64,000 nt of DNA. Origin: Antedon mediterranea. Its lineage: Eukaryota; Echinodermata; Crinoidea; Comatulida; Antedonidae. The notes under the pieces were generated by a model, which saw only the letters and a list, made by a program, of their open reading frames with translations, had not been told where the DNA came from and searched no databases. Location of the stretch: the NCBI RefSeq assembly GCF_964355755.1, contig NC_092675.1, forward strand, positions 27,384,412 through 27,448,411. The letters run 5' to 3'. Of this stretch, positions 1 through 64,000 are shown in pieces; position 1 is the stretch's first letter, and the number at the start of each line of letters is the position of its first letter. A program made the position numbers and the translations under genes.

Positions 1-2130
1 CCCAAAATTTTTTTTTTTCAAAGCGCTTTAAAACTTTAAAATATTTTGTTTATCATGCCTAGCAAAGCAACCTAAAAATCGAAGAAATCTTGTCCTAAAA
101 CATTCCAGAATGTTTACGCACTTTGAGGGGTTGGGGATAGGAGTGGAGTCATAGAGTGGGGTCATATTGCCAAATGTGCCAAATATGTTTGCTTCTTGAA
201 AATCAATAGGCATGGTCTGTCTTTCTATATTTCTAAAAATAAACAATTACTTGAAATATTGTGGAGAATTTATTATCCAATGAAACATACAAAGCAAGTA
301 ATATAGGCTACTTGGCAAAATGCCATATAAGAAGACAATGTGAATGTTTATATGTACCTGGTATAAATCAATTTATAGCATCTTAGCGAGATGAAATGTC
401 ATTACCTAATTAGTCATTTTTCTTTGGGAAAAATTTCAAATAATGTACTTTCAATTTCATCGAAGCGTAAAAATTAAATGTTTAATAAAAGAATGATGAC
501 AAATATATATTAACTCTATACAGTACATCCTAATCCTAAATTGTGTGAATGTCAGTACATCATTAGTCATTTTTCTTTTGGAACAATTTCAATTAAAGTA
601 CACTCTAAATTTAATTGAAGCATAAAAATTAAATGTTTACAGTATGATATGTAGAAACAATCATTTTGTTAACATTTCAAGCCATTTTCTTCTTTTGGCT
701 AATTTTAAATTGATTGAAGGGTAACAATTATTTATAAAGATCTTAATTAAAAATAATATTAAATCTACATTTCACTGTAGTAAAACAGTATTTGTTACAA
801 TTTCGAACTGTTTGACCTTCATCATTTAAATTGAAAATTTGAAAAATACAGCTGTCAAGCGAGAGTAAATTTTAATATTATTAAAATATATTTCCTTTGT
901 TTGAATAATGAAAAAAAAGTTCAAAATGTCATGTTAATTAATATCATAAAAATAATGTAATGAAAAAAAAAGTGTCCACAATATACTCGAGGAGAATAGT
1001 TTTCTTTAATATTATAACTAAATTTTACATATTAATGTTGTTTTATAGTAAGTTGACCAATTCCAATTCGAACATTGTTAAATTAACCAACACCAATGGT
1101 TATTTCTAACACCGCCTGCTCGGTAGAACTTACCTTGGTCTCGGTAAAACTAACAATGCTGACGTGTGACTCAGTTTTTAAAAAAGACTTTCACCATGCA
1201 ATTCAATCGTAGCTTTTAACATCACGGTAAAACTAACTATGTGAAATCATGCAAGTGCAAACAGTAGTAAAATTTACTGGTTAAATTTATCATTTTCAAG
1301 TCCTGTGCGAACAGGCTTAAGTCTGCAGCTTGTTATAAGAAACACACTAAATACTTCTAATAAAGCTGCAAGAACTCAGGAATCTGGGATTGGTAGCAAC
1401 CATGAAGCTGCCTCATTTACTATAGCATTGTGCTACAGGGCCAAACAGAGGGCTTTGACAACCCCTGGACCACACAAGGGATTGTTCTCTTTTATTTTTT
1501 GTCGGCCACCACACCACTTTAATTCTTGTGACTATGCCATTGCTATATTTTATTTAAAATCCTTGTTTTAACATTTAAAGTTTTTTTTTCCAGAACCATC
1601 TTATATCACCCAACTTTGTTCCTTAATATGTTCGATCTCGTCGCCTTTGCTCCTCTAACAAATCATTGCTACCTGTACCAAGTTTCTGCAACTAAGACAT
1701 ATGTTACAAACTCCTTTTCCTTTGTTGAACGATTTCCCAATTTTTGTCAAACTTTCACCCTCTTTTGACTCAAATTATTTAAAAGCTCATTTATTAGCAA
1801 ATTTCATGATACAACGTTGCCTTTAATCATTTTGGTGTGGGGGTAAGGAATAATATTTTTATTTATATAATAATACTATTTTTAGTTTTTTGTAATACAA
1901 TCTTTCAATCTCATTTTGTTTTTATTTTAAGTGCTTTGGGACAATCTGGTGATTGTTAAAAGAAGCCCTGTAGTATTCCATTATACTTTTATGTTCAAAT
2001 TACAATATCAACAATTAAACGTTTTTAAGCATTAAAAAAAAATTTGCATTAATTACAGAAATTTGAAATCGACAAAACGTAGTGGAACCAAACAGATGAA
2101 ATAATCATTAATACAATATTAGTATGAACG

Positions 2131-2280
2131 TACTGTACACTATCAAACTAGTTTGACAAAAAAAGTGTAATGTGTCCAAATTTGGTAGTGATATGCTTAA
2201 AATATGGTAGTGAGGTAGATGACATCATCATGTCCATATATGGGCACATCACATTTTTTTTGTTTGATAGTGGTCGACAG
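2131..2280. mobile_element. MITE, CTGTCTACACTATCAAAC family, copy 1
   Basis: The left end reads TACACTATCAAACTAGTTTG and the right end reads TTTGATAGTGG, which are imperfect terminal inverted repeats. Internally it has short repeats of AATATGGTAGTGATATG and a GGGCACATCA motif shared with four other copies in this window. There is no coding capacity. Confidence 0.6.
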
Positions 2281-2823
2281 AACTTTATAGAAAATATGTC
2301 CTGATCAATGTTTAAACTAATTGTCTTATAAATTTGTAATATACAGCTCATTACATTTTAACATAAATATCACATTATTTAAATGAAAAGATACATGTCA
2401 ATTAGTCTATGCTTGATGTGATGTTTAGATTGCGGATATCAGTTTCCAGAAAAATGAATATTATTAGTAAGACTATTAACAGGCAGAGCTAATTTCAATG
2501 GCTAGTTGGAAGTGTAGGAGCAATTGCATATGTACTAGATTTCAGCCATTTTGCTAATGGTACTTTCTTTTAGGACTTTTGATAACATTCAGTAAGTAAT
2601 TACGTAACGATTCATTTCAACTTAACTGTTTAGGGAACTCCAAGCATTAAAGGTCTCATAACAATGTATCACATCCTGTTACATGAGGCTTAAAGGGCTT
2701 CATTTACGTAAGACATGGTTCGGTTGAAGCAATTATAAACATTATTTTCTCATTTGTTGAGTAGTGTTATTCTTGAAACTCTTCTCTATTGTGCTGCAAT
2801 ATCCTATAAACACACATCAACTA

Positions 2824-2979
2824 AAGCTATACTAGTATAAAACTAGTTTGATGTGCCCAAATATAGTAGTGATATGATGTCATCATGCCCAAATATGGTA
2901 GTGATATGATGTAATCGTGCCCAAAAATAGGCACATCAAATTTTTTTTCATATAAAGTTTGAGAGTGTAGACAGAGCTT
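2824..2979. mobile_element. MITE, CTGTCTACACTATCAAAC family, copy 2
   Basis: Shares AACTAGTTTGATGTGCCCAA, duplicated AATATGGTAGTGATATGATG words and the right end GAGTGTAGACAGAGCTTTAG with its relatives. The left end is degraded. Confidence 0.6.
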
Positions 2980-3392
2980 TAGCCTAAAAAGGTAATTTTT
3001 ATTCATTGGTTGAGCATGGCCCTAAAGTTAAAGATAGTCCATCTGAGCATTTCAGTGAGCAACATTTACAAAACATCTTGTTGTTGATATATAATAACAG
3101 GTTAGGTAGAATTTGATTTGTAGGTCTTGTCTAAATTTATTAAAAACACATTTGGTTTTTGTTCAACTCCTTTTTTTTATTAACTAGTCTCCCAGATGTT
3201 TCAGTGTCATCACTGCTTTCCACTGTGACACCCTTGGAAAGACTGTTAAAGTACAAACAAATTTAACTAGACCTAAAATTTAAGGTACTTTTAAATCTTT
3301 AGGCATGAATTATTTCCAAATGGGTCCTTAATCAGTGACAAAGTATACTGTATGGTCTAATTTATAAATTGCCAGTTAACAGCAATAGAGTA

Positions 3393-3512
3393 ATGCTCTG
3401 TCTACACTACCAAACTAATATGTAACAACAAAAAAATGCTGCATATGACTACCATATTTGGGCACATCAGTTTGTTTTTTTCAAACTTTAAATTTGATAG
3501 TGTAGACAGAGC
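3393..3512. mobile_element. MITE, CTGTCTACACTATCAAAC family, copy 3
   Basis: Terminal inverted repeats are clear: GCTCTGTCTACACTACCAAA at the left and TTTGATAGTGTAGACAGAGC at the right. A short internal region contains the family motif ATTTGGGCACATCA. Confidence 0.7.
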
Positions 3513-5118
3513 CTAGGCCTATGCATACGGTTATTATCTACTACTAACAGTATCTATCCAAAGTTGTAAAATTCTGTTCAAGATCAACTTGAATGTATTC
3601 ATCATTAAAATTTCTATGGTATGATCATAAATATTTTTTTATCAAAAATGTGTTGTAATACCTGTCTACAATGTAATGTGTGATATGATTGATTACACTC
3701 TATTATTAATGAATTATCTTCTATTGTATTTATATTTTGATCCCATATAAATTTATCATGCACATCAATACACAGATAGTAAGAATACAATTTTAGAAAT
3801 ATACAGATAAACATTATATGAATAGTGGCACAGTTCAAAAGAAGATACTATAAAAATCCTATCCACGGTTCAAACCTATCACAGAATACATTATAAAAAC
3901 ATCTCTCTAGATGAATCTCAAAGTATGATATTAAATTCCACAAGATTGTTATCAGAAGTTTGAAAATATTTTTCTACGCATCATAAAAAATGGAATGAAG
4001 ATATCTGATCGGAGGTTGTTGTTTGAAGTCCCTCGATGCAAAGCGGAACACAAACACGCAATTTTCCCGTACTATGATTAATCACCTGTTTTTGCAACAT
4101 ACTTTTATACATTTCAAACTTCAAAGAAACAGTCCGATACAAAAACAACAATTTAAATAATAGGATACTTTATGCATCTGTTATATAAACTGTAAATCAT
4201 GGCTTGAATAAAATGTTATACAGTATTAAAAGGTTTATAGAGTGTAGCCCTCCTTTGGGACACCCCATTCAGAAGATGCTACTAATAAGGGGACATTTTG
4301 AAGGGTTCTGAAGTTTTCCCTTGGTTCCAATCTGTTTAATACTTGCAAAGACAGTAAAGAAAAAGTAGTGTTGTGTACATTTATTTATTTACAAAATACA
4401 CAGAGATTGACTTTCCATTCAAATGACATTAAATAACAAGATTAGTGGTCCATAAAACCACTGAAAATAGAATAATCAAAATATTATTGGCAATTGTTGC
4501 AGGAATAAAAGGTATTTTACTGTGTCCATTAAATAAAACCACTGAAAGAAAGGATGTTTCATCATCAAGAGTTTATAACCTTTGAATAAAATAGTTTCCG
4601 AAAACTGTATTACTGTAGTATAACAAAGACATGAATTGTAATAAAAAATATTGCAAAGTGTCAAATTATACTATTATACTCTATATGTTTACCTTTGTAC
4701 AGCAACCTATAGTTTGTTCACTGACTTAGTCTTCCTTTTATATATCTGGAAGCACAGAGTAAACTGCACACTCTCTCCGCTCCCAACCACCGGATTAGAA
4801 AAACATGGAACCTTGGATCATGGAGGAAAAATGTTTTGCTCCATGCTTGGATCCACCCCTAACTAATGTTACGTCGGATACGTGTTTTTGGACATAAATC
4901 AGTGTTTTATTGGGGTTATAAAGAGAGATTTTTCTAATCACACAAGCAGTTGTGATGGTTGTAAGTCACAATATAAATTGGATAAGCTTAAATCTTATGC
5001 AGACTTAGCAGTGTGTGTGTGTGAACACAGTTAATAACGGTACTTTAAAGTAACAATCATTGTGACGAACTGTAAAGTATAAATGCTATATAAGTAGGCC
5101 TACTGACAATCATCTTAC

Positions 5119-5207
5119 CTTGCTCATTGCAATAGACGTGTGCAAGAGAATGCAACATGATAATGGCAGTAAATATAAATGATGCCATATTGAACGAATT
5201 CTTCATT
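5119..5207 (-). CDS. signal-peptide exon of an unidentified secreted or receptor protein
   Basis: On the minus strand a strong pyrimidine tract ending in AG precedes an exon that starts AATGAAG and ends at a consensus donor, CAAG|GTAAGA. The ATG is at 5206-5204. The exon encodes 29 residues: a short basic start (MKNSFN), a hydrophobic stretch (ASFIFTAIIMLHSLAH) and a plausible cleavage site after VYC. This is the classic layout of a first coding exon of a secreted or type I membrane protein, with a non-coding exon upstream. It ends in phase 1, the same phase with which the Ig exon at 55062-55289 is entered. It might therefore belong to a receptor of the same kind, but this is only an inference. 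No following exon was found between 1 and 5118, so the rest of the gene probably lies outside the window. Confidence 0.5.
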
Positions 5208-5405
5208 CTGAAAAAGGAAGAGAAAAATTGGATTCTTAGTAGCCTATTACATAATGGTAATGGATATTTGACTTGCATGTTAGAGGAGGCATGGGTTCAT
5301 ATTGATTGCTTTTAGGCAAGACTCATTGCCTCATCTTTCGAATTGAATGTGAAGTTGTATCCTATGCAATGTGTCCTGTGGTTAAATAGTCTGGTGAATA
5401 TGGAT

Positions 5406-5486
5406 CCTTTACAGAGAATCTAAACAGACCTGAAACAGTGGAATACATATTTCCAAACCCAGGTCTGTTAGGATTCTCTCTAAAGG
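5406..5486. repeat. 27-bp inverted repeat (hairpin)
   Basis: CCTTTACAGAGAATCTAAAC at 5406 is nearly complementary to the segment 5460-5486, with about 25 of 27 positions pairing and a 27-bp loop. It may be the remnant of a small fold-back element. It has no coding content. Confidence 0.6.
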
Positions 5487-5579
5487 CAGCGTGGAAAAGA
5501 GATGAGGGTACCCAGGCTTAGGCCTAAGAGGTTGAGAAAAAAATCGCGAGCGGGAATGACATACGCCACCAATAGTTTG

Positions 5580-5775
5580 ACTTTTCAATTCAATTCAAAC
5601 ATTTCATTCAAAACATTTCATTCAAAACATTTCATTCAAAACATTTCATTCAAAACATTTCATTCAAAATATTTCATTCAAAACATTCAATTCAAAGCAT
5701 TCAATTCAAAACATTTCATTCATATATCGCGCCATTCAATTCATATCGATGCATTTCATTCACATATCGCGTCAT
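5580..5775. repeat. minisatellite of ATTCAAAACATTTC units
   Basis: Tandem, slightly degenerate copies of a 14-15 bp unit (CATTTCATTCAAAA). Towards 5720-5770 the array passes into longer, related units containing ATATCGCG and CATTCAATTCATATCG. Confidence 0.8.
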
Positions 5776-5789
5776 ACAATTCTTATCAT

Positions 5790-8130
5790 CGAAATGTTGC
5801 ATAAACGGCGTTCCATACAGTATAAAGAAAAAATAAAATAAAAAATAAAAATTTATATAAGCATTGTAATAGCCAAAAAAAAAAGAATATGTTTCATACA
5901 TACATACATTTTTTTCTAAAAATAATATTTAAAACAGGCATATGTTTCTGACTTTACCATAAATGGGATATAATACAGATCTCAAAATTGCATTTTAAGC
6001 TTTATATACAAAGTTCAAAGATATAAAGTAGTTTACCAAACAATGTTTATGAAGCTTCAGGAAATTAAAAACAAGCAAGAGATTTAAGACAAAATGATAT
6101 TTATGTCCAATTATCCCCATATGACCTTGAACCAAATACATACAATTCAATATACTTATTTTCTTAAGATATGTACACTATGTATGAGTAAGTACATGTT
6201 AATAAATCACAACATAGGGAATTAGTATTTTAATATCTGATATTGTTGGAGCCATCCATCTAATTTAATGTCATCTTTTATTTTGTATAAGTAACCCAAA
6301 AGTGAACTTGATTAGTTTTACATTAGGTATAAAACAAAAATGATGATAAATGTCAAAGAAAACAAATTAATTATCATATAGGAATCAATCAATCTGACTT
6401 GAGATTTAAAAAAGAAAGTTTTATTTTTAGAAAACTATATTGACAAGTGTCCTTCAAAGATTACCATATTCTTTTTTAAGAAATTCAGCCTTTTAAGAAT
6501 TCTCAAATTATTATTCAAGTTCAGCCAAATGTATCTTAATATTCATGACTTTTAAATCACATTTAAGTTAATATGACTGTTAAAGAGGCATTGTCGAACA
6601 AAACCTGGCAAATGAACTGGCCATTTTGTAGTTTTAAAAAACAATTTAATTCACTTTCACTTAATAATAATGATTTTAATCCATAAAAAAAGAGGAAAAA
6701 AATAGTTACATTTATAAACCAAAAACCTGACAATGGGTTTCTGGATGAATTTTGTTCTCCTTTAAATTAACATTTATCATTTTTGGCTATCATGTCTGAT
6801 TTAAAAAAAAATATTTTCTATATTAAAACAAAAATATTATATGCCATTAGAAATGTCTATAGTATACAGTTTTAACATATCAAAAAAGGCATGATTTTGA
6901 ATGATCTTATTATCGACCTGTGAAAGTGTTCTGTTTTATGCACCAGCAAAGCATAAATATTAATCATTACAGCTTACAAACTGCTTTTGCCACAGTGTTA
7001 CAGCAATTAAAGTAGAAACTATGACGGACATATGGAATGTAGGTCTCTTAACGTTATTTAAAGAAACATGGTTTGAGTTGAGCTTTTAAAGAATTATCTC
7101 TTTAAATTTATGGTCAAAACTGGACTTTCTTTATTTACAATACAGTACAGTACTTTAAAATAGAACATCTCTCTCTTTAAAATCTTGTGCCATTATACTT
7201 TCATCTATTTTTTCCCCCAGTTTGTTACATTTAGAGCAGGATGGTTTTGTAGATGATACAATCAAGGGTCACTGGTGTCAGTTAGGGGGCCAGGGTGATC
7301 AAGAGAAAACTTGGGCCCCCTGTCAGGGAAGAGTTGCCAATTTACCCATCCAACTTAATTTATATTGTGTATTGACAATGTTGGCTACTGTTGGCCAATC
7401 AGGCTATTCTATTAAAGCAGAACTAGTAGATACCCATGGAATACAGGAACTACCTAGTTAGTGAATTCTAACCATTTGTCAAAAAGAAATTTAAAAGTAT
7501 AATTTTTTCTGGAGGCCTAAAAGGCAGGAAAAGATAAAACGACACCCGTCACTAACAACTCGGAAGCCATACAATTCTCGAAAAAACATCTATATGAGGT
7601 CAGGTTGCATGCCCATTTAAACTAATAGTGATCAGAGTTGAATACCTCAGTTAGTTTTCAATTGATAGTATAAAATCTAAGAATTATTATAATAATAAGG
7701 AAATCTCATATTTCGCCAGTTTTCATCAAAAAGAAAAGCCACAACAATGCAATGAAAGAAAAAATATACAGTGTATAAGGTTCAAATTCTTTGTGCAGTT
7801 AGGCCCTTTCCTGTATTCTAAACATTAGAACAGACTTTACAAACAAACTATACATTGTTAACTGGCATACCTTGTGTCCCTGATTATACTGTCACTGCAA
7901 TATATTTTGACTATTTTATAACTTATTAACTTAATTTAAATTAATCATAATTTAAACTTTTAAAACAACATTATTTAGAGTCTTCCACTGTCAACTTTCT
8001 AAAACCACCAATTGGCAGGGCCTCCAGGCTGAAAGCTGAATTTAACAGTATGTACTGTAGGCAGTACTCAATCAACTTTCCACTACACAAAAATAGTGTG
8101 TCATAGGCCTTCTATAGGTTTTATTTGAAT
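5790..8130. other. intergenic AT-rich DNA, no gene seen
   Basis: There are no exon-like frames with splice signals. A 79-codon frame at 7222-7461 (+) has no ATG-anchored support or recognisable domain, and I do not call it. Confidence 0.45.
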
Positions 8131-8133
8131 AAG

Positions 8134-8395
8134 CCCAGGTAAAAATTCCAGTTGAAGACCAGTTGGGAAATTTCCCTGTTGTGAATTGAGACAATTACCA
8201 GTTGTGAATTTCCCAGTTGTGAATTTTCCAACTGGTCTGATAATCCCAGTTGTAAATTTTACCAGTTGTAAATTTCTCAACTGGTCTGATAATCCCAGTT
8301 GTGAATTTTCCAACTGGTCTGATCAATCCCAGTTGTAAATTTTCCCAGTTGTACATTTTTCCCAGTTGAGAATTTTCCCAACTGGTAAATTTCAG
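8134..8395. repeat. CCAGTTG minisatellite, copy 1
   Basis: Repeated CCCAGTTGTGAATTTTCC and CAACTGGTCTGATAATCC units alternate in both orientations. The left edge, CCCAGGTAAAAATTCCAGTT, is found in reverse complement at the outer edge of the second array (about 39885-39908). The two loci therefore belong to one dispersed repeat family. Confidence 0.75.
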
Positions 8396-8859
8396 TACAA
8401 AAACAAATTACACAAACTACAGAACTTATTGTTTAACTGTTTATTTTATTAACTTTAATATTTACAATTACAGTAGTTACTTTCAATTCTGCAGTACTGT
8501 AGTTAATTACCCCACAAAGGTCTTAACGACCTGCATAACCCCTACATCTACACAAATGTCAGCATATCCCTGCCGTTTCCTTTTTACAGGTCCATGAAAA
8601 TGGAGATCTAGCATTTATTCAGTAATATATTTATGAAGTTATGGCCACCTTCTTTATTTAGTCATGTTGACAAAATTAGTCCTGAAAGAGAAAAACCAAA
8701 ACAAATTGATTAAATAAACAATATACTGGTAGTACAAGGAATAAATCAAATTCAAATCTCAAGTATCAATTTATATACTGTTTTACTGAAAAAGGAAGAT
8801 GGAATCATGTATTAATCAATTTATTAATTAATGATTATCCAAATTATGTTCTCTACAAG

Positions 8860-9718
8860 CAATAGAGAGAAATGGCGAACCGCGATGACGTCACTCAAAT
8901 TTCACCGAGTGGGTATAGATTGTAAACAAACCATTTCGCCACATGTTTTTGTATGGGAAATTCCGATGGGTTGAGTTAAAAAGGGAGGTAGAAAAGAACG
9001 TTTAAAACACACATAATAGCAGTATCTTTTTTTTTTTGCAACACCCTTATAAATTTTAATGTTATATGGGCAAATCTTAACATATTTTATTTTAATTTGG
9101 ATTGAATTAAGACGTGTTTTTGTTATATACTGTACCCAGCTCTAGGCCCTAGATAGTTGGCATGTATGCTGTAGTACCTTGAGCCTAGCACGGATTATCG
9201 GTTATTATAAAAATAATAATATTGGAAATTCGTTATTGCGTACTGTACTCACTACTACTACTTTAGCTAGGGTGCTGCTAGGCGTCTCCTAGCTAGGTAG
9301 TAAGACTAAATAGAGCCTCTCTAGTAGATGTAGGACTAGCATTAGTTTCAGCTTGACAACTGCCATTTTGTTATGTGGCTAGTGATGCTTCCTGCAGGGG
9401 GGCTACCGCCAGTAATGATGCTTGATAACACCATTCTACTATAATACTATAGGCCAAGTCTAATGTAGACCTACAGATATGAGATATTTTTAGGAATATG
9501 ATTGTGAATGATGGATGACTTTTATACATATTTCATTGATTTATTGTGTAAATACACAAATACAACAAGAATTATGAGCGTTACAGCAACAACATTGGTT
9601 AGACAACGCCATGATTCACGTGTATAAACATAGGAAATGTGTCGCCCTCAACGGTTTGTTATGATTTTATACCCACTCGGATTTTAGACGTGCGTCGGTT
9701 CGCCATTTCTCTCTATTG
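8860..9718. mobile_element. non-autonomous DNA transposon with long imperfect TIRs
   Basis: The left end CAATAGAGAGAAATGGCGAA is matched in reverse complement by the right end (9697-9718). A further inner match pairs CCGAGTGGGTATA near 8908 with TATACCCACTCGG near 9668, giving an imperfect inverted repeat of about 85 bp. AAG flanks both ends and could be a 3-bp target duplication. The 859-bp element shows no transposase frame. Confidence 0.7.
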
Positions 9719-9719
9719 A

Positions 9720-10921
9720 AGATGAGTATCATTTCACTTTAGTTTGTCCCTTTTATTCAGATATTAGAACTAAATATATTTTCATTTTATACAAATAACC
9801 CCTCTAAATTAAAATATATTTATCTTATGTCTACTACAAATATCTCATTACTAAGCTTGGAAAATATATATATTTTTTTCATTTTAACGTAGAACAGAAT
9901 TCTTAAACGCACTCTAATGTTATTGATTGAATTGTTACATTGTATATTATTTGGGCCAAAAGCCATATAAATAACTATTTTTTTGGATCATTCCAAGAAA
10001 GAAAGTATACATAAATATATTTACCCTTCAAATTGTACTGCTGTACTTTTTTGGTTGGTTTATAGCCTTGTTGGTTGTATTCAAGTAAACTGGAAATCAC
10101 CTGCAATTGTGTATGAAAAAAATTGAAGGAAAATTAAGAAATATAGGATATTTAGTTTAAGGAAACGGAGACAGACTAAAACAGCATGGATTAGTTTGCT
10201 TTATTATTAGATTAGTAGGCTAGCCTAGGCTTAGGATATGTTAAAATAGCAGCCATGCATGTCATCACGACACTAGCTAGAGTAGTGATAATACAACATG
10301 CAGAACAGTAGTACTACTGTAGCTAGTTTGGGCCTACAACTACTAGAAGCCTAGGGCTAGACTTTAGAGGCCTAGGGCTAGACTTTAGAGGCCTAGCCTA
10401 GTAGTAGGCCAAAATAACAAAAGTGATCATGAATGAATGGAAATAAATCTCGTTTGTGTGGTAATGACATGTAGGCTAATAATAGGTTAATAATATAGTA
10501 TTTTTGGGCTTTGTTTCTAGCCTACTATAGGCTAGTACTATGTAGAGGCCAATAAGACAATTTGCGGTCGTACACAGCCATGTAATCAATCAGCTAGCAA
10601 GGTGGGGAAAGCCAAGGCTGAAGCGCCTAGCTTACTAGCCAGCATGCAGCGAGCGGCGAGGCCTCCATTTTGTTGTCGATCTTTGATCATAGTTTGTAGG
10701 CCTATGCCTATAGTAATAAGAGATAATAATAGACATATATGTCAGGCCTACCTTTTATAAAACAGCAAGATTTGTGCCTCATCCTTAATTTGATGCGATT
10801 AGCCAATAATACCCATTCTAGACCTGGCATCTCTGTGCTGCGTGATCGCCGATTTTGCCGCCGAGCTACACTGGTGGCACAAACAAAGGGAGCCGTTTTT
10901 GAGCGCCGTGAAGTTGGTTAC
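9720..10921. other. intergenic DNA with GGCCTAG-rich tracts, no gene seen
   Basis: Contains a short tandem repeat (AGGCCTAGGGCTAGACTTTA, about two copies near 10345-10395) and many CTAGGCC words. Overlapping open frames at 10739-11039 fall partly inside the inverted repeat described next and look non-coding. Confidence 0.4.
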
Positions 10922-11446
10922 TTCAACTTTCGGGAGCAGCATAACTACAGATGTTTCTCTGCGGCCCGACACGATCTTGACTAAGGTCAACGACGTCAAG
11001 TTTTTCTCAACTTTCGTAAGAGACGTAAGAAACGTATGAAACGCAAGAATCGTTGCAAAATTCGACTTCTTACGTCGACAGGAAACCAGCCTTTATTCCT
11101 TATTCGACATTCGTCAATGGAAGTTGGTTCCTTATTCGACGTTCGACATTCGCTAGGCTAGGCCAAAATTTCGAAAATGATAATTTCCCAGCGGTAAATA
11201 TGCCGTGCGCCACCAACCAATCTCCTGCTGTTACTTATTCCCTATTCGACATTCATTCGTGAAGTTGGTTCCTTAAGGCTGGTTTCCTGTCGACGTAAGA
11301 AGTCGAATTTTGCAACGATTCTTGCGTTTCATACGTTTCTTACGTCTCTTACGAAAGTTGAGAAAAACTTGACGTCGTTGACCTTAGTCAAGATCGTGTC
11401 GGGCCGCAGAGAAACATCTGTAGTTATGCTGCTCCCGAAAGTTGAA
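10922..11446. repeat. 171-bp inverted repeat around a 183-bp spacer
   Basis: Segment 10922-11092 is complementary, apparently without mismatch, to 11276-11446. Both arms end in the same terminal word (GGCTGGTTTCCTGTCGACGT or its complement). The spacer has repeated TTCGACATTCG and GAAGTTGGTTCCTTA words. The right arm is the left end of the element at 11276-12748. The left arm is therefore an extra, inverted copy of that transposon end. Confidence 0.85.
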
Positions 11447-12748
11447 ATTTTGGCTGTGAAACACACGTCGTATGCTTACGTCGATTTTAGTGTTGTTACG
11501 AAAGTTGAAATTTTTTTCTTACGTCGGTCGGATTTATGACGTATTTGAAACAACATCTCTGATTGGTGTTTCTTTTTAGAGCGGGTTTTATCATTTTTCG
11601 CGCGAAATGTTGAATGTTCTTATTGTACCTGTAGCTTCTCAGCACCAGTGTCAGTGCAGCACACCAACATGTTATTTTCAGTAGATAGGCTAGGCCCTAG
11701 TATTAGTAAAATACTTAATTAATACTGTACTAATAGGAATTGATTTGACCAAACAATCAAACTAGCCTAGGCCCCTAGCCTAGGCTAGTAGGCCTATGTA
11801 TTATTTGTATGAATCAAAATATGAATTAATTATCCTGGCCCTCTAGGCCTCCTATCCTTAAATAGTTTTCAAAATTAAAAAAAGGCAAATCATTTCGAGA
11901 TTCCTATTATTATTATTAGACCTACCTAGGCCCTAGACTAGGCATTGGCCTATGGGCCTATAAGCATATCTAATCGAGCATGAGATAGTACTACCGCAGT
12001 AAGATACCCATTATTTACAGGCCTATAATAAGAATAAATTTAACAAAACAATATAAATTATACAAAATCAAGCAAACAATTTTTTTTTAAAGTTACATAT
12101 AATATTATATTGCTTACAAAAGGGCTTTCTATATCTTATCTTGTTGCAAATGTTCATTTTCGCGACGTTTCTACCGATGCTGATTGTTTATTGCACGTCC
12201 ATAAATTAAATAAGAGTATTATATTTTGATATGAGTTGTAAACTCCCAGATTAGAAAATTATTAGGCCTATATTGAAACTACTGTGCATTTGTAAAGTAT
12301 GTACAACATCGTAAAGTGGGCTAAAATTATAGTAGTAAATACATACAAATGTTATTGTCCGGCTTTATTTCACTATAAAGACATACACATTACGTCATAA
12401 CTCTTGTCGTTCATTGGTTACTTGTTACGATTGCGCTTACGTCTCTTGCGAAAGTTGACTTCAAGTCAACTTTCGTAAGAGACGTAAGAAACGTGACGCA
12501 AGGGCGTTCATTCAAGCGTAAGATAAAAAATCCCGGTTTCCTGTAAAATCGGAAGAAAATGTCGTAACGCAACAATTGTTAGGTCATCGGTTTCCTGTAA
12601 AATCGTTTGTCGTTACCATTTTTCTTACGTTGCGTCGATTTTATAAATTTTCGATCGTAATCGGTTTCCTGTAAAATCCGCATTTCTTACGACAAATCGA
12701 CGTAGTCGCAACAAAAGTGATGTTCTTACGTCGACAGGAAACCAGCCT
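11276..12748. mobile_element. PIF/Harbinger-like non-autonomous element, TTA duplication
   Basis: The left end AGGCTGGTTTCCTGTCGACG is matched in reverse complement at 12726-12748. TTA flanks both sides (11273-11275 and 12749-12751). A 3-bp TTA/TAA duplication is typical of PIF/Harbinger. Internal ACGTAAGA and TTTCCTGTAAAATCG words are repeated, especially at 12430-12720, as in MITE-like derivatives. I see no transposase frame. The superfamily call rests on the TSD and TIR only. Confidence 0.65.
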
Positions 12749-12839
12749 TTATTCGACGTTCGCTAGGCCGCGGCCGACCGGCTGGCCCAAATTCGTACCA
12801 AAGTAGACCTAGTGTAGATGTACCTATTTTATCACAGAT

Positions 12840-13811
12840 TTACATTTTTTAGTTCCGATATTACGACAATACCAACGCCTCGGGCCGGGTTCACAATAGC
12901 ATAGATTGACGTAGTATGGTCCTGGAATTCCAGAAATGTGCCACTTGCCCCGACCCAGATCGGGCAAGTACGGATTTTAAAGCAATTTAAAATGCGTATT
13001 TTTAGCATTAATTTAGTAAACACCACTTTTATTAAAGTGGTCATATGACCACACACCGACGCCTCGCGTCGGGTACACAATAGTATAGATTGACGTAGTA
13101 TGGTCCTGGCATTCCAGAAATGTGCCACCTGCCCCGGCCCAGTGCGGGCAAGTACGTGTTTTAAAGCAATTTCAAATGCGTATTTTTAGCAATAATTTAC
13201 TAAGAATTAATAGCACCACTTTTAAAGTGGCCATATGACCACACCACGACGCCTCGGGCCGGGTACACAATAATATAGATTGACGTAGTATGGTCCTGGC
13301 ATTCCAGAAATGTGCCACTTGCCCCGGCCCAGTGCGGGCAAGTACGGGTTTTAAAGCAATTTAAAATGCGTATTTTTAGTGTTATTTTACTAAGTATTAA
13401 TAGCACCACTTTTAAAGTGGCAATATGACCACACCCCGACGTCTCGGGCCGGCCGCCGGGTACACAATAGTATAGATTGACGTAGTATGGTCCTGGCTTT
13501 CCAGAAATGTGCCACTTGCCCCGGCCCAGTGCGGGCAAGTACGGATTTTAAAGCAATTTAAAATGCGTATTTTTGGCATTAATTTAGTAAACACCACATT
13601 TAAAGTGGCCATATGACCACACCCCGACGCCTCGGGCCGGGAACACAATAGTATAGATTGACGTAGTATGGTCCTGGCATTCCAGAAATATGCCACTTGC
13701 CCCGGCCCAGTGCCGGCAAGTACCGTACGGATTTTAAAGCAATTTAAAATGCGTATTTTTAGCATTAATTTAGTAAACACCACTTTTAAAGTGGCCATAT
13801 GACCACACCCC
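12840..13811 (+). repeat. satellite array A (unit about 186 bp)
   Basis: About five tandem units. Landmarks in order are CGCCTCGGGCCGGG, ACACAATAGTATAGATTGACG, TGGTCCTGGCATTCCAGAAA, TGCCACTTGCCCCGGCCCAG, TTTTAAAGCAATTTAAAATG, the palindrome CCACTTTTAAAGTGG, and CATATGACCACACCCCGACG. Because the unit is about 62 codons long, frames stay open over several units and give spurious ORFs. The array is cut at 13811 by the palindromic element and resumes in register at 27614. Confidence 0.93.
13806..13811. repeat. 6-bp target site duplication, left copy (CACCCC)
   Basis: The uninterrupted satellite reads GACCACACCCCGACGCC. Left of the element the satellite ends ...CCACACCCC, and right of it the satellite restarts CACCCCGACGCC, so CACCCC is present twice. 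Confidence 0.88.
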
Positions 13812-13871
13812 AGTAGAGGTAGAGGGAATACAGACCCGAATGGAAGGTCATACCCCCAGGGCAGAAGTATT

Positions 13872-14075
13872 CCAGGCCCAAATGGAATGTCATACCCCCA
13901 GGGCATATTTCATATTTCTATTGTTTAATTTCCAGGTATTGTAATAATAATTAGTGAAAGGTCATTCTTTGTACCAGACCGGAAAGGAATGTCATATCCC
14001 CAGGGTATATATTATATTTTCTATTGTTTAATTTCCTGTTATTGTAATATTAATTAGCGAAAGGTCATTCTTTGT
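13872..14075. repeat. subterminal tandem repeat, 102-bp unit, left end
   Basis: Two imperfect units (13872-13973, 13974-14075) share ATGTCATA(C/T)CCCCAGGG, TTCTATTGTTTAATTTCC and AAAGGTCATTCTTTGT. A partial copy lies at 13830-13858. Iterated subterminal motifs close to both ends could be binding sites for a transposition or replication protein; this is an inference. Confidence 0.75.
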
Positions 14076-14409
14076 TAGAGAAGGGGGTTTGTTATTTTGG
14101 CGGGGTTTTCGTTTTGGCCTGGGTTATAATTGTAGTTGGTGATGAATTTGTATTTTAAATATATTAGTGAAGGTAGTTCTTTGTTTGAGGATTGCTATTG
14201 TTATTTTTAGGCGGTTTGACCATTGCATAGGTCGCCTTTGTTTAGTATATCCTAATTTCTTTTGTTCATTGTTCTTTTTGTTTGGTACAATAGTTTTGTA
14301 TTTGATATTTTAGAGCCGTTTCTTTTTAGACATTGTAAGAAGAGGGACTGCTTTTTGTGACCTTTCCAGTTGTTTCGTCTATTTTTACGTGGAGTTACAG
14401 TATTTCGCT

Positions 14410-14961
14410 ATGTCTGGAAGTATAGATTTTTCGTTAGGTAGCTGTGTAGATACAGTTATAATTATTAGCGATGATGAGGAGACTGTTGTTACAGGTAACG
14501 ATATCGGTGATCGGTACATGCGGACTAATGAGGGTGTACCCGCCGGTGTTGATGAAGGAGTTGAGAGGGGTAGCCGGGCTACAAGTTGTATATTTACGTA
14601 CGTAGATGAGGTGGAGAGAGAATTGTTATTGAAATTGGAATATTTAGCCAGAGAAGTGTTTGTTTCTCAAGTGTTAAACATGTGCTGGATGTTAAGTAAA
14701 GCGGCTTGTTATGGTTGCGAATTTGATAGGCCTGGTCAAAAATATCATGACTTCTGCTGTATGAAATCTCCAGAAGAACAGATTGATTATTTTTATCGGG
14801 AGGTTCTGGATAAAGAGTATGTTACAGACAATACCGTGTATAGTGAGTTGAATAAGTACGAGGAATATTCATTACCACGGTATAGACATTTTGTTTACTT
14901 TCTCGTAAATACCTTGACTAATTCAGAGAACCTGTATAAGTTATTGTGTGAGGATATCTAA
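14410..14961 (+). CDS. SIM-containing Cys/His protein, 183 aa (left arm copy)
   Basis: The product is not recognised. The frame is open from a non-ATG codon at 14389. The first ATG is at 14410, preceded by CGCT, and gives 183 residues. Near the N-terminus the run VIIISDDEE is a textbook SUMO-interaction motif: a beta-branched hydrophobic core followed by Ser and acidic residues. The middle has CYGCEFDRPGQKYHDFCC, a CxxC...HxxCC cluster that could bind zinc. Acidic and helical segments follow (EEQIDYFYREVL, NTLTNSENLYKLL). It lies about 600 bp inside the terminus and 200 bp upstream of the AlkB gene, in the same direction. The identical copy in the other arm means that selection on one copy cannot be separated from arm homogenisation. 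A role in binding the element's ends or in contacting SUMO-modified nuclear bodies is possible but unproven. Confidence 0.7.
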   Translation: MSGSIDFSLGSCVDTVIIISDDEETVVTGNDIGDRYMRTNEGVPAGVDEGVERGSRATSCIFTYVDEVERELLLKLEYLAREVFVSQVLNMCWMLSKAACYGCEFDRPGQKYHDFCCMKSPEEQIDYFYREVLDKEYVTDNTVYSELNKYEEYSLPRYRHFVYFLVNTLTNSENLYKLLCEDI

Positions 14962-15168
14962 AACGTGTTTCGCACGTGCCACGGAAAAACGATTGACCGG
15001 AAAACAAACAATTAACAATGCTTTTAATCCGCACGCGTTGTAGGGAGACAATTGACAGGAAAAACAATTAATATCGCTTTAGGCTAATTACTGTTAAAAG
15101 GCTACTTCCGTACTGAGCTGTTACATATATATCGGACCTGATTCAAACGCAGTTTTAAAGTACCAACG

Positions 15169-16867
15169 ATGACTACCTCCTCGAAGTTATTGGATCCTAG
15201 AAAATTTTTCAACGGTCAAACAAACGATTTGAGTAAAGCAGCGAAGCCGTCAACAAGTAAAAAATCATTTCACTCTGCCTCAGGAATTAGCGCCATGGAT
15301 TATGCCGAAATGACCGGTGGTGAACCAAAGATTCCAATAACTTCAACGAATCGGATTTTTCTGTCTGAAAAACGCCATGTAGTGGCCCAGCGCTGGGGTG
15401 AAGTTGTTTATGTATGCCTTAGAGAATGTTATCAAACGGAAGAAAATGGTGCCTTCAAACCTGGACCTCTAGGTATTAATTTACCCGTTCTGCTGTGGCA
15501 AAAACTTTTTACCAATATTGATTTAATTCTTCAAGCCCTAGCCAACTTGCAAAGAGACATTAACTTGGTGGAGGCAGTAAGAATCCCACTTTCGGACATA
15601 CTACATGTGGTAGTTAGTAGCTGGAAAGAAGAGCAGTTTGTATGTATTCGCCATTGTTACCAGGCCGAAGAAGGAGGCGAGTTTAAACCCGGCAAAAAAG
15701 GTATTAACCTTCCAAAGAGACAGTGGTACAAGTTAATTGAACAACACGGTGAAATTCAAAAGATGATTGAAGAGGTTGATAATGATAATGCGGTTACCGT
15801 CGATGGTGGTGGTGACGAAAACGATAACGGAGGACGTTTATTCAATTCAGAGCAACAATTGCTATCCCCTGATTGGTTATCTGTGCAAAAAATAACAGGG
15901 GAAAATTTAGATTGTGATTACCTTCAACTTCTTGATAAAGGAACAGCCGATACATTGTTTAAAAAATGTGAGGAAGAGATTGACTATTTTACCGGTGATC
16001 TTGCAAAGGTGAAAGTGTACGGAAAGTGGTTTAATATTCCTAGAAAACAGGTTAGTTCCATTATTATTTTATCCGTGGTTTTGTATTAATGACTTGTTAA
16101 TTACTTGTAGGCCTATATCGTTTCCTTTGTTTTTCTTTATTTACCGCTGGGTAGATGTGTAATTTACTCTTTTACTGTAAATGATTTTATTAGGGCGTGT
16201 TCATTTACATCTCACCAAATAAGATTCTTAAATTACTATGTAATGTATGGTTTTCCCCTCTGTATGTTTCGTTTGGCGATTCGGGCCTAACTTACAAATA
16301 TTCAGGCAATACAGTACCAGCTTTACCGTGGCCACCATTCCTGAAAGATCTCCGCGATCTTTTAAAAACGGTTACAGGACATTACTTCAATTTTGTCTTG
16401 GTCAATCGGTAAATATTCTTGTTTATTATTTTGTTTGTTTTAATTCTATTGTGCAAGTGTTATTTTACTTACATACATCCCCCCTCCCCCAATGGTTAAT
16501 TGGGTGTTTTTTTTTTAATCTCATGTTAAAATACTTTATTTTCTATTGTATTTTGTCGTTACTCTATAGATATGCTACTGGCAGTGATTACATTGGCGAA
16601 CACAAAGATGATGAAAAAGACATGAATCACTTTAGTCCAATCGCCTCTGTATCATTAGGGCAAACACGTATGTTTAGATTTCGACATGGTGATGCGCGAG
16701 GTAAGAGCCCCAAAAGAATAATTGAGCCAGTAACTGTTGATCTTAAACACGGTACATTATTAATGATGAATTATCCCACTAATGAGTACTGGTACCATTC
16801 ACTGCCTAAAAATCAATCCATCAAGCTACCACGAATAAATCTTACGTTTAGAGATATTAAAAGATGA
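15169..16867 (+). CDS. double PC4 domain-ALKBH2-like DNA demethylase fusion (left arm copy)
   Basis: Three exons are predicted: 15169-16050, 16266-16408 and 16570-16867, giving 440 aa. Residues 1-50 look disordered. PC4/p15 domain 1 covers about 61-125 (FKPGPLGINL). PC4 domain 2 covers about 135-203 (VCIRHCYQ, EFKPGKKGINLP..QW). A linker follows, and then an AlkB core from about 280 (VYGKWFNIPRKQ). The Fe(II) ligands are H353-x-D355 (GEHKDDE) and H418 (WYHSLP). The 2-oxoglutarate arginines are R430 and R436 (PRINLTFR). This pattern matches ALKBH2, which reverses 1-methyladenine and 3-methylcytosine in nuclear DNA. PC4 domains bind single-stranded DNA. Donors at 16051 (GTTAGT) and 16409 (GTAAAT) and the acceptor at 16569 (TATAG) are canonical. 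The expected acceptor before VSFGDSG reads CTCTGTAT instead of ending in AG. An in-frame AAG acceptor at 16221-16223 would add 14 residues. A TATA-like ACATATATAT lies about 40 bp before the ATG. Confidence 0.82.
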
Positions 16868-18540
16868 GAGAAATTTTACGCAAACATTAGGCCTAACAGT
16901 CTTCAATAGTGATTGCAGATCTCAAGAACATCAACTGTTCATGATCTGTTTTCATATAGTGTAGTAGTACAAGTTAGATTACTTTTGTGATGATATTTCT
17001 ACAAATGGTTGTATTATTGTATTGAAGTTAATTCACTTAGATATAGGGCTAATTCCATTGATCGTTAATAATAATGTGATTGTTTGTCATAGTGTGGATA
17101 ATGATTAACTTTACGAAACAAATAGTTGTATTATTGTATTGAAATTCACTTAGATTCCATTGATCGTTAATATTCATGTGATTGTGTCCCATTGTGTGGA
17201 TAAAAATTAAATAATCTCTTAAAAGTAAATTGTATTGTATTTCTAATTGTTATAAATACATGTAACAGTTTCTTATGTTTGCACGTTTTTCTTTAAAGCG
17301 TTTTAACCGTTTAGTTAGTCATTTCTACTAATTTTAACAGAAAAACAAAAAAACTAGACATTCAACCGGACCCCAAACATTGAAATTTGTTTACAAGCAG
17401 GTTATTTCCATTAGCTATTCTAAGGCCTACTTTTTTTTTCTACATGTTTATTTTTCGACTATTTTTAAAAACTTTTTTTATGAATCTTCTGCTGTTTCGT
17501 TAGCAATTTTACAGGCCTGTGTCTTCGCTCTGTAGGCTTAACCTTATAACGGTTCTTTGTAAATGTTCTCTTATTGATGGTTACCTATAGCTCTCTCACA
17601 TCCCTTAATCTAGCACCATTTTATGAAAGATTCCTCAGTAAGGGGTTTATTACTGACGCTAGGTATCATCGACAGGGAATATTAGACAAAACATGACGTC
17701 ACTATTTTTAAAAGGTTTTCTCATTCAAGAACAGCTGACGTCAATGAAGAATACGTTACAACACGATAACTACCGGACAGCAGCAAAAAACATCAACCAA
17801 TCACAAATCTGAGCTACTAGTTAAATAATAAATAAACGAAACAAAGACAAAAGAAAAGGAAATACACTAAACAAATCATTTTCGTCTCGAAGTTATATTA
17901 ACGTAAATTTTTCCTTCACAAAATCACAGGAGACGCGTTTAACGTTTCCAATCACATTATTCAACTCATCAGGTGTAATATCTTTACACAAATCCTTTAT
18001 ATCTTTACTTGTTTTCTTACCAGCTCATATCAAACATGAATATTACTCTAAAGGATTGATGTACGATAAACCCCCCCCCCCCTTTTTTTTCTTTTTTTTT
18101 AAAGTCTGCATAGCGGCACGAGAAAACAATTGATAATGGAGATAAAAAGTTTGTCTTACATTGTTATACAGTAACCTGTGTTTTTCTTTGTTTACACCAT
18201 CTCATTGTTTATAATTATGTATGTTAATGTCGATAGTGTTTCTCTAGTACAGTTTATTACTTGTTTATACTCGTAAAGTTGGCAGGCCTCCATGTTGTTG
18301 GTATATTTTGTAAAAATTGTATTTATGTTTACTTTTTAAAAATCGTTTTATTTGCATTTTATCTCCTCCTGGTTAAAATGAGTGTGATGTTGCTTAAAAA
18401 GTTAACAAGTATAACCACTAAAACGGTTCAATACCTGTAGGAAATCATCAACATTGTAACATGCTGTAAACAATACAAATTAGTTTCACAAATTATTTAA
18501 ACAATAACACTAACAAATTATTAGAATTTAAGAAAATAAA
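16868..18540. other. arm interior without a recognised gene (left arm)
   Basis: AT-rich sequence with no coding frame I can support. It contains two diverged copies of TTGTATTATTGTATTGAA..TTCACTTAGAT...CCATTGATCGTTAAT (about 17008-17075 and 17126-17175). It also has a poly-C/poly-T tract at 18068-18100 whose length differs from the mirror copy. The mirror region is 22882-24558. Confidence 0.5.
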
Positions 18541-18840
18541 GGTGTACAGATTTTATTTCGATAAAAAAAGTGTACAAAAATAACTTTACAAAAAATGTAC
18601 AGATTAAATTAACAACAACAAAAAATCACACATTAAACTAATTCTTATAAAGGTGTACAGTGTACATTGGCCACAGACATTCTTAAAACGAGGTGTACAG
18701 CTTTTATTTTAAAAAAAAGTATACAAAAATAATTTTACAAAAAGTGTATAGAATAAATTTACAAAAAAAAGTTCACACATTAAACTAATGCTTATAAAAG
18801 TCTACATGTCGATGTGTACATGTAACGTGGCATTACCATT
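18541..18840. repeat. 150-bp tandem duplication with GTGTACA motifs (left arm)
   Basis: Two units (18541-18690 and 18691-18840) each begin GGTGTACAG and carry GTACAAAAATAA, TTTACAAAAA and CACACATTAAACTAAT. The repeated GTGTACA/TGTACAC words are palindromic-like and could be protein-binding sites. The mirror copy is at 22582-22881. Confidence 0.75.
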
Positions 18841-19490
18841 AAGAAACAAATACAAACCAAACACTTAACAGCTAAAACAGCATAGCGATCGTTTTCGTAC
18901 GTAAAACAATACCTCCAGCAGGTATATCAACTTTAGTATTTTAAGTATAGGGCCTACACGCGACAAACACACAAACACCCTCTTGAATTGTAGGTACAGG
19001 CCTTTTGCCGTTCGTAATTCAAACTGTTCGGAAAATTGAAGTTAATATTCTGAGATTAGGCCTATAGTCTATGATTGCATTCTGCCTTCCCTCTCAGGAG
19101 CTTAGACTTGTCAACGGTCTAAAAGAGCTGTAATGCAGGATGCGAAACATAACAGTTTATTAATAAACAGTATATTATAACGATAAAGAAACGAATGTAC
19201 GATACACCAATATAACAGTACAATAACTGATTAACTGAAGACTTGAAGTCTACTGTATTCCTACAATCATTCAAGTAGACATTGTTTGTTGAGTGTATGA
19301 TACTTTCTCCAAAGAGAATTCGAACGATGTGTTTTTCGGACGTGTTTCTACGGTTATCAGAACGGGTCGATAATAATTTTAAAAAATAAAAACAAAAACA
19401 AAACAAAAAACGAACAACCTACTAACTTCCAAAAAATCAATACCCAAATAAGCTGAACCTAACCCACTAATTAATAATCTGTTCCATACA

Positions 19491-19697
19491 TCAAAATCGG
19501 CCGAAAATGATCTGAACATTGAAAAGTGGACACGGTCGTCTGTTCTTCTTTTCTGTTTCCACGGCTTGTGACAGCCTCGTTGGTGATAAAGTCATGCGGT
19601 TTACACACTTATGATGACCATATCGCATAACATGTTCAGGGAACTTATTTTTCAACTCTCTGATACAATGTTTAAATACAAGTGGACTGGAAACCAT
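19491..19697 (-). CDS. small hypothetical ORF, 68 aa (left arm copy)
   Basis: The frame has an ATG start in a fair context (TAAATGG) and reads MVSSPLVFKHCIRELKNKF... with a basic C-terminal half (EKKNRRPCP). I recognise no family. It points away from the centre, toward the AlkB gene. Its identity with the mirror copy reflects arm identity and is not evidence of selection. It may be an exon or a chance frame. Confidence 0.25.
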   Translation of the reverse strand: MVSSPLVFKHCIRELKNKFPEHVMRYGHHKCVNRMTLSPTRLSQAVETEKKNRRPCPLFNVQIIFGRF

Positions 19698-19714
19698 TTA
19701 GGAATAGGGTTTTC

Positions 19715-20383
19715 TAATAATAAAAGTTGTGTAAAACTTTAGTTATGGTCAAGGAGAATTGGTAAAGACTTGGAGTAAATGGTCAAAGCCGGTGGCAAAT
19801 GGTCAAGACCGAGAGAAAAATTAATGTACACCATTTTATAAGTTTATAGTCAATTATTGTGTTAACATTCATTTATGAATAAATCTGTATACGTATTCAA
19901 TAATAAAAAGAAGAATAACTTTCTTATGCTTAATATCATGAATAACATATCTTTAGTGGTTAAGGTAATATATTATTTCTCTGTATACTGCCGTCACACA
20001 TATAGATAAAGAGAGACTGTCCATTAATAAAAGTTGTGTAAAACTTTAGTTTTGGTCAAGGGGATTGGTCAAGACTTGAAGTAAATGGTCGAGACTTGGA
20101 GTAAATGGTCGAGACCGGGGGAAAATGGTCAAGACAGGGAGAAAATGATCAAGACAGGGAGAAAATGATCAAGACAGGGAGAAAAATTAATGTATACAAT
20201 TTTATAAGTTTATAGCCACTTATTGTGTTAAATTTCATTTATGATTAAACCTGTATACGTATTCAATAATAAAAAATTAATTTTCCTTCACTTAATATCA
20301 TGAATAACATATCTTTAGTGGTTAAGGTATTATATTATTTCTCTGTATACTGACCTCACAAATATAGATAAAGAGAGACTGTA
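19715..20383. repeat. tandem duplication (about 306 and 359 bp) with 20-bp sub-repeats (left arm)
   Basis: Unit 1 (about 19715-20020) and unit 2 (about 20025-20383) both run from ATAAAAGTTGTGTAAAACTT to ATATAGATAAAGAGAGACTG. Unit 2 is longer because a 20-bp motif (TGGTCAAGACAGGGAGAAAA) is iterated about six times at 20075-20185. The mirror copy is at 21039-21707. Confidence 0.85.
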
Positions 20384-20679
20384 ACTAAAGGTTTATTGAT
20401 TATTAGGGTTACAGTGAGAGTTCTATGCAAACATTAAAAGGCCAATTAACGAGCCACCCAACTTAATTAAGTACCGGTACCTAACAAATGCGCTCAAACT
20501 CTATGCAGGTTACAACTCTACAAAAGAGGACATTGTATTTTTAAACTAGGGTTAAACATGAAAAAGGTCAATTACTTGAACTCTGAACATTGGAAAAAGG
20601 GTTGTGTCAATTGACACTTGAACTTTACCTCTAGACAAGGAGGAATGGACAGTTACAATTTACCATTAAACTCTGGTCA

Positions 20680-20742
20680 ACCGTTTTATTGGGGGGCTCT
20701 CAAATTTCGACGAAGTCGAAAATTGAAACTCCCATGCTTTTG
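20680..20742. other. 63-bp central spacer of the palindrome
   Basis: The only unpaired part of the 13.8-kb element. It contains its own small stem, TTTCGAC-GAA-GTCGAAA (about 20704-20722), at its middle. If the whole arm pair folded, this would be the loop. Such a non-palindromic turn-around is what foldback priming of a displaced strand would leave. Confidence 0.85.
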
Positions 20743-21038
20743 TGACCAGAGTTTAATGGTAAATTGTAACTGTCCATTCCTCCTTGTCTAGAGGTAAAGT
20801 TCAAGTGTCAATTGACACAACCCTTTTTCCAATGTTCAGAGTTCAAGTAATTGACCTTTTTCATGTTTAACCCTAGTTTAAAAATACAATGTCCTCTTTT
20901 GTAGAGTTGTAACCTGCATAGAGTTTGAGCGCATTTGTTAGGTACCGGTACTTAATTAAGTTGGGTGGCTCGTTAATTGGCCTTTTAATGTTTGCATAGA
21001 ACTCTCACTGTAACCCTAATAATCAATAAACCTTTAGT

Positions 21039-21707
21039 TACAGTCTCTCTTTATCTATATTTGTGAGGTCAGTATACAGAGAAATAATATAATACCTTAA
21101 CCACTAAAGATATGTTATTCATGATATTAAGTGAAGGAAAATTAATTTTTTATTATTGAATACGTATACAGGTTTAATCATAAATGAAATTTAACACAAT
21201 AAGTGGCTATAAACTTATAAAATTGTATACATTAATTTTTCTCCCTGTCTTGATCATTTTCTCCCTGTCTTGATCATTTTCTCCCTGTCTTGACCATTTT
21301 CCCCCGGTCTCGACCATTTACTCCAAGTCTCGACCATTTACTTCAAGTCTTGACCAATCCCCTTGACCAAAACTAAAGTTTTACACAACTTTTATTAATG
21401 GACAGTCTCTCTTTATCTATATGTGTGACGGCAGTATACAGAGAAATAATATATTACCTTAACCACTAAAGATATGTTATTCATGATATTAAGCATAAGA
21501 AAGTTATTCTTCTTTTTATTATTGAATACGTATACAGATTTATTCATAAATGAATGTTAACACAATAATTGACTATAAACTTATAAAATGGTGTACATTA
21601 ATTTTTCTCTCGGTCTTGACCATTTGCCACCGGCTTTGACCATTTACTCCAAGTCTTTACCAATTCTCCTTGACCATAACTAAAGTTTTACACAACTTTT
21701 ATTATTA
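21039..21707. repeat. tandem duplication with 20-bp sub-repeats (right arm mirror)
   Basis: Mirror image of 19715-20383. The iterated motif here reads TTTTCTCCCTGTCTTGATCA. Confidence 0.85.
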
Positions 21708-21724
21708 GAAAACCCTATTCCTAA

Positions 21725-21931
21725 ATGGTTTCCAGTCCACTTGTATTTAAACATTGTATCAGAGAGTTGAAAAATAAGTTCCCTGAACATGTTATGCGAT
21801 ATGGTCATCATAAGTGTGTAAACCGCATGACTTTATCACCAACGAGGCTGTCACAAGCCGTGGAAACAGAAAAGAAGAACAGACGACCGTGTCCACTTTT
21901 CAATGTTCAGATCATTTTCGGCCGATTTTGA
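21725..21931 (+). CDS. small hypothetical ORF, 68 aa (right arm copy)
   Basis: Identical in translation to the frame at 19491-19697. The same reservations apply: no recognised family, and its conservation is fully explained by arm identity. Confidence 0.25.
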   Translation: MVSSPLVFKHCIRELKNKFPEHVMRYGHHKCVNRMTLSPTRLSQAVETEKKNRRPCPLFNVQIIFGRF

Positions 21932-22581
21932 TGTATGGAACAGATTATTAATTAGTGGGTTAGGTTCAGCTTATTTGGGTATTGATTTTTTGGAAGTTAG
22001 TAGGTTGTTCGTTTTTTGTTTTGTTTTTGTTTTTATTTTTTAAAATTATTATCGACCCGTTCTGATAACCGTAGAAACACGTCCGAAAAACACATCGTTC
22101 GAATTCTCTTTGGAGAAAGTATCATACACTCAACAAACAATGTCTACTTGAATGATTGTAGGAATACAGTAGACTTCAAGTCTTCAGTTAATCAGTTATT
22201 GTACTGTTATATTGGTGTATCGTACATTCGTTTCTTTATCGTTATAATATACTGTTTATTAATAAACTGTTATGTTTCGCATCCTGCATTACAGCTCTTT
22301 TAGACCGTTGACAAGTCTAAGCTCCTGAGAGGGAAGGCAGAATGCAATCATAGACTATAGGCCTAATCTCAGAATATTAACTTCAATTTTCCGAACAGTT
22401 TGAATTACGAACGGCAAAAGGCCTGTACCTACAATTCAAGAGGGTGTTTGTGTGTTTGTCGCGTGTAGGCCCTATACTTAAAATACTAAAGTTGATATAC
22501 CTGCTGGAGGTATTGTTTTACGTACGAAAACGATCGCTATGCTGTTTTAGCTGTTAAGTGTTTGGTTTGTATTTGTTTCTT

Positions 22582-22881
22582 AATGGTAATGCCACGTTAC
22601 ATGTACACATCGACATGTAGACTTTTATAAGCATTAGTTTAATGTGTGAACTTTTTTTTGTAAATTTATTCTATACACTTTTTGTAAAATTATTTTTGTA
22701 TACTTTTTTTTAAAATAAAAGCTGTACACCTCGTTTTAAGAATGTCTGTGGCCAATGTACACTGTACACCTTTATAAGAATTAGTTTAATGTGTGATTTT
22801 TTGTTGTTGTTAATTTATTCTGTACATTTTTTGTAAAGTTATTTTTGTACACTTTTTTTATCGAAATAAAATCTGTACACC
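22582..22881. repeat. 150-bp tandem duplication (right arm mirror)
   Basis: Mirror of 18541-18840, with the CTGTACACCT and TTTTTGTAAA words in complement. Confidence 0.75.
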
Positions 22882-24558
22882 TTTATTTTCTTAAATTCTA
22901 ATAATTTGTTAGTGTTATTGTTTAAATAATTTGTGAAACTAATTTGTATTGTTTACAGCATGTTACAATGTTGATGATTTCCTACAGGTATTGAACCGTT
23001 TTAGTGGTTATACTTGTTAACTTTTTAAGCAACATCACACTCATTTTAACCAGGAGGAGATAAAATGCAAATAAAACGATTTTTAAAAAGTAAACATAAA
23101 TACAATTTTTACAAAATATACCAACAACATGGAGGCCTGCCAACTTTACGAGTATAAACAAGTAATAAACTGTACTAGAGAAACACTATCGACATTAACA
23201 TACATAATTATAAACAATGAGATGGTGTAAACAAAGAAAAACACAGGTTACTGTATAACAATGTAAGACAAACTTTTTATCTCCATTATCAATTGTTTTC
23301 TTGTGCCGCTATGCAGACTTTAAAAAAAAAGAAAAAAAGGGGGGGGGGGGTTTATCGTACATCAATCCTTTAGAGTAATATTCATGTTTGATATGAGCTG
23401 GTAAGAAAACAAGTAAAGATATAAAGGATTTGTGTAAAGATATTACACCTGATGAGTTGAATAATGTGATTGGAAACGTTAAACGCGTCTCCTGTGATTT
23501 TGTGAAGGAAAAATTTACGTTAATATAACTTCGAGACGAAAATGATTTGTTTAGTGTATTTCCTTTTCTTTTGTCTTTGTTTCGTTTATTTATTATTTAA
23601 CTAGTAGCTCAGATTTGTGATTGGTTGATGTTTTTTGCTGCTGTCCGGTAGTTATCGTGTTGTAACGTATTTTTCATTGACGTCAGCTGTTCTTGAATGA
23701 GAAAACCTTTTAAAAATAGTGACGTCATGTTTTGTCTAATATTCCCTGTCGATGATACCTAGCGTCAGTAATAAACCCCTTACTGAGGAATCTTTCATAA
23801 AATGGTGCTAGATTAAGGGATGTGAGAGAGCTATAGGTAACCATCAATAAGAGAACATTTACAAAGAACCGTTATAAGGTTAAGCCTACAGAGCGAAGAC
23901 ACAGGCCTGTAAAATTGCTAACGAAACAGCAGAAGATTCATAAAAAAAGTTTTTAAAAATAGTCGAAAAATAAACATGTAGAAAAAAAAAGTAGGCCTTA
24001 GAATAGCTAATGGAAATAACCTGCTTGTAAACAAATTTCAATGTTTGGGGTCCGGTTGAATGTCTAGTTTTTTTGTTTTTCTGTTAAAATTAGTAGAAAT
24101 GACTAACTAAACGGTTAAAACGCTTTAAAGAAAAACGTGCAAACATAAGAAACTGTTACATGTATTTATAACAATTAGAAATACAATACAATTTACTTTT
24201 AAGAGATTATTTAATTTTTATCCACACAATGGGACACAATCACATGAATATTAACGATCAATGGAATCTAAGTGAATTTCAATACAATAATACAACTATT
24301 TGTTTCGTAAAGTTAATCATTATCCACACTATGACAAACAATCACATTATTATTAACGATCAATGGAATTAGCCCTATATCTAAGTGAATTAACTTCAAT
24401 ACAATAATACAACCATTTGTAGAAATATCATCACAAAAGTAATCTAACTTGTACTACTACACTATATGAAAACAGATCATGAACAGTTGATGTTCTTGAG
24501 ATCTGCAATCACTATTGAATTGAAGACTGTTAGGCCTAATGTTTGCGTAAAATTTCTC

Positions 24559-26257
24559 TCATCTTTTAATATCTCTAAACGTAAGATTTATTCTTGGTAG
24601 CTTGATGGATTGATTTTTAGGCAGTGAATGGTACCAGTACTCATTAGTGGGATAATTCATCATTAATAATGTACCGTGTTTAAGATCAACAGTTACTGGC
24701 TCAATTATTCTTTTGGGGCTCTTACCTCGCGCATCACCATGTCGAAATCTAAACATACGTGTTTGCCCTAATGATACAGAGGCGATTGGACTAAAGTGAT
24801 TCATGTCTTTTTCATCATCTTTGTGTTCGCCAATGTAATCACTGCCAGTAGCATATCTATAGAGTAACGACAAAATACAATAGAAAATAAAGTATTTTAA
24901 CATGAGATTAAAAAAAAAACACCCAATTAACCATTGGGGGAGGGGGGATGTATGTAAGTAAAATAACACTTGCACAATAGAATTAAAACAAACAAAATAA
25001 TAAACAAGAATATTTACCGATTGACCAAGACAAAATTGAAGTAATTCCCTGTAACCGTTTTTAAAAGATCGCGGAGATCTTTCAGGAATGGTGGCCACGG
25101 TAAAGCTGGTACTGTATTGCCTGAATATTTGTAAGTTAGGCCCGAATCGCCAAACGAAACATACAGAGGGGAAAACCATACATTACATAGTAATTTAAGA
25201 ATCTTATTTGGTGAGATGTAAATGAACACGCCCTAATAAAATCATTTACAGTAAAAGAGTAAATTACACATCTACCCAGCGGTAAATAAAGAAAAACAAA
25301 GGAAACGATATAGGCCTACAAGTAATTAACAAGTCATTAATACAAAACCACGGATAAAATAATAATGGAACTAACCTGTTTTCTAGGAATATTAAACCAC
25401 TTTCCGTACACTTTCACCTTTGCAAGATCACCGGTAAAATAGTCAATCTCTTCCTCACATTTTTTAAACAATGTATCGGCTGTTCCTTTATCAAGAAGTT
25501 GAAGGTAATCACAATCTAAATTTTCCCCTGTTATTTTTTGCACAGATAACCAATCAGGGGATAGCAATTGTTGCTCTGAATTGAATAAACGTCCTCCGTT
25601 ATCGTTTTCGTCACCACCACCATCGACGGTAACCGCATTATCATTATCAACCTCTTCAATCATCTTTTGAATTTCACCGTGTTGTTCAATTAACTTGTAC
25701 CACTGTCTCTTTGGAAGGTTTATACCTTTTTTGCCGGGTTTAAACTCGCCTCCTTCTTCGGCCTGGTAACAATGGCGAATACATACAAACTGCTCTTCTT
25801 TCCAGCTACTAACTACCACATGTAGTATGTCCGAAAGTGGGATTCTTACTGCCTCCACCAAGTTAATGTCTCTTTGCAAGTTGGCTAGGGCTTGAAGAAT
25901 TAAATCAATATTGGTAAAAAGTTTTTGCCACAGCAGAACGGGTAAATTAATACCTAGAGGTCCAGGTTTGAAGGCACCATTTTCTTCCGTTTGATAACAT
26001 TCTCTAAGGCATACATAAACAACTTCACCCCAGCGCTGGGCCACTACATGGCGTTTTTCAGACAGAAAAATCCGATTCGTTGAAGTTATTGGAATCTTTG
26101 GTTCACCACCGGTCATTTCGGCATAATCCATGGCGCTAATTCCTGAGGCAGAGTGAAATGATTTTTTACTTGTTGACGGCTTCGCTGCTTTACTCAAATC
26201 GTTTGTTTGACCGTTGAAAAATTTTCTAGGATCCAATAACTTCGAGGAGGTAGTCAT
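24559..26257 (-). CDS. double PC4 domain-ALKBH2-like DNA demethylase fusion (right arm copy)
   Basis: Exons mirror the left copy: 26257-25376, 25160-25018 and 24856-24559. The domains and the catalytic H-x-D, H and R residues are the same. The only coding difference I see is in exon 2. The left copy has GGACAT (Gly-His, residue 333) and this copy has GGGAAT (Gly-Asn). Two neighbouring bases changed, one silent and one replacing an amino acid outside the metal site. The exon 2 acceptor is the same non-canonical TGTAT, so that change pre-dates the duplication of the arms. Confidence 0.82.
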
Positions 26258-26463
26258 CGTTGGTACTTTAAAACTGCGTTTGAATCAGGTCCGATATATA
26301 TGTAACAGCTCAGTACGGAAGTAGCCTTTTAACAGTAATTAGCCTAAAGCGATATTAATTGTTTTTCCTGTCAATTGTCTCCCTACAACGCGTGCGGATT
26401 AAAGCATTGTTAATTGTTTGTTTTCCGGTCAATCGTTTTTCCGTGGCACGTGCGAAACACGTT

Positions 26464-27015
26464 TTAGATATCCTCACACAATAACTTATACAGGTTCTCT
26501 GAATTAGTCAAGGTATTTACGAGAAAGTAAACAAAATGTCTATACCGTGGTAATGAATATTCCTCGTACTTATTCAACTCACTATACACGGTATTGTCTG
26601 TAACATACTCTTTATCCAGAACCTCCCGATAAAAATAATCAATCTGTTCTTCTGGAGATTTCATACAGCAGAAGTCATGATATTTTTGACCAGGCCTATC
26701 AAATTCGCAACCATAACAAGCCGCTTTACTTAACATCCAGCACATGTTTAACACTTGAGAAACAAACACTTCTCTGGCTAAATATTCCAATTTCAATAAC
26801 AATTCTCTCTCCACCTCATCTACGTACGTAAATATACAACTTGTAGCCCGGCTACCCCTCTCAACTCCTTCATCAACACCGGCGGGTACACCCTCATTAG
26901 TCCGCATGTACCGATCACCGATATCGTTACCTGTAACAACAGTCTCCTCATCATCGCTAATAATTATAACTGTATCTACACAGCTACCTAACGAAAAATC
27001 TATACTTCCAGACAT
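26464..27015 (-). CDS. SIM-containing Cys/His protein, 183 aa (right arm copy)
   Basis: Identical in translation to the 14410-14961 copy. It has the N-terminal VIIISDDEE SUMO-interaction-like motif and a central CxxC...HxxCC cluster. It lies 600 bp inside the right terminus and reads toward the centre, upstream of the AlkB gene. Function is unknown. Confidence 0.7.
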   Translation of the reverse strand: MSGSIDFSLGSCVDTVIIISDDEETVVTGNDIGDRYMRTNEGVPAGVDEGVERGSRATSCIFTYVDEVERELLLKLEYLAREVFVSQVLNMCWMLSKAACYGCEFDRPGQKYHDFCCMKSPEEQIDYFYREVLDKEYVTDNTVYSELNKYEEYSLPRYRHFVYFLVNTLTNSENLYKLLCEDI

Positions 27016-27349
27016 AGCGAAATACTGTAACTCCACGTAAAAATAGACGAAACAACTGGAAAGGTCACAAAAAGCAGTCCCTCTTCTTACAATGTCTAAA
27101 AAGAAACGGCTCTAAAATATCAAATACAAAACTATTGTACCAAACAAAAAGAACAATGAACAAAAGAAATTAGGATATACTAAACAAAGGCGACCTATGC
27201 AATGGTCAAACCGCCTAAAAATAACAATAGCAATCCTCAAACAAAGAACTACCTTCACTAATATATTTAAAATACAAATTCATCACCAACTACAATTATA
27301 ACCCAGGCCAAAACGAAAACCCCGCCAAAATAACAAACCCCCTTCTCTA

Positions 27350-27553
27350 ACAAAGAATGACCTTTCGCTAATTAATATTACAATAACAGGAAATTAAACA
27401 ATAGAAAATATAATATATACCCTGGGGATATGACATTCCTTTCCGGTCTGGTACAAAGAATGACCTTTCACTAATTATTATTACAATACCTGGAAATTAA
27501 ACAATAGAAATATGAAATATGCCCTGGGGGTATGACATTCCATTTGGGCCTGG
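27350..27553. repeat. subterminal tandem repeat, 102-bp unit, right end
   Basis: Mirror of 13872-14075. CCCTGGGG(A/G)TATGACATTCC is repeated. Confidence 0.75.
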
Positions 27554-27613
27554 AATACTTCTGCCCTGGGGGTATGACCTTCCATTCGGGTCTGTATTCC
27601 CTCTACCTCTACT

Positions 27614-27619
27614 CACCCC
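27614..27619. repeat. 6-bp target site duplication, right copy (CACCCC)
   Basis: Direct partner of 13806-13811. The satellite continues in register (CACCCCGACGCCTCGGG). Confidence 0.88.
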
Positions 27620-30600
27620 GACGCCTCGGGCCGGGTACACAATAGTATAGATTGACGTAGTATGGTCCTGACTTTCCAGAAATGTGCCACTTGCCCCGGC
27701 CCAGTGCGGGAAAGTACGTGTTTAAAAGCAATTTCAAATGCGTATTTTTAGCATTAATTTACTAAGAATTAATAGCACCACTTTTAAAGTGGCCATATGA
27801 CCACACCCCAACGCCTCGGGCCGGGAACACAATAGTATAGATTGACGTAGAATGGTCCTGGCATTCCAGAAATGTGCCACTTGCCCCGGCCCAGTGCGGG
27901 CAAGTACTGATTTTAAAGCAATTTCAAATGCGTATTTTTAGAATTAATTTACTAAGAATTAATAGCACCACATTTAAAGTGGCCATATGACCACACCCCG
28001 ACGCCTCGGGCCGGGAACACAATAGTATAGATTGACGTAGTATGGTCCTGGCATTCCAGAAATATACCACTTGCCCCGGCCCAGTGCCGGCAAGTACGGA
28101 TTTTAAAGCAATTTAAATGCGTATTTTTAGCATTAATTTAGTAAACACCACTTTTAAAGTGGCCATATGACCACACCCCGACGCCTCGGGCCGGGTACAC
28201 AATAGTATAGATTGACGTAGTATGGTCCTGACTTTCCAGAAATGTGCCACTTGCCCCGGCCCAGTGCGGGAATTACGTGTTTAAAAGCAATTTCAAATGC
28301 GTATTTTTAGCATTAATTTACTAAGAATTAATAGCACCACTTTTAAAGTGGCCATATGACCACACCCCAACGCCTCGGGCCGGGAACACAATAGTATAGA
28401 TTGACGTAGAATGGTCCTGGCATTCCAGAAATGTGCCACTTGCCCCGGCCCAGTGCGGGCAAGTACGGATTTTAAAGCAATTTAAAATGCGTATTTTTAG
28501 CATTAATTTAGTAAACACCACTTTTAAAGTGGCCATATGACCACACCCCGACGCGTCGGGCCGGGTACACAATAGTATAGATTGACTTAGTATGGTCCTG
28601 GCTTTCCAGAAATGTGCCACTTGCCCCGGCCCAGTGCGGGCAACTACGTGTTTAAAAGCAATTTCAAATGCGTTTTTTAGCATTAATTTACTAAGAATTA
28701 ATAGCACCACATTTAAAGTGGCCATATGACCACACCCCGACGCCTCGGGCCGGGAACACAATAGTATAGATTGACGTAGTATGGTCCTGGCATTCCAGAA
28801 ATATACCACTTGCCCCGGCCCAGTGCCGGCAAGTACGGATTTTAAAGCAATTTAAAATGCGTATTTTTAGCATTAATTTAGTAAACACCACTTTTAAAGT
28901 GGCCATATGACCACACCCCGACGCCTCGGGCCGGGTACACAATAGTATAGATTGACGTAGTATGGTCCTGACTTTCCAGAAATGTGCCACTTGCCCCGGC
29001 CCAGTGCGGGAATTACGTGTTTAAAAGCAATTTCAAATGCGTATTTTTAGCATTGATTTACTAAGAATTAATAGCACCACTTTTAAAGTGGCCACATGAC
29101 CACACCCCAACGCCTCGGGCCGGGAACACAATAGTATAGATTGACGTAGAATGGTCCGGACATTCCAGAAATGTGCCACTTGCCCCGGCCCAGTGCGGGC
29201 AAGTACGTGTTTTAAAGCAATTTAAAATGCGTGTTTTTAGTGTTATTTTACTAAGTATTAATAGCACCACTTTTAAAGTGGCAATATGACCACACCCCGA
29301 CGCCTCGGGCCGGATTCACAATAGTATAGATTGACGTAGTATGGTCCTGACTTTCCAGAAATGTGCCACTTGCCCCGGCCCAGTGCGGGCAAGTACGTGT
29401 TTAAAAGCAATTTCAAATGCGTATTTTTAGTGTTATTTTACTAAGTATTAATAGCACCACTTTTAAAGTGGCCATATGACCACACCCCGACGCCTCGGGC
29501 CGGGTACACAATAATATAGGTTGACGTAGTATGGTCCTGACTTTCCAGAAATGTGCCACTTGCCCCGGCCCAGTGCGGGAATTACGTGTTTAAAAGCAAT
29601 TTCAAATGCGTATTTTTAGCATTAATTTACTAAGAATTAATAGCACCACTTTTAAAGTGGCCATATGACCACACCCCAACGCCTCGGGCCGGATTCACAA
29701 TAGTATAGATTGACGTAGTATGGTCCTGACTTTCCAGAAATGTGCCACTTGCCCCGGCCCAGTGCGGGAATTACGTGTTTAAAAGCAATTTCAAATGCGT
29801 ATTTTTAGCATTAATTTACTAAGAATTAATAGCACCACTTTTAAAGTGGCCATATGACCACACCCCAACGCCTCGGGCCGGGAACACAATAGTATAGATT
29901 GACGTAGAATGGTCCTGGCATTCCAGAAATGTGCCACTTGCCCCGGCCCAGTGCGGGCAAGTACGGATTTTAAAGCAATTTAAAATGCGTATTTTTAGCA
30001 TTAATTTAGTAAACACCACTTTTAAAGTGGCCATATGACCACACCCCGACGCGTCGGGCCGGGTACACAATAGTATAGATTGACTTAGTATGGTCCTGGC
30101 TTTCCAGAAATGTGCCACTTGCCCCGGCCCAGTGCGGGCAACTACGTGTTTAAAAGCAATTTCAAATGCGTTTTTTAGCATTAATTTACTAAGAATTAAT
30201 AGCACCACATTTAAAGTGGCCATATGACCACACCCCGACGCCTCGGGCCGGGAACACAATAGTATAGATTGACGTAGTATGGTCCTGGCATTCCAGAAAT
30301 ATACCACTTGCCCCGGCCCAGTGCCGGCAAGTACGGATTTTAAAGCAATTTAAAATGCGTATTTTTAGCATTAATTTAGTAAACACCACTTTTAAAGTGG
30401 CCATATGACCACACCCCGACGCCTCGGGCCGGGTACACAATAGTATAGATTGACGTAGTATGGTCCTGACTTTCCAGAAATGTGCCACTTGCCCCGGCCC
30501 AGTGCGGGAATTACGTGTTTAAAAGCAATTTCAAATGCGTATTTTTAGCATTAATTTACTAAGAATTAATAGCACCACTTTTAAAGTGGCCATATGACCA

Positions 30601-32360
30601 CACCCCAACGCCTCGGGCCGGGAACACAATAGTATAGATTGACGTAGAATGGTCGGACATTCCAGAAATGTGCCACTTGCCCCGGCCCAGTGCGGGCAAG
30701 TACGTGTTTTAAAGCAATTTAAAATGCGTGTTTTTAGTGTTATTTTACTAAGTATTAATAGCACCACTTTTAAAGTGGCAATATGACCACACCCCGACGC
30801 CTCGGGCCGGGTACATAATAGTATGGATTGACGTAGAAAGGTCCAGACTTTCTAGAAATGTGCCACTTGCCCCGGCCCAGTGCGGGCCAGTACGTGTTTT
30901 AAAGCAATTTAAAATGCGTATTTTTAGTGTTATTTTACTAAGTATTAATAGCACCACTTTTAAAGTGGCCATATGACCACACCCCGACGCCTCGGGCCGG
31001 GTACACAATAGTATAGATTGACGCAGTATGGTCCTGGCTTTCCAGAAATGTGCCACTTGCCCCGGCCCAGTGCGGGCAAGTACGGATTTTAAAGCAATTT
31101 AAAATGCGTATTTTTAGCATTAATTTAGTAAACACCACTTTTAAAGTGGCCATATGACCACACCCCGACGCCTCGGGTTGGGTTCACAATAGTATAGATT
31201 GATGTAGAATGGTCCTGGCATTCCATAAACGTGCCACTTGCCCCGGCCCAGTGCGGGCAAGTACATGTTTGAAAGCAATTTCAACTGCGTATTTTTAGCA
31301 TTAATTTACTAAGAATTAATAGCACCACATTTAAAGTGGCCATATGACCACACCCCGACGCCTCGGGCCGGGAACACAATAGTATAGATTAACGTAGTAT
31401 GGTCCTGGCATTCCAGAAATATGCCACTTGCCCCGGCCCAGTGCGGGCAAGTACGGATTTTAAAGCAATTTAAAATGCGTATTTTTAGTGTTATTTTACT
31501 AAGTATTAATAGCACCACTTTTAAAGTGGCAATATGACCACACCCCCGACGCCTCGGGCCGGGTTCACAATAGTATGGATTGACGTAGAAAGGTCCAGAC
31601 TTTCTAGAAATGTGCCACTTGCTCCGGCCCAGTGCGGGCCAGTACGTGTTTTAAAGCAATTTAAAATGCGTATTTTTAGTGTTATTTTACTAAGTATTAA
31701 TAGCACCACTTTTAAAGTGGCCATATGACCACACCCCGACGCCTCGGGCCGGGTACACAATAGTATAGATTGACGCAGTATGGTCCTGGCTTTCCAGAAA
31801 TGTGCCACTTGCCCCGGCCCAGTGCGGGCAAGTACGGATTTTAAAGCAATTTAAAATGCGTATTTTTAGCATTAATTTAGTAAACACCACTTTTAAAGTG
31901 GCCATATGACCACACCCCGACGCCTTGGGTCGGGTTCACAATAGTATAGATTGTTGATGTAGAATGGTCCTGGCATTCCATAAACGTGCCACTTGCCCCG
32001 GCCCAGTGCGGGCAAGTACGTGTTTAAAAGCAATTTAAAATGCGTATATTTAGTGTTTTTTTTACTAAGTATTAACAGCACTACTTTTAAAGTGGCAATA
32101 TGACCACACCCCGACGCCTCGCGCCGGGTTCACAATAGTATGGATTGACGTACGTAGAATGGTCCTGAAATTCCAGAAATGTGCCACTTGCCCCGGACCA
32201 GTGCGGGCAAGTACGTGTTTTAAAGCTATTTAAAATGCGTATTTTTAGCATTAATTTAGTAAACGCCACTTTTAAAGTGGCCATATGACCACACCCCGAC
32301 GCCTCGGGCCGGGTACACAATAGTATAGATTGACGTAGTATGGTCCTGACTTTCCAGAAA
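27614..32360 (+). repeat. satellite array B, about 25 units, with higher-order repeats
   Basis: Same unit and orientation as array A. At least three unit variants alternate, ending AGTAAACACC, AAGAATTAATAGCACC or AAGTATTAATAGCACC. A block of about 1.1 kb (28200-29313) recurs almost unchanged 1.5 kb later (29698-30810). A second pair (about 30730-31180 and 31480-31930) is offset by 752 bp, or four units. This multi-unit duplication is typical of unequal exchange. Overlapping minus-strand frames of 69-162 codons through the array are by-products of a unit length divisible by three. Confidence 0.93.
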
Positions 32361-32372
32361 CACTTTAAAGTG
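32361..32372. other. inversion junction of the satellite at a 12-bp palindrome
   Basis: The forward array stops inside a unit (CTTTCCAGAAA). After CACTTTAAAGTG, a perfect palindrome, the sequence continues as the reverse complement of the unit (CTTTAAAACACGTACTTGCC). The palindrome resembles the unit's own CCACTTTTAAAGTGG. Confidence 0.85.
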
Positions 32373-33880
32373 CTTTAAAACACGTACTTGCCCGCACTGG
32401 GCCGGGGCAAGTGGCACATTTATGGAATGCCAGGACCATACTACGTCAATCTATACTATTGTGAACCCGGCCCGAGGCGTCGGGGTGTGGTCATATTGCC
32501 ACTTTAAAAGTGGTGCTATTAATACTTAGTAAAAAACACTAAAAATACGCATTTTAAATTGCTTTAAAACACGTACTCGCCCGCACCAGGCCGGGGCAAG
32601 TGGTACATTTCTGGAATGCCAGGACCATACTACGTCAATCTATACTATCGTGAACCCGACCCGAGGCGTCGGTGTGTGGTCATAATGGCCAGTTTAAAAG
32701 TGGTGTTTACTAAATTAATGCTAAAAATACGCATTTTAAATTGCTATAAAATCCGTACTTGCCCGCACTGGGCCGGGGCAAGTGGAACATTTCTGGAATG
32801 CCAGGATCATACTACGTCAATCTATATTATTGTGTACCCGGCCCGAGGCGTCGGGGTGTGGTCATATGGCCACTTTAAATGTGGTGCTATTAATTCTTAG
32901 TAAATTAATGCTAAAAATACGCATTTTAAATTGCTTTAAAACACGTACTTGCCAACACTGGGCCGGGGCAAGTGGCACATTTATGGAATGCCAGGACCAT
33001 TCTACATCAATCTATACTATTGTGAACCCGACCCGGGGCGTCGGGGTGTGGTCATATGGCCACTTTAAAAGTGGTGTTTACTAAATTAATGCTAAAAATA
33101 CGCATTTTAAATTGCTTTAAAATCCGTACTTGCCCGCACTGGGCCGGGGCAAGTGGCACATTTCTGGAAAGCCAGGACACTACTACGTCAATCTATACTA
33201 TTGTGTACCCGACCTGAGGCGTTGGGGTGTGGTCATACGGCCACTTTAAAAGTGGTGCTATTATAATACTTAGTAAAATAACACTAAAAAGACGCATTTT
33301 AAATTGCTTTAAAACCCCTACTTGCCCACACTGGGCCGGGGCAAGTGGCACATTTCTGGAATGCCAGGACCATACTACGTCAATCTATACTATTGTGTAC
33401 CCGGTCCGAGGCGTCGGGGTGTGGTCATATGGCCACTTTAAAAGTTGTGTTTACTAAAAATGCTAAAAATACGCATTTTATATTGCTTTAAAATCCGTAC
33501 TTGCCCGCACTGGGCCGGGGCAAGTGGCATATTTCTGGAATGCCAGGACAGTACTACGTCAATCTATACTATTGTGTACCAGGCCCGAGGGGCCGGGGTG
33601 TGGTCATATTATGGCCACTTTAAATGTGGTGCTATTAATTCTTAGTAAATTAATGCTAAAAATACGCATTTGAAATTGCTTTTAAATACGTACTTGCCCG
33701 CACTGGGCCGGGGCAAGTGGCACATTTCTGGAAAGCCAGGACCATACTACGTCAATCTATACTATTGTGTACCCGGCCCGAGGCGTCGGGGTGTGGTCAT
33801 ATTGCCACTTTAAAAGTGGTGCTTTTAATACTTAGTAAAATAACACTAAAAATACGCATTTTAAATTGCTTTAAAACCCT
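32361..33880 (-). repeat. satellite array C, inverted orientation
   Basis: About eight units in reverse complement relative to arrays A and B, somewhat more diverged. It ends at TTTAAAACCC, where the LINE fragment begins. Confidence 0.92.
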
Positions 33881-34134
33881 TCACTTTATAATTGAAACCT
33901 TTCCTGAATAAAATCGACACGCCTGCACTAGTCGAGTTATTAATACTATGTACACAATCACCTTTCCAAATCGATTTGAATTTTTTAAATAAATCTTGTG
34001 TAAGATGTGTTTCCTGTAACAGTACCACATCCGTTTTTTGATCTTTACACCATTTTTTCAATTTGTAATTGCTTGGTATTATCACGCAAACCTCGTATAT
34101 TTAACGAGATACAATGAAAATTTGAATTAAACAT
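33881..34134 (-). pseudogene. LINE ORF2 fragment (APE endonuclease N-terminus), frameshifted and truncated
   Basis: Starting at ATG 34134-34132 the frame gives HCISLNIRGLRD. It must then shift to continue as KKWCKDQKTDVVLLQETHLT and STSAGVSILFRKGF. This is the start of an apurinic endonuclease domain of a non-LTR retrotransposon: the N-terminal asparagine strand, then the catalytic Glu in QETH. It lies 108 bp after ORF1 on the same strand. The sequence stops at 33881, where inverted satellite begins, so the reverse transcriptase and 3' end are missing. Retention of the 5' end with loss of the 3' end is the reverse of ordinary LINE truncation. Confidence 0.8.
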
Positions 34135-34242
34135 TGATCGGTTTATTTAAAGAACCATTGGTAATTATACATACACACATTAATACCAGTATTAAAGGAA
34201 AATAGCGAAAGTAGCATGCACAACTATTATAGTATAACACTC

Positions 34243-35232
34243 TCACTTTTCTATAGTTACTTGTTTTTTACTTTTACCGGATTTTCTTCTTCTCTTTGAG
34301 CCTGGCAAGGTAGGAGAGATGTTTTCCTCGTCATCCTTTTGTTCGTTGGTGTTAATCACTTTTCCCTTTACCTTCTTCTCGCTGGTTGAGGCTTGTTTAA
34401 GGAAGTCCGTGATCTTGCCTTGCTTCTCTTGAAGTTCATGCCTTTCACTTTCTTCCTTGTCTTCCTCTTCACTGCCTGTACTTTCCTCCGAGCTTGAAAC
34501 TTCTTCATTAATAATTTCTTTGTTTTCATGTGTGTTAGCATCTTTCGTATTGTTCTTAACGATGACACGTTCCCACATATCTTGAATTAGTTGTTCTCCA
34601 GAGTCGTTAAGTAATAACTTTTCCGCACTGCACTCATCTTTTCTATGCCCTTCTAATCCACATGCCATGCATACGATGTTATTTGAACATTTGGATGCAT
34701 TATGACCGATCTTTAAACACCTTGAGCATTTGATCCTTTCATCTGTTTGCCCATTGTGGAAGAGCCTAACTTTAAAGTCATTTATGCTCAGGAATCTTGG
34801 TAATGGTGCTTGTAATTTGTCAACGTAAAACATCCGATCGCCATTCAGACAACTAGTGAGTTGCCCATCAACCCTTATCTTCATACGTTGAATGTCGCCT
34901 TTTATTTTAACGTTAAAACGTATCAAGGATTTCCGTATTTCGTCATCCGCTACCGAGAGCGGCAAATCTTTCACTGTGACTCTGATAGAGTCTATATCGT
35001 ATTGTAGGTATGGATTTTTATCATATATTTGTATGTTCCTACCTTTAATATTCAGTCCCGTTGTTATCAGCTTTACTCTATCTTCTTGGCAATTTATGTA
35101 TAATCTCCACAAATTCTTGATCCTTTGTATTCCAGTAATATTTCGACTTTCAACACACTTCATCAGTACCTTATAAATATCTTGTGGTTCAACATATTTA
35201 TCACTGACAGTATTTACTTCGTCTACTTTCAT
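34243..35232 (-). CDS. LINE ORF1 nucleic-acid-binding protein with two CCHC zinc knuckles
   Basis: The frame is open from 35247 or further upstream. I start at the first ATG, 35232. In the numbering from 35247, residues about 80-170 look like an RRM-type fold (DSIRVTVKDLPLSVADDEI...). Two CX2CX4HX4C knuckles follow at C174-C187 (CSRCLKIGHNASKC) and C193-C206 (CMACGLEGHRKDEC). The tail is acidic and then basic (SSSEESTGSEEEDKEE, GSKRRRKSGKSKK). Together with the endonuclease start just downstream this is ORF1 of an L1/Tx1-type LINE. Such proteins coat the retrotransposon RNA. The ORF is intact, unlike ORF2. It is embedded in satellite DNA, and some Tx1-group LINEs prefer repeated targets; whether this one does is unknown. 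Confidence 0.82.
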   Translation of the reverse strand: MKVDEVNTVSDKYVEPQDIYKVLMKCVESRNITGIQRIKNLWRLYINCQEDRVKLITTGLNIKGRNIQIYDKNPYLQYDIDSIRVTVKDLPLSVADDEIRKSLIRFNVKIKGDIQRMKIRVDGQLTSCLNGDRMFYVDKLQAPLPRFLSINDFKVRLFHNGQTDERIKCSRCLKIGHNASKCSNNIVCMACGLEGHRKDECSAEKLLLNDSGEQLIQDMWERVIVKNNTKDANTHENKEIINEEVSSSEESTGSEEEDKEESERHELQEKQGKITDFLKQASTSEKKVKGKVINTNEQKDDEENISPTLPGSKRRRKSGKSKKQVTIEK

Positions 35233-35252
35233 GAATACCGGTTTCACTGGAT

Positions 35253-35312
35253 CGCCGGGAGCGAAATTTTCCCTACTCGTCAGATAAGGCAGAAATCATG
35301 AATAATTCATTA
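35253..35312. repeat. inverted partner of 37192-37253, next to the LINE 5' end
   Basis: In reverse complement this segment contains GAATTATTCATGA, ATCTGCCTTATCTGACGAGT and GAAAATTTCGC, as does 37192-37253 in the forward strand. The two copies bracket the tRNA-like sequence and the hAT element, so the block may contain two LINE 5' regions head to head. Confidence 0.7.
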
Positions 35313-35399
35313 CCTTAATTATTTTCTATTATAAAGAATTGCAAGATAGCTGATCTACTTCCTAAATGTACTAAACCTAACCCTCTAAATAATCTCTCT

Positions 35400-35466
35400 C
35401 AACTATTTAAAAAAAACATGTTCCTGAAAGACCTCGAACCGAGGGCTCCAGCGTAATAGGTTAAAG
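35400..35466 (-). other. tRNA-like sequence, 3' half (B box), split by a hAT element
   Basis: Together with 37070-37104 this half forms a 71-nt tRNA-like sequence on the minus strand. The B box GGTTCGAGGTC is at 35430-35440. The 3' end, GGAACAT, can pair with the 5' start ATGTT. The tail after it (TTTTTTTTAAAT) suggests a tRNA-derived SINE or a tRNA pseudogene. Confidence 0.6.
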
Positions 35467-37069
35467 CAGTGGTGGCGCCAGCGGGGGGGCTACGGGGGCT
35501 CTAGCCCCCTCGTCGGGGAGCCTAGCCCCCCCGTCGGGGAACACGGGTACTTTTTGTCGGGGAATATAATATACAGTAAAAAACGTTCGCGTTCACTTCA
35601 TATAGCTTCAGCGCCTAGAAAACCACGACGTTCCATTGACCGTGAGAGTACGTCAGAGGGCTATTATGCAATTTTATGCATTCATTTATTGCCAGCGATC
35701 TAACTTACTACTAAACATTAGCTAGGTACGCAGTTGTCTGGCGGTATCCCTTTGTACGAATCGTTCAACGTTGGGTCGAGACGCGTGATATCAAGTTCCA
35801 TCCAGGGACCAAAATGTGTAATGTAGTTATTTTCCAGGCGAAGTTTACCGACGGTTACCGAAGGAAACACGGGTACTTTTTGTCGGGGAATATAATATAC
35901 AGTAAAAAGCGTTCGCGTTCACTTCGTAGCTAGCTTCAGCGCCTAGAAAACCGCGACGTTTCATTGACCGTGAGAGAGTACGTCAGAGTGATATTATGCA
36001 CTTTATAAGCACTCATTATTGCCAGCGATCTAACTTACTACTAAACAATAGCTAGGTTCGCTCTCGTCTGGCGGTATCCCTTTGTACGAATCGTTCAACG
36101 TTGGGTCGAGACGCGTGATATCATGTTCCATCCAGGGACCAAAATGTGTACTGTAGTTATTTTCCAGGCGAAGTTTACTGACGGTTACGTCGTGTACTGC
36201 GTCGACGTACGCTACACTACAGCAAAAACGAATTATGTTAATTGTTCGTATGTTCACCAATTTTTTTAATTTACAAGTAACATTCTGTACCGTGGGGCAC
36301 CTAAAATAAATTTTTCATCCATTACTAAACAAAAAAACATGCCATTTTCGCTTAGCCAACATCTTATTATAGCTAAGTTATTACATTTTCAATGTCCTGT
36401 ATGTCATGAATTTCTCACCACTCGGAAGTCCAGATGGTACGCACGCATACACTTGGGAGGAATAAACTTATTTCCCCGACTGAAAAAGGTCTACGCTTGC
36501 GTTTTTTAAGCCTCTATGCCTGATGTTTCCGAAGTATCAAATGCAATTTTTTGAAGACCTGCAGCTCTAGTTTTAAACAGTTTCTTAGCTCAGCCCCAAC
36601 AATAAAGCTGGTCATATTTCGAACCTAACGGGACCTAACATCTCTATTTTTCAAACATTTCTTAGCTCAGTCACAACCTTGATAGGGACTTATATATTTT
36701 ATTTCATGTTTTGAAGTATAATAAGTCCAATTTCCGGGACCTCCAACTCTATTTTTCTAAATTTTCTTTGAACTTTTATTTTTTAAATTGAAAAATATGG
36801 ATTGAAACAGTCATCGCGCATCGTTTTTTTGCACGCAGTATTTTATTTATGCATTATAAAAAATGGAAAAAATGGCTACCCTAAATCTGATTAAAATGAC
36901 CTCAAATGACGCTAGAACGCGTTGCTTCCGGGGGCTTCGCCCCCTGGACCCCCACCGGGAGCCCTTGGCGGCCCCCTGGCCCCCAGCCTAGTGATGCTCG
37001 CTTCGCTCGCATAGCCCCCTCGTCGGGGAATGTAGCCCCCGCGTCGGGAAGATCCTGGCGCCACCCCTG
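35467..37069. mobile_element. hAT-type non-autonomous element with 8-bp duplication GGTTAAAG
   Basis: The ends are CAGTGGTGGCGCCAG and CTGGCGCCACCCCTG. They are flanked by a perfect 8-bp direct repeat GGTTAAAG (35459-35466, 37070-37077). CAG-type TIRs with 8-bp duplications define hAT elements. Inside the ends are GC-rich AGCCCCCTCGTCGGGG motifs, and an internal direct repeat of about 326 bp begins at 35541 and 35867. No transposase frame is visible, so it depends on a relative. Confidence 0.85.
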
Positions 37070-37104
37070 GGTTAAAGCCTTTACCACTAGACCAAACATT
37101 TCGG
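37070..37104 (-). other. tRNA-like sequence, 5' half (A box), split by a hAT element
   Basis: The A box TGGTCTAGTGG (minus strand, 37084-37094) lies at the normal tRNA distance from the B box once the hAT element is removed. The 5' end ATGTT pairs with AACAT of the other half. Confidence 0.6.
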
Positions 37105-37191
37105 TTGGCAAACGCTGTGTACACAAATTATTTAATATCTCTGTATGCTTATATAGCGCCCTCTCTAATGTGGCATATTATGTAATAATTA

Positions 37192-37521
37192 TTCTAATGA
37201 ATTATTCATGAAATCTGCCTTATCTGACGAGTAAAGAAAATTTCGCGTCCCGGGATGCCGCGTCTTTGATCACATGATCTGAAGGCGCGTTTTTCGAGTG
37301 ACTAGGCCGATTCGTCGTCATTTTTTTTTTCAAAGCTCAGAATTCTGGTTAATTCCCAAACAAATAAAAAATACGCCTTACCTGGTTGTACACTTATACT
37401 GTGAAATACTTTAGATTCAATATATCACAACATTCAAGCAAAAAAAACCGATATTTTTAGTAAGGTTTTGCCGAGCTGATACACGTATACGTCTCCATAG
37501 AGAAAAGTATATCGCCCTCTC
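37192..37521. other. junction segment between the hAT/SINE block and satellite array D
   Basis: Begins with the inverted copy of the LINE 5' flank (37192-37253). The remainder is unique sequence with no coding frame. It passes into satellite at CCAATCTATACTATAATG. Confidence 0.5.
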
Positions 37522-39645
37522 CAATCTATACTATAATGTACCCGGTCCGAGGCGTCGGGGTGTGGTCATATGGCCACTTTAAAAGTGGTGCTATTAATAC
37601 TTAGTAAAATAACAATAAAAATACGCATTTTAAATTGCTTTAAAACACGTACTTGCCCGCACCAGGCCGGGGCGCGAGGGGCAAGTGGTACATTTCTGGA
37701 TCAATGCCAGGACCATACTACGTCAATCTATACTATCGTGAACCTGACCCGAGGCGTCGGTGTGTGGTCATAATGGCCACTTTAAAAGTGGTGTTTACTA
37801 AATTAATGCTAAAAATACGCATTTTAAATTGCTTTAAAATCCGTACTTGCCCGCACTGGGCCGGGGCAAGTGGCACATTTCTGGAATGCCAGGACCATTC
37901 TACGTCAATCTATACTATTTTGTTCCCGGCCCGAGGCGTTGGGGTGTGGTCATATGGCCACTTTAAAAGTGGTGCTATTAATTCTTAGTAAATTAATGCT
38001 AAAAATACGCATTTGAAATTGCTTTTAAACACGTACTTGCCCGCACTGGGCCGGGGCAAGAGGCACATTTCTGGAAAGTCAGGACCATACTACGTCAATC
38101 TATACTATTGTGTACCCGGCCCGAGGCGTCGGGGTGTGGTCATATGGCCACTTTAAAAGTGGTGCTATTAATACTTAGTAAAATAACACTAAAAATACGC
38201 ATTTTAAATTGCTTTAAAACACGTACTTGCCCGCACTGGGCCGGGGCAAGTGGCACATTTCTGGAATGCCAGGACCATACTACGTCAACCTATATTATTG
38301 TGTACCCGGCCCGAGGCGTCGGGGTGTGGTCATATGGCCACTTTAAAAGTGGTGCTATTAATACTTAGTAAAATAACACTAAAAATACGCATTTTAAATT
38401 GCTTTAAAATCCGTACTTGCCCGCACTGGGCCGGGGCAAGTGGCATATTTCTAGAATGCCAGGACCATACTACGTTAATCTATACTATTGTGTTCCCGGC
38501 CCGAGGCGTCGGGGTGTGGTCATATGGCCACTTTAAATGTGGTGCTATTAATTCTTAGTAAATTAATGCTAAAAATACGCATTTGAAATTGCTTTTAAAC
38601 ACGTACTTGCCCGCACTGGGCCGGGGCAAGTGGCACATTTCTGGAAAGCCAGGACCATACTAAGTCAATCTATACTATTGTGTACCCGGCCCGAGGCGTC
38701 GGGGTGTGGTCATATGGCCACTTTAAAAGTGGTGTTTACTAAATTAATGCTAAAAATACGCATTTTAAATTGCTTTAAAATCCGTACTTGTCCGCACTGG
38801 GCCGGGGCAAGTGGCACATTTCTGGAATGCCAGGACCATTCTACGTCAATCTATACTATTGTGTTCCCGGCCCGAGGCGTTGGGGTGTGGTCATATGGCC
38901 ACTTTAAAAGTGGTGCTATTAATTCTTAGTAAATTAATGCTAAAAATACGCATTTGAAATTGCTTTTAAACACATACTTGCCCGCACTGGGCCGGGGCAA
39001 GTGGCACATTTCTGGAAAGTCAGGACCATACTACGTCAATCTATACTATTGTGTACCCGGCCCGAGGCGTCGGGGTGTGGTCATATGGCCACTTTAAAAG
39101 TGGTGTTTACTAAATTAATGCTAAAAATACGCATTTTAAATTGCTTTAAAATCCGTACTTGCCCGCACTGGGCCTGGGCAAGTGGCATATTTCTGGAATG
39201 CCAGGACCATACTACGTCAATCTATACTATTGTGTTCCCGGCCCGAGGCGTCGGGGTGTGGTCATATGGCCACTTTAAATGTGGTGCTATTAATTCTTAG
39301 TAAATTAATGCTAAAAATACGCATTTGAAATTGCTTTTAAACACTTACTTGCCCGCACTGGGCCGGGGCAAGTGGCACATTTATGGAATGCCAGGACCAT
39401 TCTACATCAATCTATACTATTGTGAACCCGACTTGAGGCGTCGAGGTGTGGTCATATGGCCACTTTAAAAGTGGTGCTATTAATTCTTAGTAAATTTTTG
39501 CTAAAAATACGCATTTGAAATTGCTTTAAAACACGTACTTGCCCGCACTGGGCCGGGGCAAGTGGCACATTTCTGGAATGCCAGGACCATACTACGTCAA
39601 TCTATACTATTGTGTACTCGACGCGAGGCGTCGGTGTGTGGTCAT
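37522..39645 (-). repeat. satellite array D, inverted orientation
   Basis: About eleven units in the same orientation as array C. It uses the same unit variants as array B. It ends at GGTCATATGGCCA, where a CCAGTTG minisatellite takes over. Confidence 0.93.
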
Positions 39646-39908
39646 ATGGCCAGTTGACCAGTTGAAAAACCAGTTGACCAGTTTGAAAAACCAGTTGACC
39701 AGTTGAAAAACCAGTTGACCAGTTGAAAAACCAGTTGACCAGTTGGAAAAACCAGTTGACCAGTTGGAAAAACCAGTTAGACCAGTTGAAAAACCAGTTG
39801 ACCAGTTGTTAAAACCAGTTGAACCAGTTGGAAACCAGTTAGACCAGTTGAAGACCAGTTGGACCAGTTGAAATTTCCAACTGTTCTCAACTGGAATTTT
39901 TACCTGGG
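39646..39908. repeat. CCAGTTG minisatellite, copy 2
   Basis: About a dozen copies of ACCAGTTGACCAGTTGAAAA with length variation. The outer edge, CAACTGGAATTTTTACCTGGG, is the reverse complement of the left edge of the array at 8134. It joins the satellite at the shared word GGCCA. Confidence 0.88.
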
Positions 39909-39910
39909 AG

Positions 39911-42900
39911 AATTCACTTTTAATTCACAAACCTTAAGGCTAATCCTCGAAACCAATAGGTTTAGACATGGCTTATCAAGTGGAAAGTTGGTTTGGGCTG
40001 CCTTGGGCTGCTAGGCAGCCTCTGTTACTAAATCTACCCCTAAATAATGGAAATAATGATAAAGTAAGATTAGTTCTTGTAGTTCTATTTAGTGTAAACT
40101 TACATTTATTCTGTTCTGGTTTCCACTTTCCGATCCCCTGTTGTGTTGGAATATCCTACTCAACAAGGAATCTGTTCTTTATAACCACCTAACAAATTTA
40201 GGTCAAGGACATAAAAAGATAGATGACAATCTATTATAATTATGATATTGGAAAATACGCCTACAAAGATATTTTGGCATTTTTGGAATGACCACACCTA
40301 ATTTAATCTAAACAATTTAAGGAAAATTATAGACATAGCAATGAAAATGTTACATATAGGTTTCAATTTCAATTTTTTTATTTAAAATCCTTTTATTTTT
40401 TTCAATCAAATAAAAATGTTTAAGTGTTTCAAGTGGCAGATTTCTTTCTGTAGTTATTTTTTTGTTTTAAAAATACAATAAATAAATAAATAATAATAAA
40501 TAAATAAATTTTTTTTTAAAATAAGAAAATACCCAAAAGGCAGAAGTAAAGTTAAGTTAGTTTCATTAAAACTAAATTAGTTTATTTTAAGTATGTCACT
40601 GAGTATAACTAAAGTAATTTCAAAATAATAGCTGTGATAATGATGATTTTGATATAGATTTTCTGAGTAAAACCATGGAGTAATTACTCCATGGTAAAAC
40701 TATCTACCCTCTTGCTTAGTGAGTAAGGGAACATATTCAATATCTTATCCCAGCTTATCATATTTTCGTTAAAGTTGAGACTTTTATTGCAATTTATGTA
40801 TTGTTGAGGTGGTACTTATGTTGCATAAGTCCCTGGATAATTCCCAGGGTAGTTATTCTGTTCTTTATAGATTCAACATTAGTTTAATGGAATTGGTTTA
40901 CCATTTTACAATTGGATTTTAGCATGTTTCCATTTTAATCATATTTGGTTGAAAAATATGGAAAATTAAATTTCTGACTTAATGATTACAGTACAGCCTG
41001 GGTTTGAGTGTGTGTTACTGTTATCGTCAATTAGGGATGATTTCTATATATGGGTATTTTTGCTTATAAAGATATTAAGAAGATGATTAAAAATGTAGGG
41101 AAGATGGTACACTGCATCATTGGATAGTTCAATTACCATTGCATTATGCGCACTGGATTTTATAACTAACTGAGTGGCCAGCAAGTTTGACCAGAATATG
41201 TCCAATGTAAAACCTTTCATTTAACTTGGTCAACTACCCAAGCTAACTCAGCTACACTTAGTACTGGAGTTAATAGAAAACTTTCGATTTGCAACGACCG
41301 AGGACCGATGACCAACCTAGGTCAGGTCAATTGATGTATCGTCGGTCGTCTGGACCTAGAAAACATATCAAAGTTGTGTCAAGGTGGAGATAGAGGAAAC
41401 ATTTCCCCAATATTTCCGCATGCGCACAAAATTAACTAACATGACATATTTTTACAGATCGAAAGCTCCTGATTGTTCCACCAGGGCCATGATTCAATTA
41501 TTAGTAGCGTACAAACGCGAGTCTATTGCTCACTATGTCGGTCGGTTGGTCAGTCAGTTGGTCGGTAAACACTAACTCAAATTTGAGCACGCGACTGCAG
41601 CCATGTATATGGCCTTGTTAAGTATGTTACTTACTTTCAATTATACGAACTACAATAACTAATTGAAGAATTATGAATTTATAGTAGTTAGAATTTCATT
41701 ACCCTACATTTGGGTTGAAGATTTCATCATAAAAATATATAGGAAAATACGTCGGTAATAGTCAGTAATAAATGCTGATAGACGGGTTAGTTGATCAAAG
41801 TTGTAATAGTTGTTGTTTAGTTGTAATAAAATGGTCGAAAGAGAAATCAAAATCTACCGGACCAGATGGATAAATCAAATGATATAATACGGACTAAAAA
41901 TAGATACCGTACAAGTTGAATCTTGGATTATAAAGACTTGTTTTGAGACTCCACTAATTAGTAATAATATGTCTGAGGTAAACATTACCCATGGACACTT
42001 TTTCCAAATTATATGACTGACTTTACTTAATTATCCAAATATTCAGGAAAGAGAAAAAGGCAAGAGTTAACTGCTTGGCTATAAATTAAAAGGACGTAAC
42101 ATTCCATGTTTAAGTACCAGTCTTAATTAACTTTCGCAACGGCGAACTTTCTCTCATGAAAATTATGATTTATGTAAAGTCGAATATTTCTCGAATAATA
42201 TCATGTTATTAGGTCGAAAAATATCTTATGTCTAAGTATGTTAATTATTCAAAAAAACATAAATATTAACGCAATCGCTCACTGATTGTTAAGCAAGTGT
42301 TATGGTAACAGTTGTGTCATCATTCTTTTTATTGTACTTTTTTTTTCCTTATTAAGCAACCAACATGGAATAGTCAATTCAAAACATAAATGTTGTTTAC
42401 CATTGTGTAATTATCATCAAAAAATCATTAAAATATTAATAGTTTTTATTTAAAAAATTGGTTGGTTGTACTGTATCACAAAAACAAAAGGCCTCTGTAA
42501 ATTAATATAACTGTATAAATTATAAACAAAAATACATTTTTTTTTAATGACAAGAATTGAGAATGTTTAAGTAGTAATGAAATTAGTGTTTAGTATACTA
42601 AATTCATTTATTATAAATGGTTAGGGAGATATGGCTATAAAAAATAACTAAATAAATAAAGATGATTTACATTTATAGCAAAAAATGTTCATCTAATTAT
42701 ATTGCTTTACTACAGGTATCACTCTGTTAATATTCATAGAATTACATTTACTTGTATTGTTTCTTTTTAAAACATAAAATGTGTTTAACATACAAAATAA
42801 AATTGAAATGCTGAACAGACCTTGACGGAACTCATCCTTTTATTTCATATATCAGTCATTTGCATAAGAAACATCTTATTAAATTTGCAACTTTTCATAT

Positions 42901-44811
42901 CAATCTATATTTTGCATAGATGTGATGCGACGAACTAGAGAAATAACTAGGCAACAAAGATACGAACAGGACAGGGAATCTTTGAAATGTCTGCTATATC
43001 TGTTAATGCAGATATCAAAACAGCTTCAAAAAGGCATAGCTGATTGAGAATACAGGCCTATTTGATAGTAACTATGTCCAAGTTGTCTCTCTAGTTTTAT
43101 AAATAATACCTCTATGATATTTTGTAATATTTTTCTGTTTTATTCACCACACAAAATAACTCTCCCAATACTCAACACCTTTGAATTTTGACCTGTTTCG
43201 TAATGTTTTAGAATTTGTGTGTGATAAACTTGAATCATTCTATTTTTCAAATTAAGTTTGAAAGTATAATATTGAAAATTGTGAAATGACATCCAAAAGA
43301 AAAGTATCTTTTGATTAAATTATCCATCGTCTAAATTTGGAATATTCATTTACAGAAATGTCATGGTCATGTGAATTACTTATATTTTTGTTTGTTTATC
43401 TGTTTACGAGGGACATAAAAGAAAAGTAGTCATTGTGCTAAATAGTTGAAATAATAAATACTAAATTAGCTTTCAAACTATTTTTCTATAAGTGTTTTTT
43501 ATTTTGCTCTGGCCTTTTTAACTTTGACCATTCATTTCATGCAAGCAATGATGCCAAATAATAATGAAAAATGACCAAACCTTCAACAATGTTTTGAGGT
43601 AACTTGTATCATGATAACTAAATATGTAAAAAAAGGGCACTTTTTTTCAAAAAAATGTCAAACATTATTTTTATTGTGTGATAATACTGTATTCGCATAG
43701 CACATAGACTGCGTTTTTACCGTCTTACAGAGCCATAGTAAATGATTATGTCAAAAAATAAAAGGGTTGAATATTTGTCAATTTTTGGGAAAATTTCCCT
43801 GTCCTATAGTACAGGTAGCGCGTTATTGTTCTCATACAGAGCCATAATAAACAATTATGCCAAAAAATAAAAGGGTTGGACTTTGGTTATTTTTTGTCTG
43901 TGTAGTATATTATTACAGCTGGGATTGGCAAAATAGCAAAAAAAGGTAACAATTTCCTTGAACTATAATAATATTGCACCATATCATCTTTATAGACGTA
44001 GTGAAACTAATAGAATATAGTAACCATAACATTTTAATAAATCATGTAAAAATTGCCAAAATAATAAACTTTCAAAATTCTTATTCTATATTTTTGTAAA
44101 GAAATGGCAAGAGGACAGAGTAGTCCTAGAGGGTGTGGTTGTCCAGGTTTTTTTTTTCATTTTTCATATCGAATATGACAATCAAATAGTTTTTGATTAG
44201 GAAATAAAATATGATGAACGTTCTTTAATTAAAACATTATTATATTATTCACAGAAGAAAGTGTATTCAAAGATTACAGAAAACAGTAAAGTAGACTATA
44301 TTAGGTGTGGTTCTTGCTTTTTATTACAGCATTACGTCAAGCTAACAGATATTAATATATATTATATATAATCGATAATTGATATAACTATTATTAATTA
44401 TATATATGTATTGATATAGTATTTTTTTGATATGCATATGTTGACTTTAATACAAATTCACCACATTATGTGTACATCTTCGTATTTAGGAAATAGCATG
44501 AAATTAAATGGACCATTTATTAAAAGCAAATTATACATTTACTGTACACACATTTTACAGTATTAAAAATAGAATTTGTAATGGAATGTCTGTAAAAGAA
44601 CACTTAACATAAATAGCACATTTCAAAGCTATCAATATTATATAACAATCAATCAACAGCGCCATGCAAACTGGGATCTTTCATCTTAAGGATTGCAAGA
44701 CCCCAAACTTGTAATTGAAATTTGGACCAGCCTAAAAGGGCCCTGTCCGGTTTCCAGCCCTAAATCTGTGCCACTGTACATTGGGATAACATAATATTAA
44801 TCATATATACA
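39911..44811. other. AT-rich intergenic DNA, no gene seen
   Basis: No exon-like frames. It includes a 24-bp perfect palindrome at 40672-40695. It also has a direct repeat of about 45 bp (ACAGAGCCATA.TAAA.AATTATG, at about 43725-43770 and 43836-43880) and a TA-rich tract at 44345-44430. Confidence 0.45.
40672..40695. repeat. 24-bp perfect palindrome
   Basis: ACCATGGAGTAA followed by its exact complement, with no loop. It is isolated, with no element ends nearby. Confidence 0.8.
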
Positions 44812-45132
44812 TTAAGATGTATTGTCCCCCTGAAAAAATAATTCTTAAAACAATGTTTGTTGAAAATTCTATTTTTAATGTAACATAATAGTTATCCACT
44901 TTGACCAAAAATTGGATCGAAAAAATATGTATTTACCTGAAAAAATGTAATTTAAAGCAAAAAATGTTCAAATTGGCTGCCAGCCAATGGATTTTTGGTT
45001 ATTTATTTCGTCATTTTATAAGTGAAAACAAGATTTTTTTTCGTTTTTTTTTCTATTGAAGTGATTAACTTTATGAAAACTACAAAATAACATATTCATT
45101 TTTCATGTTTTTGAGGGACAATACATCTTTAA
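44812..45132. mobile_element. MITE, TTAA(A)GATGTATTGTCCCC family, copy A
   Basis: Left end TTAAGATGTATTGTCCCCCT, right end GGGACAATACATCTTTAA. The internal sequence (CTGAAAAAATAATTCTTAAA, AACTACAAAATAAC) is shared with the copies at 60870 and 61532. TTAA occurs at both edges, so it may be the target. Confidence 0.8.
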
Positions 45133-45270
45133 GAATTGAATAAATTGTTTTAAAATTACTTTACATTCGTGGAGTCAGCTGACCATGTGGATCTGAAACT
45201 GCAATGCATAACGCCTGTTCATACATAGTGTGGGCCGCCAGTCTATGTACTATTCAGAAAAGGGTAGGTC

Positions 45271-45476
45271 TTATATTATACAGATATTGACTGCTTAGAG
45301 GTTAAATATAAGATTTGACATCCCCGAGGGAATGATATTAAGTTCGAGGGAATATATATTTCCCGAAGCGCCAGCTGAGGGAAATATATATTCCCCGAGA
45401 ACTTAATATCATTCCCGAGGGGATGTCAAATCTTATATTTAACCGATATAAAAGGCAATATCTGTTATATTATATA
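45271..45476. mobile_element. fold-back (hairpin) element
   Basis: The core 45300-45444 is an inverted repeat with about 65-bp arms. The left arm has GGTTAAATATAAGATTTGAC, GGAATGATATTAAGTTC and GGGAATATATATTTCCC. The right arm is its complement, around a short loop (GAAGCGCCAGCTGA). Further out, TATTATACAGATATTG pairs with CAATATCTGTTATATTATA. It could form a large cruciform. Confidence 0.8.
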
Positions 45477-45479
45477 GCC

Positions 45480-46984
45480 AAGAACAAGTCTGCTGGGTTG
45501 GGTGAAGCTAGGCTAGTTAGGCCTCCTATATAGTATTTGTATTGTATTTAAACAAGCCTGCCTAGACACCTTACCTTGCGAAGAATAATATACAGATAAT
45601 TACTAATTAATGATTCCTTGGCAATAAAATATTCACTTAGGCCTAGGTCGTTTAAATTAACAGAAGAATTTCCATCAATAAGCCTATTAAAAATAATAAT
45701 ATTATAATCAGGTAGGCCTAGGCCGAATAAACAATTCGTCTTCTTCTCGATCTTCGAGGAGCCGAATCACCGGATGTTCAGCGCGTACTAGTTACTAGGT
45801 TACTACCGTGAGTATTGACCAATCACAAACGGTGTTTCATCACATTTAGGGTGGACTTATAACAAATGAGGGCGCTATGTATGCATAGTTTAAATAGTTT
45901 AGAAGATTAATTTCTTCAAGCGGTTGAAGCGTTGTCTTACGATGGAGTGACAATTCCACCCGAGTTCAAGATCGAGTTGATGACTTTTGTTTATTTATCG
46001 GCAACGCGAGTGTTGGCACACGAAAATTACACAGTCAATATCATCGTACTCGAGAATCTATATGTTTAATGACAGGGGACGCGAAAATTACACAGTCAAT
46101 ATCATCGTTCTCGAGGATATATACGATTTACGATCCTCGCAGCGGTAGTCATGTGATGCAGTTTCAACCAATCACGTTAGCGTATTTACATAGGCTATGT
46201 AATATACTGTATTAATATATACAATAATATGCTAAAAAAAATATTTTACTTTGGCTATATACACAAATATGAATCATCCAGTTATAATTACAGTAATTAG
46301 CCCTGACTGCCTTCATGACAATCTGCCACTGATACACAGTAGGCCTTGTCATGTTTAAAAAAAACTCTGCATACTGTATACAATCTTCTGCCCCAGTAGG
46401 ACCTACATTGAGCACCTTTTCATGAAATCACCTCAGAGTAAAATATTTACAATTTATAATTACAGGCATAGAGAAATGCTGATACACTGGAAAATAATAT
46501 TATAAAATGAAGATGAGGACATTTGCTACAAAGATAAAAAGCTGCCTCAACACAGATTCAAACCCATTGATATGCAGGCATTATTACCATGGTATCAAAT
46601 CTGATTGGATAATGACTTCTTGGCACCTGAATTTCAATATTTTAATTACACATTTGGTCTTTGTTGTTTGTCAACTATATTTTAATGAACATTAAAATAA
46701 TTTATATCTCTATTAATAAATGTATCAATAGAGTGAAACTTGAAATGTATGCTTCATATCAGGGTCAACTTCCTATAGCATTTACAAGTATTTGTGCCAT
46801 AATTTATGTGCATTTCAAAATTAAAAACTTTGAATCTTTAAGTTTAAATCTATTTTTAGCCAATTTGAAAATTATGAAAGACAGTAAAGTTTATTATAAT
46901 TGTAACTAATGGCAAGAATTTAGCCCAGCTGACTTGTGGCACTCACTGTTTGGTGCGATAGAAAGACTAAATAGGTTAACAAAT
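45480..46984. other. downstream flank of the receptor gene, no further gene seen
   Basis: Includes a short inverted duplication of ACGCGA(A)AATTACACAGTCAATATCATCG around 46015-46115 as a direct repeat. Frames at 46212-46909 are AT-rich and show no domain. This region probably includes the 3' untranslated region of the receptor (minus strand). Confidence 0.4.
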
Positions 46985-47512
46985 CTACGAGCTAGATAAA
47001 TGTGTATCTGCCGTCTGACAACTAGTCCCGCTTCCAGATACGTAGTTCCCAGAAGAAAGTGTGCTTCTGTTGATTAAATAACTCTCGGAGTCACACTCTG
47101 AGTATGGAACAGAACTGTCTGCAAATGGGTCAACTGAGGTCAATGGTTCTTCAGAAATCATAGCATCGTTTTGTACTTCAGTCAGTAAATTTCCATTACA
47201 GAGTTGAAGGTAACGAACATCTGCATCTTCCTTGGATGAGCTGTTCTCATCATCGTTTACGTCATCGGTGAAAACATTATTATTCTGTTGTTCCTGTTTC
47301 CGACCCAAGATTAGGTATGTTTTGTTTGTTACTTCCACCGAAGTCTTTCGCTGATTACCTCCGGTTTCAAAAGTTTCACAACTTTTCTCTGGCAACATAC
47401 ACGTAGACTCTGACAGATCTTCCTTCTCTTTTGGAGGATTTCTATTCGTCTTGACTTCATCGAAGATCTCTACATCAGGTTGTTTTGCTTCACTGCATTG
47501 CGATGCATCCCA
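46985..47512 (-). CDS. receptor terminal exon: cytoplasmic tail
   Basis: Acceptor TTTTTTAG|TGG. It encodes 175 residues beginning WDASQCSEAKQ and ending THLSSS, stop TAG at 46987-46985. The first Trp completes the Box1-like stretch from the previous exon. Acidic patches and serine clusters dominate. Tyrosines in TYLILG, RYLQL, PYSEC, SYLIN and NYVSG are candidate SH2 docking sites. Confidence 0.82.
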   Translation of the reverse strand, partial: WDASQCSEAKQPDVEIFDEVKTNRNPPKEKEDLSESTCMLPEKSCETFETGGNQRKTSVEVTNKTYLILGRKQEQQNNNVFTDDVNDDENSSSKEDADVRYLQLCNGNLLTEVQNDAMISEEPLTSVDPFADSSVPYSECDSESYLINRSTLSSGNYVSGSGTSCQTADTHLSSS

Positions 47513-50500
47513 CTAAAAAATGTTTACAAAAAAAAAATGATTGTTCAAATTAAATCAATTTTATTCATGATAATGTCGGAGGCTGGATTTATTTGTTTGT
47601 CCAGACCTACTTTGCTGAGGGAGGGATATTATATTTTAACGTAACGCCTAGTATGTTTTACAGTTTCTTCTGCGGATGTTTATTTGACTAGTGAGATAGT
47701 AATTAGGCTAGCGCGTTCCTCTCACTGAGCGGGAGATTGAGACCCTGCCTTGAGAGAGACAAGACGTGTCTGGCTGAGACAGATGAGAACCTTGATTATT
47801 TACTATTTTATGAGCGTGTAACTTGATGTAATTCGAGCATTGATAAGAACAAAGACGACTGTGTACCAGAGTGGAGTTGACTCTTGATTGTTTGGCTACT
47901 TGTATGAAGGCATTGCAGGGGTGTTTGTACTTTTATCTTTTCGTTCTGCTACATCTGTATCAGTTTGAAGTTGTGTTCCAATAAACGTCTAAACAACGTA
48001 TCCAGTCTTTGGTCTATTCCTTTGACGTGTTTGTTCGACTCACGACAATAAATATAGCTGGTAGGATTTTATTAATCATATTTATTACTATATCATAATT
48101 AATCATTGCTTATGTGAGGTAATCTTTTTTTGAATAACCATAAATGAAACTAGGTACTGGGGTTTGAATTACTAACTAGCTTTCATGTTCCCATCTATTC
48201 ATATGGGTACTAATGAAGTCCTATCTGGTGATTATATAATGGACCCAGACTTCAGTTTACATAAGATTTGAATATTTAATAATAGTATTATTAATTGATT
48301 TGTTTTTGGCGGTGCTGTTCTATTGTTAGTCAACTGAAACTATTGTTATTTGAATGGTTGGATAACCATTACACCAAATTTGCATACAGATAGTTGTAGT
48401 GAAATTAGCCTAATCACACACAGCATTACACAAAAATAAAAAAATATATTTTTTTTTATGTAGGAGAATTTAACAGTAGGTGGAAGTATGCATTCTTGGA
48501 GTGCTGTTGTAGTTTCTTCTGTGATTTCTCCTACAATGAATTATATCGTAGGATTTTATTTTTACCTCCATGGTTTTACAGTATTTCATACTGGAAATCA
48601 AAAACACCAGTAATATTATCAAATTGAACACTGTGAGTATCATTCATGTGTCTTTCAATATTAACTAATCTTGATACTAATTTTACTAGAGAGGGTGCTA
48701 TACCCAAATAACTAACATTCATAATTGGCTTGTACCTTGTAGAACTTTGGCTCTGGTAATGGCTTCATAAAATCTGCCTTCTTCATTCGGCGTATTATAA
48801 AAATTATGAGTAACGTAACAAATACTATTGACACTATTATAATAACTGCTATATACTCCTTGCCTGAAAATAAAACAACCAGAAAATGTATATAAATGCC
48901 ATACATTCTAAACATACATTTTAATAATTATCAATCAATACATTTTCTCTGTATTTTTTTTGTTGGTGGGGGGAGTGATTTTTCTACTGTATTGAAGAAC
49001 TTTCTTATAAGTAGTGGGGGGTGTTTCACTGTACCCACCTACTTTTTTAACATTTCTGGAGGTCCCACAACATGAGATTGAACTATCTAACTATTAAACA
49101 AAAAAATTAGGCTTTTTTAGAAGAAAAGCAAAATGTTCTATTTTATCATAATAAGATAAATCCTTCTGGAAATAACACATTTTAAATTTATGTACACATA
49201 ACCAACAGTTTGAGGCTCAGTTTATTTTTTATGTACAAGTGTCTTTTAATTAATACCTGATACCTGCTTACTAAATTTGTACTATTTGTTTTTGAAGTGT
49301 GAATAATTAAATAAAAAAAATAATCTTCTAGATTCATACAGACCCAAATGAATACTGTTCTGAAATTCTAAAAACAGTCTTACCTATGCCACTTGCAGTT
49401 AATTGACCAGCAACAAAACTGGAGCTAATCGTGGTATAACCAACTGAATTGTGTGCTGTGATGTTTACAATGTAGTCCTTATCTGATGGCAGATCTACAA
49501 TATGAATCAAATTGTTTTATGGTATACATAATCAATTAGTTTGTATCACATAAATCATCTCCGAAAAAAAACCCCACAAAAATAAGATCTGTCTACACTA
49601 TCAAACTAGTTTGACAAGAAAACAAGGGGTGATGTTCCCAAATATGGTAGTGATATGCTTAAATATGGTAGTGATGTTATGTCCATATATGGCCACATCA
49701 CATTTGTTTGTCACATAATGCAGGGAGTTGTAAAATAACTCCCTGCATAATGTTTGATAGTGTAGACAGAGCCTAAGAATCTGTCTCTATAAGATTTCTG
49801 CTCAACCGACCTGTTCACTCCACATTCGGTGTAAATGTAAGTACCTTTCGTATTTTTTTCTAATTTTATACGGTCATCATAATTGTATAATTGTAATGGA
49901 GGGGCGGATCTAGGATTTTTATAAAGAGGGGGCCGATATGGGAAACTAATCATCTAGGGGGGTCCGAGACATGCTCCCCCTGAAATGTTTTTTTTCTAGA
50001 CGCCCGGAGACAGCATCTGAGGCGTTTTGGCCAGTCGATTTTTGTCATATAATTATCTGAATATAGTGTGTTTTATAGACCATATTTAATATACGGAACT
50101 GTTTATTTTTTATTTTTTTCGTCAATAGCCTAAAGCCTGTTTTCCTGTCGACGAAACGTTACGACTAGTTGCATTATAATTTTAAAATAAAATTTGAAAA
50201 TAAATAACAATAACGATGATCGAACCGGACTGCGAATATTTTCACATTTTTACGCAATCGTTAATGGTGGTTGCTGAGACACATGGACGTGAAGTTTTGC
50301 AAAGCCAAGGCCGGTCATGCGCAGCCGTGCCCGCTGAAAAATTGAAAAAGTTACTTAATCTAGGCTTTACACTAAAGACAAACATTAAATTAAATTGTTT
50401 TTATATTATAACTTAGTTTTACTTAAGTAATTGTGTATTGTAACTGTTAAGCTTATTTTAACTTGAAATGGAAGGCAATGTCGTTTAATTTACTTCTCAA

Positions 50501-53500
50501 CAATTTTCCATTACTCAACACAATAGTGCCATTTTTCAAGTAGCTTTAGGAGTAAAAGGTATCGGTTCATACAGTATTTACCTGTAAATTCAACTTGAAG
50601 TGATGTGTTGTATTTTGTAGTAGCTATATCCACTTCTCTATCATCGGAAAAAACTGTTATTTTGTATTTAAGAAGATGACCATTTTGTTTTTCTGGAGGT
50701 AGTTCCTAAGAAACAAATTAGTTTTCTTTTTAACTATACTGTAACAACAGGAATGATTCTTTTTTTAAAGAAAATGAAGATTTATTTCTAAAGACATTTG
50801 CATTTGTCAAAATCTTAATGAAATGTTAAATTATGTCACCATTGCATGTTATAAATATTTGAAACCATGCTATAAAAGTGTGGTATGAGGAGTATTGGAG
50901 GATCCCAATAATTTGTTCTGGTTAGGTAGCTTTTAGTGGGTTTCATCATGGAGAATTTTCCATGGCTTTATGAATCAGTTTCCTAAAGCTTTAAAAAAAA
51001 ATACAATCTTATTATACTGATTGATCGATCGATGTTTGGTGTATTATTTCATTTATCTGCTAAGTTAATAGCCTTTAGATAACCATCATAAGTTTGGATA
51101 CTACAAACATGATGAAATAATTATGTATTTTTGTAACTTATACAGGGTTTGTTGCAATTCAAAAGAATTTTATTACAATAATTTTTCATTTTGGTCATTC
51201 ATTATCTGCCAAGTAAGAACTATAGGCCTAGATAGCATTATTCATTTTTTTATAAAAAAGAAAATCATATCAGCAGTTTTGAGGTAAAAAGTAAATACGT
51301 AAATTCACTTTCATATACTCATGTTTGGTGTGCGCAGAAGTGTACTCTATGATCCTCGATGTCTGCGAACATACCCGTTTATTACTCCCAATTCCTAACC
51401 CACTCTACTTTTTTCCTCACTTTTTCCGTCTGATGATATCTTTACAAATATATTTTGTGGTATTCATTTTCGTACCTTCCAATTGCACGTAAGTACATCA
51501 TATCCATCTTTCCAATTGCAGTTACCATCCACTGTACCTTCCGGTGGTTCTGTTGAAAAATGTTTAGTTCAAACTCAATTAAAGGAACTTAAAATTGTTG
51601 ATGATTTCATGGAAATAGTAAAAACCTTAATCAACTAGGGACCAGTTGCTTTTTGTACTTTTCTGTGGTTTTATCCTTGATTATCCACTTGATCAACAGA
51701 ATGAATAAGTAAATAAAAAAGAAACTTAATATATCTTGACTTAGCTTTTTGTCAAAACATGAAAAAGTATTGCATCCCTGGTTTTAATATACAAACAAAT
51801 ACTAGAGGCCTACGGCAAAAATAAACTGTAGCTCAATTGAAGATAGAAGCAATGGTTTGCGATTATATGGTCAAACTTTAATATAAAATCAACAACATTC
51901 CAACCAAGACTATTTCATTTTTGATGCAAAAATGTATTCAACTTTACTTGTTTCTTCTTTCATGACAACAACAATGTCCGACCATTTATTAATGTTGTCT
52001 TCTCTTGAATATCTGACGGCAACTTGTACCTCATACTCCTTGTAGCCTGTAGGTATGTCAAGAATTTTCTCAGACAAATCGTCATGTGATCTATCACAAG
52101 GGATCTGAAAAACAATACAAAAATATCAAAGTTTAGTGTGAGCAGAAAAAAGGAAACAATAGTGTCTATGAAAGTGGGAACTATCGCCCAACAAATAATT
52201 TATTTAAATTTTAATTAATTTTAATTTATTTAATACACTTCGCTTCCAGTCCATCGCCTCTCGTACAAATAGATTTCGTAATAGTTTTTACCCATCTGCC
52301 ATTAGAATACTGAATCTTACAGAATGATGTGTCATGGCATTTTGTTCTGTATTATATTGTGCTGTAGTTTCAGAGATACACACTTTTCTATGTATTTTAG
52401 GCGAATGATGTAATTGAATTGAATTAAATGTACATAACGTACATTTTTTTAGGTTATTGGATTTTTAAAAACATACCTCGTTCTTCTCTGGAGGTTTCAT
52501 GTTTGGATACACCTCCTTATAACTAACAACGTAAACATGCTCTATTTTATATTTTGTTGGATCCCAATTTACTTTAAGTAACGTGTCATTTTCAATCCAT
52601 CCCACAACATTCTTTGGAGGATACATCTTGACTAATAAAAGAAAAACAAGAAATTAGTGGCAGTGGTTTCAACATAATATATTACAATAAGAAAATGGCA
52701 ATTCATTCATTTATCTAGTATGATTTTTCTGCTATATTGATTTTATATAATTGCCCATTCACTGCACAGTGTTATTTCCAATTTTGTGCAGAAATAGTGA
52801 TTTTGAAATTAATTGTTTTACTTACTAAAACAGTTTTTCAAAATTGTGTTTATATTGTACTGTAGGTGGGGGTTGGTCTAGGGGGAAACAAACAAAATTA
52901 TGAAAGACTTTTTTTTCCCCATGAAATTCTTATAAAACTAGAAGGCCACTATACAATTAGTATAATTCCCCTACATGATTTCCCCAACATTTTTTAAAAA
53001 GTTTTATGTCTAGTGCTCAGTGTGATTAGATTAAAGTGTACTACAACTTTTGAATGTGAGTTTGGTGTAATGGTTATATATCCAGACTTACACTGTTGCG
53101 TTCCCTGGTTTATTTCCTGCTGTGAAGATCTTTTTTGTTTATCATCCTTATTATTTCTTTTAATATTTTATTATTATTTTTAATAATTATAATATTTTAT
53201 ATTTTAATAACCTAAGGTTACGTTAAGACTGATCACTACCAGATCACCGGCTTCTCTATCAAGGCCTATTATAAGCTCTCCTAACCTGGTAACAACAATC
53301 TTGAGCAGCTGTACTGTGCAAGCTGCACAATTTCAGATGTACAGGTATCGTACCTCTATAGATTATTGGACTAGCATTGTGTTGTCTGGTTGCTGAATTG
53401 TTTTTCTTTTTTGGCAGAATCCATTAATTAAAAACGAGAAAGACCCAATTTTATACAATTGTATGTTTTTCTTCATGATCAACTCTATATATCGTTGTGA

Positions 53501-55289
53501 TGATATAAGTGTGATGCATGCAATTTCAATTATTAGAGTCGGCTTATTTTCCACATTATTGCAATTATAGGCCCATGTTGGATTTCTATTTACAAAAAAA
53601 ATTTAGGCAAGTTTGCGACCTTTAAAAGACTGAGGAAAAAAATTAATATTAACTTATACTAACTTATAAATTGTGTGTATATAGAACTTACTGCTATAGA
53701 AAGCAACATCAGCAATGTCGTGGTATCCTAAAGCATTGAAGACATACAACTCTACTTTCATTTTGCCATGGTCATAAGCTAAATCTATATATTTATTATG
53801 TGTCTTTTTATACTTTCTACAAAAAAAAAAGAGAAAAACATCATAATACATTTAGTCAATATTTATGAACAGTATATATGTGTACAGTATATATATACAG
53901 TATATATAAATACCACAGGAACTGCAGAATATTAATTCTAAACTGCCTGGTAATAAATAAATTAATTAATTTGAAATGATAAATAAATCTGTGAGAATGA
54001 GATGAAGATGCCCTAACCATTGAACTTTCAAACTATCAAATGTGGCACATCTTCATTTTTTTGTCACATCAAATTTGATAGTGTAGACAAAGCTTTACAT
54101 TCTGTCTTTGACAAGGCAAATCCATGATTACATGCTGTAAGCAAACTCTCCATAAACTTACAATAAAGCTAGTACTGAGGCCCTTCCATAGAAAATTTGG
54201 TACTCATTTGGAAGGTTTGTATCCAAGTCTCCAGGTAGCCATGTGCATCTGAAATGTGTAATACTCGTCTCAAAGCATGTAAGATTTTTGACCGCTACCG
54301 GTTTACCTGTTGAAGGATATTAAATTTATTGTAATTGATAACTTTACTGTACCATGTAGTAGTAATTGAGAAATCAATTAAGTACACAAAAAAGCTGACA
54401 CAAGAATAAGTGGTGGCGCTAGACCACACCGAGATACAATGGTGAGGTATGATAAACAATCAAGACGTCACTCATGTGAATAAGGCCACCGATGCTAGTA
54501 GCTGTAAACATGTACGATTATTGACCGCTCCCTGTTTACCTGTTGAAGGATATTAAATTTACTATAATTGATAAACAAATTTAATACACACAAAGAAACA
54601 TTTTGTTAGAAAATGATATTACAACATTATATATATATATATTTTTTTAACCATATTTAATGAGGGTGATCCATCCAGCTATTGCTGCAGTCATTAGGGA
54701 CCCTCAGAGGTTCACAAGACAAACATATACACAAGCTGCTCTACATAACAAAGTCTTATTACAAGTCTTTGGAAGTGGAGAATTTGGTCCTTAGAAAAAA
54801 TCCTGTGACATGTGACGGGACTTGAACTCAGAACCCTTGGAGTGGTAGCCAAGGATCATAACCACCAAGCCACAACTCCACCCAAAAAAAAATTTGATAG
54901 GATATTCTGGGACCTGTTCACTAGATCGTTGACTGATGCTGCAGTCCTAGAATAAAGCCCATTCTGTTTTCTTAGAAAAGTTCATATTTATTTTGACTAA
55001 TTGTAACATTTTATTTCTAGTTTTAAGGTTTAACTAAATTGAGTAATCGGAATATACCTACGTCCAAAAGTGATGAAGACCTCTTGGCTGTCATTAGAAA
55101 CTCGACAAGAATATTTACCACTTTGATCAAAAGATGACATATTAATTCCCAAAATCGATTCATTAGATTTTAAAATGGTCTCATTAAAATACCATGTTAT
55201 TGTATCTGCTGTCATATCCAAGTTGCAGCGTAACTCTAATACATCACCCTCAATAAGTTCAACAGGTTTTGGTTGGCTAGGCAATGTCA
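46985..55289 (-). CDS. class I cytokine receptor (gp130-like), ten exons, 5' end not found
   Basis: Exons on the minus strand: 55289-55062, 54306-54162, 53816-53692, 52631-52477, 52104-51948, 51549-51476, 50705-50582, 49494-49384, 48863-48736, 47512-46985. All junctions have AG/GT signals and matching phases, giving a continuous 590-aa frame ending TAG. The order is: Ig-like domain (RCNLD...W...DQSGKYSC); a cytokine-homology pair (KNLTC...FRCTW, then KVNWD...YEVQVAVRYS...NKWSDI, a degenerate WSxWS); a third FN3 unit (NCNW...LTCNW, YIVNITAHNSVGY); a membrane helix (IAVIIIVSIVFVTLLIIFII); a proline Box1-like motif (KPLPEPKFYKW); and an acidic tail with several tyrosines (RYLQL, SYLIN, NYVSG). 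The family binds helical cytokines outside the cell and JAK kinases at Box1. No tail motif proves STAT choice. The signal-peptide exon should lie upstream of 55289 but was not identified. Confidence 0.85.
47574..48047 (+). mobile_element. solo LTR in the last intron of the receptor
   Basis: A 474-bp unit starts TGTCGGAGG and ends CTCACGACA, so its 5-bp ends TGTCG/CGACA are inverted repeats with TG...CA boundaries. It is flanked by a 4-bp direct repeat ATAA (47570-47573, 48048-48051). An AATAAA at 47980-47985 followed by a short tail region fits the R-U5 part of an LTR on the plus strand. No internal retroelement sequence is adjacent, so it is a solo LTR left by recombination. Confidence 0.75.
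48736..48863 (-). CDS. receptor exon: transmembrane helix and Box1
   Basis: Acceptor TTTTCAG|GC, donor AAG|GTACAA. Encodes KEYIAVIIIVSIVFVTLL... and, after the stop-transfer RRMKK, the proline motif PLPEPKFYK. Entered in phase 1 and left in phase 0. Confidence 0.85.
49384..49494 (-). CDS. receptor exon: FN3 domain 3, C-terminal half
   Basis: Encodes LPSDKDYIVNITAHNSVGYT and on to TASGIG. The YxVxIxAxNxxG pattern is the F-G region of a fibronectin III fold. Donor ATAG|GTAAGA. Confidence 0.85.
49584..49775. mobile_element. MITE, CTGTCTACACTATCAAAC family, copy 4 (receptor intron)
   Basis: Left TIR ATCTGTCTACACTATCAAAC and right TIR TTTGATAGTGTAGACAGAGC. A secondary inverted repeat (ATGCAGGGAGTT/AACTCCCTGCAT, 49718-49749) sits inside near the right end. 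Confidence 0.75.
50582..50705 (-). CDS. receptor exon: FN3 domain 3, middle
   Basis: Acceptor TTCTTAG|GAA. Encodes ELPPEKQNGHLLKYKITVF and on to SLQVEFT, an FN3 B-E strand segment. Donor ACAG|GTAAAT. Confidence 0.85.
51476..51549 (-). CDS. receptor exon: start of FN3 domain 3 with CxW motifs
   Basis: A small 74-nt exon encoding PPEGTVDGNCNWKDGYDVLT followed by CNWK. Two cysteines next to tryptophans recall the disulphide pattern of cytokine-receptor N-terminal FN3 modules. Donor GGAAG|GTACG. Confidence 0.8.
51948..52104 (-). CDS. receptor exon: second cytokine-homology FN3, C-terminal half with WSxWS-like motif
   Basis: Encodes IPCDRSHDDL..., YEVQVAVRYSRED and NKWSDIVVVM. KWSDI sits where the WSxWS box lies but keeps only the first WS. 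Confidence 0.85.
52477..52631 (-). CDS. receptor exon: second cytokine-homology FN3, N-terminal half
   Basis: Acceptor TATTAG|TC. Encodes KMYPPKNVVGWIENDTLLKV and then NWDPTKY...YVVSYKEV, the A-C strands of an FN3 fold, with donor CGAG|GTATGT. Confidence 0.85.
53692..53816 (-). CDS. receptor exon: first cytokine-homology FN3, C-terminal half
   Basis: Acceptor TTTTGTAG|A. Encodes KYKKTHNKYIDLAYDHGKMK and then VELYVFNALGYHDIADVAFY. The xVxVxNxLG pattern is the F-G region of the fold. Donor AGCA|GTAAGT. Confidence 0.85.
54030..54096. mobile_element. MITE, CTGTCTACACTATCAAAC family, copy 5 (short)
   Basis: A short derivative with TTTCAAACTATCAAATGTGG at the left and TTTGATAGTGTAGACAAAGC at the right, in the intron beside exon 54162-54306. 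Confidence 0.6.
54162..54306 (-). CDS. receptor exon: first cytokine-homology FN3, N-terminal half
   Basis: Acceptor CCTTCAACAG|GT. Encodes KPVAVKNLTCFETSITHFRC and then TWLPGDLDTNLPNEYQIFY. The C...CxW spacing is diagnostic of class I receptor modules. Donor TTATT|GTAAGT. Confidence 0.85.
54518..54576 (-). pseudogene. partial duplicate of the receptor exon start and its acceptor
   Basis: On the minus strand it repeats the branch/acceptor region and the first 30 or so bases of exon 54162-54306 (TATCCTTCAACAGGTAAAC, then a diverged GCGGTCAA..AATC). It lies about 230 bp upstream and lacks the rest of the exon and the donor. It is a candidate decoy acceptor. Confidence 0.7.
54640..54885 (-). 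mobile_element. tRNA-derived SINE in the receptor intron
   Basis: On the minus strand an A box (TGGCTTGGTGG, 54862-54872) and a B box (GTTCAAGTCCC, 54817-54827) sit at tRNA spacing. A tail without coding content follows (CTCTGAGGGTCCCTAATGAC) and ends in an AT-rich run near 54640. Confidence 0.7.
55062..55289 (-). CDS. receptor exon: Ig-like domain
   Basis: Acceptor TTTTACAG|TG. Encodes TLPSQPKPVELIEGDVLELR and then CNLDMTADTITWYFNE...FDQSGKYSCRVS. It has the B-strand Cys, core Trp and DxGxYxC motif of an Ig fold. For the frame to join the next exon the donor must be GGAC|GTAGGT (55061) rather than the more obvious AG|GTATAT four bases further on. Confidence 0.85.
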
Positions 55290-57565
55290 CTGTAAAAGAA
55301 AAAAATTGTTCAAAATTCTATTTTGAAAAAATTCATTCATTCTGTTATAGGTGTACTGGATTCAAAAGTGAAGGTGAAAGAAATTTCATAATCTACATTA
55401 AATGAAATGCTATTCATTAAGCATTATACGGTATATTTTGGAATATACTGTATAATAGCCACAGACGATGGGAATATTTATATATACGGTATATTCTTTA
55501 TGAGACCCATTTCTGCTGCCAAAAAATATACGGTATATAAAATATACCGTATATATACGGTATATTTTTGGCAGCAGAAACGGGCCATGTATGGATCTCT
55601 AAAAAAAGAACTTATTCCTTAATTTTCAAATCAAATTATAGCAAATAAAGTATATTCTAATCATTCATTTTAGGAACAATTACATTTTTATAATAATATG
55701 TCCATCCATTTTTTCAACTTCCTTTTATAACCACAGGCTTTGTATATAATTGTTTTGTATAATTTATATAAATTTATATATATATAATTTATATAGATTT
55801 TTATTAATTCATTTTTAAAATGTTATCTAAGCATACAACATATATATACTACGTTCTCAAAATAATGTGTGAAACAGTGACTACTGTACATCTTATCCTT
55901 CTTTTTTTAATTTAAAAAATAAATAATCAAATAAAATCAAATGATCATTGCTAATAATTGATCAGAAAACTACAAGTATGTGTGAGAATTTCACTGTATG
56001 CACGTACTGTACGAAAGTACAATTTACAACATTTCTATTGTTTTTTTAAAATTTAGCATCGAAAATCTTACAATTGATTTAAGTGCATGTGATATTAACA
56101 ACATGATGCAACACCTTGTGCAATGTACTCAAAATGAAATTCTATGCATTGATTGGATGCTGAAAAATATAAATTTGGAAATCATTGTGAAACAACAAAA
56201 GAACAAGGGTGTGCTAACCAATGCTTACCGGTATTGTATCAGGAAACATTTAAAAAAAAAATACAAAAACAAAGGAAGAAAATACAGATTTAAAAACAAA
56301 GTAAAAAAACAAGGTAGCCTGAAAACATGCAAGTCTGTGTCTGCAGTAATTAGGTCTGTCAGCCTGAATTCTGTGCCAGGCTGCAGCCTATTGTGATTTG
56401 TAGCTACAAGCTTGAAATTATGTGCAAGTATGCATCCAGAAGACTATTCAAACCTGCAGCCATGTAGAATTCTATGCAAGGCTGCAGCAACATTATTTTG
56501 CAGCGGCAAAAGTCTGCTGACATTTAAATCTTTCAACTCATTAAAATATTTTCCTTATTCAACTCATAAGACATTCATAATTATTTGAACGCTATCAATG
56601 CATGAGACCGTTGTTTACAAAAGTGAAGAATTCCTGTGAAAAAAAGTCTAAAGCCTGGGCAGTTGGTTCAGGAAAAAGATTAAAAAACATAATCAATTTG
56701 ATTTTAATCATACAAAAAATTATAAGGAAGTGTTTTATTTTCATAGAAGCACAAAAAATATTTTTTGTTGACCTTTTTATAACTTAGAGAATGAGTAGGA
56801 AAAATTAACTGTAAATATAGCACCAAAATAAATAACAACTTTAAGTTGCTATTATGTGATTAGAACATGTATGGTGTAAACAAAATGCCTCTCCCCTTGG
56901 GTAGGCCTACGTCTACAGACATCATCAAACCATGTTATGAGCAATGTGTGTTGAGGTCGTTCTTTTTATACTGAACAATCAGCAAATCAAAATGGTGGAA
57001 TTATTTTTTTCATACACATTCAAATTTTGTTCCATGTTACACACATTTTTTATTCATTTATGAATTTTTGATGTTCTCAATATATTCCTATATTAATATA
57101 TAGTAAATGTGTTAATTACTTAACGTATTATTATTTACGACAGAAACATGTTTTTTAACCAATGTTTGATTTATTTTTTATTGAAATGAACATTTCAAAT
57201 TATCAAGGGCGGATACAGTGGTGATAGCGCCATATTTTGTTTATACGAACTGCTACAGTACCGGTATTGATATTGTGGATCACCATTATCAACAAGATAC
57301 CTTTTTAGCCTCAACTTTGAATTAAACTTTATCTACAATTCATTTCCAAGAAGATAATTTTCAATTATAAAAATCAATACACTTCAATCAAATTCAAATA
57401 TCACAGAATTTGTGACAACAGTAAAACGAAGAGACTAAATTGAGTACACGTCGTCACACTTGCCATTTTGTTTTTAATCTATCTAGTCAGTAGGCATTTT
57501 GAATGCTAAAGAGGAGTCCCAGCTTCTAAACAAAAGAAAATTTATTTATATAGTATAATAAAACC
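55290..57565. other. upstream flank of the receptor, no exon identified
   Basis: The missing first exon may lie here or beyond. I could not find a signal-peptide exon with a phase 1 donor. A 132-codon frame at 55998-56396 (+) is lysine-rich and unsupported. The stretch around 55427-55585 is built of ATACGGTATA words. Confidence 0.4.
55506..55584. repeat. hairpin with ATACGGTATA core
   Basis: CCCATTTCTGCTGCCAAAAA at the left pairs with TTTTTGGCAGCAGAAACGGG at the right. The loop is filled with alternating TATACGGTATA/TATACCGTATA words, so it is self-complementary at several scales. Probably a small fold-back MITE. Confidence 0.75.
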
Positions 57566-59040
57566 TTAAAGACCCCTTCCCTGCAATTTTGGACGTTTTT
57601 TGGAAAATAATACATATATATCACTTTAAAAACATTAAACCATGTCATTCCTTGTCTTAAATGTACGTTTTATGGTAAATTATGATAAAAAGTGAGAAAC
57701 TATGCACTACCTAAGTAGCTCGCGGCGATCGACCTCTCGTGGACGGTCTTAGGCCTAGCCTAGCTAGGCTTAGTTTTGTAGGCCTAGCTGGTAAACATTG
57801 GTAACGTACGAACATCATACGCTAGCTATATACCTAGCCTGACGTAGTATAGTTGCTGCATTAATTGTCTTTCTATTTTTGCCAGACTCCGTTGATACAA
57901 ATTGGGGAAAACCCGGTATTTTCGCTGAAAAGTTAAGAGTTTTCCATTTGTTTTGGCCTCACGATCGATCGAAAAGTGGGTGAATTACAGGTGAAAAACA
58001 AAAATATCAATCCGCGCGCAATGCATTTTGGGATTTATAGCGGGCCGCTATAATTATTAGAATCGACTTATTTTTCACATTTTTAACCGTTTAAAGACGA
58101 AAAAAGTTATCGCAATAGGACCATATAGTATTATTTTTACATTACCGTATATTTCGGTGTATAAGTCGCACCTGTGTATAAGACGCACCCCCAACTGAGA
58201 GTAAAATATCGGTATTTTTTATATCGTCGATGTATAAGACGCACCTAATATTTCATCAAAACAATGTTTTTTTAAATTGTAATCAATATTATTGTAATAA
58301 TATATTTTGTTATATCTACAACGGCATCCTTTATTTATGTTTTTTTCTTACCTAGGCTCGGCCGCGCCCAGCCTCAACAAGTTCTTTCTAACTTGTTATT
58401 CATGAGTTTCGCCGCAACATCGAGTGCATGACCGTGTGTGTAACACGCACGTGTGTGGGCTAGCCTCGCTTGATCATTTCTAGAGGGCGCGCGTTTTCAC
58501 GGACAATCGTATTCGATTAGTATCTATGTATCCGAGAAGTGTGTACGCTAGGTCCATGCTATAATCACCTGGAGAATATACTAGTCGAATACCGTACACC
58601 ATGTGGCCACCAAAATAAGGGCTTGCGCTTGGGGTACGGCGGTCGTGCGTATAACTACTGTATAAATAAATACTATTCCAATCGTACGACGTAAACGTTT
58701 ACAAATAAAATTTTATCGGAGCGCCATAATGAACAAATCTTTTCATCATATTTAGTATAACATCATGCTGAAATGACTTGAAAACTAGGCAGAAGCAGGT
58801 TGCCATTACGTTAGTTAGTTACTGTAGCTAGGCCTAGCCTACTCGCCTAGCAAACGAGGTGATAGCCTAGGCCTATGTACAATCTGTGTGATGAGGCATT
58901 TATGTTCGGTGTATAAGACGCACCCTTAATTTAGAGGTCAAATTTGCGTGTCAAAAGTGCGACTTATACACCGAAATATACGGTAAATATAGTTTGTGAT
59001 CTTAAATTAGATCTAAAAAACGTAGGGAAGGGGGCTTTAA
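57566..59040. mobile_element. TTAA-flanked element containing a nested MITE
   Basis: The left end TTAAAGACCCCTTCCCTGCA is matched in reverse complement by the right end (GTAGGGAAGGGGGCTTTAA), with ACGTTTTTT further in on both sides. TTAA edges fit piggyBac- or Kolobok-type targets. It is interrupted by the element at 58145-58983. Confidence 0.65.
58145..58983. mobile_element. Tc1/mariner(pogo)-like MITE with TA duplication
   Basis: The TIRs are identical for 27 bp: CCGTATATTTCGGTGTATAA then GTCGCAC. TA flanks both sides (58143-58144, 58984-58985). Additional GTGTATAAGACGCACC copies lie just inside each end. The 839 bp show no transposase. Confidence 0.8.
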
Positions 59041-60071
59041 TTTATAATTACTTTAATTTTCATATTTGTTGATTTTTTTGTTGTTGTTGAAAAGATCGAT
59101 CTTTTTCTAAATGTTGAATATACTGTTAAATTGCAAAATGTCTTAAAAATCCACATTTGACTCAATATAAACTGTTAAAACACCTGTACTGTATGTACTG
59201 TACATTCTCACAAACAACTCAAGGCTATAGTGCCCTCACTGTGGAATATAGTATAGTACGGTAGGTTGTGATTGTGAATAAGTAATTTTCTGGACGGTGA
59301 AATGTTTTCTTTGTTTGTTGTATTGTTATATACCAAAGTTGCATTTATAAATTATAAATTAATAATAACTATTAAAAATTAAAAATATTTTAAAAAGAAG
59401 TCAAGTAATAAATAAATATACTTTAGTAACACATGAAAGTGTAGGCAAAAATCAATGAAACATAATATAGAATCTTGAAAATGAGATATAGTCCAGTTAA
59501 TAAATAAAACTGAATCACAAAAGCAAGCATGTACAGATGAATATGTAGAAGCAGATACATTTAAAATTCACAGGTGACCGGTGTTGACATTTCAGAGTTA
59601 TCTATTAACCAATTTGATTATTGGAATGGTATAAAGGAATTAGTGTAGGACTTAAGAAACTTTTAGCTGATTATCTGATTAAAGATATAGATCTTGCCTG
59701 TGTGCTATCTCAAATAAAACTTGGAACATCTATCATTGAATTTGTATGTGTGAATACATAGAAAGCTCAAGATCTTCATTTTGTGTCATTATATCAAACA
59801 CATATCAGACAGTATAACAGTACTCTAGAAACAAACTAGCCAAGAACCAAATATTTAGAATAAATAATAATTTTTCAAATACATCATCATTTAAATACAT
59901 CATCATTTAAAGAAAATGGATAGCCAGGGTTCTTTGTACCATTGTAAAGCTTTGAGGAATATGGTAGCCTTTTTATTAATCATTTAAACATATAATAGGA
60001 AAATGATGACATTTAACATTTAGGCGTTTCCCGGGGATGGTTGATCAAGAAGTGGCAATCATCACAGTCTC
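59041..60071. other. intergenic DNA, no gene seen
   Basis: AT-rich sequence with no exon-like frame. It probably includes the 3' untranslated part of the gene whose last coding exon is 60072-60241 (minus strand). Confidence 0.4.
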
Positions 60072-60241
60072 TTAAATTACTATACCGTCTCCTTCATCTA
60101 CTGTCCAGAAACGAAAGCTTGATAATAATTCTGAATAATCAGGATCTGAATCGTATAATAAATCTTTTTTAGAATGCATGCCTTTAGGTGTATTAGCTAA
60201 TGTGTCAACATAATAGTCAGCCAAAAGGGATGAAAATAAAA
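60072..60241 (-). CDS. terminal coding exon of an unidentified gene
   Basis: Minus-strand frame from a possible acceptor (GCCAGTTAG|TT) to TAA at 60074-60072. It encodes about 55 residues: LFSSLLADYYVDTLANTPKG, then HSKKDLLYDSDPDYSELLSS and FRFWTVDEGDGIVI. Balanced amino-acid use in an otherwise AT-driven region, and the end in an acidic tail, argue for real coding. I do not recognise the family. The acceptor is weak, and no upstream exon was confidently found before 64000. The remainder of the gene is probably beyond the window. Confidence 0.45.
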
Positions 60242-60869
60242 CTAACTGGCATTTTATTTTGAGAAAATTTTGAAATTATAAAACAATTAAAGAACACAAA
60301 CAAATTATTGTCTTGTGACTATAATTTTGTTTCTTCAAATAACATCTTTTTTTTTAAAACCAAATTCAGAAAACAACAATTTCAGTATAATATATAGAAG
60401 ATAACAAACTGTGGTACAATATTATGCAGAATGATCCAAGAACCAGACATTCTGAAGGAGAATAGGCAGCCAATCATGAAACAACTCATTCCTTATTTGC
60501 ACAAGTATTTATATAAAATAACAATTAGACTGAATAACCCCAAGAAAAAGAACAACAATCCTGCATAAACAATAATAAAAAAACATCAAAAAGAAAAAAA
60601 AAACAATCCAGGTTGCTTCTGGATATTCAAGGCTAGACAATTAAACATAAATGGTAATAAAGTTGAAAGAATTGAGTGTTGATGAGAGATAAATATTAAT
60701 TGGCAGATCATTCCATAGTTTTGGCATGTACTTGAGAAAGATCTGTGTAGTGTTACAAAGACGCCAGCCTAGTTAAATCAATGAAGGACCAATTCTACCT
60801 CGTTCACCTAATAAAAAAATTGAAATACAGATGGATCCTATTATTTATTAGTAAACCTGTATCTTATTC

Positions 60870-61204
60870 TTAAAGATGTATTGCCCCCCTGAAAAAATAA
60901 TTCTTAAAATAATTTTTGTTGAAATATTCCATTTTAATGTAACATAATAGCTATCCATTTTGGACCAAAAATTTTAGGTCAAAAAAAATAAGTATTTACC
61001 TGAAGAAAATGTAATTTAAAGCAAACATTTTTTTGGTTGAATTTAACCTTTTATTTTGTCATTTTATAAGTGAAAACATTATTTTTTCCGTTTTTTTTCC
61101 TACGAAAGTGATAAACTTTATTAAAACTACAAAATAACCTATTCAAAGTCTGATTTAATTAATCTTCATTTTTCATATTTTTTGGGGGACAATACATCTT
61201 TAAA
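60870..61204. mobile_element. MITE, TTAA(A)GATGTATTGTCCCC family, copy B
   Basis: Ends TTAAAGATGTATTGCCCCCC and GGGGGACAATACATCTTTAA. The interior is close to copy A at 44812-45132. Confidence 0.8.
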
Positions 61205-61531
61205 AATGTTAAGAAAGTTATAAAGTGATGAAAGTTATTGAATTAAAGATAGAAAAAAACTTATTAAGTAATCTTAAATGTTTACAAAATTGAAGTACAC
61301 TGGCGTATAAGCTTTTACAGAAGTCTCCAATGTATTTAAAGATTGTTGTCATTAATCACAATCCAGTTCATTTAGCTCGATATATATCAGTTCTTGATGT
61401 TTAATTGAAATACAGAAAACAAACTACTAAAACTATATCAAATGATATAATATATCATCTGGACATCAAAACATGTATGTGAATCTAAAAAAAAAAGAAC
61501 ATCAGATAACACCAAGTAACTGCAATACCAG

Positions 61532-61884
61532 TTAAATATATATTGTCCCCCTGAACAACATATTTTCTAAAATGTTTTTGTTGAATTTTTATGTCAGATA
61601 ACAGTTATTCACTTTGATCAAAAATTGGATTGAAAAACAATTATTTAACATGAAAAAACAATAATTTTAAGCAAAAAAAATAGTCAAACTGGATGGAAGT
61701 CAATGAGCGTTTTGTTGAATTGAACCAGTTAATTTGTCTTTTTATAAATGTAAACACTATTTTTTGTAGTTTTGTTTTTCTACAAAAGTGATTATACTTT
61801 ATTAAAACTGTGAAATGGCCTTTTCAAAGTCTTTTTTTATTCATCTTAATTTTCCTTTTTTGGGGGGGAACAATACATCTTTAA
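61532..61884. mobile_element. MITE, TTAA(A)GATGTATTGTCCCC family, copy C
   Basis: Ends TTAAATATATATTGTCCCCC and GGGGAACAATACATCTTTAA. More diverged than copies A and B, and only about 330 bp from copy B. Confidence 0.75.
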
Positions 61885-64000
61885 ATTATATTATGTGTTC
61901 AGTAAAGTTTGCAAGTTAGGGAGTAATTTCCTGTTTCCTGTATTAAGTACCTCCTTTAGATATAAAATTCCAGGTACTCTCGAAGGGGAAAAAAAAATAG
62001 CTTTAAGAGTATTTAAAAATATCAGCACCTTATTTTTGTTTTTTTCTTCAATATTTGAATTGCAATATTCTGTCTTTTGTCTTCATCAACAGATTTAAAC
62101 TTATTTCCACCTTTTTCCCATTTTTTTGAATCACTTAAACCTAGCTAGAGCAATTCCTTGTCTCCACTGTATCGTTCACATGGGGGTTCGGGGAGAGGAG
62201 TTATGTATTTTTGCTTTGTCATGTTATTTTTATACTATTTTACTCATATTTAAAAAATTTTTTTTTTCATTGTGTTTTTCTTGTAGGCCTACATTGCTGG
62301 TCGTGTGACCCGAGGGGTCGTAGGGTTGATTCGCAATCACACATTACAACTGTCTCATTTATGTGGCAATATCTGTGTTCTTAAGAAGTCCATTTTGGTA
62401 ATGTTGTCTATTGTTTTGATTTTTATTTTTTTTTTGGACGATTAGTTTATTTACATTTTCGTGATTTATAGTTCTACAATAAATAAGATTAGATACAATG
62501 ACATGAACGAACAACATGATAAATGAAAAGACTATGCAAAACACACTATATTACATTTTATGCTATGCATCATTTGTGACTATAATGGCCGAGAGATACA
62601 AGAACGTGACAAATTTTACTGAACCTCTCTAACGATCTTATACAAAAATAAAAAAAATAAAAAGAGAGAATATTTTTTTTAGCATTTCCAAGATATACTT
62701 TTGTAGTTCACATTCTGTTCAATGACACCACACCAGTTATAAATATTATTATGTACATTATTATACAATGAATGTTTATGAGTTATTGAGAGAATATTTT
62801 CATGCATAAAAGATTGACAAGGTGGAGCCGAGTAAGTCAGACTTGATGGAGATTTAACCCATATATTGTGTGTTATCTTTTGCTATGACTCAAATTTAGG
62901 GGGATGGGAGAAGCTTCCAGGATTCGCCATGGCATATGATAAAATATTAACCAATCAGATAGATGTGTAGAAATGATTTCTTGATGTAAATTACATAAAG
63001 CCTAAACTTAAAAGGAATAAAGCACATTAAGTTGATGATTAATAAGGGTCTACGTTTAGAAGCTTTACTTAATGCCACAAGAGAAACATGGTGATGTACG
63101 GGGACTTCATGGGGATTACAGTTCGATTCCAATGGTGTGATTTATTCCAATCATTCATAATAATGTAGTAGATGAAAACTCAGCCACTATGGATTACGAA
63201 AGATTAACTGTACTTGATAAAATTAAGAAACTTATTAAAAGAAAAACTGGAAAGAGTTTGTATGTGAATTTGTTTAAAAAAAAGTTAAATGACTTTGGAT
63301 ATGAAAGCTGGGCGCAACAACACTGTAATCAGGAGGTGGCAAATATTTATTATAATTTCAATTCTAACTTTTAACAACAATTCTTGACACAGCGGTAACT
63401 AGCAGATAAATGTCCATAGCAGTTTATAGCCTATTTTATGGTCCGCTGTGGCATACTAATAATATTCATGCTAACTAATTACTTTATTTCAATATATTAC
63501 AATATTTACTATTTCTTTTATCATCATTGATTTCCACTATGCAATACAGTACTTATTTATTTAACATAAGCGATGATTTATAGATAGTTGATCATCTTCT
63601 ATATAAATCAACTCAATGCATCATTTTCACCACAAGGGAATACATTTAAATCAAAATGTGAATATCAAATTATCTAACTTGATTATATAAATAGTTTTTA
63701 CACCTTCTTTTTACACAAGACACTTGAATACGCAAACAACTTTAAAATCTTTTCTTTTCATGATCTAATATTCCTAAAGTTTTACAATAAATGTACAAGT
63801 TACATCTATCTTCTCATTCAGTTCATTTTATGAACAGAAACATGACTTGAAATTTGCCTTGTACTGATTGTCACAAATAATAATATAAATTCCAAACAAG
63901 AATATCAAATGTTTAAAATTGTCATTACCAATATCATAAAATTGCAACACTGAATAACTGACTGATAAAAATACAGACAGTATACAGTACATATTAAAAA
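61885..64000. other. AT-rich DNA, no gene supported
   Basis: A 61-codon frame at 63189-63374 (+) starts in a good context (CACTATGG) and reads MDYERLTVLDKIKKLIKR... It is lysine-rich, and I find no family or splice partner. It is mentioned as the only frame here worth a transcript check. Confidence 0.35.

What the first reader, a model, noticed from the sequence alone, without database searches (positions are those of the whole stretch)
13812..27613. A 13.8-kb palindromic mobile element with 6.87-kb arms and a 6-bp target duplication
Seen: two near-identical inverted arms, a 63-bp spacer, AG...CT ends and CACCCC on both sides in a satellite whose uninterrupted sequence is known from dozens of neighbouring units. 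Known: Polinton/Maverick elements make 6-bp duplications and have AG-type ends, but ordinary inverted repeats of hundreds of bases. Inference: the element was already a palindrome when it integrated, because the duplication sits at the outermost ends of both arms. A whole element that is all terminal repeat, with no mobility genes but intact-looking cargo, is not a form I know to have been described.
Basis: partly seen in the sequence, partly recalled or inferred. Interest (0 to 1): 0.93.

Follow-up and report, generated by a model that had tools for sequence, protein, structure and literature searches.

The report
Palindromic Polinton family in a feather star
In a feather-star genome a virus-like jumping element has thrown off a gene-poor, mirror-image form that moves around as a mirror image, apparently using enzymes of its complete relatives, and keeps its two halves nearly identical.

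Summary
A search with the terminal 300 bp gave 13 complete elements, all with exact 6-bp target duplications. Nine are ordinary Polintons of 15.4-16.3 kb; the one read in detail encodes PolB, chromodomain integrase and protease. Four, on four chromosomes, are 13.7-14.6-kb palindromes with the same 63-bp imperfect-hairpin centre; in the window copy the outer ~2 kb is the Polinton p190/PC4 end. So this is a small non-autonomous Polinton family that inserts as a palindrome, presumably mobilised by its complete relatives.

Arms of one palindrome differ by 0.2-0.5%, different palindromes by 1.5-8%. Of 542 variable columns, 509 agree in both arms of every element. One palindrome carries a Polinton's outer ~1.2 kb in both arms. 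Arms are therefore homogenised, most simply during replication through a fold-back hairpin before integration; in-chromosome conversion is not excluded. A fifth palindrome has PolB-containing arms around the same hairpin.

"Intact cargo" fails: the PC4-AlkB gene lacks its first-intron AG acceptor in both arms. All-TIR elements are known (Galileo); I found none described for Polintons. Searches with arm interior and centre did not complete.

The parts
13806..13811 (+). left copy of the 6-bp target duplication CACCCC, in a 190-bp satellite
13812..20679 (+). left arm, 6.87 kb; first ~2.0 kb homologous to the p190/PC4 end of Polintons in the same genome
13812..14240 (+). Polinton-type terminal repeat; matches both ends of Polinton C1:33.53 (429 bp at 97.2% at its PolB end)
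14389..14961 (+). p190 ORF (183 aa from its MSGSIDF start), also the first gene of Polinton C9:2.2; open in both arms; no significant family match (DFF40 E = 0.006, below cut-off)
15169..16050 (+). exon 1 of the PC4-PC4-AlkB gene (PF02229, E 1.8e-22; the open frame runs on to 16089); full-length relatives found only in Antedon mediterranea, more distant hits match the ALKBH2 part alone
16247..16867 (+). open frame over exons 2-3, ALKBH2-like (PF13532, E 1.4e-19); upstream intron acceptor is not AG, in both arms
20680..20742 (.). 63-bp asymmetric spacer, an imperfect hairpin; shared by all four palindromes and by the PolB-armed palindrome at C9:16.69 Mb
20743..27613 (-). right arm, mirror copy of the left arm with the same genes (p190 26464-27036, PC4 frame 25337-26257, AlkB frame 24559-25179, all minus strand)
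27614..27619 (+). right copy of the target duplication CACCCC

Best explanation
A palindromic, non-autonomous derivative of a Polinton. Shown: the outer ~2 kb of both window arms is the p190/PC4 end of Polintons of the same genome. Shown: four palindromes with the same centre sit at four sites, each with its own exact 6-bp duplication. Shown: the arms of each palindrome evolve together, and one palindrome has taken a Polinton end into both arms. Inferred: PolB and integrase of complete Polintons replicate and insert it in trans. Inferred: it arose by fold-back (template switch) at a hairpin, as snap-back defective genomes of other linear DNA viruses do. Inferred: each displaced strand can fold into a 6.9-kb hairpin with the 63-bp spacer as loop, and copying or mismatch repair in that hairpin makes the arms identical up to the terminal base while sparing the spacer; the double-stranded palindrome then integrates.
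For: Terminal search: 13 complete elements, 13 of 13 with exact 6-bp TSDs and AGTAG ends, 4 with end similarity of at least 1.75 kb and 9 with short terminal repeats. Polinton genes in C9:2.2. Same centre in 4 of 4. Arm-arm substitution 0.22-0.51% against 1.5-8.2% between palindromes. 509 of 542 variable columns concordant in both arms of every element, and indels shared by both arms, e.g. 354 bp lacking only in the window element among the 8 palindrome arms. Tree of arm interiors: all four arm pairs at 99-100% support. C4 palindrome: 6 of 245, 0 of 750 and 3 of 250 differences from Polinton C5:19.57 at arm 1-250, 251-1000 and 1001-1250, with no difference between its own two arms there, then a switch to the palindrome lineage. 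Both C4 ends share their first 44 bases with ends of Polintons C5:19.57 and C8:18.65. A palindrome with PolB arms around the same hairpin. Palindromes 13.7-14.6 kb, just under Polintons at 15.4-16.3 kb.
Against: Nothing shows trans-mobilisation or a hairpin intermediate directly. Arms are not perfectly equal: C9:17.5 differs by ~850 bp and C3:31.22 by ~330 bp in length, and the two C3 ends carry different terminal variants. The three Polintons whose middle was read (one whole, two over 2 kb) lack the hairpin at the corresponding place, so where it came from is open. Much of the arm interior (2.0-6.9 kb) has no known source; the genome searches for it did not complete. In arm 268-1338 the palindromes are not one clade (two changes, forced by starred branches), explained here by the C4 exchange. 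Zero spacer changes between C6 and C3 is not exceptional: 10 of 97 arm windows of 63 columns also show none.
Confidence: 0.7

Rival explanations
1. The palindromes inserted as palindromes, but their arms were homogenised afterwards in the chromosome by arm-to-arm gene conversion, as in long palindromes of mammalian Y chromosomes (recalled). This rivals the homogenisation step only.
For: Long inverted arms with a short spared spacer are what in-situ conversion leaves; concordant sites alone cannot tell before from after insertion.
Against: Homogeneity reaches the first base at both ends in 3 of 4 palindromes, and each of their end types also occurs at a Polinton or single end. The C4 arms share a Polinton's terminus and ~1.2 kb on both sides, which would need conversion that stops at the element edge twice. 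Unequal indels of ~330 and ~850 bp persist.
Confidence: 0.25
2. Palindromes arise repeatedly, each newly made by fold-back at the same hairpin in a diverged single-armed parent, and do not propagate as palindromes.
For: Explains identical arms in each element with diverged elements. Single-arm copies exist (C6:26.86, arm 28 to the hairpin tip; C9:9.4, arm 55-6529). A PolB-armed palindrome uses the same hairpin.
Against: Both halves of the asymmetric spacer plus the start of the other arm are shared, so a parent would need the whole hairpin. Of the two single-arm copies one ends at the hairpin tip and one before it; no second terminus was listed for either, and the sequence beyond matches none of the fetched Polinton pieces compared. 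Three Polintons whose middle was read lack the hairpin there.
Confidence: 0.2
3. Assembly artefact or post-integration inverted duplication of one chromosomal copy.
For: Palindromes are a known assembly hazard; read data were not available.
Against: Distinct flanks with an exact TSD at the outermost ends of both arms, four times on four chromosomes; arms differ by substitutions; the empty site matches the satellite.
Confidence: 0.02

Closest known systems
Polinton/Maverick elements (self-synthesising, PolB + retroviral-type integrase)
   Same: 6-bp TSD, AGT-type ends (vertebrate end motifs given as (AG)3 and (AGT)2, PMC8097293, passages read), homologous termini and first ~2 kb
   Different: No PolB, integrase or capsid gene found; the whole element is inverted repeat instead of ~0.23-0.43-kb terminal repeats
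Galileo '2-TIR' / Foldback elements of Drosophila (P superfamily)
   Same: Non-autonomous copies composed almost entirely of TIR; exchange of sequence among copies, mainly in the TIRs (PMC3573991, abstract and passages)
   Different: 1.7-2.2 kb on average; placed in the P superfamily; here 13.7-14.6 kb with genes in the arms and Polinton ends
AAV snap-back genomes
   Same: Self-complementary defective genomes that keep one moiety and an end of the parent and replicate with helper functions (PMC8235507, abstract and passages)
   Different: Parvovirus, found in virus populations; not a family of chromosomal insertions
Adenovirus incomplete-particle genomes (Daniell 1976: seen only in a reference list; content recalled)
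   Same: Protein-primed linear DNA; defective genomes with long inverted duplication of the left end (recalled)
   Different: Seen in culture; not heritable insertions
ODIRA, origin-dependent inverted-repeat amplification (PMC4689423, start of abstract seen in listing; mechanism recalled)
   Same: A replication error at short inverted repeats makes inverted copies
   Different: Chromosomal amplification, not a transposable element

Membership tests
Polinton/Maverick | 6-bp target site duplication | tested here: met
   13 of 13 complete elements, 4 of 4 palindromes
Polinton/Maverick | termini homologous to autonomous copies, AGT-type ends | tested here: met
   end motifs in PMC8097293
Polinton/Maverick | encodes protein-primed PolB and RVE integrase | tested here: not met
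   inside the window palindrome the frames of >=80 aa are p190, PC4, AlkB and a 95-aa frame, each twice; the Polinton C9:2.2 has both enzymes. Filed only as a non-autonomous derivative, not as an autonomous Polinton
Polinton/Maverick | terminal inverted repeats of hundreds of bases around a unique middle | tested here: not met
   arms meet at a 63-bp spacer
Galileo/Foldback all-TIR elements | element consists almost only of inverted repeat | tested here: met
Galileo/Foldback all-TIR elements | P-superfamily termini and TSD (7-8 bp, recalled) | tested here: not met
   6-bp TSD and Polinton termini
Snap-back / defective interfering genomes | keeps the helper's replication ends and one half of its genome, inverted | tested here: inconclusive
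   ends and outer ~2 kb come from the Polinton; the interior source is not settled
Snap-back / defective interfering genomes | replicates only with helper and competes with it | not testable with these tools
   needs extrachromosomal DNA or expression data

The most novel reading that the evidence does not exclude
The 63-bp imperfect hairpin is the element's second telomere. The replicating form is a 6.9-kb linear DNA with a Polinton terminus at one end and a covalently closed hairpin at the other, and the chromosomal palindrome is its dimer form. Arms are interchangeable around this hairpin, since p190-armed and PolB-armed palindromes share it, and the single arm that ends at the hairpin tip (C6:26.86) is an integrated monomer. 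This would be a Polinton-dependent satellite replicon with hairpin telomeres.
Probability: 0.15. Interest if true: 0.92.

Novelty: new variant of a known kind. Interest (0 to 1): 0.73.

Why it matters
Polintons are inferred to copy themselves by protein priming, but animal Polinton replication intermediates have, to my knowledge (recalled, not searched), not been seen. A heritable family of palindromic Polintons whose arms evolve in concert is a chromosomal record that looks like fold-back replication. It makes the replication mode testable from sequence and by simple snap-back assays. It would also be a natural satellite of an animal Polinton, with the standing possibility of 6.9-kb hairpin RNA acting on its helper, and a route by which a host-derived repair gene (ALKBH2-like) is spread.

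Tried and rejected
The pattern CACCCCAG in the genome is near chance (1,720 and 1,741 against 1,580 and 1,529 control matches) and only located the window. Phage records for the PC4 exon, and IMG/VR contigs and the large protein set for p190, gave no relatives. A DFF40 hit to p190 (E 0.006) is below cut-off and did not recur in the Polinton copy at E <= 0.01. The idea that the hairpin sits in the middle of ordinary Polintons failed in the three whose middle was read (C9:2.2 whole; 2 kb each of C5:19.57 and C1:33.53). Spacer orientation (forward in C6 and C9, reverse in C4 and C3) says nothing about flip-flop, because a palindrome has no other orientation. Spacer conservation between C6 and C3 is not significant alone. 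Synonymous/nonsynonymous ratios for the PC4-AlkB gene are not used: my exon-2/3 boundary was off by one base, so exon 3 was read out of frame. The p190 ratios there (0.24-0.71 in seven pairs) rest on few changes and are not used either.
Full report
THE OBJECT. Window 13812-27613 is a 13.8-kb inverted repeat with 6.87-kb arms (99.8%, 7 substitutions and 3 small indels), a 63-bp spacer, AGTAGAGG...CCTCTACT ends and CACCCC on each side. With one CACCCC removed, the joined flanks read through other copies of the 190-bp satellite (up to 97% over 239 bp). The spacer is itself an imperfect hairpin. Each arm carries, reading inward, p190, a PC4-PC4-AlkB gene and ~3.8 kb with only a 95-aa frame.

ORGANISM. 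The protein search for the PC4 exon returned 10 proteins, the first six named Antedon mediterranea. The contig behind P0005 has the length of contig C4 of the window's genome, 36,192,472, so I infer the genome is that feather star. The contigs behind P0001-P0004 and P0006 are 5-8 kb longer than C9, C2, C11, C3 and C1 and fit only approximately.

THE FAMILY. A search of the whole genome with the terminal 300 bp gave 49 matches (the tool calls such counts lower bounds). Opposed ends pair into 13 complete elements of 13.7-16.3 kb. All 13 have exact 6-bp duplications next to AGTAG. In four (C6:27.40 = window, C4:35.60, C3:31.22, C9:17.5) the two ends are alike for at least 1.75 kb, as far as the fetched ends reach. 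In nine (C1:33.53, C5:19.57, C8:18.65, C11:13.84, C1:6.67, C5:18.30, C2:11.4, C3:25.6, C9:2.2) only for about 0.23-0.43 kb, and in 9 of 9 one end alone carries the arm's next kilobase. The remaining matches are single ends, fragments or repeats; I fetched eight further loci (L045-L052). Palindromes measure 13.70-14.57 kb and Polintons 15.39-16.31 kb.

THE POLINTONS. C9:2.2 was read in two halves, not joined: p190, PC4, integrase with chromodomain (PF00665 7e-13, PF00385 2e-8), an adenain-like protease (PF00770 2e-4), an ATPase-like frame cut by the piece boundary (Adeno_IVa2 0.0016, below cut-off), PolB (PF03175 8e-45, one frame of 1,273 aa) and a weak Bcl-2 match (2e-4, below cut-off). The 440-aa frame lies where a capsid protein is expected (recalled); neither Pfam nor solved structures matched it. 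The arm's first ~2.0 kb matches the p190/PC4 end of this Polinton at 92-94%. Farther in, only weak matches near the Bcl-2 stretch appear (arm 3974-4247, 71-75%).

INSERTED AS PALINDROMES. All four palindromes share the same asymmetric 63-bp centre, and their TSDs are CACCCC, AGCGCT, CACAGC and AGAGAG. Four separate insertions of an already palindromic DNA explain this simply.

ARMS EVOLVE TOGETHER. Arms of one element differ by 0.22-0.51% (substitutions, centre included); different palindromes differ by 1.5-8.2%. Of 542 variable columns with letters in all eight arms (arm position up to 6860), 509 are concordant in both arms of every element and 33 are not (C6 7, C9 12, C4 3, C3 11, five of the last being the terminal variant). 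Indels go together too: 354 bp lacking in both window arms and in none of the other arms; five gaps of 38-152 bp in both C3 arms, four of them also in the single-arm copy at C6:26.86. A tree of arm interiors pairs the two arms in 4 of 4 elements at 99-100% support. Exceptions: C9 arms differ by ~850 bp and C3 arms by ~330 bp in length.

EXCHANGE WITH POLINTONS. Both arms of the C4 palindrome, identical to each other over the first 2.7 kb, show 6 of 245, 0 of 750 and 3 of 250 differences from Polinton C5:19.57 at arm 1-250, 251-1000 and 1001-1250. At 1251-1500 they differ from the six Polintons compared by 12-18 of 250, and from ~1500 on they are closest to palindromes C9 and C6. Their first 44 bases equal one end of Polintons C5:19.57 and C8:18.65. 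Judged by eye on the first 15 bases, the two ends carry the same terminal variant in 3 of 4 palindromes and in 4 of 9 Polintons. A chromosomal conversion tract would have to stop at the element edge on both sides, so I favour exchange and homogenisation before integration. This is inference.

THE HAIRPIN AND A SECOND KIND OF PALINDROME. At C9:16.69 Mb (L045, L058) the same hairpin is flanked by inverted copies of the Polinton's PolB side: 98.6% over 4.6 kb, weaker for a further ~1 kb. PolB is interrupted in both arms. One outer end carries p190/PC4 pieces and a terminus; the other, as fetched, has none. The three Polintons whose middle I read lack the hairpin at the corresponding place, so its origin is open. 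A single-arm copy at C6:26.86 stops at the hairpin tip and has no matching duplication in the 1.2 kb fetched beyond. A second (C9:9.4) stops at arm position 6529.

CARGO. The window copy has no AG acceptor at intron 1 in either arm. C9:17.5 has a 7-base deletion in exon 1 in both arms. C3:31.22 lacks 379 bases of the exons and has a stop in p190 in both arms. If arms were homogenised before insertion, copies with broken cargo still moved, so the cargo is not needed in cis. The AlkB part resembles ALKBH2-like proteins of crinoids without PC4 (P0006, P0007), pointing to a captured host gene (inference).

MECHANISM AND LIMITS. A linear palindrome with Polinton ends can be replicated by the helper PolB; each displaced strand can fold into a 6.9-kb hairpin, and copying or repair there equalises the arms and spares the loop. 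This mirrors AAV snap-back genomes (PMC8235507, abstract and passages) and, from memory, left-end inverted adenovirus defective genomes. I could not search the genome with the arm interior or centre (repeated calls unanswered), so the number of palindromes is a lower bound and repeated origin is not excluded.

NOVELTY. Of ten literature searches over the open-licence library, seven bear on this (the others, 19, 22 and 66, sought the organism and adenovirus particles). None listed a palindromic Polinton. Listings were partial: one search showed 15 of 25 papers, 10 of 90, 20 of 84. Subscription journals and preprints were not searched. All-TIR elements are known outside Polintons (PMC3573991).

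Noticed in passing
L045 1-9901 and L058 4050-9500 (C9:16.69 Mb): A further palindrome whose arms carry the PolB side of a Polinton around the same hairpin centre; PolB is interrupted in both arms.
   Followed up: partly
L051 373-8740 (C6:26.86 Mb): Single arm that stops at the tip of the centre hairpin; no matching target duplication in the 1.2 kb fetched beyond.
   Followed up: partly
L036 152-903 and L039 (reverse complement) 124-875: The host flanks of Polinton C9:2.2 are themselves inverted copies of each other over ~750 bp (94.9%), 0.6 kb outside the element.
   Followed up: no
L044 539-943: Polinton C9:2.2 carries a 134-aa frame with a weak Bcl-2 family match (E 1.7e-4, below cut-off).
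   Followed up: no
window 12875-13811, 27614-33877, 37522-39652: 190-bp satellite arrays; orientation flips at about 32360.
   Followed up: no
window 10922-11093 and 11275-11446: Perfect 172-bp inverted repeat 181 bp apart, perhaps a small hairpin element.
   Followed up: no
window 34243-35247 (-): 334-aa frame with CCHC-like knuckles (read by eye), perhaps a retroelement ORF, between satellite arrays.
   Followed up: no
window 39650-39873: 20-bp minisatellite CCAGTTGACCAGTTGAAAAA; similar CCAGTTG-type units at 8198-8392.
   Followed up: no
P0002 (contig of 40.9 Mb, probably C2): A PC4-AlkB protein standing for 12 member sequences, 77% identical to the window's PC4 frame; its locus could not be searched.
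   Followed up: no
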